Shown here one piece after another: positions 1 through 64,000 of a stretch of DNA of 64,000 bases. The notes below the pieces were generated by a model. It searched no databases. It was not told the DNA's origin and saw nothing but the letters and a program-made list of their open reading frames with translations. The DNA is from Pelagicoccus sp. SDUM812005. Lineage in GTDB: Bacteria; Verrucomicrobiota; Verrucomicrobiia; Opitutales; Opitutaceae. The stretch's first letter is position 1. Each line of letters starts with the position of its first letter. The stretch covers positions 124,001-188,000 of the forward strand of contig NZ_JARXIA010000001.1 in assembly GCF_031127875.1 (NCBI RefSeq), in the 5' to 3' direction. The position numbers were made by a program, and so were the translations under genes.

Positions 1-123
1 TTCCTTGAGGGCGTCCTGCCCGTTGCCGCAGTCGCCGATGATCTCGTAGCTGTGGCGTTCGAGAACGTCGGCGAGCATTTGCCTTACGGCTGTGAGGTCG
101 TCAACTATGTAGAGTCGTTTCAT
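1..123 (-). CDS. Response regulator receiver domain, N-terminus only (runs off left edge)
   Basis: The reverse strand from 123 to 1 reads as 41 uninterrupted codons, starting MKRLYIVDDLTAV. This is the beta1 strand and acidic pocket (D8, D9) that opens a CheY-like receiver domain. The phospho-acceptor aspartate and any output domain lie outside the window, so the regulator class cannot be told. The start at 123 puts the acidic pair at the usual distance from the N-terminus. No strong Shine-Dalgarno sequence is visible before it. Confidence 0.8.
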   Translation of the reverse strand, partial: MKRLYIVDDLTAVRQMLADVLERHSYEIIGDCGNGQDALKE

Positions 124-668
124 GATGGCGTAAATTCAGTGGTGGTTTGGGGAGCTCGTTCTCCCGAGGTGGTCTCTATGTACTCAATCTATAAGGATAA
201 GTCCTTATATCAAGCTGGAGGCATTGTATTCACATTCGTTTGAAGTTTGAGGGTAAAAATTGGTCAACGCTTTGACCACGATTGTAAGTCGGAGGTGACT
301 ATTTGTAATAAATTAGGGCTTACGCCCTATGCTTGGCCTCCCTGTTTTTAACCCTAATTAGAGACGTTTCGTGACCCTAGCTTCGCTCGGGTGGCCGTGG
401 GGAGCGGGAGGGCGGCCGCGTTAGTATTAAGTTAGAGTGGAGAAAGCCCGGCCGGCGGCTCTCCTGTTATTGCTTCGAGCCACACGGGCGGCTTATGTTC
501 CTCATTAGTTGATGCGTTGGATCTGGAGGGATTGATGCGCTGGGGATGTCCCCGTTCCGGTAGCTTTGGCTGCTTGCGAAGCTGTCTCCCCATGTCCGCT
601 CGCTCCTTGCGGAAGCAAGGGCGGGAATCGCGCTCGACCGATCTTAGTTCGTTTGCCCCAAACTGCCT
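124..668. other. Intergenic region without a recognisable gene
   Basis: No convincing coding sequence is present in these 545 bases between divergent genes. A short hairpin (TAGGGC, four-base loop, GCCCTA at 314-329) lies inside a wider AATTAGGG (311-318) / CCCTAATT (352-359) inverted repeat. Promoters for the left response regulator and the right cytochrome gene should lie here, but no clear -35/-10 pair could be assigned. Confidence 0.5.
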
Positions 669-3194
669 ATGCCCCCTTTTACCAAGCGCGTTTCTGGCGC
701 CTTTGCGCTCGTTTATTTAGGTTCCGTCGCCTCCCTTGCAGGCGCGGCGGACGGTTTCTTCGAGGAGTTTTCCGAGGAGATTCAACCGGTGCTCGATATC
801 TATTGCTACGATTGCCATGGATACGGCAGCGAGAAGGGCGGGGTCGTCTTGGACGAATTCGACAATGCCATGGAGTTGCGCGACCACGGCCTTTGGTTGC
901 GGGCCTTGAAAAACTTGCGTAGCGGCCTGATGCCGCCCGCGGACGAATTGCAGCCGAGCGAAGCGGAACGCGAGGAAGTCTTGGCTTGGATCAAGGCCAA
1001 GGTCTTCCAGCTTAATCCGGCGAATCCGGATCCCGGTCGCCAGGTGCTGCGCCGCTTGAATCGGGTCGAGTACCGCAACACGATCCGCGACCTGCTCGGC
1101 TACGACTACGATACCTCCGCGGAGTTTCCCGCGGACGATACGGGGCATGGCTTCGATAACATGGGGGACGTGCTGACAATCTCCCCCATGCTGCTGGAGA
1201 AGTATTTGGACGCGGCCCAGCAGATAGTTGCAGCTACGGTGCCGACTCGTTCCAGGGTGGTAGCGGAGACGGTCGTGCCGGGACGGCATTTCGTGGCGAC
1301 TGGCGCCGCGGCGCCCAGTTCGGGGGCGTGGACGCGCGATCTCTCTTATTACAAGCCGGTAAGCGTAACGGCGGAGCGAAGGGTGGAAGTGGGAGGGACC
1401 TATGAGATCGTTTGGGACCTGATGGCGATCGAGACCTACGTGGATAACGTGTTCGACCAGAATCGCTGCACGCTCGTTCTCAAAGTTGACGGGGAAGTGG
1501 TGCTGGAGCGGGAATTCACGCGGGAAGGCTGGCAGGCGTACACCTTCGTGCAGGAGCGCCATTGGGAACCGGGCTTGCATCGCTTTACCGCAGAGGTGGT
1601 ACCTCTGACTCCAGATGTGGAGCAAGTGCGGGATCTGCGCTTCAGGCTGAACAAGGTGAGCTTGCGCGGGCCTTTCTCGGAATCGCATTTCGTCGAGCCG
1701 AAGGATTACCGAAAGTTCTTTCCGCGTCCCGTTCCGGAAGACGAAAAGGGGCGACGCGAGTACGCTCGGGAGTTGATCGAGAAGGCGGCCACGCGCGCTT
1801 TTCGCCGTCCGGTGGAGGACTATACATTGGAGCGTCTGGTGTCCTTGGCGATGTATTCAGCTTCCGGAGAAGACTCCACTTTCGAAGCGGGAATCGCCCA
1901 AGCTTACGCGGCTATCTTGGCTTCGCCGCGATTCCTCTTTCGCGAAGAGTCGGTATTGGGCGAGAGCCTGCAAGGGGATGCCGCCTTGGTGGACGAGTGG
2001 GCCTTGGCTTCTCGGCTCTCCTATTTTCTTTGGTCGACCATGCCGGACGAAACGCTTTTCGATCTGGCGCGTCAGGGCCTGCTGAGGTCGCAGTTGAGGC
2101 AACAAGTCCAGCGGATGCTGGCAGATCCGAAGGCCTCCGCCTTGGTGGAAAATTTCGTTGGCCAGTGGTTGCAGGCCCGCGATATCGAGTCGGTGCCGAT
2201 CAGCGAGTTCGCCGTTTGGCTGCGTGAGAATCCGAATCCGGAGCTCGAGCGGGCTCGCGCGACCTACGAGCGAATTCGCGATATCCGCGTGGCGGATCGA
2301 ACGGATGAGGACAATGCGGAGCTGGAGCGCGCTCGGGCGGCCTATCGCGCTGCCTACCGGATCCCAAAGCCTTCGCTCGGCGGCGAGCTGAGGAGGGCCA
2401 TGCTGGAGGAAAGCGAAAGCGTATTCGAATACATACTACAAGAGGACCGGAGCGTGCTCGAGTTGCTGAAAAGCGACTACACCTTCCTCAATGAAGAATT
2501 GGCAGCCCACTACGGGATCGAAGGGGTGGAAGGCGAGGCTATGAGGCGTTTCCAATTGCCGGACGACAGCGTGCGTGGAGGCGTGCTTACGCAGGGGACG
2601 GTGCTCGCTGTCACTTCGAACCCCACCCGTACCTCGCCGGTAAAGCGCGGTGTTTTCATTCTCGATAACATTCTCGGCACTCCGCCTCCGCCCCCGCCGC
2701 CGAACATCCCTTCGTTGGAGGACGCAGCCAGTCCCGACGAGCTTAAGGAACTTTCGCTGCGCGAGACCTTGGCCCTCCACGCCGAGAAGAGTACCTGCCG
2801 CTCCTGCCATAACCGCATGGATCCGCTTGGCTTGGCGCTCGAGAACTTCAACGCCTTGGGGCGTTGGCGGGAGTCCGAGATGGACATGCCGATCGAGCCC
2901 GAGGGACGCTTGATTACGGGAGAGGGCTTTTCCGACATCCGGGAGCTGAAGGAGATCCTCGTGACGGAACGCCGCGACGACTTCTATTATTGCTTCACCG
3001 AGAAGCTGCTGACCTATGCCCTCGGACGAGGGCTTGACTACTACGATGTCGAAACGGTGGACCGTCTGGTCGCGGAGCTGCGCGAATCCGGAGGAAAGCC
3101 GTCCGTCTTGATTCACGGGATCATCGAATCCGCCCCTTTCCAGAAACGCCGAGTCTCCACTTTGGAGGAAGCCCATACCCATATTGAACGCTAA
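669..3194 (+). CDS. DUF1592-family secreted c-type cytochrome (DUF1587/1592/1588/1585 architecture)
   Basis: An 841-residue exported protein of the planctomycete/verrucomicrobial DUF1592 family. A signal peptide ends near AGAADG (about residue 27). A CxxCH haem site (C46, C49, H50) follows in the cytochrome-like N-terminal segment. The central region has the order expected for DUF1587, DUF1595, DUF1592 and DUF1588, including the family's proline run after LGT (about residues 675-683). A second CxxCH (about C710, C713, H714) precedes the DUF1585 C-terminus. The family is thought to act in periplasmic redox chemistry, but no substrate is established. The next gene, 11 bases on, is a DUF1552 protein, the family's usual partner. 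The ATG at 669 directly precedes a normal signal peptide. Confidence 0.85.
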   Translation: MPPFTKRVSGAFALVYLGSVASLAGAADGFFEEFSEEIQPVLDIYCYDCHGYGSEKGGVVLDEFDNAMELRDHGLWLRALKNLRSGLMPPADELQPSEAEREEVLAWIKAKVFQLNPANPDPGRQVLRRLNRVEYRNTIRDLLGYDYDTSAEFPADDTGHGFDNMGDVLTISPMLLEKYLDAAQQIVAATVPTRSRVVAETVVPGRHFVATGAAAPSSGAWTRDLSYYKPVSVTAERRVEVGGTYEIVWDLMAIETYVDNVFDQNRCTLVLKVDGEVVLEREFTREGWQAYTFVQERHWEPGLHRFTAEVVPLTPDVEQVRDLRFRLNKVSLRGPFSESHFVEPKDYRKFFPRPVPEDEKGRREYARELIEKAATRAFRRPVEDYTLERLVSLAMYSASGEDSTFEAGIAQAYAAILASPRFLFREESVLGESLQGDAALVDEWALASRLSYFLWSTMPDETLFDLARQGLLRSQLRQQVQRMLADPKASALVENFVGQWLQARDIESVPISEFAVWLRENPNPELERARATYERIRDIRVADRTDEDNAELERARAAYRAAYRIPKPSLGGELRRAMLEESESVFEYILQEDRSVLELLKSDYTFLNEELAAHYGIEGVEGEAMRRFQLPDDSVRGGVLTQGTVLAVTSNPTRTSPVKRGVFILDNILGTPPPPPPPNIPSLEDAASPDELKELSLRETLALHAEKSTCRSCHNRMDPLGLALENFNALGRWRESEMDMPIEPEGRLITGEGFSDIRELKEILVTERRDDFYYCFTEKLLTYALGRGLDYYDVETVDRLVAELRESGGKPSVLIHGIIESAPFQKRRVSTLEEAHTHIER

Positions 3195-3205
3195 CGACTG
3201 CTGCT

Positions 3206-4585
3206 ATGAAAAGAAAACGCTACCTTTCGCCTGAATCTGTAAGCCGGAGAAATTTCCTCAAGGGAATCGGCGCCTGCGTGGCCTTGCCGGCCTTCCATTC
3301 TCTGATGCCGAGCAAGTTGTTGGCGGCCAGCTCCGCTCTGGAAGCGGCGACCACTAGCACGGGAGCTCCGCTACGTACCGCCTTCGTCATGTTCCCCAAC
3401 GGAGCGATCCCCGCCCGCTGGTGGCCGGAAGGGGTTGGGCGCGATTTTGTATTCAATGAAACCCTACGTCCCTTGGAGAAGCAGCGAGAAAACTTGCAGG
3501 TTCTCTCCGGACTCGACCACGAAAACGCGAAGCCCGGAAACGACGGGGGAGGCGACCACGCGCGCGGCAACGGCGTCTACCTGACCGGTGTCCGCTTGAA
3601 CAAGAGCGCTACGGATATTCGGGCGGGGATTTCGATCGACCAAGCCATGGCGAACGAGGTGGGGCACCTCACTCGTTTCCCGTCGCTGGAGTTGAGTTGC
3701 GATGCGCGTCGGCAGTCCTCCAATTGCGATTCGGGCTATTCCTGCGCTTACCAGTACAATATTTCCTGGCAAGACGAGCATACTCCCATGACTCCGGAAT
3801 CGAACCCGCGGCTGGTCTTCGAGCGCATGTTCGGAGCGGGAGACCATGGCGAACGCGCGGAGAGCGCCCGGCGCCGCATGATGGGACGTCGCTCGCTTCT
3901 CGATTTCGTCATGGACGATGCCCGCCGCATGCAGAAGCGACTCGGTTGGGAGGACAAGGAGAAGCTGGACCAGTACTTGACGGGGGTGCGCGATGTCGAG
4001 TTGCGTATCCAGAAAGCGGAACAGTTTGGTCCGAACGTGGATCCGAAACTGCCGACCCCGAACGGCATTCCCGACAGCCACGTGGAGTACGTGGACCTCA
4101 TGTACGATATGATGTTGCTGGCCTTCAAGACGGACTCGACGCGTATCGCGACGTTTGTGCTCGGCCACGATGGAGACAACCGTTCTTTCAGCCAGATCGG
4201 AATCAGCGAGGGGCATCACGACCTTTCGCATCACCAGAACAATGAGGACCGGGTAAACAAGGTTGCGGCCATCGACCGTTGGTACGTGGAGCGCTTCGCT
4301 GCTTTCCTCGATCGCTTGGATGCGGAGAAGGACCTGGACGGAAATTCGATCCTGCACAACTCGCGTATCGTCTACGGCAGTGGAAATGCGGACGGCAATA
4401 TCCACAGCCACGACAACTTGCCGATCATTCTGGCAGGGGCAGGTGGTGGAACTTTGAATACAGGTCGCTACGTGAAGCATGGAGCGAAGCCGATGACGAA
4501 CTTGTTCCTGAGCCTCGCCGATCAGGCGGGTGTTGCAGGCTTGGAGCGTTTCGGCGATTCCACAGGGCGCTTGGGCAATATCTAG
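3206..4585 (+). CDS. DUF1552 domain protein with Tat signal
   Basis: A 459-residue protein. Its N-terminus carries a twin-arginine motif (SRRNFLK, residues 13-19) followed by a hydrophobic stretch ending near LLAAS, so it is probably exported folded by the Tat system. The rest matches the DUF1552 pattern: an early FVMFPNGAIPARWWP-like segment, GNADGNIHSHDNLPIILAG near the C-terminus, and a conserved DGDNRSFSQIG. The family is related to DUF1501/sulfatase-like folds and is nearly always encoded beside a DUF1592 cytochrome, as here. Biochemical function is unknown. It is probably co-transcribed with the upstream cytochrome and the esterase that follows. Confidence 0.85.
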   Translation: MKRKRYLSPESVSRRNFLKGIGACVALPAFHSLMPSKLLAASSALEAATTSTGAPLRTAFVMFPNGAIPARWWPEGVGRDFVFNETLRPLEKQRENLQVLSGLDHENAKPGNDGGGDHARGNGVYLTGVRLNKSATDIRAGISIDQAMANEVGHLTRFPSLELSCDARRQSSNCDSGYSCAYQYNISWQDEHTPMTPESNPRLVFERMFGAGDHGERAESARRRMMGRRSLLDFVMDDARRMQKRLGWEDKEKLDQYLTGVRDVELRIQKAEQFGPNVDPKLPTPNGIPDSHVEYVDLMYDMMLLAFKTDSTRIATFVLGHDGDNRSFSQIGISEGHHDLSHHQNNEDRVNKVAAIDRWYVERFAAFLDRLDAEKDLDGNSILHNSRIVYGSGNADGNIHSHDNLPIILAGAGGGTLNTGRYVKHGAKPMTNLFLSLADQAGVAGLERFGDSTGRLGNI

Positions 4586-4608
4586 AAAACGGGAAGACGC
4601 TTGCGCTT

Positions 4609-5571
4609 ATGAAATCGTTGTTGTCGCTGTTGTGCGCCCTTTTTTCGCTTACCGCCTTGATCGCTCGGGAGGTGCCGATTCGAACGGGGATCGGCGGGCT
4701 TACGGACTATCATGTTCCCCAGGAGGGCGTTCCCAAGGGGCGCTTGGAGGGGCCGTTCGAGTTTCGCAGCAAGATCATAGAAGGCACGGTGCGGCGGTAC
4801 TGGATCTTCGTGCCGGCCCAGTATGACGGTAGCGAAGCGGCTGGGGTGCTGGTTTTTCACGATGGCCAACGGGCCACGCACCCGGAGGGGGTACTGCGGG
4901 TCCATCAGGTCATGGAGAACGCGATCGCGAGAGGTGAGATGCCGGTGAGTATAGGGATTTTTATTACTCCCGGCAATTTGTCCGAGCGCTATCCGGACGA
5001 TCTAGGCTGGAGCAATCCGAACCACCGCGCCCCGGAGTACGACGCGATGGACGACCGCTATGCCCGTTTCCTGATCGAGGAAATGCTGCCGGAGGTAGGG
5101 AAGTCCTATCGATTGACTGACGATCCGGAGAAGCGCTGCATCGGCGGTACCAGCAGCGGAGCGATTTGCGCGTTCACGGTGGCTTGGCACCGTCCGGATG
5201 CGTTTCGCAAGGTGCTGAGCTTCATCGGCAGCTACGTTTCGATCGGCTTCCGTCCCGACGAGACTCCTCCGCGCTTGGGCGGGCAGGACTATCCGGCTTT
5301 GATCCGCCGGGAGCCGATTCGGCCTCTGCGGGTGTACCTGCAGGACGGGAACCGGGATTTGGACAATCGCTGGGGAAATTGGTTTTTGGCGAACCAGCAG
5401 ATGCTGGCGGCCTTCGATTTTGCGAACGCCCAGGCGGATCGCGCCGGCTCGGCGGGCCCTCGCTATGCGGTGGAGGCGGTTTGGACCGATGGGGTGCACA
5501 ATGACGACCATGCGGGAGCTCTCCTGCCGGAGGCCCTGCGTTGGGTGTACGCCCAGGACGCGGCGGACTAG
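4609..5571 (+). CDS. Secreted enterochelin-esterase-like alpha/beta hydrolase
   Basis: A 320-residue protein with a signal peptide (MKSLLSLLCALF, cleavage near residue 20) and an esterase-D/Fes-type alpha/beta-hydrolase domain. It shows an early VLVFHDGQ segment, a nucleophile elbow G-T-S-S-G with Ser near residue 172, and a late catalytic His in DGVHNDDHAG. Proteins of this type hydrolyse siderophore or carbohydrate-linked esters; the real substrate is not visible. The frame is open upstream into the DUF1552 gene, but the ATG at 4609 gives the signal peptide and lies 23 bases past the previous stop. Operon membership with the DUF1592/DUF1552 pair is inferred from spacing. Confidence 0.8.
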   Translation: MKSLLSLLCALFSLTALIAREVPIRTGIGGLTDYHVPQEGVPKGRLEGPFEFRSKIIEGTVRRYWIFVPAQYDGSEAAGVLVFHDGQRATHPEGVLRVHQVMENAIARGEMPVSIGIFITPGNLSERYPDDLGWSNPNHRAPEYDAMDDRYARFLIEEMLPEVGKSYRLTDDPEKRCIGGTSSGAICAFTVAWHRPDAFRKVLSFIGSYVSIGFRPDETPPRLGGQDYPALIRREPIRPLRVYLQDGNRDLDNRWGNWFLANQQMLAAFDFANAQADRAGSAGPRYAVEAVWTDGVHNDDHAGALLPEALRWVYAQDAAD

Positions 5572-5700
5572 GGCGGGGAGCGGAGCGAATTAGCTCTTCG
5601 AGGCCTGCCGGGGGCTTGGGGAAATTTCCCAAAAAAGTGTTCAATAGAGACTTGACTTGCCTTTGTTCAGCAGCAGGTTTTCCATCTCTTTCTGAGAGAT

Positions 5701-5775
5701 GTCAGGGTAGCTCAGTGGTAGAGCAGGAGACTCATAAGCTCTTGGTCGGCGGTTCAAATCCGCCCCTTGACACCA
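5701..5775 (+). tRNA. tRNA with CAT anticodon (elongator Met or Ile2)
   Basis: A complete cloverleaf with encoded CCA. The acceptor GTCAGGG pairs with CCTTGAC (one G-U), the D-stem is GCTC/GAGC, the anticodon CAT is at 5733-5735 in loop CTCATAA, and the T-arm is GGCGG-TTCAAAT-CCGCC. The paired 1-72 position rules out an initiator tRNA. The G27-U43 wobble and the TTGGTC region resemble bacterial tRNA-Ile2, in which the anticodon C is changed to lysidine, so Met versus Ile2 stays open. The closing pair of the anticodon stem is an A-G mismatch. Confidence 0.93.
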
Positions 5776-5791
5776 CTCTCTCAACTTTCTG

Positions 5792-5825
5792 AAGCCGGTT
5801 CCCGATCGAGGGGACCGGCTTTTTC
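5792..5825 (+). terminator. Rho-independent terminator after the tRNA
   Basis: AGCCGGTTCCC, a short loop and GGGGACCGGCT form an 11-bp stem with one wobble pair, followed directly by TTTT. It lies 16 bases past the tRNA CCA end. Confidence 0.85.
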
Positions 5826-6216
5826 GTGCCCGGAACCTTGGCAGGACAGGGCGGAGAACGGACTCTGCTCATCGCGTTTGAGCGGCTAGTTGGGGCGCTT
5901 TTAGGATGTATTTGATGGGTGGATACTGATCTTCTTTTGCGTAGCTGGAAACAGGATACAAGGGTAGGTAGCTTCGATGGCGTCCTGAGCGGGCTCGGAA
6001 TCGTTGTTTTGACAAATTTGAGAGTTTCCGCGTACTGAGGGGCTTACTGGGCTTTTTCGCGTCCTGCGAAGGCCCTAGACCTTATCTATAAACTCAAGAA
6101 CATCATCGTTTTGTATTTTAAAGACTTCTCCGATTTCGCGTGCTCTAAAACGTGGCTGCCTTTTGCCGGCGGCCCTCTACACCCGATCGTTGCGAACTAG
6201 TTAACTTCGAAAATCG
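5826..6216. other. Intergenic region before proB, no gene seen
   Basis: About 390 bases without a supported coding sequence. A TTGACA hexamer sits at 6009-6014 but has only a weak -10 match after it. A small TTCGC/GCGAA hairpin (6056-6070) is present without a T-tract. No riboswitch or T-box fold was recognised. Confidence 0.4.
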
Positions 6217-7305
6217 ATGGAATCGAGAGATAGAACAATCGTCATCAAAATTGGGTCGAGTTTGCTCGTAAGCGAGGAAACTGGAAAACTGCGCATGGAT
6301 TTCCTCTACCACCTCATGAATGACGTGGTAAGCCTGCGGGCCCGGAATTACAAGGTGGTCCTCGTTTCCTCCGGCTCGGTCGCTCTGGGGCGCCGCTACG
6401 GAGCGAGAACGCCTGAGGAAAGCCTGACCTTGCCGCAGAAGCAGGCCGCGGCGGCTTTGGGGCAGCCGGCCCTGATGGCGGCCTACCAGAATTTCGCCTC
6501 GGAGCACGACATGCGCATCGCCCAGATCCTGATCACGCGCTCCGACTTCGACGACCGCAAGCGCTTCGTGAACGCGGAGGATACCCTGGAGGAATTGCTG
6601 CGCCAGGGGATCGTGCCGATCGTGAACGAGAACGACACGGTCGCCACCAAGCACCTGCGGGTGGGGGACAACGACCGTTTGGCGGCCAAGGTTTGCCATC
6701 TGGTCGAAGCGGACGATTTGGTGATCCTGACCAATGTCGGCGGTCTGCTCGACCGGGAAGGCCGGATCGTGGAGCGCGTCGACAATTTGGACGAGGACAT
6801 CTTTTCGCTGGCAGGCGGGGCCTCGGGCCCGGGAACGGGTGGCATGATCACCAAGCTGCAGGCGGCGGAAATCGCCCTCGCGTCAGGCTGCCGTACCCAC
6901 ATCACCAGCGGCAGCTGCGTCAATCCAGTGGTGGACGCCATCGACGGGTCCCGCGTGCACACGGTGATCGAATCCAACATCACGCCGGAGAGCGCCCGTC
7001 ACCTTTGGATCGCCACCAGCTTGGATATTCGCGGCTTCCTGGAGATTCGGGACAAGTCCTTGCCCAGCCTGACGGAGGGGAGGAGCTTGTTTCCGGAGGA
7101 CCTGGTCAAGGTTTCCGGCGAGTTCGACCGCGGCGACATCGTGAGCATCAGCGTGGGCGAAAACGAGGTGGCCCGCGGGATCGTAGCCTTCAACCATCAC
7201 GAGGCTCAGGCTTTGCTGGAGCGTCGCAGCCCGGATATCTTTTCGGTGCTCGGTTACCGCACGCGGCCCGACGTGGTACATAAAAACGACTTCGCCTTTC
7301 TCTAG
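6217..7305 (+). CDS. proB: Glutamate 5-kinase
   Basis: ProB (362 residues) phosphorylates glutamate to gamma-glutamyl phosphate, the first step of proline synthesis, in the cytoplasm. The amino-acid kinase fold is clear: IVIKIGSSLL at the start, VSSGSVALG, LPQKQAAAALGQ, VPIVNENDTVA, GDNDRLAA and a glycine-rich GPGTGGMITK loop. A C-terminal PUA domain (about residues 270-355) completes the full-length form known from E. coli. No proA lies beside it. Proline is also an osmolyte, which fits the stress and solute genes further right, but that link is inference. The ATG at 6217 gives the standard N-terminus. Confidence 0.95.
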   Translation: MESRDRTIVIKIGSSLLVSEETGKLRMDFLYHLMNDVVSLRARNYKVVLVSSGSVALGRRYGARTPEESLTLPQKQAAAALGQPALMAAYQNFASEHDMRIAQILITRSDFDDRKRFVNAEDTLEELLRQGIVPIVNENDTVATKHLRVGDNDRLAAKVCHLVEADDLVILTNVGGLLDREGRIVERVDNLDEDIFSLAGGASGPGTGGMITKLQAAEIALASGCRTHITSGSCVNPVVDAIDGSRVHTVIESNITPESARHLWIATSLDIRGFLEIRDKSLPSLTEGRSLFPEDLVKVSGEFDRGDIVSISVGENEVARGIVAFNHHEAQALLERRSPDIFSVLGYRTRPDVVHKNDFAFL

Positions 7306-7365
7306 CGAAGTCGTTGTAGAACCGTTTTTCGAAGAGGGCTGGCCTGCGGGACCAGCCCTTTTTTT
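7285..7365 (+). terminator. proB terminator region with two hairpins
   Basis: An 11-bp perfect hairpin, AACGACTTCGC / GCGAAGTCGTT (7285-7315), spans the proB stop codon. A second stem, AGGGCTGG / CCAGCCCT (7335-7359), runs into a tract of seven or more T, the classical intrinsic terminator layout. Confidence 0.85.
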
Positions 7366-7404
7366 GATTCGGCGCGGCTGAGCGGTGGTGGCGCTATTCT
7401 CGGT

Positions 7405-8913
7405 CTAGGACTTGGGCGCTTGGGTTTCCGCTTCGGTAATGGCTGGGAAACCGGCGGCGATTTCCTCGTCGTCGCGCTTCCAGCGTTTCATTTCCTGATG
7501 GGTCGCCTTGGGCGAGAAGAAGCCGGTCGCTGCATAGAAGACGCCGATGCAGGGGGCTAGCCAGCAAGCGAAGGCGAGGGGAATGTAGAGCAGGTTTTCC
7601 ATGTGGCCGTGTCCGATCTGCAGGCCGAGGGCGGAGATGACGAAGGCGCCGCCGGCGTTCCAGGGGATGAGCGGCGACATGAGGGTGCCGCCTTCTTCGA
7701 TGCCGCGGGCTAGGTTGAGCGTGGAGTAGCGAAGGCCGCGGTAGAGCGGGGAAAACATGCGTCCCGGCAAGGCGATGGAGAGGTAGGGGTCGCCCGCCAC
7801 GAGGTTGGTGGCGAAGGAAGTGCCGATGGCGGCGGCTTGGGTTCCGCCGAAGCTTTGCACCTTGTTTTGGATGGTGTTGATGATGGCTCGAAGGCAGCCG
7901 GTGCGCTCGAGGGCGCCGCCGAAGCCGAGGGCGATGAGGATGAGCGAGATGGTCCACATCATGGATTGGATGCCGCCGCGATTGAGCAGGCCGTCGATTT
8001 GGCTGACCCCGGTTTCGATGGAGTAGCCGTTGTTGGCATACTGGAAAATGGATTGGAGGCTGGCGCCCTGGGCCACCATGGCGACGATGGCTCCGACTAC
8101 CACTCCCGCGAACAGGGAGGGAATGGGCGGATATTTTTTCAGGGCGAGGGCCATTACCAGCAGGGCTGGCAGAAGCAGCCATCCCGAGATGTTGAAGTTT
8201 GCCTCGAGGGCGCTGGTGATGGCGTCGATCTTGGCGAAGGAAACTGTTTCTTCGCCCACCAGCTGGAAGCCGGCGATGAGGTAGATCACGAGAGCGATCA
8301 ACATGGCGGGTAGGGTGGTGGGGATCATGTTCTTGATATGGGAGAACACGTCCGTGCCCGTAACGGCGGGAGCTAGGTTGGTGGTATCCGAGAGCGGCGA
8401 TACCTTGTCGCCGAAGAAGGAGCCCGATACGACGGCTCCCGCAGTCCAGTACATGGGGATGTCGAACCCTGCTCCGATGCCCATCAGGGCCAGGCCGACG
8501 GTGCCGACCGTGCCCCACGAGGTGCCCAGCGAAACCGAAACGAAGGAGCAGATGATCATGCTCGCTACTAGAAAGTACTCCGGCGATAGGATCTTGAGTC
8601 CGAAGTAGATGATGCTCGGCACCGTGCCGCTCGCGATCCAGACGCCGATGATCATGCCGACCGTGATCAGCACGGATACGGAGGGCAGGGCCACGTGGAT
8701 GACGTGGAAAACGCCTTCCTCGATGTCCTTCCACTTCAAGCCGAGGCGAATGCCGACCAAGCTGGTAATCGCCAGGCCGATGGCGAGCGGGATGTGAGGC
8801 TCGAAGACGCCGAAGTAGAATATCTGGAGTCCGATGACGAGGAGGGTCAGGACAACAGGGGTGATCGCTAAGGCGAATTTGGGTTGTAATTCGTGTTTGT
8901 TCATGGTGGCCAT
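7405..8913 (-). CDS. nhaC: NhaC-family Na+/H+ antiporter
   Basis: A polytopic inner-membrane protein of about 502 residues with at least ten hydrophobic helices. It carries the NhaC signature GSFFGDKVSPLSDTTNLAP and a matching late segment (AAAIGTSFATNLVAGDPYLSI). NhaC exchangers expel sodium (some relatives swap organic acids or amino acids) and help with salt and pH homeostasis. The start chosen is ATG at 8913; ATG at 8904 and an upstream start at 8958 are in frame and none has a convincing ribosome site. Palindromes upstream at 9021-9054 may be operators. No accessory subunit is nearby. Confidence 0.88.
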   Translation of the reverse strand: MATMNKHELQPKFALAITPVVLTLLVIGLQIFYFGVFEPHIPLAIGLAITSLVGIRLGLKWKDIEEGVFHVIHVALPSVSVLITVGMIIGVWIASGTVPSIIYFGLKILSPEYFLVASMIICSFVSVSLGTSWGTVGTVGLALMGIGAGFDIPMYWTAGAVVSGSFFGDKVSPLSDTTNLAPAVTGTDVFSHIKNMIPTTLPAMLIALVIYLIAGFQLVGEETVSFAKIDAITSALEANFNISGWLLLPALLVMALALKKYPPIPSLFAGVVVGAIVAMVAQGASLQSIFQYANNGYSIETGVSQIDGLLNRGGIQSMMWTISLILIALGFGGALERTGCLRAIINTIQNKVQSFGGTQAAAIGTSFATNLVAGDPYLSIALPGRMFSPLYRGLRYSTLNLARGIEEGGTLMSPLIPWNAGGAFVISALGLQIGHGHMENLLYIPLAFACWLAPCIGVFYAATGFFSPKATHQEMKRWKRDDEEIAAGFPAITEAETQAPKS

Positions 8914-9020
8914 ATTCGTATTCTTACAATGAATACGTTGGGTGCGCCCAACGGGCATTGCGCCGATGTTAGCTGCGAAGACGGGATGATTCGCGGCTAG
9001 GTTCAGCCTACTCGTCTAAA

Positions 9021-9054
9021 CACGATAGATCGTGGATCAAGGGAATTCTTGATC
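9021..9054. promoter_or_regulatory. Tandem palindromes upstream of the antiporter gene
   Basis: Two back-to-back inverted repeats: CACGAT-ag-ATCGTG (9021-9034) and GATCAAG-ggaatt-CTTGATC (9035-9054). They lie about 110-140 bases before the antiporter start and beyond the end of the glycosyltransferase gene, with no T-tract, so an operator role is likelier than termination. The regulator is unknown. Confidence 0.45.
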
Positions 9055-9108
9055 GATCACGGGCGTCGAGGGTCGTGTTGTGTATCCGAAGAAAGGATAC
9101 TGATAGCC

Positions 9109-10398
9109 CTAGAAGTCTTCGTCCGGACTGAGGAATTCGCCGATTAGCTGGCGTCGGTGGTCGAGGTAGGCCTCGATTTGGTGTACGGCTTCGGCAGGTC
9201 CATCCTCTTGGTCTAGAGTGAGAAGGGCTTGCTGGGCGGCTTCCTGGTACGCTGGATTGGTTTCGATTTGCTCGACTTTGGCGGCCAGCTTTTCGGGCCA
9301 GTTCTTTTTGCCGAGCTTGAGGCCACAGCCGAGTCGTTTCACTTCGGCGCTGAAAAAGTCCTGGTCGCCGATATGGGGCACCACGATGTGGGGTTTGCCG
9401 GCGTAGAGCACGGAGGCGGTGGTGCCGGCCCCGCCGTGGTGGATGACGACGGAGGCGTGCTGCAGGAGCTGGTCGTGGGAGAGGGGGCCGAGCTCGAGAA
9501 TGTTGCCTGCGGTTTCGGGAACCTTGAACCCGGACCAGCCGGTTTGCACGATCAGTTTCTTGTCGGCGGGCCAGGCGGCGAGCAACCGGTTCATGACCGC
9601 CTGGGGCTTGTCGTAGACCATGCTGCCGAAGGTGATGATGGGGACGAGTTCCTTGCCGCGAAAGGCGAGGATCTTTCGCTCGGCTTCGTCGGAGCTGGGG
9701 TATTGCCAGCGGCAGTAGCCCGTAAACTGGAAGCGCGGGTGGAGTTTGATCTTGGGGCGCATCAAGCCGGGAGATACGGCGACTAGCACGAGCTCGGCGG
9801 ACTTGGAGAAGAAGTCCTTCACGCCCGGAAGCCCCTTGCGCTTGAAGGCTCGGGAGATCGTGGTGTTGATAGCTGTATCGACGACGACATTACCGACCTT
9901 CCAGCACAGGCGGTTCCAGCGTAGCTGCAGCCAGTTTGGCATGCCTCGTAGGCGAGGGAACTCGTGCGGCGGGTAAAAGCGGGAGGGGACGGTGTTGTGG
10001 GCGAAGGCGTAGGAGACGAAGGGGATGTTATGCTTTTCCGCGATCGCTTTGTTGATGGGAAAAAGGTAGGAGGAAACGAGGCAGTCGGCTCCTTCGATCG
10101 CTTCTTCCATGGCGTCGAGAATGGCTTCCAGGTGCGGGGTTGCCGCCTTGTACATCTCCTTGAGCTGGGAGACGGGAGACTTGAGCTTTTGCAGCCGTCC
10201 CATCCAGTACTGGAGTTCGGACTTGTCCCAGTCCGGCGGTATTTGAAAAAAGGGTACGCCTGCCGCTTCGACGTCGGGCTTGAAGGGGCGACTGGTAGCG
10301 AAGCGGACCGTGTGTCCGGCATCCTGCAGGGCCAAGGCTAGGCGAATGAGAGGGTAGATGTCTCCGGTCGACCCGTGGGTGGTGATGACGATGGTCAT
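9109..10398 (-). CDS. GT1-family glycosyltransferase (UGT / sterol-glucosyltransferase type)
   Basis: A 429-residue GT-B glycosyltransferase. The N-terminal Rossmann half opens MTIVITTHGSTGDIYPLIRL, as in glycolipid and macrolide UGT-type enzymes. The C-terminal half contains the donor-binding signature VIHHGGAGTTASVLYAGKPHIVVPHIGDQ. The family moves a sugar from a nucleotide sugar to a lipid or other small hydrophobic acceptor (sterol glucosyltransferases, RhlB, macrolide transferases). The acceptor cannot be read from sequence. It has no signal peptide, so it is probably cytoplasmic or membrane-associated. It stands alone: neighbours on both sides are of unrelated function, though both may be stress related. 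Confidence 0.85.
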   Translation of the reverse strand: MTIVITTHGSTGDIYPLIRLALALQDAGHTVRFATSRPFKPDVEAAGVPFFQIPPDWDKSELQYWMGRLQKLKSPVSQLKEMYKAATPHLEAILDAMEEAIEGADCLVSSYLFPINKAIAEKHNIPFVSYAFAHNTVPSRFYPPHEFPRLRGMPNWLQLRWNRLCWKVGNVVVDTAINTTISRAFKRKGLPGVKDFFSKSAELVLVAVSPGLMRPKIKLHPRFQFTGYCRWQYPSSDEAERKILAFRGKELVPIITFGSMVYDKPQAVMNRLLAAWPADKKLIVQTGWSGFKVPETAGNILELGPLSHDQLLQHASVVIHHGGAGTTASVLYAGKPHIVVPHIGDQDFFSAEVKRLGCGLKLGKKNWPEKLAAKVEQIETNPAYQEAAQQALLTLDQEDGPAEAVHQIEAYLDHRRQLIGEFLSPDEDF

Positions 10399-10650
10399 TT
10401 AAGGTCGCTAGATAGCGAAGGGGAGCGCCGCTTGTCGATGGCGGTAAGGTAACGTTTCTGTGTCGCCCTAGCGCGATCCTGCAAAGGGCATTTGCCGCGC
10501 TCGCCGGGTGCTTGCAAATTGCACGATAGGGGTCCTGCTCGCCGGGGATTGAAAGGTTTCTGGTTTTGTAAGTCGCTTGTTTGGAGAAGATTGCGGATTG
10601 TAGCGAAGCCTTTCGATACGCTTGGCGCGGTCCTAGCAAGTCGGAGCGTT

Positions 10651-11199
10651 ATGGCACGAAAAACGCACGTACAGGATATCGACGAATTGGAACGCAATCC
10701 GATCGGCCTTCCCAGTTTCACCGCCAAGCAAGTGTCTGGATTGTTGGATACTTTGGTATCGAGCCTTTCAACCCAGTACCACCAGTACCTCAAGCATCAC
10801 TGGGTGGTAGAAGGTCCGGAGCACCGCGACTTGCATGTGTTTTTCGAAGAGGCGTATGGGGAAACCCAGAAGCATCTGGATACCATCGCCGAGCGCATGA
10901 CGACCTTGGGAGCGGTCCCGACCGCGTCGATGCGAGCCCAGGCCGGCAAGAGCCTGTTGGAGGCGGAGAGCGAAGGCGTTTTTCCCATTCGCGAGATGCT
11001 GAAGCGGGACTTGGAGAACGAGCAAGCCCTGATCTCTTTCATCGGCGAGGCGATCGGCAAGGCGGCGGAGCTCAAGGATTACGGATCGGAAACGCTGCTG
11101 AAGCAGGTGTTGTTAGAGAGGGAGGAAAGGGCGCACGAGATCGACCACTATTTGGGGCATGATTCGCTTTACCGTCGATTGACGGAGGAGGCATCCTAG
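10651..11199 (+). CDS. Dps-like ferritin family protein
   Basis: A 182-residue protein with the Dps signature KHHWVVEGPEHRDLHVFFEEAY (residues 48-69) carrying the shared-interface ferroxidase His, Asp and Glu residues. Dps dodecamers oxidise and store iron and protect DNA in starvation and peroxide stress. The C-terminal part has the expected long helices. The ATG at 10651 is preceded by GGAG at a good distance; the frame is open upstream, but those residues do not fit the family. It sits 52 bases before the sigma-54 regulator gene and may be co-transcribed with it. Confidence 0.88.
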   Translation: MARKTHVQDIDELERNPIGLPSFTAKQVSGLLDTLVSSLSTQYHQYLKHHWVVEGPEHRDLHVFFEEAYGETQKHLDTIAERMTTLGAVPTASMRAQAGKSLLEAESEGVFPIREMLKRDLENEQALISFIGEAIGKAAELKDYGSETLLKQVLLEREERAHEIDHYLGHDSLYRRLTEEAS

Positions 11200-11251
11200 G
11201 GTTGCTCGGCTTGCTTGAATCTATTTGGGTATGCGAAATACCCGCTCCTAT

Positions 11252-12604
11252 ATGAAAATCCTGATTGTTGACGACGAAAGCAATATACAGAAAACGACCG
11301 CTCTTAGTCTGAAGACCATGGGCCACCAGTCGGTGTCGGCCTTCAGCGGCAGCCAAGCGCTGCGCAAGCTCGGGGAAGATCGCTTTGATGCGGTGTTCCT
11401 CGATTTGCGTTTGGGAGAGGAGAACGGCTTGGAGGTCTACGACGAGATGCGTCAGCAGGGTTTCGATATGCCGGTGATCATGTTCACGGCGTATTCGTCG
11501 ATCGAGACAGCGATCGAAGCCACGCGCAAGGGGGTCTTCGACTACGTCGCCAAGCCTTTCGTACCGGAGCAAATTAGGCAGGCCTTGCGCAAGCTCGAGG
11601 AGAGCCGTTCCTTGGCGAACAAGGTCGAGGAACTGGAGACGCGCCTCGCGGACAAGTCGCCCGGCATCCGCTTCGAGTCGCAGGATCCGCGCATGCAGCA
11701 GGTGTACGAGGTCGCGGCCAAAGCGGCGAAGTCCGACGCGAATATCCTTTTGCTCGGACCGAGCGGGACGGGTAAGACTGTATTGTCCCGTCGGATACAT
11801 GAAATGAGCCCAAGGGCCGGCAACCCCTTCGTGGTGGTGCACTGTCCGAGCCTTTCCAAGGAGCTTTTGGAGAGCGAGCTCTTCGGCCATGTGAAGGGCA
11901 GCTTTACCGGAGCGGTCAAGGACACTTGGGGCAAGGTGGATGCCGCGGAAGGCGGCACGCTCTTCCTCGACGAGGTCGCGGACTTGCCGCTGGAGATTCA
12001 GGCGAAATTGCTGCGCCTGCTGCAAGAACGGCTTTACGAGCGTATTGGAGAAACCAAGACGCGAACGGCGGACGTGCGGATTTTGGCGGCCACCAACAAG
12101 GACTTGCAGGACGAGGTCAAGGAAGGGCGCTTCCGGGAGGATTTGTTCTATCGCTTGAACGTCATCGCCTTGCAGCTGCCCGGTTTGTCGGAACGCAAGG
12201 GAGACCTCGAAAGGTTGGTCTCCGACTACGTGGATTTCTATGCGCGCAAGATGGGGCGGGAGGTGGCCAAGGTGGAAAAGGACGCGATGGATGCCATCCT
12301 TGCCTACAATTGGCCGGGCAACCTGCGCGAGCTCAACAACGTGGTGGAGCGGTGCTTGATCCTGTGTTCGGGGAACACGGTTACCTTGGCGGATCTGCCG
12401 ATCGAGATCAGCGGAGGAAAGGTGGAATCGGGCGGAGCTACGGGAATCTCCGGGCTCGGCAGCGACGTGACGCTGCAGGAACTGGAGGACGAACATATCA
12501 AGCGCGTCTTGGATCGCAGCGAGAGTTTGGAGCAAGCGGCCCGTACCTTGGGCATCGATTCGGCCACCCTTTACCGCAAGCGAAAGAAGCTGGGGCTGCT
12601 TTGA
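11252..12604 (+). CDS. AlgB-like sigma-54-dependent response regulator
   Basis: A 450-residue NtrC-class regulator: receiver domain (residues 1-120, phospho-acceptor D51 in VFLDLRLGEENG), AAA+ sigma-54 activation domain with Walker A GPSGTGKT (about residue 170), loop 1 GSFTGA (Ser in place of the usual second-position Ala) and Walker B GGTLFLDE, then a Fis-type helix-turn-helix at the C-terminus (QAARTLGIDSATLYRKRKK). From memory, the receiver and HTH wording is close to Pseudomonas AlgB, and the following gene has the layout of its partner kinase KinB. Targets here are unknown. The start at 11252 gives the usual MKILIVDDE; a TTG at 11225 and an ATG at 11231 are also in frame. Confidence 0.9.
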   Translation: MKILIVDDESNIQKTTALSLKTMGHQSVSAFSGSQALRKLGEDRFDAVFLDLRLGEENGLEVYDEMRQQGFDMPVIMFTAYSSIETAIEATRKGVFDYVAKPFVPEQIRQALRKLEESRSLANKVEELETRLADKSPGIRFESQDPRMQQVYEVAAKAAKSDANILLLGPSGTGKTVLSRRIHEMSPRAGNPFVVVHCPSLSKELLESELFGHVKGSFTGAVKDTWGKVDAAEGGTLFLDEVADLPLEIQAKLLRLLQERLYERIGETKTRTADVRILAATNKDLQDEVKEGRFREDLFYRLNVIALQLPGLSERKGDLERLVSDYVDFYARKMGREVAKVEKDAMDAILAYNWPGNLRELNNVVERCLILCSGNTVTLADLPIEISGGKVESGGATGISGLGSDVTLQELEDEHIKRVLDRSESLEQAARTLGIDSATLYRKRKKLGLL

Positions 12605-12637
12605 TCGGCATGAACCATTCGGGGCTGAGTACTTGAT

Positions 12638-14404
12638 ATGCTACGTTCGAAACTATACATGGGGATGCTTCCGGTGGCCGGGTTGCTTATCCTCGTTTGC
12701 ATGTATTCGGTTTATAACCACGCGAAGCTGAGCAGCGAGCTGGACCGCCTACAGGTGGAGCAATATGGATCGATCTCCCAGGTGGAGCGCGTGCTGCTTG
12801 CCACCTCTCAGCTGGAGCGAGCGATTCTCCTGCATTTGGAGGGCGAGAAGGAATTGGCCAAAAATGCCTACGAGCGAAGCCGCCCGGTTCTGGAGGAATG
12901 GGTGGCGACGCGAAAGGAGGAAGAGAAGCTGACGCCTCTGCTGCGGAATCTGTTGTCTATGGGACGGGCGGTTTTCGAGACGAAGGAGCGGGCGATCGTG
13001 GCCCACTTGCAGCCCTTGGTGGAGCAAATCGAAGACGAAGGGTTTCGCTCCATTTCCGGGAATAATTCGGTGATCAAGGCGACGAACGAAGTTTTGAGAG
13101 GCGATTCACAGACGCACTTTTACGTGGTCGTGTCAGCCATCGTGGCGAGCGTTTTCCTGATGGGCTTCGTTTCCTACCAGCTGAGCCAAAGGATCCTCAA
13201 GCCGATCGATGCCCTGACCGAATCGGCGACTCGGATCGGAGACGGCCGCTACGACATGGCGGCCTATACGCCTAGCAGCAAGGACGAGATCGCCCGGCTC
13301 GAGAATGCCTTTGTCGAGATGGCGGCTCGCATTGCCGAGTACCAGCGCTTGAGCGATCTGCAGGTCGCCCGCACGCGTCGACGCATGGAGGAGTGCTTCA
13401 GCAACCTGCCGAATCCGGTGATCTTCCTGAACGCGGCCCGAGATCTGGCCTACCAGAATCCGGCGGCGAAGGAACTGTTGGAGCTCGTGAGTTGGGAGGA
13501 CGAATTGCTCCCGCAACTGGCAGTGCGGGTGGAGACGGTATTTGGCACCGGCGAGGAAGTCTTGGAGACGGATTTCGATGAGACGGTTTCGGTCAAGATC
13601 GGCAACGAGCCGCGTTTTTTCCTGCCGCTGTTCGTGCGGGTGGACAGTGACGCGGTGGACGAGATCGAATGCGGGCTGGTGCTGCAGGACATCACCCAGC
13701 TGCGCCTTTCGGACGAGCTGAAGAGCGATATGGTGGCGACGATCAGCCACGAAATTAAGACGCCGGTGACCAGCGCCACCATGGCGCTGCACCTGGTGCT
13801 GGAGAAGAGCTTGGGAGAGTTGACCGAGGATCAGGAAGATATGCTGCAGACCGCGACGGACGACCTTGCGAGGCTGCGTCGGATGCTGGACCACTTTTTG
13901 GAAATCGCTCGCCTGGAGCGCAAATCGCCGCGCTTGCATGCTGTCAGGGAATCTCCACTACGCATCGTTTCTTCGGTGATCGATGCCTTCGGGATGCCGG
14001 CCCAGGGCAAGGATATTCAATTGGTCTCCAACGTGGAGGAGTCGCTGCCGCCGGTTCTAGTGGACTTGAAGGCCATGGAGGTGGGCCTTTCGAACTATCT
14101 GTCCAACGCGATAAAGTTCAGCCCGCCTGGTTCGCGAGTCGTGGTGTACGCGGCTTTAGCCGGTTCGCGGGTGCGTTTTGGAGTTCGGGACGAAGGCCCT
14201 GGCCTTGCCGCCGAAGATTTGGAGACAGTGTTCGAAAAGTTTTATCGATCCCGTCGGCACCGAGCCGTGGATGGAGTGGGCCTGGGTCTGTCCATCGTGA
14301 AGGACATCGCAATCGCCCACGAGGGGACCGTGGGCTGTTTGCCCTTGGAGCCCCAAGGCTGCGACTTTTTCATCGAGCTGGATCCGGCTCCGGAAGAGTC
14401 CTGA
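12638..14404 (+). CDS. KinB-like membrane sensor histidine kinase
   Basis: A 588-residue kinase. It has two membrane segments (residues about 8-28 and 163-185) around a helical periplasmic sensor, then a HAMP domain (about 187-240), a PAS-like domain (about 255-355), a HisKA domain with phospho-acceptor His371 in ISHEIKTP, and a HATPase domain with N-box SNYLSNAIKFSP and glycine boxes RDEGPGLA and GVGLGLSIVK. It follows the sigma-54 regulator by 33 bases and almost certainly phosphorylates it. The signal sensed cannot be read from the sequence. Envelope stress is an inference from the KinB comparison and from the envelope-type genes downstream. Confidence 0.9.
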   Translation: MLRSKLYMGMLPVAGLLILVCMYSVYNHAKLSSELDRLQVEQYGSISQVERVLLATSQLERAILLHLEGEKELAKNAYERSRPVLEEWVATRKEEEKLTPLLRNLLSMGRAVFETKERAIVAHLQPLVEQIEDEGFRSISGNNSVIKATNEVLRGDSQTHFYVVVSAIVASVFLMGFVSYQLSQRILKPIDALTESATRIGDGRYDMAAYTPSSKDEIARLENAFVEMAARIAEYQRLSDLQVARTRRRMEECFSNLPNPVIFLNAARDLAYQNPAAKELLELVSWEDELLPQLAVRVETVFGTGEEVLETDFDETVSVKIGNEPRFFLPLFVRVDSDAVDEIECGLVLQDITQLRLSDELKSDMVATISHEIKTPVTSATMALHLVLEKSLGELTEDQEDMLQTATDDLARLRRMLDHFLEIARLERKSPRLHAVRESPLRIVSSVIDAFGMPAQGKDIQLVSNVEESLPPVLVDLKAMEVGLSNYLSNAIKFSPPGSRVVVYAALAGSRVRFGVRDEGPGLAAEDLETVFEKFYRSRRHRAVDGVGLGLSIVKDIAIAHEGTVGCLPLEPQGCDFFIELDPAPEES

Positions 14405-14669
14405 GCTCGGGCGGCGAAGCTTAGCCGTGGCGGTTCAGTTGGTTGGGTTCCGCGAGCCGTGGAACGGGGCGGGAAGCTGCAATTGGCAGGGAGGCAAAGC
14501 GCGTTTTCTGCATTCTGCAGGAGTCCGATGGCCGAGGTGGCGAAGGGGCAAGGGCATTCGCAGCTGGCGCAGGAAATGCGAGGGGAAGGATAGGGCGTTA
14601 TTATCCGAGACTCGTCTCCAAAGGTAGGAGACTGAGCCTGCGGGTGTTCGCTAGGAGAAAGGACTACTT

Positions 14670-15164
14670 ATGAAAAATCGAATTGGAACTTGGGTAAGGG
14701 GATCGGCCTGTCTCGGGGCGATCCTCAGCGTTTTGCTTTTAGGGACCGCATGTAGCGACAAGGACGGGTCAGCCGATGCCGACTACAATTGGTCGGATCA
14801 GGCGAAGGAGCGGATGAGCGAGGCGAAGGCCGCCGGCAGGGAGTCTTGGGCCGAGTTTTCCGAATACACGATCGAAAGGAAGGCGGAGGCCGTCGCCTTC
14901 CTAGAACGCAAGTCGGTCGACTTGGACCGAAACATCGAAGCCCTCGGCGATGAGGTAGAGAGGCTTGCGGACGCCAGCAAGGTGGAGGCGCAAAAATCAC
15001 TTGTTGAGCTACAGGCTAAGCGGGCGGACCTGCGCTTGAAAATTGAGAGAGCGAAGGAGGCGACCGTGGAAACTTGGGAAGAAGTTAAGCTCGAGTCCCA
15101 GGATAGCTGGAATGCGTTGAGAGAATCGGTGCAGGAGATGACGAGTAGGGTGAGCGGTTCGTAG
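14670..15164 (+). CDS. Predicted lipoprotein with long coiled coil
   Basis: A 164-residue protein with a lipoprotein signal peptide (lipobox LLGTAC, acylated Cys28). The remainder is almost wholly charged helix, rich in Glu, Lys, Ala and Arg with heptad-like spacing, from about residue 40 to 155. No enzyme motif is visible. It resembles small periplasmic or outer-membrane stress lipoproteins in composition only. A good AGGAG precedes the ATG. It lies between the KinB-like kinase and a PRC-barrel protein, which suggests an envelope-stress role. Function unknown. Confidence 0.75.
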   Translation: MKNRIGTWVRGSACLGAILSVLLLGTACSDKDGSADADYNWSDQAKERMSEAKAAGRESWAEFSEYTIERKAEAVAFLERKSVDLDRNIEALGDEVERLADASKVEAQKSLVELQAKRADLRLKIERAKEATVETWEEVKLESQDSWNALRESVQEMTSRVSGS

Positions 15165-15202
15165 ACGTTCCTAGGAAACGGAAAAGAAAAGGAAAAAAGC
15201 TT

Positions 15203-15946
15203 ATGTTATACAGCATGAAATATCTGATGGGGCTTCCGTTTCTCTGCCAAGGGCAGGGATGCGATCGTTGTGAAGACCTTTATTTTGAGGCAGGGTCTTG
15301 GAAGCTGCGTCACCTCGTAGCGGTGGACGATGGATTTGTATTCAAAAAACGGAGCCTTGTTTCGCCGCAGAGCATCGACCGTGCCGCCTTGGCGGCCAGC
15401 CGAGACTCGATCCCCTTGACGATTAGCAAGCACGCTTTGGAGTCGGCCCCGGCGTTCGAAGGGCAGGTCCCGCTCTCGCGAGCGGTGGAGCTTGCGGCTT
15501 TGGATCACTATCGGCTTTCGCCTTACTGGATTTCCGATTCGATCGAAGCCTCCTCGGGCATGGAGTCCGGTTACCCGGCGGATGACGCCTTGCCTGAAGA
15601 GGAGGACCTGCCGGAGGTGGACCCGGACCTGCGCTCGCTTAAGGAGCTGCTGGGATACGAGCTGCGCAACGGCGAAAACGTTCTCGGCGAAGTTCGGGAT
15701 CTCGTTCTGGACCTGAGCGACTTTACGGTAGCGTATGTGGCGGTGGATACGAAGCCGTCCAAGCGCGGAGGGCTGCGCCTGATCGCGACGGGACAGGAGG
15801 ACGTGGCCTTGTCGGTCGATGCAGCGAGCCGCTGTTTCAGGACCAAGTGCAGCTCCTATCACTTGCTGGAGAGCCCCAGCGCGGATCTGAGCGAGGGGCG
15901 TTTGACTTTGGGGGATCAACAGAAGGTGGATTTGTCGTCCTATTGA
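15203..15946 (+). CDS. PRC-barrel domain protein
   Basis: A 247-residue soluble protein with two PRC-barrel-like segments. One is N-terminal (about 5-75); the other (about 147-205) follows an acidic linker and contains LKELLGYELRNGENVLGEVRDLVLDLSD-like strands and AYVAVDT. PRC-barrel proteins are found in photosystem assembly, RimM and stress or surface proteins; none of these roles can be assigned. A Cys cluster (C15, C20, C23) near the N-terminus could bind a metal. The ATG at 15203 follows a purine-rich stretch; another ATG at 15215 is possible. It is probably in one unit with the lipoprotein 38 bases upstream. Confidence 0.72.
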   Translation: MLYSMKYLMGLPFLCQGQGCDRCEDLYFEAGSWKLRHLVAVDDGFVFKKRSLVSPQSIDRAALAASRDSIPLTISKHALESAPAFEGQVPLSRAVELAALDHYRLSPYWISDSIEASSGMESGYPADDALPEEEDLPEVDPDLRSLKELLGYELRNGENVLGEVRDLVLDLSDFTVAYVAVDTKPSKRGGLRLIATGQEDVALSVDAASRCFRTKCSSYHLLESPSADLSEGRLTLGDQQKVDLSSY

Positions 15947-16196
15947 GGGGAATTCGCGGTAGCGGCCTAGGGGAAACGAGGGACGGATCTGGCGTTTTCC
16001 TTCCTTCGTCCCCGCAAGCGAGGGCGGGAGGCCTATCGTTTTCGGCCTTGGCGCGAAATTAGCGAAGAGGTGGGTGGCCGTAGCGCCGCGAGGAGGGAAA
16101 CCGCCTCTAGCGTGAAAGTCGCAATGCAAAGCGCAACATCCACCTTGTAAGCTGCCCGATCTCGTTTTGGGCGAATTGGGAAACGAAAGAAAAACG

Positions 16197-17555
16197 ATGA
16201 AAGTAACGCCAGAATCATTTGTAGAGAAATTTAAGCTAGAGAAGCAGGCCGACGACGCGGAGAAGCGAATCGCCATGATCTCTACGCACGGATACGTAGC
16301 AGCGGAGCCGCCGCTGGGAATGCCGGACACGGGGGGGCAAGTGGTCTTCGTCATCGAGCTCTCGCGCAAGTTGGCCCAGCTCGGCTATCAGGTCGATATC
16401 TGGACGCGTCAGTTCGAGGGGCAAGTCGCCGAGGAGGAGGTAGACGAGGGGGTGCGCATCCTGCGGGTTCCTTGCGGAGGCGACGAGTTTATCGCCAAGG
16501 AGTTTTTGCACGAGTGGATTCCCGAGTGGGCCCGCAACGCCATGGCTCGCATCAATGCGGAAGGCCTTTCCTACGAGTTCGTCAATTCTCACTATTGGGA
16601 CGCTGGGATAGCCGGCGAGATCGTGTCCAACAACTTGGGTTGCCCGCATGTGCACACGCCGCACTCGGTGGGTACCTGGAAGCGTCGCAAGATGGAAACG
16701 GATTTTCCGAACGACAAGGAAAGTTTCGACGAGGTCTACAACTTCACGACCCGCATCGAGCACGAACAAAAGATCTACGATTCCTGCGCGATCGTTGTCG
16801 CCACTTCTCCGATACAGATGGACCTCTTCTTCGAGGATTATGGACTGCCTGAGGAGAAGGTGGCTATGATCCCGCCAGGTTACGACGATACACGCTTCTA
16901 TCCGGTGAGCGAGGCTTCCCGCGAGTCGCTCCGGGAAAAGTTCGGCTTCGAGGGTCGAGTGATTACCAGTATCGGTCGCCTGAGCCGTAACAAGGGGTTC
17001 GACTTGTTAGTGGATGCGTTTGCGGTGGTAGCGAAGCGCTTTAACGACGTGCGCCTTTTCATGCCGCTTGGCTCCGAGTCGGAAGGGCAGGCGGAGGATC
17101 CGATGTTGAACGATATCGTGAAGCAGATCCACGAGCTGGGATTGCAAGACCGGGTAACGATCACCCAGTCGCTCGAAGACGATTTGATGCCGGACTTTTA
17201 TCGAGCGAGCGACTTGTTCTGTCTTCCCAGCCGCTACGAGCCCTTTGGCATGACCGCCGTGGAAGCGATGGCCAGCGGCGCTCCGACGATCGTAACGACG
17301 AATGGAGGACTGTATCGAACGCTCGAATACGGAAAGGACGCTCTCTACGCTGACTCGTTCGACGCGCTCGACTACGGCATTACCATGTGCAAGGCTCTGG
17401 CCCATCCTACTATTAGCCAGCGCCTCTCCGAAAACGGTTCCCAGAAGGCCCGCAGCCTTTTCACCTGGTCCGGAATCGCCCAGCAGCTGATCGCGGCGGT
17501 AGAGGGGGTCGAGAACGATCCCAGCAGTCCGGAAAAACTGATGCCCGTAGCCTAG
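16197..17555 (+). CDS. GT4 mannosylfructose-phosphate / sucrose-phosphate synthase
   Basis: A 452-residue retaining GT-B enzyme that joins a nucleotide sugar to fructose 6-phosphate. The N-terminus has ISTHGYVAA, then DTGGQVVFVIELSRKL, FVNSHYWDAG and HTPHSVG. The C-terminal domain has SRYEPFGMTAVEAMASGAP, the GT4 donor site. These segments look closer to remembered mannosylfructose-phosphate synthase than to plant-type sucrose-phosphate synthase, so the product may be mannosylfructose phosphate (from GDP-mannose) rather than sucrose phosphate. It is the first gene of a three-gene operon with a matching phosphatase and a fructokinase. The start at 16197 is chosen because the homologous part begins soon after; an upstream in-frame start at 16167 exists. 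Confidence 0.85.
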   Translation: MKVTPESFVEKFKLEKQADDAEKRIAMISTHGYVAAEPPLGMPDTGGQVVFVIELSRKLAQLGYQVDIWTRQFEGQVAEEEVDEGVRILRVPCGGDEFIAKEFLHEWIPEWARNAMARINAEGLSYEFVNSHYWDAGIAGEIVSNNLGCPHVHTPHSVGTWKRRKMETDFPNDKESFDEVYNFTTRIEHEQKIYDSCAIVVATSPIQMDLFFEDYGLPEEKVAMIPPGYDDTRFYPVSEASRESLREKFGFEGRVITSIGRLSRNKGFDLLVDAFAVVAKRFNDVRLFMPLGSESEGQAEDPMLNDIVKQIHELGLQDRVTITQSLEDDLMPDFYRASDLFCLPSRYEPFGMTAVEAMASGAPTIVTTNGGLYRTLEYGKDALYADSFDALDYGITMCKALAHPTISQRLSENGSQKARSLFTWSGIAQQLIAAVEGVENDPSSPEKLMPVA

Positions 17556-17576
17556 GAGACCTTTTAAACACGGAAG

Positions 17577-19640
17577 ATGGTTAAACTTTTTTCTACCGAT
17601 ATCGACGGTACTTTGATCGGCAAGCCGGACGCCCTGGAGCGGTTCAACGCGTCCTGGATGGCTTGCCCAGAAGAGCGTCGGCCTTTGCTCTGCTATAACA
17701 CCGGGCGCCTGCTCGACGACATGCTGGAGCTGATCGAGCATGGCGATCTGATGGCTCCCGACTTCCTCATCTGCGGCGTGGGCACGCTCATTTACGACTA
17801 CCGCAAGAAGGAGAAGGTGAAGGATTTCACCGAGATCCTGGAGGAGGGCTGGAATCGGGATCGCGCCGCTGCGGCGGTGGGCAGCTTTCCTGATACAACG
17901 GTGCAGCCGAAGCATTTTCAAGGACCGTACAAGAGCAGTTGGTTTCTGCGGGACGCGACCGAGGAGCAGCTGCACGAAATCGAGGTTGCCTTGGAAAACT
18001 CCGACTTGGATGTGAATATCATCTATTCCTCCAATCGGGACTTGGACGTCGTACCCAAGTACGCGAACAAGGGGAACGCCCTGACTTGGCTAATCAAGCG
18101 GCTGAAGATCTCACCATCGGAAGTGGTGGTCGCCGGCGATACGGGCAACGACAGCGCCATGTTTCGCAAGAAGTCGATTCGCGGCATCGTGGTTGGCAAC
18201 GCCCAACCCGAGCTGCACGAGCGCACGGTCGGGCTCGACGTTTACCGAGCTGACGGAGTGTGCGCGGATGGCGTATTGGAAGGGCTGATACACTTTGGGG
18301 CAATCGATTCTGTTTGCGAACCGGCCCAAGAGACCTGCGACCTGCCCCGCGACCCTTCGATGCACAAAGACACGCTGCGTCTGATCAGCGAGGAGAAGGT
18401 ATCCAACATCAGCGAGGCGGATCGGGAGTATCTCAGGTTTGCCTACAAGAAGGCGGTGGAGGGACTGCGGCGAAACATTACGCCGATCGGCTTCTCGGCC
18501 TGTTCGCTCGAGGACAACGTGACGGAAGGCACGGACGAGAATTACCGTAGCGTCTGGGGCCGGGACGGCTCGATCGCCGTGATCGGTTCCCTGAAGCTTG
18601 ACGATCCGGAAATTCGTGAGTGTCAACGCAACACGCTGCAGACCTTGCTGGACCACCTGTCCTTGACCGGGCAAGTGCCCAGTAATGTTTCTATCGATAC
18701 GAAGGAGCCGGACTACTCTGGCGTGGGCGGCATCTGTTCCATCGACAGCGGCATCTGGTTAATCATCGCCGTTTTCGAATACGTGCGGGCCACCGGAGAT
18801 CTCGATTTCTTGCGGGACAACGTGAAGAACCTGCAACGAGCCATGGATTGGCTGAGCGCTCAGGACGCGAACAACGACGGCTTGATCGAGGTGCCGGAAG
18901 CGGGGGACTGGACCGACTTGTTCGGTCGCAGCTACAACCCGCTCTACGACGAGGTTATTTGGTATCGGGCCAACATCTGTTACGGGCGACTCATGGAATT
19001 GCTCGGCAAGTGGGAGATGGCGGGAGACTACCTGCGCTGGGCGAGCCACATCAAGCGGACCATCCTGCGCAAGTTCTGGCCGTCGACCATCGGGCAGAAG
19101 GACTGGGAATATTCCTTCGCCGACCAGCAGCTTAACATGGGCGACACGCAGTACTTGCTGGCGCAGACGACTCCGTTCTCTTTCGACTGGCGTTGCGACG
19201 TGTATGCGAACGTGTTGGCCTTCCTCTTCGACGTGCTTGGAACGGATCAGGCCCAGAAAGCCTTTCGTTTTATGTGGGGGGTCGGGGCCAACCATCCGTA
19301 TCCCGTTCGCAACTTGTATCCAGTGGTTCAAGCCGGCGATCCGGACTGGAAGCCCTACTACACGGTTAATCTTCTGAATCTACCCAATCACTACCACAAT
19401 GGAGGCATCTGGCCGTTTGTAGGAGGAATGTGGGTACAGTTTATCCACAAGCTCGGTTTTCGGGATCTGGCTGTGGCGGAACTGATGAAGTTGGCCAAGG
19501 TAAACGAAGCGGGGATCGCTTCCTCTTGGGAGTTCAACGAATGGGCGCACGGGGAAACTGGCCGTCCAATGGGCAAAACCTATCAAGCCTGGTCTTGCTC
19601 CGAGTTTGTGAAGGCTTGCCAAATGCTTAAGATTGTATGA
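17577..19640 (+). CDS. Fusion: HAD sugar-phosphate phosphatase + GH100-like glycosidase
   Basis: A 687-residue two-domain protein. Residues 1-245 are an SPP/mannosylfructose-phosphate-phosphatase-type HAD hydrolase: DIDGT (nucleophile D8, acid D10), YNTGR, and the metal site VVAGDTGND near residue 185. From about residue 262 to the end is an (alpha/alpha)6 barrel resembling GH100 neutral invertase or related exo-glycosidases, with SVWGRDGS, CSIDSGIW, NDGLIEVPEAGDW, LPNHYHNGGIWP and KTYQAWS. The first domain would finish synthesis of the disaccharide; the second could hydrolyse it. It starts 21 bases after the synthase gene and its stop overlaps the fructokinase start (ATGA). Synthesis and breakdown on one chain is unusual. 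The alternative for the second domain is a debranching-type glucosidase. Confidence 0.82.
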   Translation: MVKLFSTDIDGTLIGKPDALERFNASWMACPEERRPLLCYNTGRLLDDMLELIEHGDLMAPDFLICGVGTLIYDYRKKEKVKDFTEILEEGWNRDRAAAAVGSFPDTTVQPKHFQGPYKSSWFLRDATEEQLHEIEVALENSDLDVNIIYSSNRDLDVVPKYANKGNALTWLIKRLKISPSEVVVAGDTGNDSAMFRKKSIRGIVVGNAQPELHERTVGLDVYRADGVCADGVLEGLIHFGAIDSVCEPAQETCDLPRDPSMHKDTLRLISEEKVSNISEADREYLRFAYKKAVEGLRRNITPIGFSACSLEDNVTEGTDENYRSVWGRDGSIAVIGSLKLDDPEIRECQRNTLQTLLDHLSLTGQVPSNVSIDTKEPDYSGVGGICSIDSGIWLIIAVFEYVRATGDLDFLRDNVKNLQRAMDWLSAQDANNDGLIEVPEAGDWTDLFGRSYNPLYDEVIWYRANICYGRLMELLGKWEMAGDYLRWASHIKRTILRKFWPSTIGQKDWEYSFADQQLNMGDTQYLLAQTTPFSFDWRCDVYANVLAFLFDVLGTDQAQKAFRFMWGVGANHPYPVRNLYPVVQAGDPDWKPYYTVNLLNLPNHYHNGGIWPFVGGMWVQFIHKLGFRDLAVAELMKLAKVNEAGIASSWEFNEWAHGETGRPMGKTYQAWSCSEFVKACQMLKIV

Positions 19641-20536
19641 ACGCTGCGAATACGAAGTGCGTGGTCGCCTTTGGCGAGGTTCTGTGGGACTGTCTTCCGA
19701 GCGGCCTGTTTTTAGGAGGGGCCCCGCTTAATGTGGCCTACCATGCGGCTCGCCTGGGCGCGGAGAGCTATGTCGCAAGCTCGGTAGGCAAGGACCTGCT
19801 GGGGGACGAGGCTTTTCGTCGGCTGGAGGCGGCAGGGATCGGCACCAACTTGCTGAAGCGGCATCCGCGCTTTCCGACGGGCGCTTCGGTTGCGAGCTTG
19901 GACGATGCGGGCGACGCGACCTATGATATTCTGGAGGAGGTCGCTTGGGATGAGATATCCTTGGGCGAAGAAGACGCGGAGATTTTGGTCAAGGCGGATG
20001 CCTTGGTTTACGGGAGTCTCGCGGCGCGGTCTCGCATGAATTTGGACCTGCTGAGCGGATTGCTCGAGCGAACCCAAGCCGTGAAGGTTTGCGACGTGAA
20101 CCTGCGGGCGCCTTACGACGATCCGGAGCTCGCTCTTTCGCTAGCCCGCCGAGCGGATGTGATCAAGGTCAACGACGACGAGCTGGAGGTTCTATCGGGG
20201 CTTAGCGGCGACGACCTGCAGGGGCAAGTGCGAGCCTTAGGCCGGTTGACGGGCGTTGGCACGATATGCGTGACGCTGGGAAAGCGGGGCGCTTTGTTGT
20301 GGCGTGACGGCAAGTTCCTGTCCGAGTCGGCGGCCGAAGTGGAGACGGCCGATACCATCGGCGCCGGAGATTCCTTCACGGCGGCCCTTTGCATGGGAAT
20401 CTTGCACGGGTACGACTTGGAGGAGTGCTTGCGTCGGGCCGTGCGTTTGAGCGCTTTCGTCGCGTCGAAGAGCGGGGCCCAGCCGGACTACGAGGCCGAA
20501 GAGGTTTTGCAGCCTGCTTTGCAGGAGGGTAAATAG
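19637..20536 (+). CDS. PfkB-family fructokinase
   Basis: A 299-residue ribokinase-fold sugar kinase. The N-terminal pattern AFGEVLWDCLP...LGGAPLNVAYHAARLG is that of bacterial fructokinases, and the C-terminal PfkB signature DTIGAGDSFTAALCMG holds the catalytic Asp and anion hole. It would turn fructose into fructose 6-phosphate, the acceptor used by the synthase two genes upstream, which closes a recycling loop if the fused glycosidase releases fructose. The start overlaps the previous stop by four bases. Its full length and intact motifs leave little doubt about kinase activity; the exact sugar is inferred. Confidence 0.88.
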   Translation: MNAANTKCVVAFGEVLWDCLPSGLFLGGAPLNVAYHAARLGAESYVASSVGKDLLGDEAFRRLEAAGIGTNLLKRHPRFPTGASVASLDDAGDATYDILEEVAWDEISLGEEDAEILVKADALVYGSLAARSRMNLDLLSGLLERTQAVKVCDVNLRAPYDDPELALSLARRADVIKVNDDELEVLSGLSGDDLQGQVRALGRLTGVGTICVTLGKRGALLWRDGKFLSESAAEVETADTIGAGDSFTAALCMGILHGYDLEECLRRAVRLSAFVASKSGAQPDYEAEEVLQPALQEGK

Positions 20537-20723
20537 CTAGGATTGGAAGCTGAAGTCGCTGCGGCCTAGGATTCGTCTTATGGCTACCGTTTGGCGTTTT
20601 GATTAGGGGGACCCTTTTCTCTATGGTGTTTTTCGTTTAGTTAGTCGTACTGTGTGATGAGGGAAACGCGGCGTGCCCGGCGGTCCCGCCCTACCTAATG
20701 CGAATGATCAAACGAAAAATATT

Positions 20724-21947
20724 CTAGAACGGCGCTTCAATGGTTGTCACTTCGGTGTTTCGAATCTTCGAAAGATGCGACTTCACTTCCTCGATGACAT
20801 CGTCGATTTCGCGGTGGTCGTTTTCCAGTAGGTGGTTGGTCCATCGCGACCCGTAGCGCACATGGTTGATTTCATCGGACCAGTCGTGGTCCGCGAATAT
20901 TTGGCTACGCATGTCTCCATTGTTTTGATACTCTTTCATTCGCTTCGGTTTCCGCGGCATGAAGTAGGCTTCCAAGCCGCGCGTGAGATAGGTGACGCGG
21001 TGGAGAATGGGCAGGCCTTGGGACTCCTCGAAGAGCACGGGATTCACCTTGCTCGGATTGACGCCCAGTTCGCGAAGGCGGTTCGCTCCGAATTCGCTAT
21101 GGCGCGTTTCGTCCCAGAAGTGCCTGCTGAAATCGGCAAAGAATTCCCAGGGATATAGGCCCTCGGGAGCGTCGAAGAGAATGCCAGCGAGGAGGGCGGC
21201 GGCGTAGAACTCGTTGAAGAATACCTTGAATTGCTCGATGGTCGCTTGCTGGGGGTCCATTTGTTGACGGTTCGCGTAGGATTCGAGCTGTCCGGTCTGT
21301 ATGGAATCGTCGAAGAGGATGGTGGTGGGGCGTTCGAAGCGCTCGCCAGTAATGGGCGGAGGCGTTGGGCCCTGCTTCGTTTCCCCGTGGATACCGCCAA
21401 TGGAGCGACTCAGAGCCTGAATCTGCAAGGCCCAGGCGGACGCGTTGAGGTCGATATTCAAGGAGTGGTACCAGTCTAGCTGGACGTCTAGGTCGCTAAG
21501 GGTGCGTTGCAGGATTCGAATCTCGTTCGCGTTGGCGGATGTATCCATCTTTTTGAGATCGACTCGAATGGACTCTGCTAGATCGCTGGTCAGGACTCCG
21601 TAGAAACCCGCTAGGAAGTCGGTATCCGACGGGGCGTGCAAGGCGTTCTCCAGAAGGTTAACGAGGTCGGGCCGTACGCTCGCGTTGGTGTTTCCGCCTC
21701 TCATCTCCTGCAGACGAGTTCGGATCCAAGTGATGTGCTCCGAGGCGTCGTAGAGGTGGTAGGCCAGCTTGTATTTGGTCTCGAAATCGCCAATTCGGAG
21801 AAACCATCCCGCCAAGATTTTCAAGCGAGCGCGTTCGACGGCGGCGATGTTGCGGAGGCGCTCGGCGGCGACGGCGATGTTTTGTCCTAGGACATCGGAA
21901 GCGGTTGATTGCGGGCTAGGGGCTTTGGGGGTCTCTGCTGTTTTCAT
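20724..21947 (-). CDS. DUF455-like ferritin-type protein
   Basis: A 407-residue, largely helical protein without a signal peptide. Carboxylate/histidine pairs typical of ferritin-like di-iron four-helix bundles are visible: KLAYHLYDASEHITW near residue 60, FADFSRHFWDETRHSEFGANR near 275 and HDWSDEINHVRYGSRW near 360. The general look is that of the DUF455 family, whose function is unknown. The stop is at 20724 and the start ATG at 21947. An AraC-type regulator is divergently encoded 61 bases away and is a plausible controller. The Asp/Glu/His set could bind iron or manganese; that is inference. Confidence 0.65.
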   Translation of the reverse strand: MKTAETPKAPSPQSTASDVLGQNIAVAAERLRNIAAVERARLKILAGWFLRIGDFETKYKLAYHLYDASEHITWIRTRLQEMRGGNTNASVRPDLVNLLENALHAPSDTDFLAGFYGVLTSDLAESIRVDLKKMDTSANANEIRILQRTLSDLDVQLDWYHSLNIDLNASAWALQIQALSRSIGGIHGETKQGPTPPPITGERFERPTTILFDDSIQTGQLESYANRQQMDPQQATIEQFKVFFNEFYAAALLAGILFDAPEGLYPWEFFADFSRHFWDETRHSEFGANRLRELGVNPSKVNPVLFEESQGLPILHRVTYLTRGLEAYFMPRKPKRMKEYQNNGDMRSQIFADHDWSDEINHVRYGSRWTNHLLENDHREIDDVIEEVKSHLSKIRNTEVTTIEAPF

Positions 21948-22008
21948 TTGGCCTCGTATTATAGGCGCAATACGAATTCCGGCAATTGACGGATCGGGAT
22001 GATTTCAC

Positions 22009-22884
22009 TTGCAGATCGGGCAAACAGACCTTGCTTGCTTAGGCGTGAATCCATCGCTTCGCTCAGAGCCGGCAACTGTTTTCTTCAAGAAATCAGGTAT
22101 CGCTATCCTGGAAAGCCACCATCAAGAGGGCTTTTCTATGGAGTGGCGGAAGGATCCGTTTCCGAAAATCCTCTTTGTTGTCGGTGGCGAGGGCGCTTTG
22201 CATTGGAACCGTAAGGAATTCGCGTTACGGGCAATCTCCTTGATTGTCGTCCCGGCAGGGACCTCGCATCGCCTGACGGATGCGCCGGGAAACCCCATCT
22301 CGCTGTATGGGATTTGCTTCGGGAAATCCAGTTTTCCGAGTCGCTCGCTTGTGAAGGCGGCCTGCAGCCGTTGCCGTCTCGAAACGGGCACGGTATTGGC
22401 AATCGGGGCCTCGAAGGCTCTGAAGGCAATCATGATCGAGGAACGAAACGAGCGGCCGGAATCCGAGGATTTGCAGCTCAGTTACGTTTGCCAGCTACTG
22501 GCATCGTTGACGCGAAACCCATTTGACGAAGAACCCTCCGATGAGGCGCTTCGTTCGCGGGCGAGGGTGGAAGCTTACGTGGAGCGCCTGGCGTCTTCCT
22601 TCTGGAAGACTGAGGATCTGGATTCGGTGGCGCGGTCGCTGGGGCTGAGTCGCAGGCGCTTTACCCAAATCTTCCGAGAGGTGACGGGGGAAAGTTGGCT
22701 CGCTCGCGTAACGCGCCTGCGGATGGAGCATGCGCGGCATTTGCTGACGGAGACGCAACTGTCGGTTCGTTCGATCTGCTTCGAATGCGGATTTGCGGAG
22801 ATATCGAGTTTCTATCGCCTCTTTCGTTCCACCTATCGAACGAGTCCCGGGGCGTTTCGCAAGCAAGCGGGAGAGCGGCGATAG
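22009..22884 (+). CDS. AraC-family transcriptional regulator
   Basis: A 291-residue regulator with an N-terminal cupin-like sensor domain (about 25-110, including VVGGEGALHWNRKEFALRAISLIVVPAG) and a C-terminal double helix-turn-helix AraC domain (about 190-285: SVARSLGLSRRRFTQIFREVTG, then the conserved SICFECGFAEISSFYRLFRSTYRTSPGAFR). It probably senses a small ligand and may control the divergent ferritin-like gene. The frame begins with TTG at 22009 and no upstream ATG is available in frame; the first internal ATG (22138) would remove part of the cupin domain, so the TTG start is preferred with some doubt. Confidence 0.85.
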   Translation: MQIGQTDLACLGVNPSLRSEPATVFFKKSGIAILESHHQEGFSMEWRKDPFPKILFVVGGEGALHWNRKEFALRAISLIVVPAGTSHRLTDAPGNPISLYGICFGKSSFPSRSLVKAACSRCRLETGTVLAIGASKALKAIMIEERNERPESEDLQLSYVCQLLASLTRNPFDEEPSDEALRSRARVEAYVERLASSFWKTEDLDSVARSLGLSRRRFTQIFREVTGESWLARVTRLRMEHARHLLTETQLSVRSICFECGFAEISSFYRLFRSTYRTSPGAFRKQAGERR

Positions 22885-23152
22885 GGCTGGAGCATCGATT
22901 CGCTGACAGGTTGGCGGCCTGGTGAGCGCTTCTCAAAATCAGGAGCTTCACGGAAGCTCAGCCCTCGGATTGTTACGATGGTGGCCAAGGCGCTAGGGTG
23001 CGGTGGGGACGAATATCTCGAGCACGCTTTGTTCGCTCGTGGGATTAAACCGTTGGTCGTAACGGCTTGCGTGGCGGCTTTGCTTGATCGGTTGTGCTTT
23101 TTTTGTCCCCGGGTGGCGCGGGGATGGGGCTCGTTGGCGACCAAGGTGGCAC

Positions 23153-23455
23153 CTAGACGGTTTCTAGCAGCTTGCGGATTTCGGCTTCGGGGGCTTCGTG
23201 GTGTTGGATCACGGCGAGGTGGAGGGCGTGCTCGAGAACGGGTTTGGCGTCGGCGGGACGCTTGAGGGCCAGCAGGGATTTGCCTTTGAGGATTTCGGCC
23301 ATCATCCAATCGTCCTTCTTTTGGATGCAGTAGTCGAGTTGCTCGATGGCTTCTTCGTGGCGGTCTTCTTCGATGAGGGCCTGGGCCAGCGAGAAGCGGA
23401 AGAGCTCGTTGTCTGGATTTTTGGATACGAGGGTTTGGAAGCGTTCGGTTTTCAT
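23153..23455 (-). CDS. Small TPR-repeat protein
   Basis: A 100-residue protein made almost entirely of tetratricopeptide-like helices (PDNELFRFSLAQALIEEDRHEEAIEQLDYCI, then DDWMMAEILKGKSLLALKRPADAKPVLEHAL), about two to two and a half repeats. It has no signal peptide, so it is probably a cytoplasmic adaptor. Small proteins of this type are common in Verrucomicrobiota and have no assigned role. It stands alone between the AraC gene and a short lipoprotein gene of opposite orientation. Confidence 0.75.
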   Translation of the reverse strand: MKTERFQTLVSKNPDNELFRFSLAQALIEEDRHEEAIEQLDYCIQKKDDWMMAEILKGKSLLALKRPADAKPVLEHALHLAVIQHHEAPEAEIRKLLETV

Positions 23456-23614
23456 TCTGAAGAGTGATTTGTGAAGTGTGAAAAGTGGGTCGGACTTTAA
23501 GCGTCGGGCGTTGGCGTGGTGGATCCTTGATGTTTTCGTTTTTTTGCGGTCGAAAGTCTTGATTCGCGCGTTGGTCTCTTAGGGAATATTTAGTGAATGC
23601 GAAGGTTTTTTGAT

Positions 23615-23905
23615 ATGAAGTTTTTAGGACTGGGTATGGTGGGCCTGCTGTCCGTCTGGATGGCGGGCTGTACGGGCGCTGGCGGAGACTGCCAGTATGC
23701 GGAAGCTACGCTGCCGGCTGTGGTCACGCAATCTTTCGACGCTAGCGTTATCCTGAAGCTGGAGCGGGACGACCGTTTGGTAACGCTCAAGAGGGGGAAG
23801 GTCGAAGGGGCCGCCCGGGTGGGCAGCGCGTATAGCGTGCGGGTGCGGGAGCTCACGGAGGGAAGCTGCGTGCCGCTCGTGGCGGTGGACGCCAAGCCGC
23901 GGTAG
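23615..23905 (+). CDS. Small predicted lipoprotein
   Basis: A 96-residue protein with a signal peptide and lipobox (WMAGC, Cys at about 19), then a short beta-rich domain of about 75 residues with no recognised motif. It ends 11 bases before the end of the convergent helicase gene. The ATG at 23615 has AAGG upstream; an in-frame ATG at 23597 would add six residues. Likely an outer-membrane or periplasmic lipoprotein of unknown role. Confidence 0.6.
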   Translation: MKFLGLGMVGLLSVWMAGCTGAGGDCQYAEATLPAVVTQSFDASVILKLERDDRLVTLKRGKVEGAARVGSAYSVRVRELTEGSCVPLVAVDAKPR

Positions 23906-23916
23906 CGGCGCTTGAG

Positions 23917-26025
23917 CTATGGTCTGGCGGGCGGTGGCTCGCGGCCGGGTTCGTTCCGTCCGGGGAGAGCTTGGTGGATTTCGTGGAAGCGGGCGTCGCG
24001 GTCCTGGCGGTTGATGCGGATGAACTTGGGCTTGGGCAGGCTTTGTAGGAACTGGCGACCGTAGCTTTTTTGCAGGATGCGGGAGTCGAGGATGGTGATG
24101 ATGCCTTTGTCGGCGCGGGTGCGGATGAGGCGGCCGACGCCTTGGCGGAACTTGACGAGGGCTTCGGGGAGGTTGAGCTCGGCGAAGGGGTTGCCGCCGC
24201 GTTCCTTGATGTGCTCGGACTTGGCTTCGGCGATGGGATGGGTGGGAACGTCGAAGGGGAGGCGGGTGATGATGACTTGCTCGAGGGAGGAGCCGGGCAC
24301 GTCGACGCCGGTCCAGAAGGAGTCGGTGCCGAAGAGCACGCCGTTGCCGGCTTCGAGGAACGCGGCTGTCATGTCGGAGCGGCCCATGCCTTGGCCTTGG
24401 GCGAAGAAGGGGCGTCCGGCTTCGAGGAACTCGGACTGGAGGGCGTCGGAGACTTTGCGCAGGTCGGAGTAGCTGGTGAAGAGGACGAGGGTGCCGCCTG
24501 AGACGTTGGATACGCAGTAGCGGATGTAGTCGATGAGGACTTCGATGGAGAGGCGCTGGTCTTGGGGCGAGGGAACGGGGACGTCGGTCGCGATGTAGAT
24601 GCGGGTGTTGTTCTCGTAGTCGAAGGGGGAGTCTACCATCTCGGCGGTTTCGCTCTCGGCCCCGATCTTGGCCTGGAAGGGGCGCATGTCGCGGGCGATG
24701 GAGAGGGTGGCGCTGGTGAGGGTGACGGAGGTTTCCTTGTTGAAGAGCTCTTCGCGGAGGTAGGGGGCGATGTCGATGGGGGCGGTGCGCAGGGTGCAGA
24801 TGTTTCCGGTGCGGCCGCTTTTTTCGATCCAGTGCACGTGGTCTTCTTCGGCGAGGTCGATGAAGCGTCTGATGCCTGTATAGTAACTGTGGATACGGCT
24901 GCGCTGGTCCTTGATCTCGTCGTGCATGGGGCCGTCTTCGATCTTGGAGAGGATGCCGTCCATGGTTTGCACGCAGGCGCGCAGGGGGCCGAGCAGGGTG
25001 GGCGCGCACCAGCCGAGCTCGGAGATGCGCACGAGCTTGTGCTTAGCGAGGTGGGTGGCGATGAGGTAGCCGAAGAATTCCTGGCAGGCTTCCTGGGCGT
25101 CGATGATGGCTTGGAGCTGCTGCGGGTAGGCGAACTTGCGCACGATGCCGGACTTGCGCTTGGGGTTGAAGAGCATCTTGAGCTGGCGGTCGACGCCGTA
25201 GCTGGAGATGCGGGCTCCGAAGTGTTCGGTGGCGACTTCGGCGGTGGTGTGGGCTTCGTCGATGACGAGGAAGTCGTCGGGGAGGAGGATGCCCTTGGCG
25301 CCGGGGGCGAGTCCGCCGGCGTTGAGCAGGGCGAAGAGCAGGGAGTGGTTGACGATGACGACCTGGGCTTTGCGCATCTCGGCCCGGGCGTGCTGGTAGT
25401 GGCAGGTGTTGGGGTTGCAGTTCTTGCGGTTGCAGGCGGAGCCCTCGGCGTTGATCTGCTCCCAGACGTCGAAGTTGGGGAGGGGGTTGAGCTCTTGGCG
25501 AAGGCCGGTCTTGGTCTTTTCGGCCCAGTCGGCGATGCGGGTGAGCTCTTCCATCTCTTCGGTGGGGAAGAGTTCGGTCTTGTTGCGGATGGCGTTGGCG
25601 AGGCGGGTAGGGCAGAGGTAGTTGCCTTTGCCGACGAGAACGGCGGACTTGAAGTCGGCGTACTTTTCGAGTTCCGGAATGGAGCGGAAGAGGGTGCGGC
25701 AGATTTCGAGGTCCTTGCGCTGGAGCTGCTCCTGCAGGGAGATGGTGTGGGAGGAGACGACGCAGGGGCGCTGGCTCTCCGTGGCGTGGATGATGCCGGG
25801 CAGGAGGTAGGCGAGGGACTTGCCGACGCCGGTGCCGGCCTCGAAGATGAGGGGTTCGTCGTGCTCCATGCCGGCGGCTACGGCCCGGGCCATCTGCTCC
25901 TGTTGGGGGCGATGTTCGAGGCTGAGCTTGGATTGGAGGAAGCCTCCCTTGGCGAAGACGCGGCCGATGATTTCCGGGAGGAATATGGAGGATTCGGCGC
26001 TCTCGCGGTCGTTGGGAGAAATCAT
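23917..26025 (-). CDS. dinG: DinG/XPD-like ATP-dependent DNA helicase
   Basis: A 702-residue superfamily 2 helicase of the iron-sulfur DinG/YoaA group. It shows Walker A EAGTGVGKS (residues 62-70), an FeS region with Cys in NYLCPTRL and the CNRKNCNPNTC cluster (about 130-205), the DEAH box VIDEAHTT, motif V/VI GTDSFWTGVDVPG and QGVGRLIRT. Relatives unwind 5'-3' over D-loops, R-loops and G-quadruplexes in DNA repair. The GC-rich sequence gives long open frames on the other strand and in other frames, all taken as shadows. Start ATG at 26025. It is a cytoplasmic housekeeping gene. Confidence 0.92.
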   Translation of the reverse strand: MISPNDRESAESSIFLPEIIGRVFAKGGFLQSKLSLEHRPQQEQMARAVAAGMEHDEPLIFEAGTGVGKSLAYLLPGIIHATESQRPCVVSSHTISLQEQLQRKDLEICRTLFRSIPELEKYADFKSAVLVGKGNYLCPTRLANAIRNKTELFPTEEMEELTRIADWAEKTKTGLRQELNPLPNFDVWEQINAEGSACNRKNCNPNTCHYQHARAEMRKAQVVIVNHSLLFALLNAGGLAPGAKGILLPDDFLVIDEAHTTAEVATEHFGARISSYGVDRQLKMLFNPKRKSGIVRKFAYPQQLQAIIDAQEACQEFFGYLIATHLAKHKLVRISELGWCAPTLLGPLRACVQTMDGILSKIEDGPMHDEIKDQRSRIHSYYTGIRRFIDLAEEDHVHWIEKSGRTGNICTLRTAPIDIAPYLREELFNKETSVTLTSATLSIARDMRPFQAKIGAESETAEMVDSPFDYENNTRIYIATDVPVPSPQDQRLSIEVLIDYIRYCVSNVSGGTLVLFTSYSDLRKVSDALQSEFLEAGRPFFAQGQGMGRSDMTAAFLEAGNGVLFGTDSFWTGVDVPGSSLEQVIITRLPFDVPTHPIAEAKSEHIKERGGNPFAELNLPEALVKFRQGVGRLIRTRADKGIITILDSRILQKSYGRQFLQSLPKPKFIRINRQDRDARFHEIHQALPGRNEPGREPPPARP

Positions 26026-26153
26026 GGGCGGCAGTTTGGGAAAGTGCCGCTAGTTCTCGGAAGGAAGCTGCGTGGGGGCGAGCGGAAAATGCGTTTTGGG
26101 TCGGCGAGCAGGGACGTCGACGGGACCATGGGCTTCGGGCAGCGGTTGCGGAG

Positions 26154-26942
26154 CTATTGCTGGCTGGTGGCGACCCGGAGGAAGAGCGGCGAGGGGATGC
26201 TGTCCTTGGCAAGGGTGGCGCTTTGGGAGTCGCCCTCGGTTTGGATGGCTGCGGGAAAGTCGCTCCAGCTGTCCGGGTCGAGGGGATTGCTGCTCGATTG
26301 CAGCCGGTAGCTTTGCCCGTTTTTGATGGACCAGCTTAACAGAAAAGAGGTGGGCTCGATATGGATGGAGGCGACGGGGGCGATGGGCTCGGGGGCGGGC
26401 GTGGCGGTGATGGTGAGGGTGACTTCGAGGGCTTCGGCCGTGTTGCCGGCGCCGTTGCGTTCCTTCCAGGGCTGCAGGAAGAAGGTGTAGACGCCGGCCT
26501 GGCTGGGGCTTCCAGTTATTTGGCCGAACTGGGCGTTGAAGACGCCGGAGCTGGAAAGGGGCTGGCCTTGGGTGCCGGTTACGGTGAGGCCTGGGGGAAG
26601 GTTACCGGTAACGCTCCAGGAGCGGGCGGGGGCGTCGGTGTTTGAGACGCCGAAGGCGATGGTGACGCTATCGCCCGTCTCGAATTCGAAGGGAGGCTCG
26701 GGACTGGTGGAGTAGACGGCGGTGGTCGCTCCGGAGAGGGCGTGGCAGCTGCCTAGGCTGGCGGCTGCGAGGGTGAGCTTTTGCAGGATGCGGGTAGCGG
26801 GCTCGACGGAGTGCTTGGCTTGCTGGGCGAAGCGCTGCAGGGCGGGGGACTTCTGCAGCAGGCCTAGTAGGGCGAGAGTGGAGACATGGGTTCGCGGGGA
26901 GGCGAGCCGACCGAGTAGGGGCGCGAGTTTTTGGGGGAGCAT
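26154..26942 (-). CDS. Hypothetical protein with putative Ig-like domain
   Basis: A protein of about 262 residues. The N-terminal 70 residues are basic and helical without a clean signal peptide, although a hydrophobic LTLAAASLGSCHALSGA stretch (about 55-75) may act as one. The middle (about 85-185) resembles a putative Ig/cadherin-like repeat: FGVSNTDAPARSWSVTGNLPPGLTV followed by GVFNAQFGQITGSPSQAGVYTF. The C-terminus resembles an FN3-like or 'LPXX-SSN' fold seen in surface proteins. Function unknown. The ATG at 26942 is preferred; GTG at 26966 is in frame. Confidence 0.6.
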   Translation of the reverse strand: MLPQKLAPLLGRLASPRTHVSTLALLGLLQKSPALQRFAQQAKHSVEPATRILQKLTLAAASLGSCHALSGATTAVYSTSPEPPFEFETGDSVTIAFGVSNTDAPARSWSVTGNLPPGLTVTGTQGQPLSSSGVFNAQFGQITGSPSQAGVYTFFLQPWKERNGAGNTAEALEVTLTITATPAPEPIAPVASIHIEPTSFLLSWSIKNGQSYRLQSSSNPLDPDSWSDFPAAIQTEGDSQSATLAKDSIPSPLFLRVATSQQ

Positions 26943-27086
26943 GGTAGGTGAAAGGGGTATCTTCACGTGCTACGCAGCAGCGGGGCGGGAGGATGCGTAG
27001 GGACGGGAATAGCGGGCGAAATACCGATGGACGATTGGGTATTTGCCTAGGTGCGAAGCGGTCGCGAATGAAGGGCGGGGCGTGAG

Positions 27087-27623
27087 CTAGCCGATGTAGA
27101 CTTGGTCGCCGGCGGAAACGGCGTCGTAGAGCTCGATCATTTCCGCGTTGCGGAGCTGGACGCAGCCTCCGCTGGCGGGGGAGCCGATCCTGTCTTCGTG
27201 GTTGGTGCCGTGGATGTAGATGTAGCGGGCGTGGGAATCGCGGTTTCCTCCTTGGTTGTGGCCCGGTTCGAGGCCTTCCAGCCAGAGGATGCGAGTGGTG
27301 ACGAGGTTGGGCTTCTGCTCCTCCTCTTCGAGTTCCCAATAGCGCTTGCCGATGTCGACGCGACCCTTGAAGACGGCGCCGAGGCGGGCGTCGGCGCCGA
27401 TCTTTTGGGCGATGCGGTGCAGGCCGGTAGGGGTGCCGAAGGAGTTCTCCAGGCAGGAGGGCGGATTGCTGCTGGTCGAGATGTCGAAGCTGCGGATGCG
27501 TTGCCCGTTTTGGTGCAATTCGAGGGTCTGGCGCTCGATCGATACGAGCAAGAATCGCGCTGTTTGCTTGATCTCCAGGGAGCGAAGCTTATGGGTGGTC
27601 GGCTGCAATAAGTCCGAGGACAT
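27087..27623 (-). CDS. L,D-transpeptidase (YkuD domain)
   Basis: A 178-residue YkuD-fold protein with the full catalytic motif HGTNHEDRIGSPASGGCVQL (His138, catalytic Cys154). Enzymes of this family make 3-3 peptidoglycan cross-links or attach lipoproteins to the wall. No clear signal peptide is present, which is odd for a periplasmic enzyme; relatives without one exist. Its start codon lies only seven bases from the start of the divergent asd gene. asd feeds diaminopimelate synthesis, so the pairing makes sense for wall metabolism (inference). Confidence 0.87.
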   Translation of the reverse strand: MSSDLLQPTTHKLRSLEIKQTARFLLVSIERQTLELHQNGQRIRSFDISTSSNPPSCLENSFGTPTGLHRIAQKIGADARLGAVFKGRVDIGKRYWELEEEEQKPNLVTTRILWLEGLEPGHNQGGNRDSHARYIYIHGTNHEDRIGSPASGGCVQLRNAEMIELYDAVSAGDQVYIG

Positions 27624-27630
27624 AAATAAA

Positions 27631-28629
27631 ATGGGTTATAAAGTAGGCATCGTTGGTGCAACCGGAGCGGTTGGCCAAGAGTTCATCAAGCTTCTAGGCG
27701 ACAGAAATTTCCCTCTGTCGGAACTGAAGCTGTTTGCTTCTGCCAGATCTGCAGGAAAGCAGGTCGAGGCTCTTGGGCAAACCATTACCATCGAGGAAGC
27801 CACGGAAACCTGTTTCGAGGGGCTCGATTTCGTGCTTTTCAGCGCGAGCGGCGCGGTGTCCAAGGCCCTTTGCCCAGCTGCGGCCAAGGCCGGCGCGGTG
27901 GCGATCGACAATAGCTCCGCCTTCCGTATGGATCCGGAGGTGCCTTTGGTGGTGCCGGAGATCAATGGCGAGGCGGCCAAGGGCCATAAGGGAATCATCG
28001 CCAATCCGAACTGTTCGACGGCAATTTCCCTGATGGGCGCCTATCCGCTGCACAAGGCTTTCGGGCTGAAGCGCATGGTTGCCTCGACCTACCAAGCGGT
28101 AAGCGGCACGGGCGCGGAAGCGATGCAGGAGCTCGAGGACCAGCTCAAGGCCTGGGCCAAGGGCGAACCGATCGAGCACAGCGTGTATCCTTACCAGATC
28201 GCCTTCAACGCGCTGCCGCACGTGGACGCGTTCTTGGAAGATGGATACACGAAGGAGGAGATGAAGATGGTCAACGAGGGCCGTAAGATCATGTCGCTCC
28301 CCGAGCTGAAAGTTTCGTGCACCTGCGTGCGGGTACCGGTCATGCGTTCCCACTCTATTTCCATCAACGCCGAGTTCGAGCGTCCCGTTTCCGTGGAAGC
28401 GGCTCGCGAGGCGATCGCGGCATTCCCGGGAGTGGACGTGGTGGACGATCCTGCAAACAAGGTTTATCCGATGCCGCTGGACTACGCGGAAAAGGTAAAC
28501 TGCGGCGTGGGCCGCATCCGGGTGGACAGCGCCTTGGACAACGGCTTAGCCTTCTGGGTTGTCGGCGACCAGCTCTGGAAGGGGGCAGCCCTCAACGCGA
28601 TCCAGATCGCCGAGCACTTGATCAAGTAA
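27631..28629 (+). CDS. asd: Aspartate-semialdehyde dehydrogenase
   Basis: Asd (332 residues) reduces aspartyl phosphate to aspartate semialdehyde with NADPH, the branch point to lysine, diaminopimelate, threonine and methionine. It shows the NADP loop GIVGATGAVGQEF at the start, ASARSAGK, SASGAVSK, the catalytic Cys128 in ANPNCSTAI, and the conserved RVPVMRSHS. Length and motifs are standard. CCGAGGA precedes the ATG at 27631. A longer in-frame opening upstream overlaps the divergent gene and is not used. A strong terminator follows the stop. Confidence 0.95.
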   Translation: MGYKVGIVGATGAVGQEFIKLLGDRNFPLSELKLFASARSAGKQVEALGQTITIEEATETCFEGLDFVLFSASGAVSKALCPAAAKAGAVAIDNSSAFRMDPEVPLVVPEINGEAAKGHKGIIANPNCSTAISLMGAYPLHKAFGLKRMVASTYQAVSGTGAEAMQELEDQLKAWAKGEPIEHSVYPYQIAFNALPHVDAFLEDGYTKEEMKMVNEGRKIMSLPELKVSCTCVRVPVMRSHSISINAEFERPVSVEAAREAIAAFPGVDVVDDPANKVYPMPLDYAEKVNCGVGRIRVDSALDNGLAFWVVGDQLWKGAALNAIQIAEHLIK

Positions 28630-28660
28630 CAGGATTCAGTCCTTACATTTTGAATACGAA

Positions 28661-28691
28661 AAAGGCAGCGGATATCCGCTGCCTTTTTTTT
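28661..28691 (+). terminator. Rho-independent terminator after asd
   Basis: A 10-bp perfect stem, GGCAGCGGAT / ATCCGCTGCC (28664-28683), preceded by AAAA and followed by a run of eight T. The flanking A and T runs make it look bidirectional, but nothing convergent needs it. Confidence 0.92.
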
Positions 28692-28847
28692 GTTTTGTGT
28701 GGATTGCTGGAAAGCGTCTCGAAGCCCTTCGTGGAACTTTCGTCGGGAGTGGCATGGAAATGCCCGCTGCATGCGGGCGGATTATCAATTGAGGCTTGAG
28801 TCGCGTCGGTTTATGGATCCGTATCAGTACGTTAATTACCTCGTTAT

Positions 28848-31160
28848 ATGTACTATACAAAATTCCTCCTGTTGTCCCTTATTTTGTCTTTGCTGAAAAT
28901 CGAGTCGCTCGGCGCGGCTCCGATCACGTTTTACCATTTCGTGAACCAGCGTGCCTACGAGGTCGATTCCACTGAGGACGGCTTTCCAGTTCTGGACAAG
29001 GAGGTGGATGCGTCGGGGATCGAGTATGACGGGTCCCTGCATAACTCGTGGTGGTTCGATGGGGAGTTGCCTTTGAAGCGGGAGGTGGCCTCTGCTCTGG
29101 TCGACTACACTCTGAAGCGGCTGCCGCAGCCCTATGGGCAGCGGGATGCGGAGAGGGAATATTCGTTGAGCGTGAGTTGGGAGATCGTGATGCCCACCGC
29201 CCCACTAAGTCGTCCGAAGGTAGGAGATTGGCTCGTTTTGGGATGGGTGCACGAGGGGCAGGTGCGTCGCATGCAGCCGGCGCGGTTGGCCAAGGGCGGA
29301 GCAGTTGAGCTCTTCCACAACAGCAAGTTTCTTGTTCCTGGGCGGATGAAGGCGGGCTACGCGGCGCTTTGGCAGGTGAGGGACGGAGCTTTGCTTGAGA
29401 AGAGCAAGGCGTGCAGCTGGGACTGGATCATCGAAGAAGGCGAGGTTGCGGCGGGCGAGCTCGAGCTCCTGGAGATTGACGGCAAAGGGCGGGACGAGCT
29501 TTTCTACGCGGCCGCAAATGGCAGAGCGGATCGATTGGCTCGCATGTTGGAGGGGAAGAAGAAGCTGGTTAAGTCCATGGACGAGTACGAGCAGCTTCCG
29601 CTTCGCTATGCGGCGGTTACGGGCCGAACGGAAGTAGCCGCGCTTTTTATGGAGGCGAAGTCCCCGCTGGAAGATGGCTGGGGAGCCTTGAATTCTATTG
29701 TGATGTTGGCGGCAACCCATGGTCATTTCGAAACGCTGAAGGCGCTCGTGCCTGCTAAGCTCAAGGGGCCAACGGGGTCTTGGCATTGCTCGTGGGCTGC
29801 TTCGGAGGCCTTGAACGAAAATTATGAGGACATCGTCAACTACCTGATGCCCTTCAAGCCAAAGATCAACTACGACGGCGTGGAAACCGAGCGGGTTGTC
29901 TTGAATAAGATCATGCAAGGGTATCCGGAACTTGGATTCAGCATGATGGAGCGGTACAAAATCGATCCTAGCTTCGACGTGGACGGGTTGACAGCGCTGC
30001 ATTCAGTTGCTGGATACGCCGATGCAAGCCTTTTGCAGAAGGTGGCAGCCTTTGGCCTGGATCCGCGCGCCAAATCTGGCAAGGGCTTGGAGCCTCTTGA
30101 TTTGGCGCTCGGGCAGGGGAACGTGGACGCCATTTGCTGGTTTATCGATCGGCGAGAGGGGGAGCTTGATGAAAAGTCGCTGGCTCGGTCAATCGCTCAA
30201 GCGATCCGGGCGGGTCGGTACTCGTCGATCGAATGCCTTTTGGGCTATGGCTACGATGTTAACCTCGAATTGGCCGACGGAGTGACGCCTCTGCTTTTCG
30301 CTATCGTGGAGCGAGAGTTCGAGATAGCTCGTCTTCTGCTCAAGCATGGCGGGACCCTCGATCCGACTGGGCGTTATGGCAGCACCTTGCTGGCCCGCGT
30401 GGTCGAGGGGGACGAGCTGGAGCTGCTGAAGGTCCTGATGGAGCGAGGCTTGGACTGGGGGCAGCTGGTGTTCGACGATTTGAGCATTCGCTCGGCGGCG
30501 GAGGCTTTGGAGGCGCACCGTATCTTGGCCTACCTGGAAGAGCACGGCATCGACGCGGGGAGCGGGGGCACGGTGCGTCCGGCTGGCGAATTGGAGGTTC
30601 GGCCGCAGCTCCTGACTCCGATAGTGGTTGAGTATCCCGATGACTTGCGGGCCCGCTTTGGAAGCCGTACGGAAAAGGTTGAAATCCTCGTTTCGAAGCA
30701 GGGCGTGCCATTATTCGTGAGGCCGGAGAACGAGGCCTTGCCGGAGGAGCTTTGGGACGTGATCGAGCCGGCGGTTGGGAAGCTGAGGTTTGCGCCTTTT
30801 GTTGAAGATGGCGAGGCGGTCTCGGTCAGCTTGCGTACGAAGTTGCCGCTCAGGGCGGACTTCGAGCTGGAAAAGGTTTACGAAATAGGCGACTTGGACG
30901 AAAAGCCAAAGGCGACGCTAATGTCGACACCGCTCTATCCATATGCCATGCAGCAGAGCCGCACGGAGGGCCGGGTGGTGGTTGAGTTCGTGCTTATGCC
31001 AAACGGGAGAGTGCGAGACGCGAAACCGGTCAAGTCTACGCATGAGGCCTTTGAGGCACCTGCAGTCCGTTGCGTCGTGCAGACGGTGTGGGAACCGGCC
31101 CTCAAGGACGGTAGGCCGGTGGCCTGCCGCGTCAAAATACCTATCCTCTTTGCGCCCTAG
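28848..31160 (+). CDS. Exported ankyrin-repeat protein with tandem TonB C-terminal-like domains
   Basis: A 770-residue protein. A signal peptide or N-terminal anchor (MYYTKFLLLSLILSLL, possible cleavage after LGA) is followed by a unique segment to about residue 215, then ankyrin repeats (about 220-580; for example EYEQLPLRYAAVTGRTEVAA and DGVTPLLFAIVEREFEIARL). Two TonB C-terminal-like modules follow (about 585-665 and 690-770, the second with YPYAMQQSRTEGRVVVEFVL and WEPALKDGRPV). It lacks the proline-rich spacer of a normal TonB. It lies just before a TonB receptor gene but in a separate unit. A periplasmic adaptor or an unusual energy transducer is possible; function unknown. Confidence 0.75.
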   Translation: MYYTKFLLLSLILSLLKIESLGAAPITFYHFVNQRAYEVDSTEDGFPVLDKEVDASGIEYDGSLHNSWWFDGELPLKREVASALVDYTLKRLPQPYGQRDAEREYSLSVSWEIVMPTAPLSRPKVGDWLVLGWVHEGQVRRMQPARLAKGGAVELFHNSKFLVPGRMKAGYAALWQVRDGALLEKSKACSWDWIIEEGEVAAGELELLEIDGKGRDELFYAAANGRADRLARMLEGKKKLVKSMDEYEQLPLRYAAVTGRTEVAALFMEAKSPLEDGWGALNSIVMLAATHGHFETLKALVPAKLKGPTGSWHCSWAASEALNENYEDIVNYLMPFKPKINYDGVETERVVLNKIMQGYPELGFSMMERYKIDPSFDVDGLTALHSVAGYADASLLQKVAAFGLDPRAKSGKGLEPLDLALGQGNVDAICWFIDRREGELDEKSLARSIAQAIRAGRYSSIECLLGYGYDVNLELADGVTPLLFAIVEREFEIARLLLKHGGTLDPTGRYGSTLLARVVEGDELELLKVLMERGLDWGQLVFDDLSIRSAAEALEAHRILAYLEEHGIDAGSGGTVRPAGELEVRPQLLTPIVVEYPDDLRARFGSRTEKVEILVSKQGVPLFVRPENEALPEELWDVIEPAVGKLRFAPFVEDGEAVSVSLRTKLPLRADFELEKVYEIGDLDEKPKATLMSTPLYPYAMQQSRTEGRVVVEFVLMPNGRVRDAKPVKSTHEAFEAPAVRCVVQTVWEPALKDGRPVACRVKIPILFAP

Positions 31161-31531
31161 GCGATTAGGGTGCTCAAGCTTGCCCCCCCCCCAGCGTCTC
31201 CGCGTAGCGGACGGAGCCATCGAATATTCGTTCTAATTCGTGTTGGGGTGATGTGGCATCTCAGGCGGTCGGGTAGGGATGCGTTTACGAGATTCTGAGG
31301 CATCCGAGCATTCAGGGTACAGGTTCGGCTACTTGTGTTGCCGGTGGAATCAAGAGGATTGATTTTTCGAAAAATCTCGGCGATGACTATTGCTAACACG
31401 AGTTAGTTGTCGCGTCGCTTGCCGGTTTTCTCATCTCGTAAGTCTCGGAATTAGAAGCAGATCGAAGCGGAGAGCGGAATTCAATACCCCTGACCGCCTG
31501 TTCACCCATACCCCAAAATGCCTACATGCAG

Positions 31532-31549
31532 TGAAATAGAATGAAATAA
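31532..31549. promoter_or_regulatory. Tandem operator half-sites
   Basis: TGAAATAG (31532-31539) and TGAAATAA (31542-31549) are directly repeated with 10-bp phasing. They match the half-site of the palindrome at 31784-31801. The 10-bp phasing places both on one face of the helix. Role inferred from similarity alone. Confidence 0.4.
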
Positions 31550-31745
31550 ATCATCTACGGTGGCTGAATGCCGGTGGTTGGGTCGCTTGCTGGATCTATC
31601 TAAAAACGCGTGCGTTATGAGCCTCGGTGCCAAGAGATCGGTTGTTTCTTACTGTGTGAGACCCGCAAAGTGGCGTTTGGGGGGAATTCTAGTTTTAGAG
31701 AGTGCACGACTGAGTGCGGGAGACACTCCCCTAGAAATTTAAATA

Positions 31746-31801
31746 TTGACAGTTAATTTCATAGCGTGCAGTTATTTCACTCGTTATTTCAAATGAAATA
31801 A
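31746..31801 (+). promoter_or_regulatory. Receptor promoter with palindromic operator TTATTTCA-NN-TGAAATAA
   Basis: A TTGACA hexamer (31746-31751) is followed 38 nt later by the perfect palindrome TTATTTCA-aa-TGAAATAA (31784-31801). One extra TTATTTCA half-site lies between them (31772-31779). The site is 90 bases before the receptor's annotated start. The same palindrome at the same offset from a TTGACA occurs at 44641-44696. No clean -10 box could be picked. A site just downstream of a promoter would suit a repressor (inference). Confidence 0.6.
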
Positions 31802-31890
31802 ATACCCACCCTGCGGCGAGCTTGTACCTCCTTTGATGTTTCGCTTCGCCATTTCTTGAACTCCATAACCCTAAAAAACCTACAAACTCC

Positions 31891-34800
31891 ATGTTTCTAC
31901 TAAAAACATTGGCCTCTTGTGCGTCCGCTCGTCGGAGTCGCACCAATGCCTATTCCGGGGGGAGCGACTCTGTTCCCGAATCCGGAAATACGCGAGTCCG
32001 CCCTTGTTCTGGGCAGGCTTTTTCAATGCGAGGATTCGGTCGTTTGATCCTTTGTTTGCTCACGCTCGCGACATTTTTTGCATCCCCAGCGGACACTTAC
32101 GCTCAGAATGGGCGGGGTGAGGTTGCTGGCCGCGTAAAGAATATTAGGACGGGGGCCTTTCTCAGTTCTGCTCGAGTGAAAGTACAAGGCACGGCGATCG
32201 AAACTCTTACAGACAACGATGGTTTCTACAGTCTCCGCAACGTGCCAGAAGGTGATGTTAAGATTGTGATCGATTATACGGGTGCAAAATCTCGCATTTA
32301 CAATATTTCGGTTTCGGAAGGTGAGATTGTGCAGTTGGATCCGCAACTGATTCCCTGGTCCAAGGATTTGGACTATTCCAAGGTAGATGACGATGACGTG
32401 TTCGAACTTGCGCCTTTCGAGGTGGAGGCGAGCAAGGAGTTCGATGCTCGGATGTTAGCTTCGAATGAAGAGCGCTTTTCTACGAACTTGAAGAACGTCG
32501 TATCTACCGATGCTTTTGGGGCGGTCCCACAGGGCAATGTAGGTGAGTTCGTAAAGTTCATGCCAGGCGTGCAGGTGAACTATGGTTCAGGTGCGTACGG
32601 CAATGGTGCTGACGCGACTGCGATTTCGATTCGAGGATTTGGAGCGGACCAAACTTCTGTAACTATTGATGGGGTCGAGATTGCTGGAGCTACTCCAGGT
32701 AGCATGACTCGCGCTGTTGGGCTGGACATGATGTCCATCAACAATGCTTCTCGCGTTGAATTGGTGAAGGTCCCCACGCCCGATATGCCATCGGATGCGA
32801 TTGGTGGTCAGATCAACCTCGTGAGCAAGTCTGCTTTCGAGTACGCCAAGCCGCGCCTGTCTTGGAGCGCCTACTTCAATGTTAATTCTGAAAACCTCAG
32901 CTCCGATTTCATGTTTGGTAAGACTCCGGGACCGGGCGAAGGTGAGACTTGGAAGATGAAGCCGAGTTACAGCTTTTCCTATGCGCTTCCGGTTAACGAA
33001 AAGTTTGGACTAACGTTGAACGCTGCGATTTCGAACCAGTTTGACGAGAACCATAACCTCAAGTTGAAGTGGAAGGATGATTTCCGCCGGACCAATGAGG
33101 ACACCGGACTGAAGAATGACGTTCGCAATCCCTATTTGGAGCAAGTTTCAATCACTGACGATCCACGTTCTTCCAAACGCAAGTCCTATAGCGCGAAATT
33201 CGACTATGCCCCAACGGACGCTCATTCATTCACATTTAACGTGCAGACGTCGACCTTCTCTAGCGTGCAGGGTGCACGTCGTTTCCAGATCGATGCCCGC
33301 AATCCAGATGCATGGGGGGACGATTATACTATCGGTACGGGTGGTCAGCTTGCGCAGGAAGGCTTTATGCTAGATCGGGACGGGGATACTCTCTCTAGTT
33401 ACCTCAAGTACAAATTTGACCAAGGCCCATGGGAGGTTAGCGCCGTAGCTTCTCACTCAAAGTCGGAAGGCGAGCTTGTAAGTGGTCGCAATGGTCATTT
33501 CACTGGCCTAGAGGTAAAGGGTGGAAATCTTGGTTATATCGAGTTCCATGATATCGCGAACGGGGTTCCTGGATCGATCATCGCCGTAGACAAACAAGGA
33601 AATCCTTATGATTGGGGTGATATAAATAACTTCGAAATCGAACCCGACGAACAAAGCGATGGCGGTACAGACCTGACTGTGTTGGCAGGCGAAGCGAAGA
33701 CGACCAGTATTCGCGAGTCGTATAAGATTGATATCCGTCGCGAGCTCGATTTTATTCCGAGCGATGCTATGCAGCTCGCGTTTAAGACCGGTTTTCACCG
33801 TCGTGTCTTCGACGAGTCTAAATCTGGCAAGGGAACGAATTACAAGTACCGTTACGTCGGCCCATCGTCGGCATTCAATCCGGAGCTCTATTATGATGAT
33901 GCTTACTCGGGCCAGAGCCTTGGTTACGGGGTGAGTGGTGTCGCTTGGGTTGATCCTTACAAGCTTTGGTCATTCTTTGAAGATAATCCAGACTACTGGA
34001 GCGACACGCAGGATGTTGCGGACGGCAAGACGATTGCTGCCAACAACTACGAGGAGGGCATTAAGAATATCAAGGGCCTGAGGGAGACAGACGATTCGTT
34101 CTATGCTATGCTTGAAGGCAAGTTCTTCTCAGGTAGGTTGAATGTCGTAACGGGTGTGCGTGACAGTAAGAAGAAGCGCGAAGGATACGAGCCTTACCGC
34201 GATACTAACTACGGATTCGTTAAAAATGAGCTAGGTCAATTCATCACCTATGAAGATTCCGAAGGAAGCATTCAGCGTATTGATATGAGAAACGAAAGTC
34301 TTTGGGAGTCCTACCAAGCCGGTGAGGAGCCCGAGATCGAAGCTGCCCTTGCTTCGTCCGGTCAGACTTGGGATGAACTCGTAGTTCGCAATACGCTTAG
34401 CCAGGCGACCCGAGAGTGGAAAACCTACTATACGAGCGGTGAGGTTGATCAGTCGCCAACCTACAGCTGGAACATGGCCTATGACATCAATCATAAATGG
34501 AAGGCTCGTTTTGCGTGGTCTAAGACTTCCGCTAGTCCCGACTTCGAAGACACTTTGAACGGTAATCGAGTGGAAATTCATGACAACGTCGAGGATCCTG
34601 GGGGGAAGATCAAGATTGGAAATCCGAGCCTAGAGCCTTGGACTTCTAATAACTATGATTTCTCAGTTTCCTACTACAATGACCGTGGAGGTAAGCTTAC
34701 GCTTACGTACTACGAGAAGCATGTTGAAAACTTCTACAAGAATATCAGTGAAGGCGTAACCCCAGAGCTCATTGCTCAACTCAACTTGCCGGACTTTGAC

Positions 34801-35379
34801 GATATCGAGTTCTGGACGGTGGAAACGCGTGTCAATGGTGAAGGGACGGCGAAGACTTCCGGTTACGAAGTCGATTTCACGCAGGATTTGAGCATTCTCG
34901 GAGATTGGGGGCGTAACGTTAGTTGGTACGCGAGCTATGGCACCAAGAGCACGACTCAGAAAGATACGGACTCCCTTGTTCAAACGCCTGACGACTCTGC
35001 AGCCAGCGGCGTAGCAGTACGAATAGGCAAGTTCAGCGCGAACGTGAAGGGTACTTACCGTTCAGAAACGATCCGCAAGAACAACTCTGGTCGTCTCTGG
35101 CACGCAAACCCAGATCGCAGTGATAGCGAAACCATTCAGTACTACACCTTTACGCCTTCCGAGGAGCGTATCGATGTCAACCTGAACTACCAGATCAACG
35201 ACAAGTATGGGATCTTCTTCAATGCCTCGAACATCACTGACACTGGTTCTGAAAATATCCGTATCTCTGACGAGTCCGAGCGCATAGGAGCGGAAGGCAT
35301 GTGGCCAGCCTACGCGATGCTTCAAGAGAAGCGTGTACACGGCTTCAATATGACCTTCGGCGTCAACGGTCGCTTTTAG
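31891..35379 (+). CDS. TonB-dependent receptor with carboxypeptidase-like N-domain
   Basis: A 1162-residue outer-membrane transporter. After a signal peptide it has a carboxypeptidase regulatory-like domain (about 75-150, GEVAGRVKNIRTGAFLSSARVKVQGT), a plug domain (about 180-300, GNVGEFVKFMPGVQV, SIRGFGADQTSVTIDGVEIAG, VELVKVPTPDMPSDAIGGQINLV) and a long beta-barrel ending in aromatic VNGRF. It looks like the TonB-Xanth-Caul type used for large carbohydrates. A second start at 32026 (MRGFGRLILCLLTLATFF) would give a normal signal peptide; the ATG at 31891 adds 45 polar residues before it. No SusD partner follows, as is usual outside Bacteroidota. It probably imports the oligosaccharides made by the enzymes from 38 kb on. 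Confidence 0.9.
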   Translation: MFLLKTLASCASARRSRTNAYSGGSDSVPESGNTRVRPCSGQAFSMRGFGRLILCLLTLATFFASPADTYAQNGRGEVAGRVKNIRTGAFLSSARVKVQGTAIETLTDNDGFYSLRNVPEGDVKIVIDYTGAKSRIYNISVSEGEIVQLDPQLIPWSKDLDYSKVDDDDVFELAPFEVEASKEFDARMLASNEERFSTNLKNVVSTDAFGAVPQGNVGEFVKFMPGVQVNYGSGAYGNGADATAISIRGFGADQTSVTIDGVEIAGATPGSMTRAVGLDMMSINNASRVELVKVPTPDMPSDAIGGQINLVSKSAFEYAKPRLSWSAYFNVNSENLSSDFMFGKTPGPGEGETWKMKPSYSFSYALPVNEKFGLTLNAAISNQFDENHNLKLKWKDDFRRTNEDTGLKNDVRNPYLEQVSITDDPRSSKRKSYSAKFDYAPTDAHSFTFNVQTSTFSSVQGARRFQIDARNPDAWGDDYTIGTGGQLAQEGFMLDRDGDTLSSYLKYKFDQGPWEVSAVASHSKSEGELVSGRNGHFTGLEVKGGNLGYIEFHDIANGVPGSIIAVDKQGNPYDWGDINNFEIEPDEQSDGGTDLTVLAGEAKTTSIRESYKIDIRRELDFIPSDAMQLAFKTGFHRRVFDESKSGKGTNYKYRYVGPSSAFNPELYYDDAYSGQSLGYGVSGVAWVDPYKLWSFFEDNPDYWSDTQDVADGKTIAANNYEEGIKNIKGLRETDDSFYAMLEGKFFSGRLNVVTGVRDSKKKREGYEPYRDTNYGFVKNELGQFITYEDSEGSIQRIDMRNESLWESYQAGEEPEIEAALASSGQTWDELVVRNTLSQATREWKTYYTSGEVDQSPTYSWNMAYDINHKWKARFAWSKTSASPDFEDTLNGNRVEIHDNVEDPGGKIKIGNPSLEPWTSNNYDFSVSYYNDRGGKLTLTYYEKHVENFYKNISEGVTPELIAQLNLPDFDDIEFWTVETRVNGEGTAKTSGYEVDFTQDLSILGDWGRNVSWYASYGTKSTTQKDTDSLVQTPDDSAASGVAVRIGKFSANVKGTYRSETIRKNNSGRLWHANPDRSDSETIQYYTFTPSEERIDVNLNYQINDKYGIFFNASNITDTGSENIRISDESERIGAEGMWPAYAMLQEKRVHGFNMTFGVNGRF

Positions 35380-35407
35380 TAGGTAGCGAATTTAAGATAA
35401 CGTTTCG

Positions 35408-35442
35408 GAGGCCCAGCACCGTCTGTGTTGGGCCTCTTTTCT
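35408..35442 (+). terminator. Rho-independent terminator after the TonB receptor gene
   Basis: GAGGCCCAGCAC / GTGTTGGGCCTC (12-bp stem with one wobble, 35408-35436) followed by TTTTCTTTC. Confidence 0.88.
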
Positions 35443-35446
35443 TTCG

Positions 35447-35493
35447 AAAATCAAGATGAGCTTTTGTCCACCTAGTGGCTCATCTTGATTTTT
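35447..35493 (+). terminator. Second terminator-like hairpin
   Basis: A perfect 15-bp inverted repeat (AAAATCAAGATGAGC / GCTCATCTTGATTTT, 16-base loop) ending in a T run. It follows the first terminator by five bases and lies before the DUF3826 gene, so readthrough from the receptor gene should be low. Flanking A and T tracts allow it to work in both directions. Confidence 0.7.
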
Positions 35494-35546
35494 CACCCTC
35501 AAGGCTAATTTTTGGACAAAGTTCCACCACTTTCGTCAGTATTATA

Positions 35547-36200
35547 ATGAAGATTGAAATTTTTCAAAAACTACCCCTTCGGGCTTTCATGGCAGCGGTC
35601 TTACTTTCCATGCCCGCAAACTTTGCGGTAGGCGGCGACTCTGATTCTTCAAGCGTGGACGCTGCCTACTGGAACACTGTCTTGAAGCGCAGCGAAAGGA
35701 TCGTATCAAACTTATCGATAGAGGACCCTGCCAAAAGCGAACGCGTAATCGAAATAGTAGCCAGGCAGTATGTTGACCTTCGCTCTATTCATGACGCTCG
35801 CGACGCAGCCATCGATGGCGGTGGCACTGAGATGGATATTCGCCAAAAGGCCAGGCTGGAGATTTTCGAGTTGCACTTCGCCTTCCTCGCTAAGCTCTCC
35901 TCCGAACTAGATCAGTCGCAAGTGGAGCATGTGAAGGACGGTATGACATATGGCGTGGTTCCGAAAACCTACCGCCGTTACATGATGTTGTTGCCTGACT
36001 TGGGGGAGGGGCACAAGCGCTGGATTTACGCTGCTCTTGTTGAAGCTCGCGAGCACGCGATGAATGAAGGAACGTCGGATGAAAAGCACAAACGTTTCGG
36101 ACAGTACAAGGGGCGTATAAATAATTACCTGTCAGCTCTCGGTATAAACATGAAAGAAGCTGAAAGGGCTTTGGCAGAGAGGGAAAAAGCCCAACGCTAA
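35547..36200 (+). CDS. Secreted DUF3826 family protein (first copy)
   Basis: A 217-residue exported protein. A signal peptide (about residues 1-30, ending MPANFAVGG) precedes a helical domain with AYWNTVLKRSERIV near the start and the family segment GMTYGVVPKTYRRYMMLLPDL followed by LVEAREHAMNEGTSDEKHKRFGQYKGRINNYL. DUF3826 proteins have no known activity but recur in pectin-type utilisation loci of Bacteroidota and Verrucomicrobiota. A paralogue is encoded at 58704-59498. The frame is open to 35475, but that part overlaps a terminator hairpin, so the ATG at 35547 is preferred. Confidence 0.8.
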   Translation: MKIEIFQKLPLRAFMAAVLLSMPANFAVGGDSDSSSVDAAYWNTVLKRSERIVSNLSIEDPAKSERVIEIVARQYVDLRSIHDARDAAIDGGGTEMDIRQKARLEIFELHFAFLAKLSSELDQSQVEHVKDGMTYGVVPKTYRRYMMLLPDLGEGHKRWIYAALVEAREHAMNEGTSDEKHKRFGQYKGRINNYLSALGINMKEAERALAEREKAQR

Positions 36201-36429
36201 GCTAGTTTTCGAGAATCGGAGTTGTCAACGCGGCATCCATCGGATCCTCCTTAGGATTGTATATATGTGGACTCGAGCGAATTCTTTCGAGCTTCCAAAA
36301 TTGAGGTTACTGCATTGCTCGTTTATGTTTTATTTTGGGGCGATTCGCATCGCTTGAAATCACATTTAAGTTTGGGTAGCGTTTTAGCAAACGCTCTTTT
36401 TAGCTCTTTGGATTGTGACTGAGAAATCT

Positions 36430-37638
36430 ATGTGTTCATTGTTTGCTAAGGTGTTTGTTTGGCTTTTTGCGAGCTTCGCTTGCTTCGCATCGGGGCAAAC
36501 TGGATCCTGGGAAAGTACCCTTGATGGAATTTCCGAGCCTCTGGTAGTGAAGGTCGAAGGTGCTGGGTATGTTAAGACAGCAATCGTTCTGGAAAACTTA
36601 CCTCATCTGCCTGTGAGCAAGGTTCGGTCGACGCGAGCCAAAGTGCTGCTTCGCAGCAAGGGGTTCAGGATCGTATCGATCGATTATGGAGAAAGTGTAG
36701 CGGCTACCTTTCCGGCGATTTGCAATGATATCTATCAACTTCGATCTGATATTTTGCAGGGAAAGCTCTTGCGGGATTTGGGGTTGGACTGGGATCAGGC
36801 GCGGGTTTTTATCCTACCGGAAGGGCAAGTCGTCGAAACCGATGTGCTTCACTATGAGGACGGCGATCGGAATCTATATTTGGACATAACCTACCCGCTT
36901 ATTGAAGAGGAGGGGGCGCGAGTGCCCTGTTTACTTGAGTTCTCCTGCGACAACAGGGAGCGGATGGGAAACTTTTCACTGGTCGCTTGTCGCGATACGT
37001 TGTTGGAAGGCTTAGCTTTTGCTGGATATGCCACGGCGATGGCAGATCACCCGGTTGCTCCACCTTACAAAGGCTTGGATTCGATGCCCGATAGCGCTTA
37101 CAAGGTTAAATCTGCTGTTCGAACTCTACGAGCAGAGGGAAAATGGATAGGGCTGAGTGGTGAGATTGCCGCCATTGGGTTTTCGCGAGGAAGTGGAATG
37201 GCCCTTTTGTTGGCTACGACGGAAGGAATCGAGTCCTTCGAGAAAAAAGGTTTCTGCTTAGGGGAGGAGAGCTCTATACAGGCAGCAGTTGTGCTTTCCG
37301 GGCGTTTTAGTTACTTGGAATTGCTGGATGGGGACCCCATGTTACTTCGCTATAAAAAAGCTTGGGGTTCATCGCCTGCGGCCCATGGAGTATGGAAAGC
37401 TCATGGGGCGCTCGATTATTTGAAAATTCCGACGATTCCCTTGTTTCTAAGCATTAATTCTGGAGAAGGACGTGATGCTCAGCATCAGATGAAAATATTG
37501 AGAGCTCGTTTGGGCGATATCGGCAGTGAGTATGTGTATTTGGAAGACGGAGACGGGATGGGGCACAAAGTTCCGATCAGTTCTGGGGTGCTTGAGCGAA
37601 TAGAGGCCTATTTGGATACAAGATTGAAGCTGCCCTAA
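36430..37638 (+). CDS. Secreted alpha/beta-hydrolase (acetylxylan-esterase/dienelactone-hydrolase type)
   Basis: A protein of about 402 residues with a signal peptide (MCSLFAKVFVWLFASFACFASG). The first 150 residues form an unrecognised beta-rich region. The rest is an alpha/beta hydrolase with nucleophile elbow GFSRGSG (about residues 254-260), an acid in the region of FLSINSGEGRDAQ and a late His in GDGMGHKVP. A carbohydrate esterase role (removing acetyl or methyl groups from a pectic glycan) fits the neighbourhood but is inference. The ATG at 36430 is preferred; GTG at 36415 is in frame. GC content is clearly lower than in the housekeeping genes to the left. Confidence 0.68.
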   Translation: MCSLFAKVFVWLFASFACFASGQTGSWESTLDGISEPLVVKVEGAGYVKTAIVLENLPHLPVSKVRSTRAKVLLRSKGFRIVSIDYGESVAATFPAICNDIYQLRSDILQGKLLRDLGLDWDQARVFILPEGQVVETDVLHYEDGDRNLYLDITYPLIEEEGARVPCLLEFSCDNRERMGNFSLVACRDTLLEGLAFAGYATAMADHPVAPPYKGLDSMPDSAYKVKSAVRTLRAEGKWIGLSGEIAAIGFSRGSGMALLLATTEGIESFEKKGFCLGEESSIQAAVVLSGRFSYLELLDGDPMLLRYKKAWGSSPAAHGVWKAHGALDYLKIPTIPLFLSINSGEGRDAQHQMKILRARLGDIGSEYVYLEDGDGMGHKVPISSGVLERIEAYLDTRLKLP

Positions 37639-37778
37639 CAGTTTGGTGGGGTATCGTGTTTTTCAAGGACGGTTGCCTGAGAGGGATACTGATTGAGGTT
37701 CCCTCCGTTGCATCTCTATTATCTGAATCTCTGTTTGTGTTGTTGTTGAGAGAGTGCTTTACCATCGCACTTGTTTTG

Positions 37779-37802
37779 CTAGGGATTCGCTTTAGCGAAT
37801 CC
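37779..37802. other. Hairpin between convergent genes
   Basis: A 10-bp perfect inverted repeat with TTTA loop (AGGGATTCGC / GCGAATCCCT) lies between the convergent hydrolase and small secreted-protein genes. Neither side has a T-tract, so it is not a classical terminator, although it may still slow polymerase. Confidence 0.45.
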
Positions 37803-37824
37803 CTGTAGCCTGAATCTAATCAAG

Positions 37825-38415
37825 CTATTTTAGCTGTGCGTTTAGTTTGTTGAGAAAACCGTGAATAAGGCTACCTTTGATCTTTAGTTCTGTTTCTCCG
37901 ATTTTGTTAAAAACCTTTAGCTCGAGTCCCTTGAACTCGTGTTTCTCGAGGAGAGGAAGTGACACTTTGACGGTCGACATCTGTGTGATCGCATCTTGGC
38001 CTGGGTTTGGAGTTGGAGGCGCAATTTCTACATAAAGAGGGAGCCCGTCAGCTTGTGCCTTCGAGTAGTCCATCGAATCGCTATCGTACTCTGTGAAGGA
38101 GAGATGAGTTTTGGTTACGATGATTTGAACCGCGAGGACCTTTTTGTCGCGGACTGCAGCTCGGAGGTAGTAGCGTTGTGTTTCGCGTATGGGATCTTCT
38201 TCGATAGGAGATTCTATGAGCAAAAGATTGTTTGTCTTGTCTTTGATTACTCTTGTTTCGAATCCATAGGAGCGAGCTTCTCTCTTGTGCATTTTCAGCT
38301 CTTTTGGCGTGAGACCTGATGGATCTTCGTCTTTGGCAGATAGTTGGGTGGTCGTTGCAAGGATGAAGCAATTCGCAGCGAGAATGAATTTTAGGATTTT
38401 GGGCATGTTTTTCAT
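37825..38415 (-). CDS. Secreted hypothetical protein at operon end
   Basis: A 196-residue protein with a typical signal peptide (KILKFILAANCFILATTTQLSA, cleavage near residue 27). The mature part alternates charged beta-like segments without a recognised motif. Its ATG lies one base after the stop of the acetylesterase-pectate lyase gene, so it is translated from the same minus-strand operon. Function unknown; a periplasmic accessory of the glycan system is the simplest guess. Confidence 0.7.
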   Translation of the reverse strand: MKNMPKILKFILAANCFILATTTQLSAKDEDPSGLTPKELKMHKREARSYGFETRVIKDKTNNLLLIESPIEEDPIRETQRYYLRAAVRDKKVLAVQIIVTKTHLSFTEYDSDSMDYSKAQADGLPLYVEIAPPTPNPGQDAITQMSTVKVSLPLLEKHEFKGLELKVFNKIGETELKIKGSLIHGFLNKLNAQLK

Positions 38416-38416
38416 G

Positions 38417-41400
38417 TTATTTTTGAGTTTGATCGTTTAGATAGATTTCTAGGTTAGTGTATCCACTGCCTTGTGGTTCGAGTAGGTGTCCGTCGGGGGT
38501 GTAGGGATCGAGTCCGTTTTCTATCTCCCAGTGGTTGGGCATGCCGTCTCGATCTGTGTCCCAATCCCTAGGGCGATGAATTTCGGGATAGTCTTCCCAT
38601 CCTCCAACGTCCTCCTGAGAGTCGGGGAGCCCGGGATCGCCGCTTTTGCTTCCTCGGTAGGTGAACGTCCCGCTACGCGTTTCACGGATGATCCGTTGGT
38701 CGTGCTCGTCGAGTTGGGGAAGGTTGCAGCCGACGTCGGCGAGTACGTTTCCGTAGGCTTCGGCGGCGTTTTGCGTTTCCACGTAAGCGGGAAAGAAGGG
38801 CTTATCTGAAAGGTAGTTGCGTTGCGGCTCGTATTCTTTTGTCAGGATACCTTTTCGGTTTTTAGGGGCTTTGACGTATCCTTCCATAATGTTTCCTTCT
38901 ACGAAGTAGTCTTGTGAACCGAAGGCGGCGACTAGGTCGCGTTGTGGTTTGAGCAAGTGGAAAACTCTAGATGCGGGACCGGGCTTGTAGTAGTTATTTA
39001 CATACTGGACTTGTTTCGCGCCACCGTCGGTGGTGCGACCGCCCCAGTTGTAGACGACGTTATTGCGAATATCCAGGCGCCCCGCGTGACGGCTAGCTTG
39101 GTCGAGTGCTCCAGCTAGGCTCCAGTTGCGTCCTTCGTTGTGGGCAAGAAGGTTATGGTGGAAGCTGCCGATGTCGCCGCCGATGCTGGCTGCGTAGCCG
39201 TGCTTTTTACCTGCTGCGTATTTCTTGTGTCCGGCGATGTTGAGCGCCTCGGAAATGAGCGTGCGTTGGAGGGTGATATTGCGGGCCCCTCTCGAACTGA
39301 AGGCTTCGTCTTGGGTCCAGCTAATGGAGCAATGGTCGATGATGCTGTGGTCGCTGCTGGCCATCCCCATGCCGTCCATGGTCATGCCGCTTGCGTCGCC
39401 GGGACGCACTCGTAGGTATCGAAGCACTACGTCGTTCGTTCCTAGTAGGCCGAGGTTGTAGTGCGATATGCAAATACCTTTTCCGGGGGAAGTTTGTCCC
39501 GCGATGGTGATGAACGGATTTCGAATGGTCAGCTTACTTTTGAGTTCGATGCGGCCCGATACGTCGAAAACGACGGTACGTGGTCCGGATGCTTCGATGG
39601 CGGCCCGCAAGCTGCCTTCTCCGCTGTCGTTGAGGTTGGTTACGTGGAACACCTTGCCGCCTCGCCCGCCGCGAGCGTATCGTCCGTAACCTTCCGCTCC
39701 GGGGAATGCGAGTTGGCGCGGCGCGAAAGTCCAGACTTCTCCGCGAGTGATAATTCCATCTTCGGATACGCTATCTACGCGCCAAGCATAGTGTCGCAGG
39801 CTGTTGGACTCTGGCAGTTCGACGGTATAGCTGCTTTCAGCGGTTTGGCCTAGGTAGGATCGAGAGCTGCGGCCCGCCTGGCTGACGAGTTTGTAGGCTT
39901 CCTGGCGGGAATCGGACTCATAGAGGTAAACATGGAAGGATATGGAATGGGGGGCGGCTTGCCAGTGCAGGGTGATCGACTTTGCATCCAGGTCGGCATG
40001 TATGTCGCCATCGGACGGATATGGATTGCTCGCTCGCGTCTGGGGATTGGGAACGTCGATCGCGAACGCGTTTAGCATGACGCCTTTATCGGCGTTGGTA
40101 TCGGTGGGCGTGAAAACGAGTTCGATTGGATCGTTGTTGGTTATATCGAATTCGTAGTAGAAAGTAGAGGAATCCTCGTCCTTCTCAGCTTGAAGGCTTG
40201 GGCTGACTTTGCCTACGGCCCGGCCGTCGTGGCTGATCGTAAGTTCAGCGTAGGAGTCGCTTCCGGGAGCGTTATGGTAGGTCGCGATAGAGTGCCGCCC
40301 GTTTGGCAGTCCGGAGATTGATAGCTTTAGTGGATCGCCCTTCGCTGAGGCGACGCCATCGCTTACGAGTTGTGCTCCGGTGGCGAGCCCGGCCTTGTTC
40401 CAGTTCCCTTGCAGCGGAGACTGGCTGAGGGCACTGAGGCTTATGCTAAGACCTTCCGCGTCTAGGCGGGCGGAATTCGCATCGCTGACGTTCCATTCGG
40501 TCCAGTTTGCTTTTTGGTTATCGTTGCGGCCGTTTTCAGGGCTAAGGTCGAAACGCTTCGCTTTGAAGAATGGGGGAGCCAACGTGTAGAGCGATTTTTC
40601 GTCGGTGCGGAATGGGTAGAGCGGGAGTTCGTCACGAGTTTTCGGTGGGCTTGCTTTTTCGTCCCAAGCGTAGCGCGCATAGGTGGGAGTTGGGATACCG
40701 GGATGGCTGAGCTCGACGTATCCGTCTTTCCATGTCGCTTTGGCCGTTCTATATAGGCAATCTGGTCCGGCGATTTCAAAGGAGCCCAGTTCGCCCGGTT
40801 CGATGGTGCGCGAGGCCTCGAGAGCTTTTGAGAATTCAAGAACAAGTGTGTTTTTGGCTCCCTTACGAACTGATTGTAGCGTTGGCATCACCTGGGTGAA
40901 TTGGGCGAGGTGGTAGGTGTCCGAGAGGGCTTGTTTTGCGAATCGCAGTCCGACGTCTCTTTTGTTGATCGGATGGATGTCGCGAACGTTTCGCACGAGG
41001 TCGATGGTTGGGATGATTCCGGTGTTCTTGGTGGTGTATGTTACTGACAATTGGGCCTCCCAGAAAAGGGGTAGGGCATCCAGGGTTAGCGACTTGTGGC
41101 CGATCCATTCGGAGTAGGTGAAGGGGGCAAGTTGGGCGAAGTAGAAGGGTGCTTCGAGGGCGGACCACCTTTTTCGCCAGGCCTCGATGAGGCTTTGCAT
41201 CTTCAGGGCGTAGATGGAGGAGTCGCCGTGCATGAGGTTGGACTCGCCTTGGTACCACAGGAAGCCGCGTAGTGTGTAGGGCGCCAAGGGCTCGATCATG
41301 CTTTGGTAAAGTTCGGTGGCTTGTACCCCGTCGATCCAGGAGAAGTAGGGGCGTTGCAGCAGCGGTTCTAACTGGGGGTGGGCGCGAAATGCGGACTCGG

Positions 41401-42100
41401 GCATCCAGGCCTCGATCATAGTACCGCCGAAGGCGGAATGTATCAGTCCGATGGGTACGTCGAGTTCCTCCAGGAGTTTTTGTCCGAAGTGGAAACCGGC
41501 AGCGGAGAATTGCATGGGGTCGAGAATCTTAGGGGAGCAGGGGACCCAGTTGGATTCGAGTTCGGGGTTGGAGATCTTGACGTTGTTGGGAACGCGGAAA
41601 AGCCGCAGGCTTGGCAGGTCGCCTTCGGCGAGAACCTCAGGGTAGCCGAGGCTGGGCTTTTGTCCTCTCTTCTCGCCTAGAGGTTTGTCCATGTTGGACT
41701 GGCCGGAGAGTAGCCAAACTTCACCTACGAGCACGTCCTCGAAACGGATCGTGTTCTCGCCGCTGATGGTAAGCGTGCGGGGCTCGAAACTGGCTGCCAA
41801 GGCAGGGAGCTTGAGCTTCCAATCGCCGGTGGCGCTTGCGGTGGCCTTCGCTTCTTTGTCGGCGAAGGTGACCGTGACTGCTTCGTGCGGGGCGGCGGTT
41901 CCCCAGATGGCGACGGGCTGGTCGCGTTGCAGGACCATGTGATCGCTGAAGATGGGCGGGCAATCGACGGCTGCGGATGCGAGCGTAGAGAGGAGTGCGG
42001 TTGCAAGCGTCAGTAAGGTCTGGATACCGTGGCAGGGCCTTGCGAGAAACGTCTGCTGACGAGCTGAGCGGCTTTGGGGATTCTGGAAAGGCGGGAGCAT
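38417..42100 (-). CDS. Fusion: sialate O-acetylesterase-like SGNH esterase + CBM-like/FN3-like + PL1 pectate lyase
   Basis: A 1227-residue exported enzyme. After a signal peptide (to about residue 43) comes a SASA-type esterase: nucleophile Ser135 in GQSNM, oxyanion WYQGESN near 240, and DIHPINKRD with the catalytic Asp/His near 330. A carbohydrate-binding-like sandwich (about 530-700) and an FN3-like segment (about 710-790) lead to a right-handed beta-helix pectate lyase from about residue 796 (FPGAEGYGRYARGGRGG, TVVFDVSGRIEL, ITIAGQTSPGKGI, DHCSISWTQDE). The C-terminus has a calcium-type repeat (DWDTDRDGMPNHWE). One chain could deacetylate and cut pectin. The ATG at 42100 shares a base with the stop of the upstream GH2 gene; the frame stays open further left only through that gene. 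Confidence 0.85.
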   Translation of the reverse strand: MLPPFQNPQSRSARQQTFLARPCHGIQTLLTLATALLSTLASAAVDCPPIFSDHMVLQRDQPVAIWGTAAPHEAVTVTFADKEAKATASATGDWKLKLPALAASFEPRTLTISGENTIRFEDVLVGEVWLLSGQSNMDKPLGEKRGQKPSLGYPEVLAEGDLPSLRLFRVPNNVKISNPELESNWVPCSPKILDPMQFSAAGFHFGQKLLEELDVPIGLIHSAFGGTMIEAWMPESAFRAHPQLEPLLQRPYFSWIDGVQATELYQSMIEPLAPYTLRGFLWYQGESNLMHGDSSIYALKMQSLIEAWRKRWSALEAPFYFAQLAPFTYSEWIGHKSLTLDALPLFWEAQLSVTYTTKNTGIIPTIDLVRNVRDIHPINKRDVGLRFAKQALSDTYHLAQFTQVMPTLQSVRKGAKNTLVLEFSKALEASRTIEPGELGSFEIAGPDCLYRTAKATWKDGYVELSHPGIPTPTYARYAWDEKASPPKTRDELPLYPFRTDEKSLYTLAPPFFKAKRFDLSPENGRNDNQKANWTEWNVSDANSARLDAEGLSISLSALSQSPLQGNWNKAGLATGAQLVSDGVASAKGDPLKLSISGLPNGRHSIATYHNAPGSDSYAELTISHDGRAVGKVSPSLQAEKDEDSSTFYYEFDITNNDPIELVFTPTDTNADKGVMLNAFAIDVPNPQTRASNPYPSDGDIHADLDAKSITLHWQAAPHSISFHVYLYESDSRQEAYKLVSQAGRSSRSYLGQTAESSYTVELPESNSLRHYAWRVDSVSEDGIITRGEVWTFAPRQLAFPGAEGYGRYARGGRGGKVFHVTNLNDSGEGSLRAAIEASGPRTVVFDVSGRIELKSKLTIRNPFITIAGQTSPGKGICISHYNLGLLGTNDVVLRYLRVRPGDASGMTMDGMGMASSDHSIIDHCSISWTQDEAFSSRGARNITLQRTLISEALNIAGHKKYAAGKKHGYAASIGGDIGSFHHNLLAHNEGRNWSLAGALDQASRHAGRLDIRNNVVYNWGGRTTDGGAKQVQYVNNYYKPGPASRVFHLLKPQRDLVAAFGSQDYFVEGNIMEGYVKAPKNRKGILTKEYEPQRNYLSDKPFFPAYVETQNAAEAYGNVLADVGCNLPQLDEHDQRIIRETRSGTFTYRGSKSGDPGLPDSQEDVGGWEDYPEIHRPRDWDTDRDGMPNHWEIENGLDPYTPDGHLLEPQGSGYTNLEIYLNDQTQK

Positions 42101-44505
42101 CAGAGGTTGATTTGGGCGGATCCTAGGCCGTTTGCGGAGGCGGAGAGGGTGACGGGGGCGTCGCCGCTGATTTCCACGACTACGAGGGCGCGGCCTTGGT
42201 GGGTGGATCGAGGATTCGCCCCGTAGCGTTCGTTGCTGTCGAGAGCGCCGCTGCCGATGGCTAGGATGCGGGCGGGCCCCGTGAGGGTGTAGCTGATTGG
42301 CGCGTCGTGGGCGGGATTCCAGAGTCCCTCCTGGTCGGCGATCTCGAGGTGAACGAAACGGAGGGAGTTGGGCGTTTTGCCGAGTAGGGGCTGCTCTGCC
42401 ATGAGGCTGAGCGTTTGTGGTGCCGCGGCGGTTTTTAGTTCGAAGCGTTCGACTTCGTTGCCGTTTTCGTCGAGGCCGATGGCGCTGAGGGTGCCTTTTT
42501 TGTAAGGAACTTCGAATACGGCTTTGAATTCCTGCTTTTCGCCGGTGGGACGGGTTCCGATGCGGTTTCCGTTGAGCTGGATGGCTACGCGGGGGTGGCG
42601 GGAATAGACTTCCACGGTGAGCTTGCTGCCAGGTTTGACGGTGGGCCAGGTCCAGGAAGCGAGCCGGGGCGAGCTGGCCCAATTGTGCTTGTTCCACGGC
42701 TTTCCGTCGGTGCTGGGCGGTTCGACTGCGGCGTAGAGCGTTTCGCCGCGATCCCAAACGATGTTTCGGTAGTGGGAGATGGGCTTTCGGGCGCCGGTGA
42801 TGTCGATGTCGCCGCAGGCGGCGCCGTGCCAAGGGAAGTGGCTGCCTTCCCAGTGGGGGCGGGCTTCTTGGTCGGGAGGGAAGACGCGTCCGATGCCCGC
42901 TTCGCCGAGGTAGTCGATGGCGCTCCAGACGAAGTCGCCGATGACGTAGCTGTTTTCGACGCTGGTTTTCCAGGATTTGAAAGCGTCGTCCAGGTAGCTT
43001 TCGGAAGCGTAAATGATCCGTTTGGGCAAGCGCTCGTGGTCAGCGGCGTGGCGGTCGATTTCGTAGTTGTATCCAACTACGTCGAGGTGGGAGAAGAGGC
43101 GGTCGAGCTTGGGCCAATCCTCGGGCTTGCCGAGACCGTTGATGCCGGCGGTCACGGGACGGGTCTTGTCGATGGCTTTGATGGTGGCCGCCATCTTTTC
43201 CGCGATTTCGATGCCGCTCTCCTTGCCGCGCTCGTAGACCTCGTTGCCGATGCTCCACATGATAACGCTGGGGTGGTTGCGGTCGCGGAGGATCATCGCT
43301 TCCAGGTCTTGTTGCCAGTTCGCGTCGAAAATCTCGCCGTAGTCGTGCTTGAGCTTCTTGCTCTTCCAGCCGTCGAAGGCTTCGTCGATCACGAGAAGCC
43401 CGTAGTGGTCGCAGGCGTCGAGGAAGGCAGTGGAAGGGAGGTTGTGGGCGGTGCGAACCGCGTTGAATCCAGCCTCTTTCAAGAGTCGCGCTTTCCTGTA
43501 TTCGGCATCGCGATACGCTGCGGCGCCGAGCGGGCCGTGGTCGTGATGCGCGTTGCCGCCGAAGAGTTCAAAGGATTGGCCGTTGAGCTGGAAGCCTTCG
43601 CTCGCCGAAAACTTGAGGGTGCGGATTCCGAAGCTCGTTTCCTGGCGGTCGGTGAGACGTCCGTCGACGAAGCTGCGGCTGACCAGGCGGTAGAGGTGCG
43701 GGGTGTCGGGACTCCAGAGGCGAGGATGGGGCACGCCGAGCTTGGGCGTGACGGTGAAGGACTTGCCCGCAGGAGCCTCGCCTGTTTCGGAATAATGGGC
43801 GATGGGCAGTCCATCCGGATCGATAATGGCGAGGTCGATCTGGATATCCGCGGCGGCGGCGCTTTGATTTCGGGCGGTGGCCGAAATGTCGACGGTGCCG
43901 AGCATGCCGTCTTCCGAGATGTACCATGTGGCAACGGATACCTCGCGCGGGTCGATGTGGATTGGATCAACTACGCGCAGGGATACGGGGCGGTAGAGGC
44001 CGGATCCGGTGTACCAACGCGAGTTTGGCTGGGCGGAGTTGTCGACGTGGACCTCTATCAGGTTGCTGGCGCCGAGCTCCACCTCTTCGGTAATGTCGAT
44101 CGAGAAGGGAGTGTAGCCGGATTCTGTGGTCCATTTTTGGGCGCCGTTTACGTAGACGGTCGCGTTGCGATAGACGCCTTCGAAGTCGAGAATGAGCTTC
44201 TGGTCGATCCAGCGTTTGGGGGCTGGGAGCTCGAGTCGGTAGCGACCCGAGCCGGTCGGAAAGAAACCGCCGCCTCCGGCGCTCGGCTCTGCGGCGGAAC
44301 GGACCAAATCTATGCTCCAGTCGTGCGGTACGCTGACCTCCTGCCAGCGCGGGGCGGCGCCCGGCTGGACCCGGGCGAATTCCCAGCCCTGCGTTAGTTC
44401 GACGGTTTCGCGGCCGGTGGCGAGAGGGAGGAGGGCCGCAGCCAGGAGTCCGTGGGCGAGAGCTTTGGCGGCGCGGAAGCCGGGGTTCAAGGGAAGTGGG
44501 TACAT
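42100..44505 (-). CDS. GH2 beta-galactosidase/glucuronidase-like enzyme (compact type)
   Basis: An 801-residue exported GH2 enzyme. A signal peptide (AHGLLAAALLPLATG) is followed by a sugar-binding sandwich (about 35-185), an immunoglobulin-like domain (about 190-290) and a TIM barrel from about 295 with FGGNAHHDHGPLG, AGFNAVRTAHNLPS, the acid/base Glu near residue 420 in MWSIGNEVYE and a nucleophile candidate in IIYASES near 495. A C-terminal DUF4982-like and Ig-like region follows. Relatives are beta-galactosidases or beta-glucuronidases; specificity is not visible. It is the first gene of the minus-strand operon, reading away from the shared control region at 44.5-44.8 kb. Confidence 0.87.
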   Translation of the reverse strand: MYPLPLNPGFRAAKALAHGLLAAALLPLATGRETVELTQGWEFARVQPGAAPRWQEVSVPHDWSIDLVRSAAEPSAGGGGFFPTGSGRYRLELPAPKRWIDQKLILDFEGVYRNATVYVNGAQKWTTESGYTPFSIDITEEVELGASNLIEVHVDNSAQPNSRWYTGSGLYRPVSLRVVDPIHIDPREVSVATWYISEDGMLGTVDISATARNQSAAAADIQIDLAIIDPDGLPIAHYSETGEAPAGKSFTVTPKLGVPHPRLWSPDTPHLYRLVSRSFVDGRLTDRQETSFGIRTLKFSASEGFQLNGQSFELFGGNAHHDHGPLGAAAYRDAEYRKARLLKEAGFNAVRTAHNLPSTAFLDACDHYGLLVIDEAFDGWKSKKLKHDYGEIFDANWQQDLEAMILRDRNHPSVIMWSIGNEVYERGKESGIEIAEKMAATIKAIDKTRPVTAGINGLGKPEDWPKLDRLFSHLDVVGYNYEIDRHAADHERLPKRIIYASESYLDDAFKSWKTSVENSYVIGDFVWSAIDYLGEAGIGRVFPPDQEARPHWEGSHFPWHGAACGDIDITGARKPISHYRNIVWDRGETLYAAVEPPSTDGKPWNKHNWASSPRLASWTWPTVKPGSKLTVEVYSRHPRVAIQLNGNRIGTRPTGEKQEFKAVFEVPYKKGTLSAIGLDENGNEVERFELKTAAAPQTLSLMAEQPLLGKTPNSLRFVHLEIADQEGLWNPAHDAPISYTLTGPARILAIGSGALDSNERYGANPRSTHQGRALVVVEISGDAPVTLSASANGLGSAQINL

Positions 44506-44553
44506 CGCTTCAGTTCGAATCGTTCAAGTGCTTGAGTTGGGGCGTTTCTATAA

Positions 44554-44696
44554 TGAAACAAAAGTATATTTCACTGAGGTACCTAGGCGTGCGAGGTTCG
44601 CCATAGATTGAGGTCTATAAGTGAGTAGGCGGGATTGCGTTTGACACAAGGATTTTATGAAACATAACGAAATATCAATTATTTCATGTGAAATAA
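44554..44696. promoter_or_regulatory. Divergent control region with palindromic operator
   Basis: The perfect palindrome TTATTTCA-tg-TGAAATAA (44679-44696) lies 38 nt downstream of TTGACA (44641-44646), the same layout as before the TonB receptor. Degenerate half-sites surround it: TGAAACAA (44554-44561) and TATTTCA (44567-44573). A CATAAC box (44663-44668) is a possible -10 at 16-bp spacing. The region lies between the two divergent enzyme operons and could control both. Confidence 0.6.
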
Positions 44697-44798
44697 AGAC
44701 CAGTCTTTAACCCCTTCAAGACCTTGATCCCTTCCTTTCGTAAACTCATTCTCCAGGCTATTGCAGGGCCGGGACGCCGTTCTACGGTGTCGCGTGGC

Positions 44799-47700
44799 AT
44801 GCGAGCGTTAGGGACCCGCATCGCGTTTGCGGCGTTCGCGGTCTCGGCGTGGTGTGGACCTGCTTTGGCGGCAGCCGAGAGCGATTGGGAGCGGGCGTTC
44901 GATCGCCCGCCCGAAAGCGCCAAGCCGTGGACGATTTGGTATTGGCTGAAAGGGGCGGTTTCGAAGGAGGGCATTGCGGCCGACCTCGAAGCGATGAAGG
45001 AAGTCGGTCTGGCGGGCGCCTATCTGATGCCGTTGATCTCGCCGGACGAAGAACCTTTTTGGGAGCCGCCGGTGGAGACGTTGTCGGACGAGTATTGGGA
45101 GCTGGTGGGGCATGCCATGGAGGAGGCCCGCGAGCGCGGGCTGAAGCTCGGGTTGCATGTGGGGCCAGGTTTTTCTTTGGCGGGCGGTCCATGGATCACG
45201 CCGGAGCTCTCGATGCAGCGTGTGGTTTGGAGCGAGGTATCGGTGGAAGGCGGAAGGCGGGTGGAGATCTCTCTCGATCAGCCGCCGACGGGGCAGGGTT
45301 ACTATCGCGATATTGCTTTGTTCGCGGTGCGCGAGCGCGAGGATTTTGAAAAGAAGGCGGACTCCTTGGCGCCGCGTGTGACGACGAACGCGGGAGAGTC
45401 GGTATCGCGCTTGGCCCTTGCGGAGAATGGGGAACCGTTGCGCATGAGCGAGGCTGGATGGATCGAATATGCGTATCCAGAATTGGTGACAGTCCGCTCC
45501 GTGAAGATTCGGCCGCACGGAAACTCCTACCAGGCGCTGCGTTTGCGATTGGAGGCCAGTGTGGACGGAGAGAATTTCGACTTGGTCAAACAGTTCGTGC
45601 CGCCTCGCCATGGATGGCAGGACGGGGGCCAGAGCGTCGGGCAAAGCTTAAGCTTTTCGGTTCCGGAAACGCGAGCAAAGGTATTTCGCTTCGTTTTCGA
45701 TCCGGAGGGAAGCGAGCCCGGGGCGGAGGACCTGGACTGGGCGAAGTGGAAGCCGATCTTAAAGGTGAAGCGTATCCAACTTTCAAGTATGCCCCGCTTG
45801 GAGCAGTTCGAAGGGAAATCCGCTGCGGTATGGCGCGTTGCAGAGTGGACGGACGAGGAGCAGGTGCCAGCTGGACTGGCGGTGGCTCGCGAGGACGTTA
45901 TTGACCTAAGCTCCCGAATGGAGGCTGATGGTTCGCTCCGTTGGGATGCTCCCGAAGGGAAGTGGACCCTTCTGCGCATGGGGCATACCAGCACCGGAGC
46001 AACCAACTACACCGGCGGAGCAGGGGAAGGCTTGGAAGCCGACAAGCTTAATCCGGAAGCGATTAAACTGCAGTTCGATTCCTGGTTTGCGGAAACCTCG
46101 CGTCGCGTGGGGCCGGAGCTATTTTCGGAAGTGGTCCGGGTGCTGCACTCGGACAGTTGGGAGGCGGAGAGCCAGAACTGGACGCAGGGACTGGCGGAGG
46201 AATTTCGGGCGCGGCGGGGCTACGACCCGATCGCAATGCTGCCTGCCATGGCCGGCGTGGTGGTGGAAAGCGCGGAACGATCGGAGCGATTTCTCTACGA
46301 TCTCCGTCTGACCATCTCAGAGCTGCTCAACGATTCCTATTTCGAAACCCTGAGTGAGCTCGCCCGCCAATATAATTGCGAATTCAGTTCAGAGTCGGTT
46401 TCGCCGACCATGGTATCCGATAATCTGAGACATCATGGAACGGTAGACTTGCCGATGGGAGAATTTTGGTTGAAGAGCCCCACCCATGACAAGCCCATGG
46501 ATATGCGAGATGCGGTTTCGGGCGCTCACATCTACGGCAAGCGCATCGTGCAAGCCGAGGCCTTTACGCAATTGCGGATCGCATGGGACGAGGCGCCGCA
46601 TAACTTGAAGGCGCTGGGAGATAGGCATTTTGCCTTGGGCGTGAACCGCTTCGTGTTTCACGTTTTTATGCAGACGCCATGGGTCGACAAGGTTCCCGGC
46701 GTATCGCTCAACGGAGTCGGTCTCTTCTTTCAGAGAGGGCAAACCTGGTGGAACCAGGGCAAGGCTTGGGTAGAGTACCTCTCCCGTTGTCAGGCCCTTT
46801 TGCAGCTCGGGGAGCCGGTAGTCGATATCGCTGTGTTTGCGGGCGAGGAGCGTCCAGCGCGAGCGCTGCTGCCGGATCGTGTCTTGGGCGTTTTGCCCGG
46901 TTTAGCGGGCGAGGCACGTTTGCATGAAGAGTTTGAACGCCTGGCGAACGCCGGAAACAAGCTGCGGGAAGAGCCGAAAGGGGTAAAGGCATCGGCGGGC
47001 ATTAGCGACCTTTCTGACTGGTGCGATCCACTCTCTGGATACACCTACGAATCCTTGAACCTCGACGTCTTGTTGGACGGAGCGAGCGTACACGAGGGTA
47101 GGTTGCGACTAAAAAGCGGCGCAGAGTACGGAGTGTTGGTGGTCCCTGGGAAGCATCGCTTGAATCCGGAAGGAGGCGTTCGCATGTCAAGCGCGTTGGC
47201 AAGTGCTCTGGTGAGTTTCGCCAAAGAAGGGTTGCCGATAATCCTCGAATCAGAACCGCGCTTGCCGCTCAGCTTGCTGGATGGAGAGGACGCGTTGCGA
47301 GCGCTGGCGCGGGATTTGGCCGATCAGCCCAGCGTTCACCTCGGTCCATGGAGCGAGAGCGATTTGGACGCTCTCGGAATTTCGCAGGATATCCGGATCA
47401 TTGGTACGAGAGGAACGCTTGCTGGAGAAGTGGCCTGGACGCATCGACGTTCTCCTGAGGGAGAGCTCTATTTCGTTTCCAATCAATCGGGGAAGCTGCG
47501 GGATTTGCGGCTTTCCTTCCGCGTCGCTGGACTGCGTCCGGAGGTTTGGGATCCTGTGACCGGAGAACGGCGTTTCGCCGATTCGTGGAAAAGCGAGGCT
47601 AGCAGGACGGAGCTCGGGATCCGATTGCACGCGAACCAGTCCCTATTTTTCGTTTTCAAGGAGGAAGGAACCAGGGGCGGAAGTCGTGACAGCTTGAATA

Positions 47701-49231
47701 CGGCGGAGTCGGTACCTCATCAACGCCTCGATGGTCCGTGGACCGTGCAGTTTCCCGAGCGTACGGAACCGGTGGAGTACAAGCGCTACCTCGATAGTTG
47801 GACCCTGCACGAAGATGCGGAGGTAAAGCATTTTTCTGGCACGGCGACTTATTCGCGTACTTTTGACTACGAGCCGTCGGTAGCCCAAGGCCGGGTGTGG
47901 CTCGACCTCGGAATGGTGGCCGATGTTGCGGAGGTGATCCTAAATGGGGAATCCCTCGGTGTGCTTTGGACCGCTCCGTGGCAAGTGGAGGTGACGGGAC
48001 ACCTGCGTTCTGGAGAGAACCAGATTCGTATTGAAGTGACCAATACCTGGAAGAATCAATTGATCGCGGATGAGGCCCGCCGCCCGCAAGAAAAGCAGCT
48101 TTGGACGAACGCTCCCTTCCGCTTGAAAGATGAGCCTCTGCGGGAGGCAGGCTTGTTGGGACCAGTCTTGATTCGTTGCGAAGTACCGGGACGCTCGCCT
48201 GCTAGAGTAGTCATTCCGTTTCCAGAAGCCTTGAAAAGCGATTCGCAGCCGGTTCCTGCAGCGGTAATGCAGGAGATATACGAGGAGGCGAAAACGCCGT
48301 TCAAGTACGGTGTCGTCCTGGCGGGCGGCGAGGGCGAGTTGCTCGATTGCCCGAACGTATTCCGACATGGCGACAAGTGGTACATGATGTTCGTCGGCAT
48401 TACGGACGGTGTAGGCTACCAGACTTACCTGGCCGAGAGCGACGACCTGCTTCACTGGAAGCGGCTTGGGACGATTTTGCCGTTTGCGGAAAGCGGCTGG
48501 GACAAGTGGCAAGGAGACGGCGGGCTGTCGTTGATCGATCACGAATGGGGTGGATCGGCCGCTCTGCAGCAGTACGATGGGAAGTATTGGATGTCGTATA
48601 TCGGCGGCTCGATGAAGGGCTACGAGACGGATCCTCTGTCGGCCGGACTGGCTTGGACAAGCGATCCGCATAAGGTGGAAGCCTGGACGCGTTACGAGGG
48701 CAACCCTATTTTGTCGCCAAACCACGAATACGCGCGGCCCTTCGAGCGGAAGACCGTCTACAAGTCTCACATCGTTTGGGATAAGGCGGAGCAGCTCGGC
48801 TGGCCCTTCGTCATGTACTACAATGGCAAGGAAGAGCGTGGTGGCGGGCACGAGGCGATCGGCATGGCGGTGTCGCGCGACATGAAGGCGTGGCATCGTT
48901 ACGGCGAGAAGAACGTGGTCTACAATAAAGGCGAGCTGCCGTGGGCCATTACCGGCGATCCTCAGATCGTTAAGATGGGAGACGTTTGGGTGATGTTCTA
49001 TTTCGGCGCGTTCTGGAAGCCGGGGGCTTTCGACACCTTTGCGGCTTCCTACGATCTCGTCAATTGGACGAAATGGGAGGGCCCGCACCTGGTCGAGCCC
49101 AGCGAGCCTTTCGACAAGCAGTTTGCCCACAAGCCGTGGCTTTTGAAGCATGACGGTGTGGTGTATCACTTCTACTGCGCGGTTGGGGAAGAGGGGCGTG
49201 TGATCGCATTGGCGACATCGGAGGATTTGAA

Positions 49232-49235
<4 letters not shown>
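44799..49235 (+). CDS. Fusion: GH106 alpha-L-rhamnosidase-like + five-bladed-propeller glycosidase-like domain
   Basis: A 1478-residue exported protein. After a signal peptide (MRALGTRIAFAAFAVSAWC) the GH106 pattern begins: PWTIWYWLKGAVSKEGIAADLEAMKEVGLAG, GLKLGLHVGPGFSLAGGPW, LHSDSWEAESQNWTQGLAEEF and VQAEAFTQLRIAWDEAPHNLKALGD; a beta-sandwich typical of the family closes near residue 1150. From about 1165 to the end a separate domain resembles GH43/GH32/GH130-type beta-propellers (GELLDCPNVFRHGDKWYMMFVG, YQTYLAESDDLLHWK). The ATG at 44799 gives a clean signal peptide; the longer frame begins with TTG at 44724. It opens the plus-strand operon and its stop overlaps the next start. Confidence 0.83.
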
Positions 49236-55149
<5,914 letters not shown>

Positions 55150-55202
55150 CGCGACGTTTGGAACCGCGAATGGACGCTAATACACGCGAAATTTATAGAT
55201 TT

Positions 55203-56156
55203 ATGAGAAATTGGTTATCTTGGATTGGTGAAGCATCTCGAAGGGCTAGCGCTCACTCGCAGCTCTTCGCTGTTTCTGGAAATAAGGCAGCGCTATGCGT
55301 GATCGCCCTTGCGTGTTTGCTGCCTGATCTTCGGGCAGCGGAATGGCTTGCGGACCAGCGTTACAAGATCGCTGTATGCGATTGGATGATACTGAAGCGG
55401 CAGAAGCTGGGAGCGTTTGCTCGGACCCGGGAGATTGGAGCGGACGGCGTGGAGCTGGATATGGGTGGCTTGGGGAATCGTCCCACTTTCGATAGCAAGC
55501 TGATGAATCCGATCGAGCGTCGCAAGATGAGGGATGAAATCGCGAAGCATGACGTGGAGGTCTGCGCGATCGCTATGTCCGGCTTCTACGCCCAAAGTTT
55601 TGCGGAGCGAGATGGGGTGGACGTTTTGGTGCGGGACACGATTAACTCCATGGAAATCATGGGGGTGAAGACGGCGTTTTTGCCTTTAGGGGTGAAGTCG
55701 AACTTGGTGGAGTTTCCCGAGTTGCGGCCGAAGGTGGTGGAGCGACTCAAGATGGCTGCCGAGATGGCGGAGGCGGCCAATGTCGTAATTGGTATCGAGA
55801 CGGCCTACGATGCGGCAGGGGACGTGCAATTGCTGGAGGATGTGGGTTCTCCGAATATCAAGATCTTCTTCAACTTTGCCAATGCCTTGCAGAATGGTCG
55901 GGATTTGATCGAGGAGCTAAAGACACTTGGGAAGGACCGGATCTGCATGATCCATGCGACCGATGAGGACGGGGTTTGGCTGGAGCGCAATGAGCGTCTC
56001 GATATGGAGGCGGTAAAAGCGACTTTGGATGAGATGGGCTGGAGCGGTTGGCTGGTGATCGAGCGCTCGCGCGACGCCAACGATGTGCGGAATGTCGTCG
56101 GTAATTTTGGAGCGAATACACGGTATTTGAAGAAGGTGTTCCAGGGAACGGAGTAA
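55203..56156 (+). CDS. Secreted sugar phosphate isomerase/epimerase-like TIM-barrel protein
   Basis: A protein of about 317 residues. It has an N-terminal export signal (hydrophobic AALCVIALACLLPDLRAAEW near residue 40), then an AP-endonuclease-2/xylose-isomerase-like TIM barrel: GADGVELDMGGLG, IAKHDVEVCAIAMSG, VVIGIETAYDAAGD, ICMIHATDEDGVW, WSGWLVIERSRD. The metal-binding Glu and His positions of the fold are present. Exported members of this fold occur in Verrucomicrobiota and Planctomycetota glycan loci and may act on free sugars or 3-keto sugars; the reaction is unknown. The longer frame from 55158 starts in a repeat-like CGCGAATGGACGC stretch, so ATG 55203 is preferred. Confidence 0.72.
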   Translation: MRNWLSWIGEASRRASAHSQLFAVSGNKAALCVIALACLLPDLRAAEWLADQRYKIAVCDWMILKRQKLGAFARTREIGADGVELDMGGLGNRPTFDSKLMNPIERRKMRDEIAKHDVEVCAIAMSGFYAQSFAERDGVDVLVRDTINSMEIMGVKTAFLPLGVKSNLVEFPELRPKVVERLKMAAEMAEAANVVIGIETAYDAAGDVQLLEDVGSPNIKIFFNFANALQNGRDLIEELKTLGKDRICMIHATDEDGVWLERNERLDMEAVKATLDEMGWSGWLVIERSRDANDVRNVVGNFGANTRYLKKVFQGTE

Positions 56157-56162
56157 AGAACT

Positions 56163-56241
56163 TTTGCCCACGAAGGGCACCAAGAGACACGAAGATCTAA
56201 ATTTGAAAACCTTAATATCCTTAGTGCCCTTCGTGGGCAAA
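56163..56241. repeat. Long inverted repeat between operon genes
   Basis: TTTGCCCACGAAGGGCAC (56163-56180) and its exact reverse complement (56224-56241) enclose a 43-base loop. A CCAAGAGACACGAAG stretch follows the left arm. There is no T-tract. The layout suggests a mobile palindromic repeat or an mRNA stem between the isomerase and beta-helix genes. Confidence 0.75.
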
Positions 56242-56255
56242 GAAACTTCAACCTA

Positions 56256-58169
56256 ATGAAAAAGAAAATTTTACTAGCCTTGGCATCGATTTTAGCAATT
56301 TCGCAAACGACATTTGCCGGACCGCGGCAGATTTGGGTTTCGCCGGAAGCGGCGGAGTCGGGTGATGGGTCGTTTGAAGCGCCTCACAAGCGGATCGCCG
56401 CGGCGCAGCGCCAGGCCCGCGAACTCCGTCGCTTGCATGACGATTCGATTTCAGATGGGATCGAGATTCTATTGGCGGACGGAAAGTACGAATTGATAGA
56501 ACCCTTGCTGGTCCGTACCGAAGATTCGGGTACAGCGGATAGTCCTACTGTATTCAAGGCTGCTGCCGGAGCATCGCCTATCTTGTCGGGTGGCGTGGAG
56601 GTTACAGGATGGCGTCGGGCGGAGGTCTCTATTCCTGGTCTGAATCCGACGGCCAAGGGTAAGCTCTGGGTGGCGAAGACGCCGCGCAAGAACGCGAACC
56701 GTTTCTCCTTTCGCCAGCTCTGGGTCGAGGGCGAACGAGCGGTGCGTGCCCAAGAAGTGGATAACGATGACCTCAAGCGGATCTTGGATTGGGACAAGGA
56801 GGAGCGGGTCGGTTGGATCGAGCTGCCGGAGTTTGGCGACTTTTCCGATCCGGAAGGAATGGAGTTCGTGATCCATCAGATGTGGGCAATTGCGATCCTG
56901 CGCGTCAAGACCTTGGAGGCCTTTCCGGATGAAGGGCGGGCCCGCATTTCCTTTCACGAGCCGGAAAGCCGGGTGCAGTTCGAGCATCCTTGGCCGCCGG
57001 TTGTGTTGGCGAACAAGGGCAGGCCGGGCTTCTACAGCGCGGACAATGGCAGCTCGGCCTATTATCTCGCAAACCGTATCGAGTTTCTGGACGAGCCTGG
57101 AGAATGGTACTTGGACGAGAATGCTGGGCTGGTCTACTATTGGCCCAAGGACGGACAAGACATGGCGAGTGCGGAGGTGGTCGCTCCGGCGATGGAAACG
57201 CTGGTTACGGTCGAGGGATCGCTGGATGCGCCAGTCACGCACGTGCAGTTCGACGGTATCCGTTTCGAGCATACGACGTGGCTGCGTCCCTCGCAAGCAG
57301 GGCACGTTCCCTTGCAGGCCGGATTTTACATGTACGACGCGTACAAGCTGAAGATTCCCGGGACACCGGATAAGGCGAAGTTGGAGAATCAGGCCTGGAT
57401 CGGGCGTCAGCCCGCTGCGGTGAGCGTTTATGCGGGCGACGACATTGTATTCAAAAATTGCGTATTCCAACACTTGGCGGCGTCGGGATTGGATTACCTC
57501 TTCGGATCGCAGCGAGCGGTTGTAGAAGGAAATGTGTTTCGCGACATCGGGGGGAATGGTGTGGTTATCGGTTCGTTTCAGGATGGAGGGATCGAAACGC
57601 ACGTGCCCTACGATCCGGCGGATGAGCGGGAGATTTGTAGTGATGCTCGTATCTCGAACAATCTTGTCACGGATGTAGCGACGGAAGACTGGGGCTGCGT
57701 AGGGATCGCGGCTGGGTACGTGAGGGGAATCGAAATTTCCCATAACGAGATCAGCCACGTGGCCTATACGGGAATTAGCATGGGCTGGGGATGGACCAGG
57801 TCGGTCAATTGCATGCGTAACAACCGTATCCACGCGAACCATATCCATCACTTTGCCAAACACATGTACGATGTGGGCGGAATCTATACGCTCTCGCCGC
57901 AGCCCAAGTCGGTAATCAGCGAGAACAGTATTCACTCACTGTATACGCCAGCCTACGTACACGACCCGAACCATTGGAATTACCTCTACCTCGACGAAGG
58001 TTCGTCCTTCATTTACGTACGGGACAATTGGTGCCCAGCGCAAAAGTTTTCCACCAATGCCAATGGCCCGGGAAACACATGGGAAAACAATGGTCCGGAG
58101 GTGTCGGAAGAAATCAAGGCAGCGGCAGGGCTGGAGGCTGAATTTAAGGGTTTGCTGGATCTTAATTAG
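56256..58169 (+). CDS. GH141-like right-handed beta-helix glycosidase
   Basis: A 637-residue exported protein. After a signal peptide (MKKKILLALASILAISQTTFA) a parallel beta-helix begins with IWVSPEAAESGDGSFEAPHKRIAAAQ, and contains GIEILLADGKYELIEPLLV, SPILSGGVEVTGWR, FKNCVFQHLAASGLDYLFGSQ, NVFRDIGGNGVVIG and EISHNEISHVAYTGISMGWGW. This is the arrangement of GH141 enzymes, whose characterised members include an alpha-L-fucosidase for rhamnogalacturonan II and xylanases. Specificity here is inferred from its neighbours GH106, GH95 and GH2. It closes the plus-strand operon. A poly-substrate lyase of similar fold is the alternative. Confidence 0.77.
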   Translation: MKKKILLALASILAISQTTFAGPRQIWVSPEAAESGDGSFEAPHKRIAAAQRQARELRRLHDDSISDGIEILLADGKYELIEPLLVRTEDSGTADSPTVFKAAAGASPILSGGVEVTGWRRAEVSIPGLNPTAKGKLWVAKTPRKNANRFSFRQLWVEGERAVRAQEVDNDDLKRILDWDKEERVGWIELPEFGDFSDPEGMEFVIHQMWAIAILRVKTLEAFPDEGRARISFHEPESRVQFEHPWPPVVLANKGRPGFYSADNGSSAYYLANRIEFLDEPGEWYLDENAGLVYYWPKDGQDMASAEVVAPAMETLVTVEGSLDAPVTHVQFDGIRFEHTTWLRPSQAGHVPLQAGFYMYDAYKLKIPGTPDKAKLENQAWIGRQPAAVSVYAGDDIVFKNCVFQHLAASGLDYLFGSQRAVVEGNVFRDIGGNGVVIGSFQDGGIETHVPYDPADEREICSDARISNNLVTDVATEDWGCVGIAAGYVRGIEISHNEISHVAYTGISMGWGWTRSVNCMRNNRIHANHIHHFAKHMYDVGGIYTLSPQPKSVISENSIHSLYTPAYVHDPNHWNYLYLDEGSSFIYVRDNWCPAQKFSTNANGPGNTWENNGPEVSEEIKAAAGLEAEFKGLLDLN

Positions 58170-58179
58170 GCTGCAACAA

Positions 58180-58240
58180 CCGCTACCATCCTAGCGGCGG
58201 CGAGGCTAAGTGAGGAAAAGTCTATGCTGCCGCTAGCGTG
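58180..58240. repeat. REP-like palindromic cluster
   Basis: CCGCTA-ccatcc-TAGCGG (58180-58197) is a small hairpin. CTAGCGGC (58191-58198) pairs with GCCGCTAG (58229-58236) across a 30-base loop. It lies in the 220-base gene-free stretch after the beta-helix gene; nothing else is recognised there. Confidence 0.45.
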
Positions 58241-58392
58241 CTAGCAGCCGATAAGGGAGGGGAACGAAACCCGTTTGACTTGGAGCCGAGCGAAGACGCG
58301 TTGGTCCCAGCTGGTCCGGCCTGGTGGAGGGTGAGCGGGAATTCGAGTGCTGAAACCGGCTAATATTCCGGGGCTGCTATTGGGACCGGTGG

Positions 58393-58650
58393 TTAAACGT
58401 CGATGCCTAGTGTTTCGGCGAGCTCATCGATGAGGCATTCGCGCAAGTAGATGGCGATATTTTCGTCGATTTCAGCGCTTTCGTTTTTGCCGTCACTTTT
58501 CAGCCTTTCGCTGTTTTTGCTCAGCTCGTCCGCAGTGGTATGAAGGAAGGCGATCAATTCTTTAGAATTGATAAAGCGTGGTAGGGATTCTTCGTTGATT
58601 CCTGAACGGCTCGCTTGAGCCAAGCGGTTTTGAAGTGATTTTGTTTTCAT
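58393..58650 (-). CDS. Small hypothetical protein
   Basis: An 85-residue acidic, helical protein (KELIAFLHTTADELSKNSERLKSDGKNE, then IYLRECLIDELAETLGIDV) without a signal peptide, Cys pair or known motif. It lies downstream of the DUF3826 gene on the same strand with a gap of about 50 bases and could share its message. Its reality rests on an uninterrupted frame, an ATG and normal amino-acid composition. Confidence 0.5.
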   Translation of the reverse strand: MKTKSLQNRLAQASRSGINEESLPRFINSKELIAFLHTTADELSKNSERLKSDGKNESAEIDENIAIYLRECLIDELAETLGIDV

Positions 58651-58703
58651 GGAAGGGATCGTTCCTTAGGATTGCTAGGTGGAAGCGACTGGGGATCGGT
58701 TCG

Positions 58704-59498
58704 CTATTTCTTGGAGGCTTCGATCCAGGCTTGGTAGTGCTTACGGTAGCCGTAGCCGAAGTAGTCGATGGAGAACTCGTTGCGTATTTTGTACTTCTTG
58801 AAAATCTTTATGATTCGCTTGCTGCTCCAGCAGGCGAGGGAGTCTTCGCGGGCTTGGGCGAGTCGATTCCAGATGATCGCTTTTTCGTCTTCTGTCATCT
58901 GAGGAACCATGGCGAGGTAGGCATTGTAGGTACGGGGCGCTCCGGGGGAACGAGTGAGCGTATCCAAAAGTTGGATTGTTTTCTCTTCGCCGATTTCCGC
59001 TCGCAGCTCAGCTAGGAATCCTTGGATTTGCGGAGTGAACTGGGCGTAGATGGGATCGATGCGTTCGCTCATGATGGCGAGGGCCTTGAGCTCGTCCTTC
59101 TCCTTGCCGTCGAGGTTGCTGCGGGCTAGGTCCCAATCGTCCCACGTGGCGTCGAGTTCTGGGTCGACTTCTTGGTGCCATGCCCAGACGCGTCCATAGT
59201 GCTGGGCAATAAGTCTAGCGACGGCTTGGGTTTGGGAGGGAGAAGCGAGGTCGAGCTTGCTGGCGAGTTTATTGCCTTTCTCCTCAACGTTTTTCTTAAT
59301 TTCCGCGGGCAGACTTGCGGTCCACCACTGCGGGTAATTCTTCTGGTCGATCTGGGCTTGCGATGCGGCCGCTACCGTTGCGGGGGTGGCGGCATGACTT
59401 GGTGTCGTAGCGATGGAAATCGCGGCGATCAGGGAAAGGCTTGCGGACGCGAGGGCGTTTTTTCGGGAGAGGTAAGGAGCGAGGCTAAACGGGAGCAT
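58704..59498 (-). CDS. Secreted DUF3826 family protein (second copy)
   Basis: A 264-residue exported protein with signal peptide (about 1-36, ending TPSHA). The mature domain follows the DUF3826 pattern: WWTASLPAEIKKNVEEKGNKLAS, VARLIAQHYGRVWAWHQEVD, APRTYNAYLAMVPQMTEDEKAIIWNRLAQAREDSL and the C-terminal KKYKIRNEFSIDYFGYGYRKHYQAW. It is longer at both ends than the copy at 35547-36200. The C-terminal tail after DSL, rich in Tyr and basic residues, is the part usual in full-length members. Function is unknown; location at the edge of the enzyme cluster suggests a part in the same glycan system. Confidence 0.83.
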   Translation of the reverse strand: MLPFSLAPYLSRKNALASASLSLIAAISIATTPSHAATPATVAAASQAQIDQKNYPQWWTASLPAEIKKNVEEKGNKLASKLDLASPSQTQAVARLIAQHYGRVWAWHQEVDPELDATWDDWDLARSNLDGKEKDELKALAIMSERIDPIYAQFTPQIQGFLAELRAEIGEEKTIQLLDTLTRSPGAPRTYNAYLAMVPQMTEDEKAIIWNRLAQAREDSLACWSSKRIIKIFKKYKIRNEFSIDYFGYGYRKHYQAWIEASKK

Positions 59499-59602
59499 AA
59501 TCCAAGTTTAGCAGAAGCAACCTTATCAAAGGATTACCGCGCCTGATATGGGCGCTATTTTTGAGTCTATCAACAAAAGCGGCGGCGCGAGCGACGGCTC
59601 TA

Positions 59603-61006
59603 CTATTTTTTCAGGTTGAATCCTGATAATTTGAATACAATGCAGTTGGGCTGTTCGAAGCGGGCATCGAGCGAGAGGCCAAGGCGTTCGGCGAAGGCGT
59701 GGGCAATCGAGAGGCCGATGCCGCTATGGCTTCCGTCGGCGCGGGCCTGGTCCTTTCTCCAGAAGCGGTCGAAGAGGAAGGAGATGTCGGATGCCTGGAG
59801 GTCCGGGGTGGGGTTGGCGACCTGAAGTGAGCGCGTTTCGCTGTCGAACTGGATGGATATTTCGCTTTGAGCTGGAGAGTAGGAAATAGCGTTGTCGATG
59901 AGGTTGCCGACCACTCGTTGGAGCATTTCCGGGTCGGACTCGAATTTGGCGTCGGGTGGAACTTGGAGTTGCACGGCGATCCCCTTGGCCTTGGCGGCGG
60001 GTGCGTAGCGGGCGCAGAGGGCCTCGATAAAGTCTGGGAGCAGTATTTCTTTTTTCGATACGACCAGTTGTTCGCTTTCGCAACGCATCAACTCGAAGAG
60101 CTGGTTGACGATGCGTTCCATTTGGGTGGCGATCTCGATGGCGGCCTGGTAGTCCTCGGCCGATTCGGGATCCTTCCACTTTAGGCCGACTTCGGCGATG
60201 TTTCGAAGTTCGGCGATTGGGGTGCGGAGTTCGTGGGCGACGTCGGCGCTGAAGGTGCGTTCTCGCTCGAAGGATACGCTGAGGCGGTCGAGCAACTGGT
60301 TGAGCTGGGAAGCGATGGGTTTGAGTTCGCCGGGTAGCTTTTCGACGGAGAAGCGTTGGGAGAGGGTGTGGGACTCGATGCGGCCGGTTTTGCTGGCGAG
60401 GGCGTCGAGGGGGGAAAGTCCCTGCCTCAGGACGAGGGTGACGAGGATAGGAGTGACGACGAGGATGAGAAGGGCGACGCCCGCGAGGCTGTTTCTTAAG
60501 CTGGCGAGGGCGGCGCGTTCCTCCTCGATGTTTTGGGCGACGACGAGGACGAGGGATTCTTCCTTGCCTTTGGTGTAGCGGTCGCGGCCTCGTTCTTTGG
60601 GGCCGTAGCGGACCGCGATGGCGCGACAGTGGAGGCCATTGTCCAGTCTCATGTTCCAGAAGGTGGCCGTACGGGTAACGGTTTCCGGCTTGGGCAGTTC
60701 CTTGCGGCGCAGCGACTCGGACTTTTTTATGGTTTGCTCTTCGCCTTCCCAGATTTGGTAGTAGGCGCTTTGCACTTCGCCGCTGAATTGCCTGAGAAGG
60801 CTAACGGTGAAATGCAGTTCCACCTTTTCGTCGTCCTTGAGGTAGGTGGCGGACATGATCGAGTAGGCGTCGATCTGCAGCTTTTCGTCGATGCGTTGGT
60901 AGACGCCTTTTTTGGCGCTGTAGAAGACGGCGTAACCGCCGAATGCCAGGAGGGTAGCGAAGCAGAGGGTGAGGCCGATCGCCAGTTTTGCGCGAATCGT
61001 ATTCAC
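59603..61006 (-). CDS. Sensor histidine kinase (CusS/heavy-metal-type layout)
   Basis: A 467-residue membrane kinase. It has TM1 (about 7-28), a periplasmic sensor (about 30-165), TM2 (about 172-192), a HAMP-like segment, HisKA with phospho-acceptor His near 257 in DVAHELRTP, and HATPase with N-box VGNLIDNAISYSP and G-box HSGIGLSIAHAFAERLG. It follows the OmpR-type regulator by one base and is surely its partner. The layout is that of CusS/PcoS-like kinases, but no metal-resistance genes lie nearby, so the ligand is open. Placement beside the glycan genes may be chance. Confidence 0.9.
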   Translation of the reverse strand: MNTIRAKLAIGLTLCFATLLAFGGYAVFYSAKKGVYQRIDEKLQIDAYSIMSATYLKDDEKVELHFTVSLLRQFSGEVQSAYYQIWEGEEQTIKKSESLRRKELPKPETVTRTATFWNMRLDNGLHCRAIAVRYGPKERGRDRYTKGKEESLVLVVAQNIEEERAALASLRNSLAGVALLILVVTPILVTLVLRQGLSPLDALASKTGRIESHTLSQRFSVEKLPGELKPIASQLNQLLDRLSVSFERERTFSADVAHELRTPIAELRNIAEVGLKWKDPESAEDYQAAIEIATQMERIVNQLFELMRCESEQLVVSKKEILLPDFIEALCARYAPAAKAKGIAVQLQVPPDAKFESDPEMLQRVVGNLIDNAISYSPAQSEISIQFDSETRSLQVANPTPDLQASDISFLFDRFWRKDQARADGSHSGIGLSIAHAFAERLGLSLDARFEQPNCIVFKLSGFNLKK

Positions 61007-61007
61007 C

Positions 61008-61679
61008 TTAGGCTTTTTCGATTAGATAGCCGAGTCCGCGGCGCGTTTCGATGGGGCAGGGGTGGCCGACGGCGTCGAACTTTCGGCGAATGGATGAGAT
61101 CGCGGATTCGACGACGTTGCTGCGGAGCTCGGCGTTGTCGTCGTAGATGCGGGATTCGATGTCGGACTTGGAAACGATTTCGCCGGAGCGCATGGCTATG
61201 TATTCAAGGATGCGATACTCCCGAGGTTTGAGGGCAAGCTCAGCTTCGTTGACCGAGACGGTGCGCTTGGAGAGATCGAGGGTGACGGGTCCCCACTTGA
61301 TGTGCGAGGCTCGGATGTTGTAGCTGCGGCGGCAAAGGGCGTCGATCCGCGCCAGGAGCTCGTCCATGGCGAAGGGTTTGACCAGGTAGTCGTCGGCTCC
61401 CTTGCTCAGGCCTTCGACGCGATTCTCCACCTTGTCGCGAGCGGTGAGCATGAGGATGCAGGTATTGACCTGCTTTTCCCGTAGCTGGGTGAGGATGCTG
61501 AGTCCGTCCATGTTTGGCAGCATGATGTCGAGGACGATGACGTCGTACTGCTCGTGGGTAGCCATCCAGTAGCCTTCTGCTCCGTCGCCAGTCAGGTCCA
61601 CGACGTATCCTGATTTTCGGAGACCGAGTGCTAGGGAGTCGCGCAGTCGTTTGGAATCTTCAACAAGGAGTAGCTTCAT
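61008..61679 (-). CDS. OmpR-family response regulator
   Basis: A 223-residue regulator: receiver domain (phospho-acceptor D51 in VLDIMLPNMDG, Lys near 101 in DDYLVKPFAM) and winged-helix DNA-binding domain (about 130-220, LKPREYRILEYIAMRSGEIVSKSDIESRIYD and IETRRGLGYLI). The start MKLLLVEDS at 61679 is standard; an upstream ATG at 61724 would add 15 untypical residues. It is transcribed before, and with, the kinase gene. Confidence 0.92.
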   Translation of the reverse strand: MKLLLVEDSKRLRDSLALGLRKSGYVVDLTGDGAEGYWMATHEQYDVIVLDIMLPNMDGLSILTQLREKQVNTCILMLTARDKVENRVEGLSKGADDYLVKPFAMDELLARIDALCRRSYNIRASHIKWGPVTLDLSKRTVSVNEAELALKPREYRILEYIAMRSGEIVSKSDIESRIYDDNAELRSNVVESAISSIRRKFDAVGHPCPIETRRGLGYLIEKA

Positions 61680-61832
61680 TTCACCGTCGGGGCTAGGGAG
61701 GAAATCGATACTTGTACGCTGCATTTCGCAACAGATTTCTTGCTTGCGGCGCTAAAACCAGGAGCAAGTTTTTTCGGTAATCTTCCGATAAGGATTAGCA
61801 TGTTAAGCTAGAAACCCTAGAGATTGATTCCC

Positions 61833-62576
61833 ATGAAAGAAGGTACGACAGGCTTACTCTCGCTTTCCGCTTTGCTTTGCTCGGCGGTGGCGCTTGCGGT
61901 TAGCTTCTACGATCGATTTGAGGAGGCGGAATCTGCCGAGGAAAATCACTTGGAGCGAATCGAGGAACTCGAGCGCGAGCTCGCTTATCTGCAGGGCGGC
62001 GGCTACCACCCGCGAGGCAGCGCCTACGGATCGGGAAGCCAGGCTGCCGAAACCGATGAAACGTATTCTCGTTTTAATGACAGCGGATCGGGTTACCTCG
62101 AGAGCGACGTAGAGGAGATGCGCTGGACCATGGCGGTACGTGGATTCATGCCGGCCACGGCGGACCATGTCGATCGGGCGCGGCGGAGCATGTTCGACGA
62201 GGAAATGGACGCTAAGTCGAAGTTGGCGGCCTTGAGAATCCTTCGCATGGCGGACGGTTTGGACGATGATGTGGTGAGAGCTACAATCACCGCTTTTCAC
62301 TCGACGGACGATCCTCGGGTGCAGGAAGATTTCTTGGAACTGCTCGATGGGGTAACGACTCCGGAGCTGGCTCCGACTTTGCTGAAAGTTACGGCAGAAC
62401 ACCTTAACTACCGCGTCCGGCGTCAGGCCTTGGATGCGATGTCCGGCTTTTTGCCTGATCCTGAATTGGAGGATTGGCTCCGTTTCGTGGAGAAGAACGA
62501 CGGATCTCGCCGCGTGCGCGAAGAGGCGACTCGCACCCTGCGTCAATTAGCCGAAGCCGCGGCGAAGAATAAGTAA
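61833..62576 (+). CDS. HEAT-repeat protein with N-terminal membrane anchor
   Basis: A 247-residue protein. It has one N-terminal hydrophobic segment (TTGLLSLSALLCSAVALAVSF), then a short coiled coil (HLERIEELERELAYL), a low-complexity Gly/Ser linker, and a C-terminal alpha-solenoid of HEAT-like repeats (about 120-245: SKLAALRILRMADGLDDDVVRATI, PRVQEDFLELLDGV, YRVRRQALDAMSGFL, RRVREEATRTLRQLAE). It is probably anchored in the inner membrane as a scaffold. The role is unknown. The ATG at 61833 is used; a TTG three codons earlier is in frame. Confidence 0.75.
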   Translation: MKEGTTGLLSLSALLCSAVALAVSFYDRFEEAESAEENHLERIEELERELAYLQGGGYHPRGSAYGSGSQAAETDETYSRFNDSGSGYLESDVEEMRWTMAVRGFMPATADHVDRARRSMFDEEMDAKSKLAALRILRMADGLDDDVVRATITAFHSTDDPRVQEDFLELLDGVTTPELAPTLLKVTAEHLNYRVRRQALDAMSGFLPDPELEDWLRFVEKNDGSRRVREEATRTLRQLAEAAAKNK

Positions 62577-62650
62577 TACGTCTTTTGGAATCCGTGTATC
62601 CAGTCCTTGGAGCCACCGCTGCGGTTGCTCCTTAATTCATTGTTTTTGTC

Positions 62651-64000
62651 ATGTTTGAATGCCCCAATATTAAATCGAAACTCTCGCCCGCGCTTGCCGC
62701 TATCATACTCGCATGCTCGGCTTCAGCCGCTGTCGCCGAGCGTCCTTTGCGGGTTGACTTAAATACGCAAGGACGCGCTGACATGGAGACGGATCGTTGG
62801 GAGAACTGGCGTGTCGCGGAGGGTGCCACGAGCCGACGCTTCGATGGAGTTGAGGTCGCCTTGCGAGCGGGAGTCAAGGGTGGTCAGCTCGAGTTCGTGG
62901 GAAACAAAGCTGCGGTGGTGAATGGTCTGACTTTGGGCGCGGATGCGGTGGTAGCGAGCGGAGGCGAGAGTTCTGTATTGGAGCTGGAACTACGCGGGTT
63001 GCAGCCGGGCAGGCATACCTTTACTGGATTCCACAGTGCCATGGGGCGCGCTGCTCCTGCGATGTATTCGATTTGGGTGGACGACTCGCGAGTGGGCGAG
63101 GTGGCTCCTGCGACGCAGCCCACGGTAAACGATGACCTAGCCACTTCGTTTGTCAGCTTCGAGGCGAAGAAGGGAAAATCGGTTGTGGTTCGGATTGCGG
63201 CGGAAGGCGCGGGAAGCGTGGTTCTAAATGGTTTCGCGATCGACGACAACGATGCCAGCAAGCGAGCGTTGAAGCCCACGCCTGCGAATTTCGAAAGGCA
63301 TGCGAATGGCGATAGCGGTAGCGTCAAGCTGCAGTGGGCTCCGGCTGAATCGGCCGTAACTCAAAACGTTTTCATAACCTCGGATAAGGATCCGGAGGAA
63401 GCGGTGCGTCGTCTCTCGCTGGCGGAAAAGCATTCGGACAGCTTTTTCAATTCGATTCAGAATGGCGGGTCCATGAGTGTGCCAATCGAACCGAACAACT
63501 CCTTGCTTCACTACGCTTGGAGAGTGGATTCTATCGACCAGTATGGGAAGGTCACGCGTGGCGATGTCTGGCGGTTTCGCGTGCGTCACCTCGCGTTTCC
63601 GACGGCGGAAGGGTATGGACGCTTCGCTATCGGCGGTCGGGGCGGCCGCGTTTTGCACGTCACGAACTTGAACGATTCGGGTCCGGGCTCATTGCGGGCT
63701 GCGGTGGAAGCGACGGGTCCGCGCACGGTGGTCTTCGACGTATCGGGTCTCATCTCTCTTGAGTCGAAACTGGTCTTTAAGGAGGAGAACGAGTTTTTGA
63801 CCATTGCTGGGCAGACGGCTCCGGGCAAGGGCATCTGTATTCGCAACTATACTTTTGGTGGTATTGGAAGTCGTGATACAATTGTTCGTTTCATCCGTTT
63901 GCGGATGGGCGACCTATCGGGCGAGACCATGGATGGAATGGGCCTGGCGAGCGGAGATCACAGTATCGTGGATCATTGCTCGATATCCTGGAGCATCGAC
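62651..64000 (+). CDS. PL1 pectate lyase with N-terminal CBM-like domain (runs off right edge)
   Basis: The reading frame is open for all 450 codons from ATG 62651 to the window end. After a signal peptide (about 1-30, LAAIILACSASAAVA) come a beta-sandwich carbohydrate-binding-like domain (about 33-205), an FN3-like segment (about 210-310) and, from about 315, a PL1-type beta-helix: FPTAEGYGRFAIGGRGGRVLHV, TVVFDVSGLISL, LTIAGQTAPGKGI, DHSIVDHCSISW. The CBM-like/FN3-like/PL1 order is the same as in the C-terminal two-thirds of the fusion enzyme at 38417-42100, but the esterase domain is absent. The rest of the lyase is beyond the window. Not a frameshifted or broken gene as far as seen. Confidence 0.88.
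   Translation, partial: MFECPNIKSKLSPALAAIILACSASAAVAERPLRVDLNTQGRADMETDRWENWRVAEGATSRRFDGVEVALRAGVKGGQLEFVGNKAAVVNGLTLGADAVVASGGESSVLELELRGLQPGRHTFTGFHSAMGRAAPAMYSIWVDDSRVGEVAPATQPTVNDDLATSFVSFEAKKGKSVVVRIAAEGAGSVVLNGFAIDDNDASKRALKPTPANFERHANGDSGSVKLQWAPAESAVTQNVFITSDKDPEEAVRRLSLAEKHSDSFFNSIQNGGSMSVPIEPNNSLLHYAWRVDSIDQYGKVTRGDVWRFRVRHLAFPTAEGYGRFAIGGRGGRVLHVTNLNDSGPGSLRAAVEATGPRTVVFDVSGLISLESKLVFKEENEFLTIAGQTAPGKGICIRNYTFGGIGSRDTIVRFIRLRMGDLSGETMDGMGLASGDHSIVDHCSISWSID

Follow-up and report, generated by a model that had tools for sequence, protein, structure and literature searches.

A LacI-family regulator as the candidate binder of a conserved palindrome at presumed rhamnogalacturonan-II degradation genes in Opitutales

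The Bacteroides loci for rhamnogalacturonan-II (RG-II), a highly complex plant pectin, carry hybrid two-component regulators and SusC/D pairs. Degradation of RG-II by Bacteroidota as well as by Verrucomicrobiota is mentioned in PMC12915301; the passages of that paper considered here also refer to a glucan cluster that includes a LacI gene and describe no regulator for RG-II, and our literature searches found none. For the LacI family, the parts of the survey of Ravcheev et al. (2014; PMC4052901) considered here report that, out of 1303 regulators, 1173 have a consensus centred on CG, that the distance between repeats is usually constant within an orthologous group, and that the distances between tandem sites have peaks of 13, 22 and 32 bp. 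A term search of the text of that survey at hand gave no mention of Verrucomicrobi or Opitut.

The system analyzed here lies in the genome of Pelagicoccus sp. SDUM812005, partly within a 64-kb stretch of DNA hereafter called the window. It resembles the RG-II loci of Bacteroides thetaiotaomicron in that the putatively regulated operons encode homologues of BT_1002 (PDB 5mqp), of part of 5mqr, of 5mqm and of 5mt2, together with an apiosidase-domain protein, and it differs from them in its proposed use of a LacI-type regulator and of a TonB receptor. With the LacI sugar regulons, as described in those parts of PMC4052901, it would share palindromic operators, autoregulation, which is frequent there, and the placing of sugar-use genes under a sugar-sensing regulator; unlike there, the operator centre is not CG and the spacers range from 0 to 3 bp. 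Compared with the peaks of that survey, the centres of tandem sites are here 29–33 bp apart and an extra half-site lies at 12 bp. Taking into account the computed conserved sites, promoter geometry, regulator co-occurrence and gene and domain contents, we propose, with a probability of roughly 0.87, that the palindrome serves as the main operator for a LacI-family repressor whose gene lies outside the window, and that RG-II sugars would relieve its repression of uptake and degradation genes.

Copies of the palindrome in the window and in the genome

The initial annotation had described a palindrome that occurs before the TonB receptor gene and between two divergent enzyme operons, and nowhere else in the window. 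The pattern TTATTTCA-NN-TGAAATAA has indeed two exact matches in the 64 kb (Table 1), identical except for the two centre bases (AA versus TG), and no further site with up to three mismatches to the 18-mer was found in the window. At that same tolerance, dinucleotide shuffles of the window give 0.08 expected matches, and two, the maximum, were reached in 1 of 100 shuffles. The extra half-sites that had been said to flank each copy are also present: TTTCA from 31757 and TTATTTCA at the receptor promoter, and TTTTATGAAA together with TGAAAC/ATTTCA (the latter within 44554–44573) between the enzyme operons. Before the receptor gene, the extra half-site at 31772–31779 has counterparts in two relatives of the same genus, G001 (as CTATTTCA) and G007; it is also found in the LacI promoters of both and of the genome under study (G000). 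The outward-facing half-sites near the GH2 start are present in G001 and G007 and absent in G056.

Table 1. Predicted regulatory sites and genes (positions are those of the window unless a contig is given)
Feature	Position	Strand	Remarks
-35-like TTGACA, receptor promoter	31746–31751	+	
Upstream operator O1, degenerate	31757–31766	+	TTTCATAGCG; one good half-site; in the -35/-10 spacer
Extra half-site	31772–31779	+	TTATTTCA; 12 bp before the left half of the palindrome
Main operator O2 (predicted)	31784–31801	.	TTATTTCAAATGAAATAA; upstream of the TonB receptor gene
TonB-dependent receptor (proposed regulated gene)	31891–35379	+	Pfam; operator also upstream of homologues
DUF3826 gene	35475–36200	+	downstream of receptor
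BD-FAE-type esterase gene	36415–37638	+	downstream of receptor
SASA-family esterase fusion	38417–42832	-	leftward enzyme operon; reading-frame bounds, overlaps GH2 frame
GH2 gene	42100–44505	-	first in leftward enzyme operon; reading-frame bounds
Outward-facing half-site pair TGAAA/TTTCA	44554–44573	-	close to GH2 start
-35-like TTGACA, GH106 promoter	44641–44646	+	
Upstream operator O1	44653–44662	+	TTTTATGAAA; 1 mismatch to TTTCATGAAA; no mismatch in G056 at that offset
Main operator O2 (predicted)	44679–44696	.	TTATTTCATGTGAAATAA; gap between the divergent GH2/GH106 enzyme operons
GH106 alpha-L-rhamnosidase with C-terminal domain like PDB 5mt2	44724–49235	+	
GH95 gene	49232–51727	+	
GH2 LacZ-type gene	51724–55149	+	
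Xylose-isomerase-like TIM-barrel gene	55158–56156	+	
GH141 gene	56256–58169	+	close homologue of BT_1002
LacI-family regulator gene	G000:C31:523578–524663	-	same contig as the window sites, at a distance of about 355 kb

Homologues of the DUF3826 and esterase genes follow the receptor gene in G001 and G007 as well, there with a lyase-like gene in between. Just upstream of the receptor gene (28848–31160), ankyrin repeats are fused to a TonB C-terminal domain, an arrangement also present in G007. The fusion of GH106 with a 5mt2-like domain is matched over about its whole length in G007, and as two separate pieces in G001 and G056.

The 6.65-Mb genome contains two exact copies of the palindrome, both in the window, one copy with one mismatch and three with two; allowing three mismatches raises the number of places to 16, versus 5 for the backwards-read control pattern. 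Four of the 16 were judged to be real, namely the two window copies, that at a pectate-lyase gene and that in the gap between the regulator gene and a GH142-like gene; the genes at the 12 remaining places with two or three mismatches (L004, L006–L015 and C107:167050) were left out of the annotation. The one-mismatch copy (C31:524759) lies between the divergent genes of the LacI-family regulator and of a GH142-like glycosidase. The two-mismatch copy at C31:225461 is located where a gene begins whose product resembles the solved pectate lyase 9buj; the listed reading frame begins 66 bp before this site, and therefore the true start is probably downstream. The initial annotation had predicted a single regulator, encoded outside the window, for joint control of uptake and degradation, and had proposed a genome scan for matches beside a LacI/GntR-type regulator or at other glycan genes. 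The third copy, beside a candidate LacI-family gene, and the fourth, at the lyase gene, are of just these two kinds and lend support to that prediction.

Recurrence of the site and of the regulator among relatives

G001 and G007 carry the site ahead of the receptor homologue, in the GH2/GH106 gap, at the lyase gene and in the gap that separates the regulator gene from the GH142-like one. Other genomes of the same family (G011, G013, G029, G202) and of another family of the order (G056, G104, G177), in which the target classes recur, have sites before TonB receptors, lyases, GH106/GH2 or the regulator; the receptors of G013 and G029, about 26% identical to that of the window, are not claimed to be orthologs. 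Sites recur at corresponding promoters, and neither the random spread of many copies nor the lack of conservation that the initial annotation had named as counter-evidence was observed. Five further genomes of the genus (G002–G006) show no regulator (E ≤ 1e-60), no palindrome at up to one mismatch and, among the 12 candidates scored per genome, no receptor relative (E ≤ 1e-100). Likewise, no palindrome within one mismatch was found in G014, G025, G026 and G032, which have a receptor relative (E ≤ 1e-100) and no regulator above 50% identity.

Among 57 genomes, our own included, 10 exact palindromes occur in four, all of them among the 10 genomes in which the regulator is present with at least 53% identity (p = 5e-4; G014, whose match is 44% identical, was scored as being without it). 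Among 273 genomes of the order, exact sites occur in five, three of which (G104, G177, G202) were first met in this larger sample, and all five are among the eight with the regulator (E ≤ 1e-110; Fisher p = 4.6e-9); both p-values overstate the evidence, being uncorrected for descent and based on identity and E-value cut-offs set after the first results, with G000 and G007 being close relatives. The three other regulator genomes of this sample have variants only, and none of the 265 sampled genomes of the order without the regulator has an exact palindrome. Throughout the phylum (387 genomes), a regulator match at E ≤ 1e-85 was found in six, all in the order and G014 (44% identical) among them, with up to five candidates being scored in each genome listed. 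A contig scan gave two relatives, both in Opitutaceae MAGs.

These distributions bear on whether the palindrome might be a repeat arisen by chance or, like a parS site, be bound by a housekeeping protein. TTTCA-NN-TGAAA resembles parS, TTGTTCCACGTGGAACAA was found in the same scan, and one-mismatch copies occur in 4 of the 57 genomes, all four without the regulator, at six sites (one each in G015, G040 and G047, three in G044). Nevertheless, this explanation is scarcely credible, considering the 0.08 matches expected in the window, the conservation at corresponding promoters and the absence of exact copies from the 265 sampled genomes without the regulator. TTGTTCCACGTGGAACAA, which we take to be the probable parS site (G007:C37:292836, G013:C18:360752, G021:C338:5950, G029:C70:317941), is a distinct sequence found once in each of these four genomes; identity of the palindrome with parS was rejected, the parS-like sequence being separate in these genomes. 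Regarding the six one-mismatch sites, no protein of the window, regulator, GH142-like enzyme or lyase has a listed match in their 3-kb loci (E ≤ 1e-8, with a length-times-identity filter), and the sites were taken as chance occurrences. A single SASA-like match (31%) is seen in the 17-kb stretch of G015, at 3 kb from the one-mismatch site.

The operator is also found in the promoter of the regulator itself, clearly in 11 of the 14 regulator-bearing genomes and weakly in two (G020, G021). Its spacer is there of 2 bp, with 0–2 mismatches, in G000, G001, G007, G011, G013, G104, G177 and G202, of 1 bp in G056 and G169 and of 3 bp in G035. In G029 no site directly precedes the regulator gene; site L118:8837 precedes a reading frame of 902 aa, lacking a Pfam family, which ends about 40 bp ahead of it.

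GH142 and lyase genes accompany the operator as well, and therefore co-occurrence alone is no proof that this LacI-family protein is the binder. Another regulator could bind the palindrome, with the gene at C31:523578 being merely a target. Two alternative binders were examined, an OmpR-type response regulator (61008–61724) and a second LacI-type gene (C31:203783–204745, 16 kb beyond the window); both are nearer to the window sites, the second LacI-type protein likewise lacks a normal hinge motif, and in G007 the response regulator (85%) is on the contig of its cluster. Their distribution among operator-bearing genomes disfavours both, and we consider this explanation improbable: the best homologue of the response regulator in G001 is 48% identical and on a different contig from the cluster, no match to it was found (E ≤ 1e-40) in G056 and G169, both of which bear the operator, and none to the second LacI-type protein (E ≤ 1e-20) in the operator-bearing G029, G056, G104, G169 and G177. 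Around the second LacI-type gene, no site with up to two mismatches exists in L098 or L019. This gene (L098), with a GTVSR recognition helix, is matched in 8 of the 13 genomes searched, our own included.

Promoter geometry and the candidate regulator

Of the 33 listed sites, we kept the 26 whose spacer is of two bases and whose target could be named; three had other spacers, two were then without a named target, one was far upstream and one regulator-only. L118:8837 and L140:9521 were excluded from this count, the latter (in G104) preceding a 1091-aa frame that, over part of its length, matches the C-terminal part of the window SASA fusion with 51% identity. The initial annotation had stressed that both window copies begin 38 nt after a TTGACA hexamer; this is correct for the two, and among the 26 promoters the identical spacing becomes a range, an exact TTGACA being found 36–42 nt before O2 in 19. 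A TTTCATGAAA-like sequence (up to two mismatches), which we predict to be a second operator (O1), lies 25–29 nt before O2 in 17 of the 26. These bins were picked after seeing the offset profile; with base-shuffled upstream sequences (2000 rounds) the maxima were 2 for TTGACA and 3 for O1, and the other offset bins gave 0 and 0–1, respectively. The O1 and O2 centres are 29–33 bp apart, which is three helical turns, most commonly 30 (seven promoters) or 32 (five).

The seven promoters without an exact TTGACA in that range comprise three of GH142-like genes (TTGACA at 26), two of lyase genes and one of a receptor gene with one mismatch, and that of the G001 lyase gene with none. O1 is beyond two mismatches in 9 of the 26; at the receptor promoter it has four mismatches to TTTCATGAAA in the window, three in G007 and two in G001, at the same offset. 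A perfect TTTCATGAAA is located upstream of the symporter operon behind the regulator gene (C31:523362), as it is in all six genomes read of the 14 (G000, G001, G007, G011, G104, G202), the symporter domain being confirmed in four of these six. The predicted O1 is an addition to the initial annotation, whose regulon idea is refined in that the 18-mer would often be one of two operators and in that the substrate is probably RG-II.

From the spacing of the -35 and -10 elements, O2 at 31784 is predicted to begin about at the transcription start. This geometry bears on the possibility that the regulator activates, as a LacI-type activator or a dual regulator, instead of repressing. Some LacI-family proteins do activate when bound upstream of -35; in most of the 26 promoters, O1 comes just behind TTGACA and O2 36–42 nt behind it, positions in which they would be expected to occlude polymerase, and activation is accordingly an unlikely mode.

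The operator is an even 18-bp palindrome with spacers of 0, 1, 2 or 3 bp (3 in one genome) and with AA/TT, TG, TA or TC/GA, not CG, at its centre in regulator-bearing genomes; the absence of CpG and the variable spacer are atypical for LacI regulators. The candidate repressor has a LacI-type HTH (PF00356, E = 1.7e-14, residues 11–54) and a periplasmic-binding-protein-like sensor domain (PF13377, Peripla_BP_3, E = 3.6e-29), with RbsR and PurR as PDB relatives. A hinge helix with a P..L motif is typical of the LacI/GalR family, although not strictly defining. This motif is missing from the candidate; 14 aligned regulators (two from G020) keep Y53, R55 and R57 (YxRxR), while 14 paralogs of our own genome, chosen from 30 partly for their normal hinge, keep Y47, P51 and L56. 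Among the 30 proteins read of the 39 LacI-type HTH matches in the genome, only this regulator has VAIGTVSRVFNN with GYVRLRNRKRP, and one other (C31:203810) is without a normal hinge. The AlphaFold model of the regulator has no helix at residues 52–70, with low confidence at 57–68, versus a helix at 51–62 in a paralog control; as evidence on hinge structure, these monomer models and the 14 sequences are weak, since LacI hinges fold on DNA. A literature search on the hinge motif found no paper.

Presumed substrate and proposed mechanism

Proteins of the GH141, GH142-type and apiosidase-type families, which were initially characterised on RG-II, are present along with GH106, and the matched PDB structures too we take to be linked to RG-II. 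The GH106 protein has 5mqm and 5mt2 as relatives, the GH141 protein is a relative of BT_1002 (5mqp), and the GH142-like enzyme resembles residues 613–975 of 5mqr, named beta-L-arabinobiosidase, presumably the GH142 part of BT_1020. For the apiosidase-domain protein (Pfam), the closest solved chain is 4n0r, named putative glycoside hydrolase. Together with GH95 and the pectate lyase, these proteins suggest RG-II as the substrate. The operon behind the regulator gene encodes a symporter, an Fe-type dehydrogenase, a DHDPS-type aldolase, an SBD_N-type kinase and a PdxA-type dehydrogenase, a content that would suit a rare sugar acid. This operon, possibly for the catabolism of RG-II sugars, and another that encodes a DUF6298 protein, for which no solved relative was found at E ≤ 0.001, lie at L016:2408–8296 and L016:10027–19246.

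From these features we infer the binding of the regulator, its repressing mode, the start sites, the effector and the substrate as follows. Dimers of the repressor would occupy O2, close to the point where transcription begins; many target promoters would hold a further dimer on O1 (TTTCATGAAA), between the -35 and -10 elements and three helical turns away. Polymerase would thereby be blocked at the receptor gene, the divergent GH2/GH106 operons, the pectate-lyase gene, the regulator/GH142 gap and the symporter operon. Binding of an RG-II-derived sugar to the periplasmic-binding-protein-like domain would make the repressor leave the DNA, and uptake and degradation would be induced together.

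A more far-reaching idea, to which we give slightly less than an even chance, is that these regulators form a LacI lineage without the DNA-kinking hinge helix and central-CpG reading, which recognises TGAAAYAA half-sites at spacers of 0–3 bp and in which two operators three turns apart build a specific RG-II repression complex. Using only sequence, the analysis connects an unlinked regulator gene with a presumed RG-II degradation system in Opitutales. It yields a short, testable operator and a candidate effector class, the RG-II sugars, and the regulator, as a natural LacI variant, may serve as a test of the role of the hinge helix and of the CpG centre.
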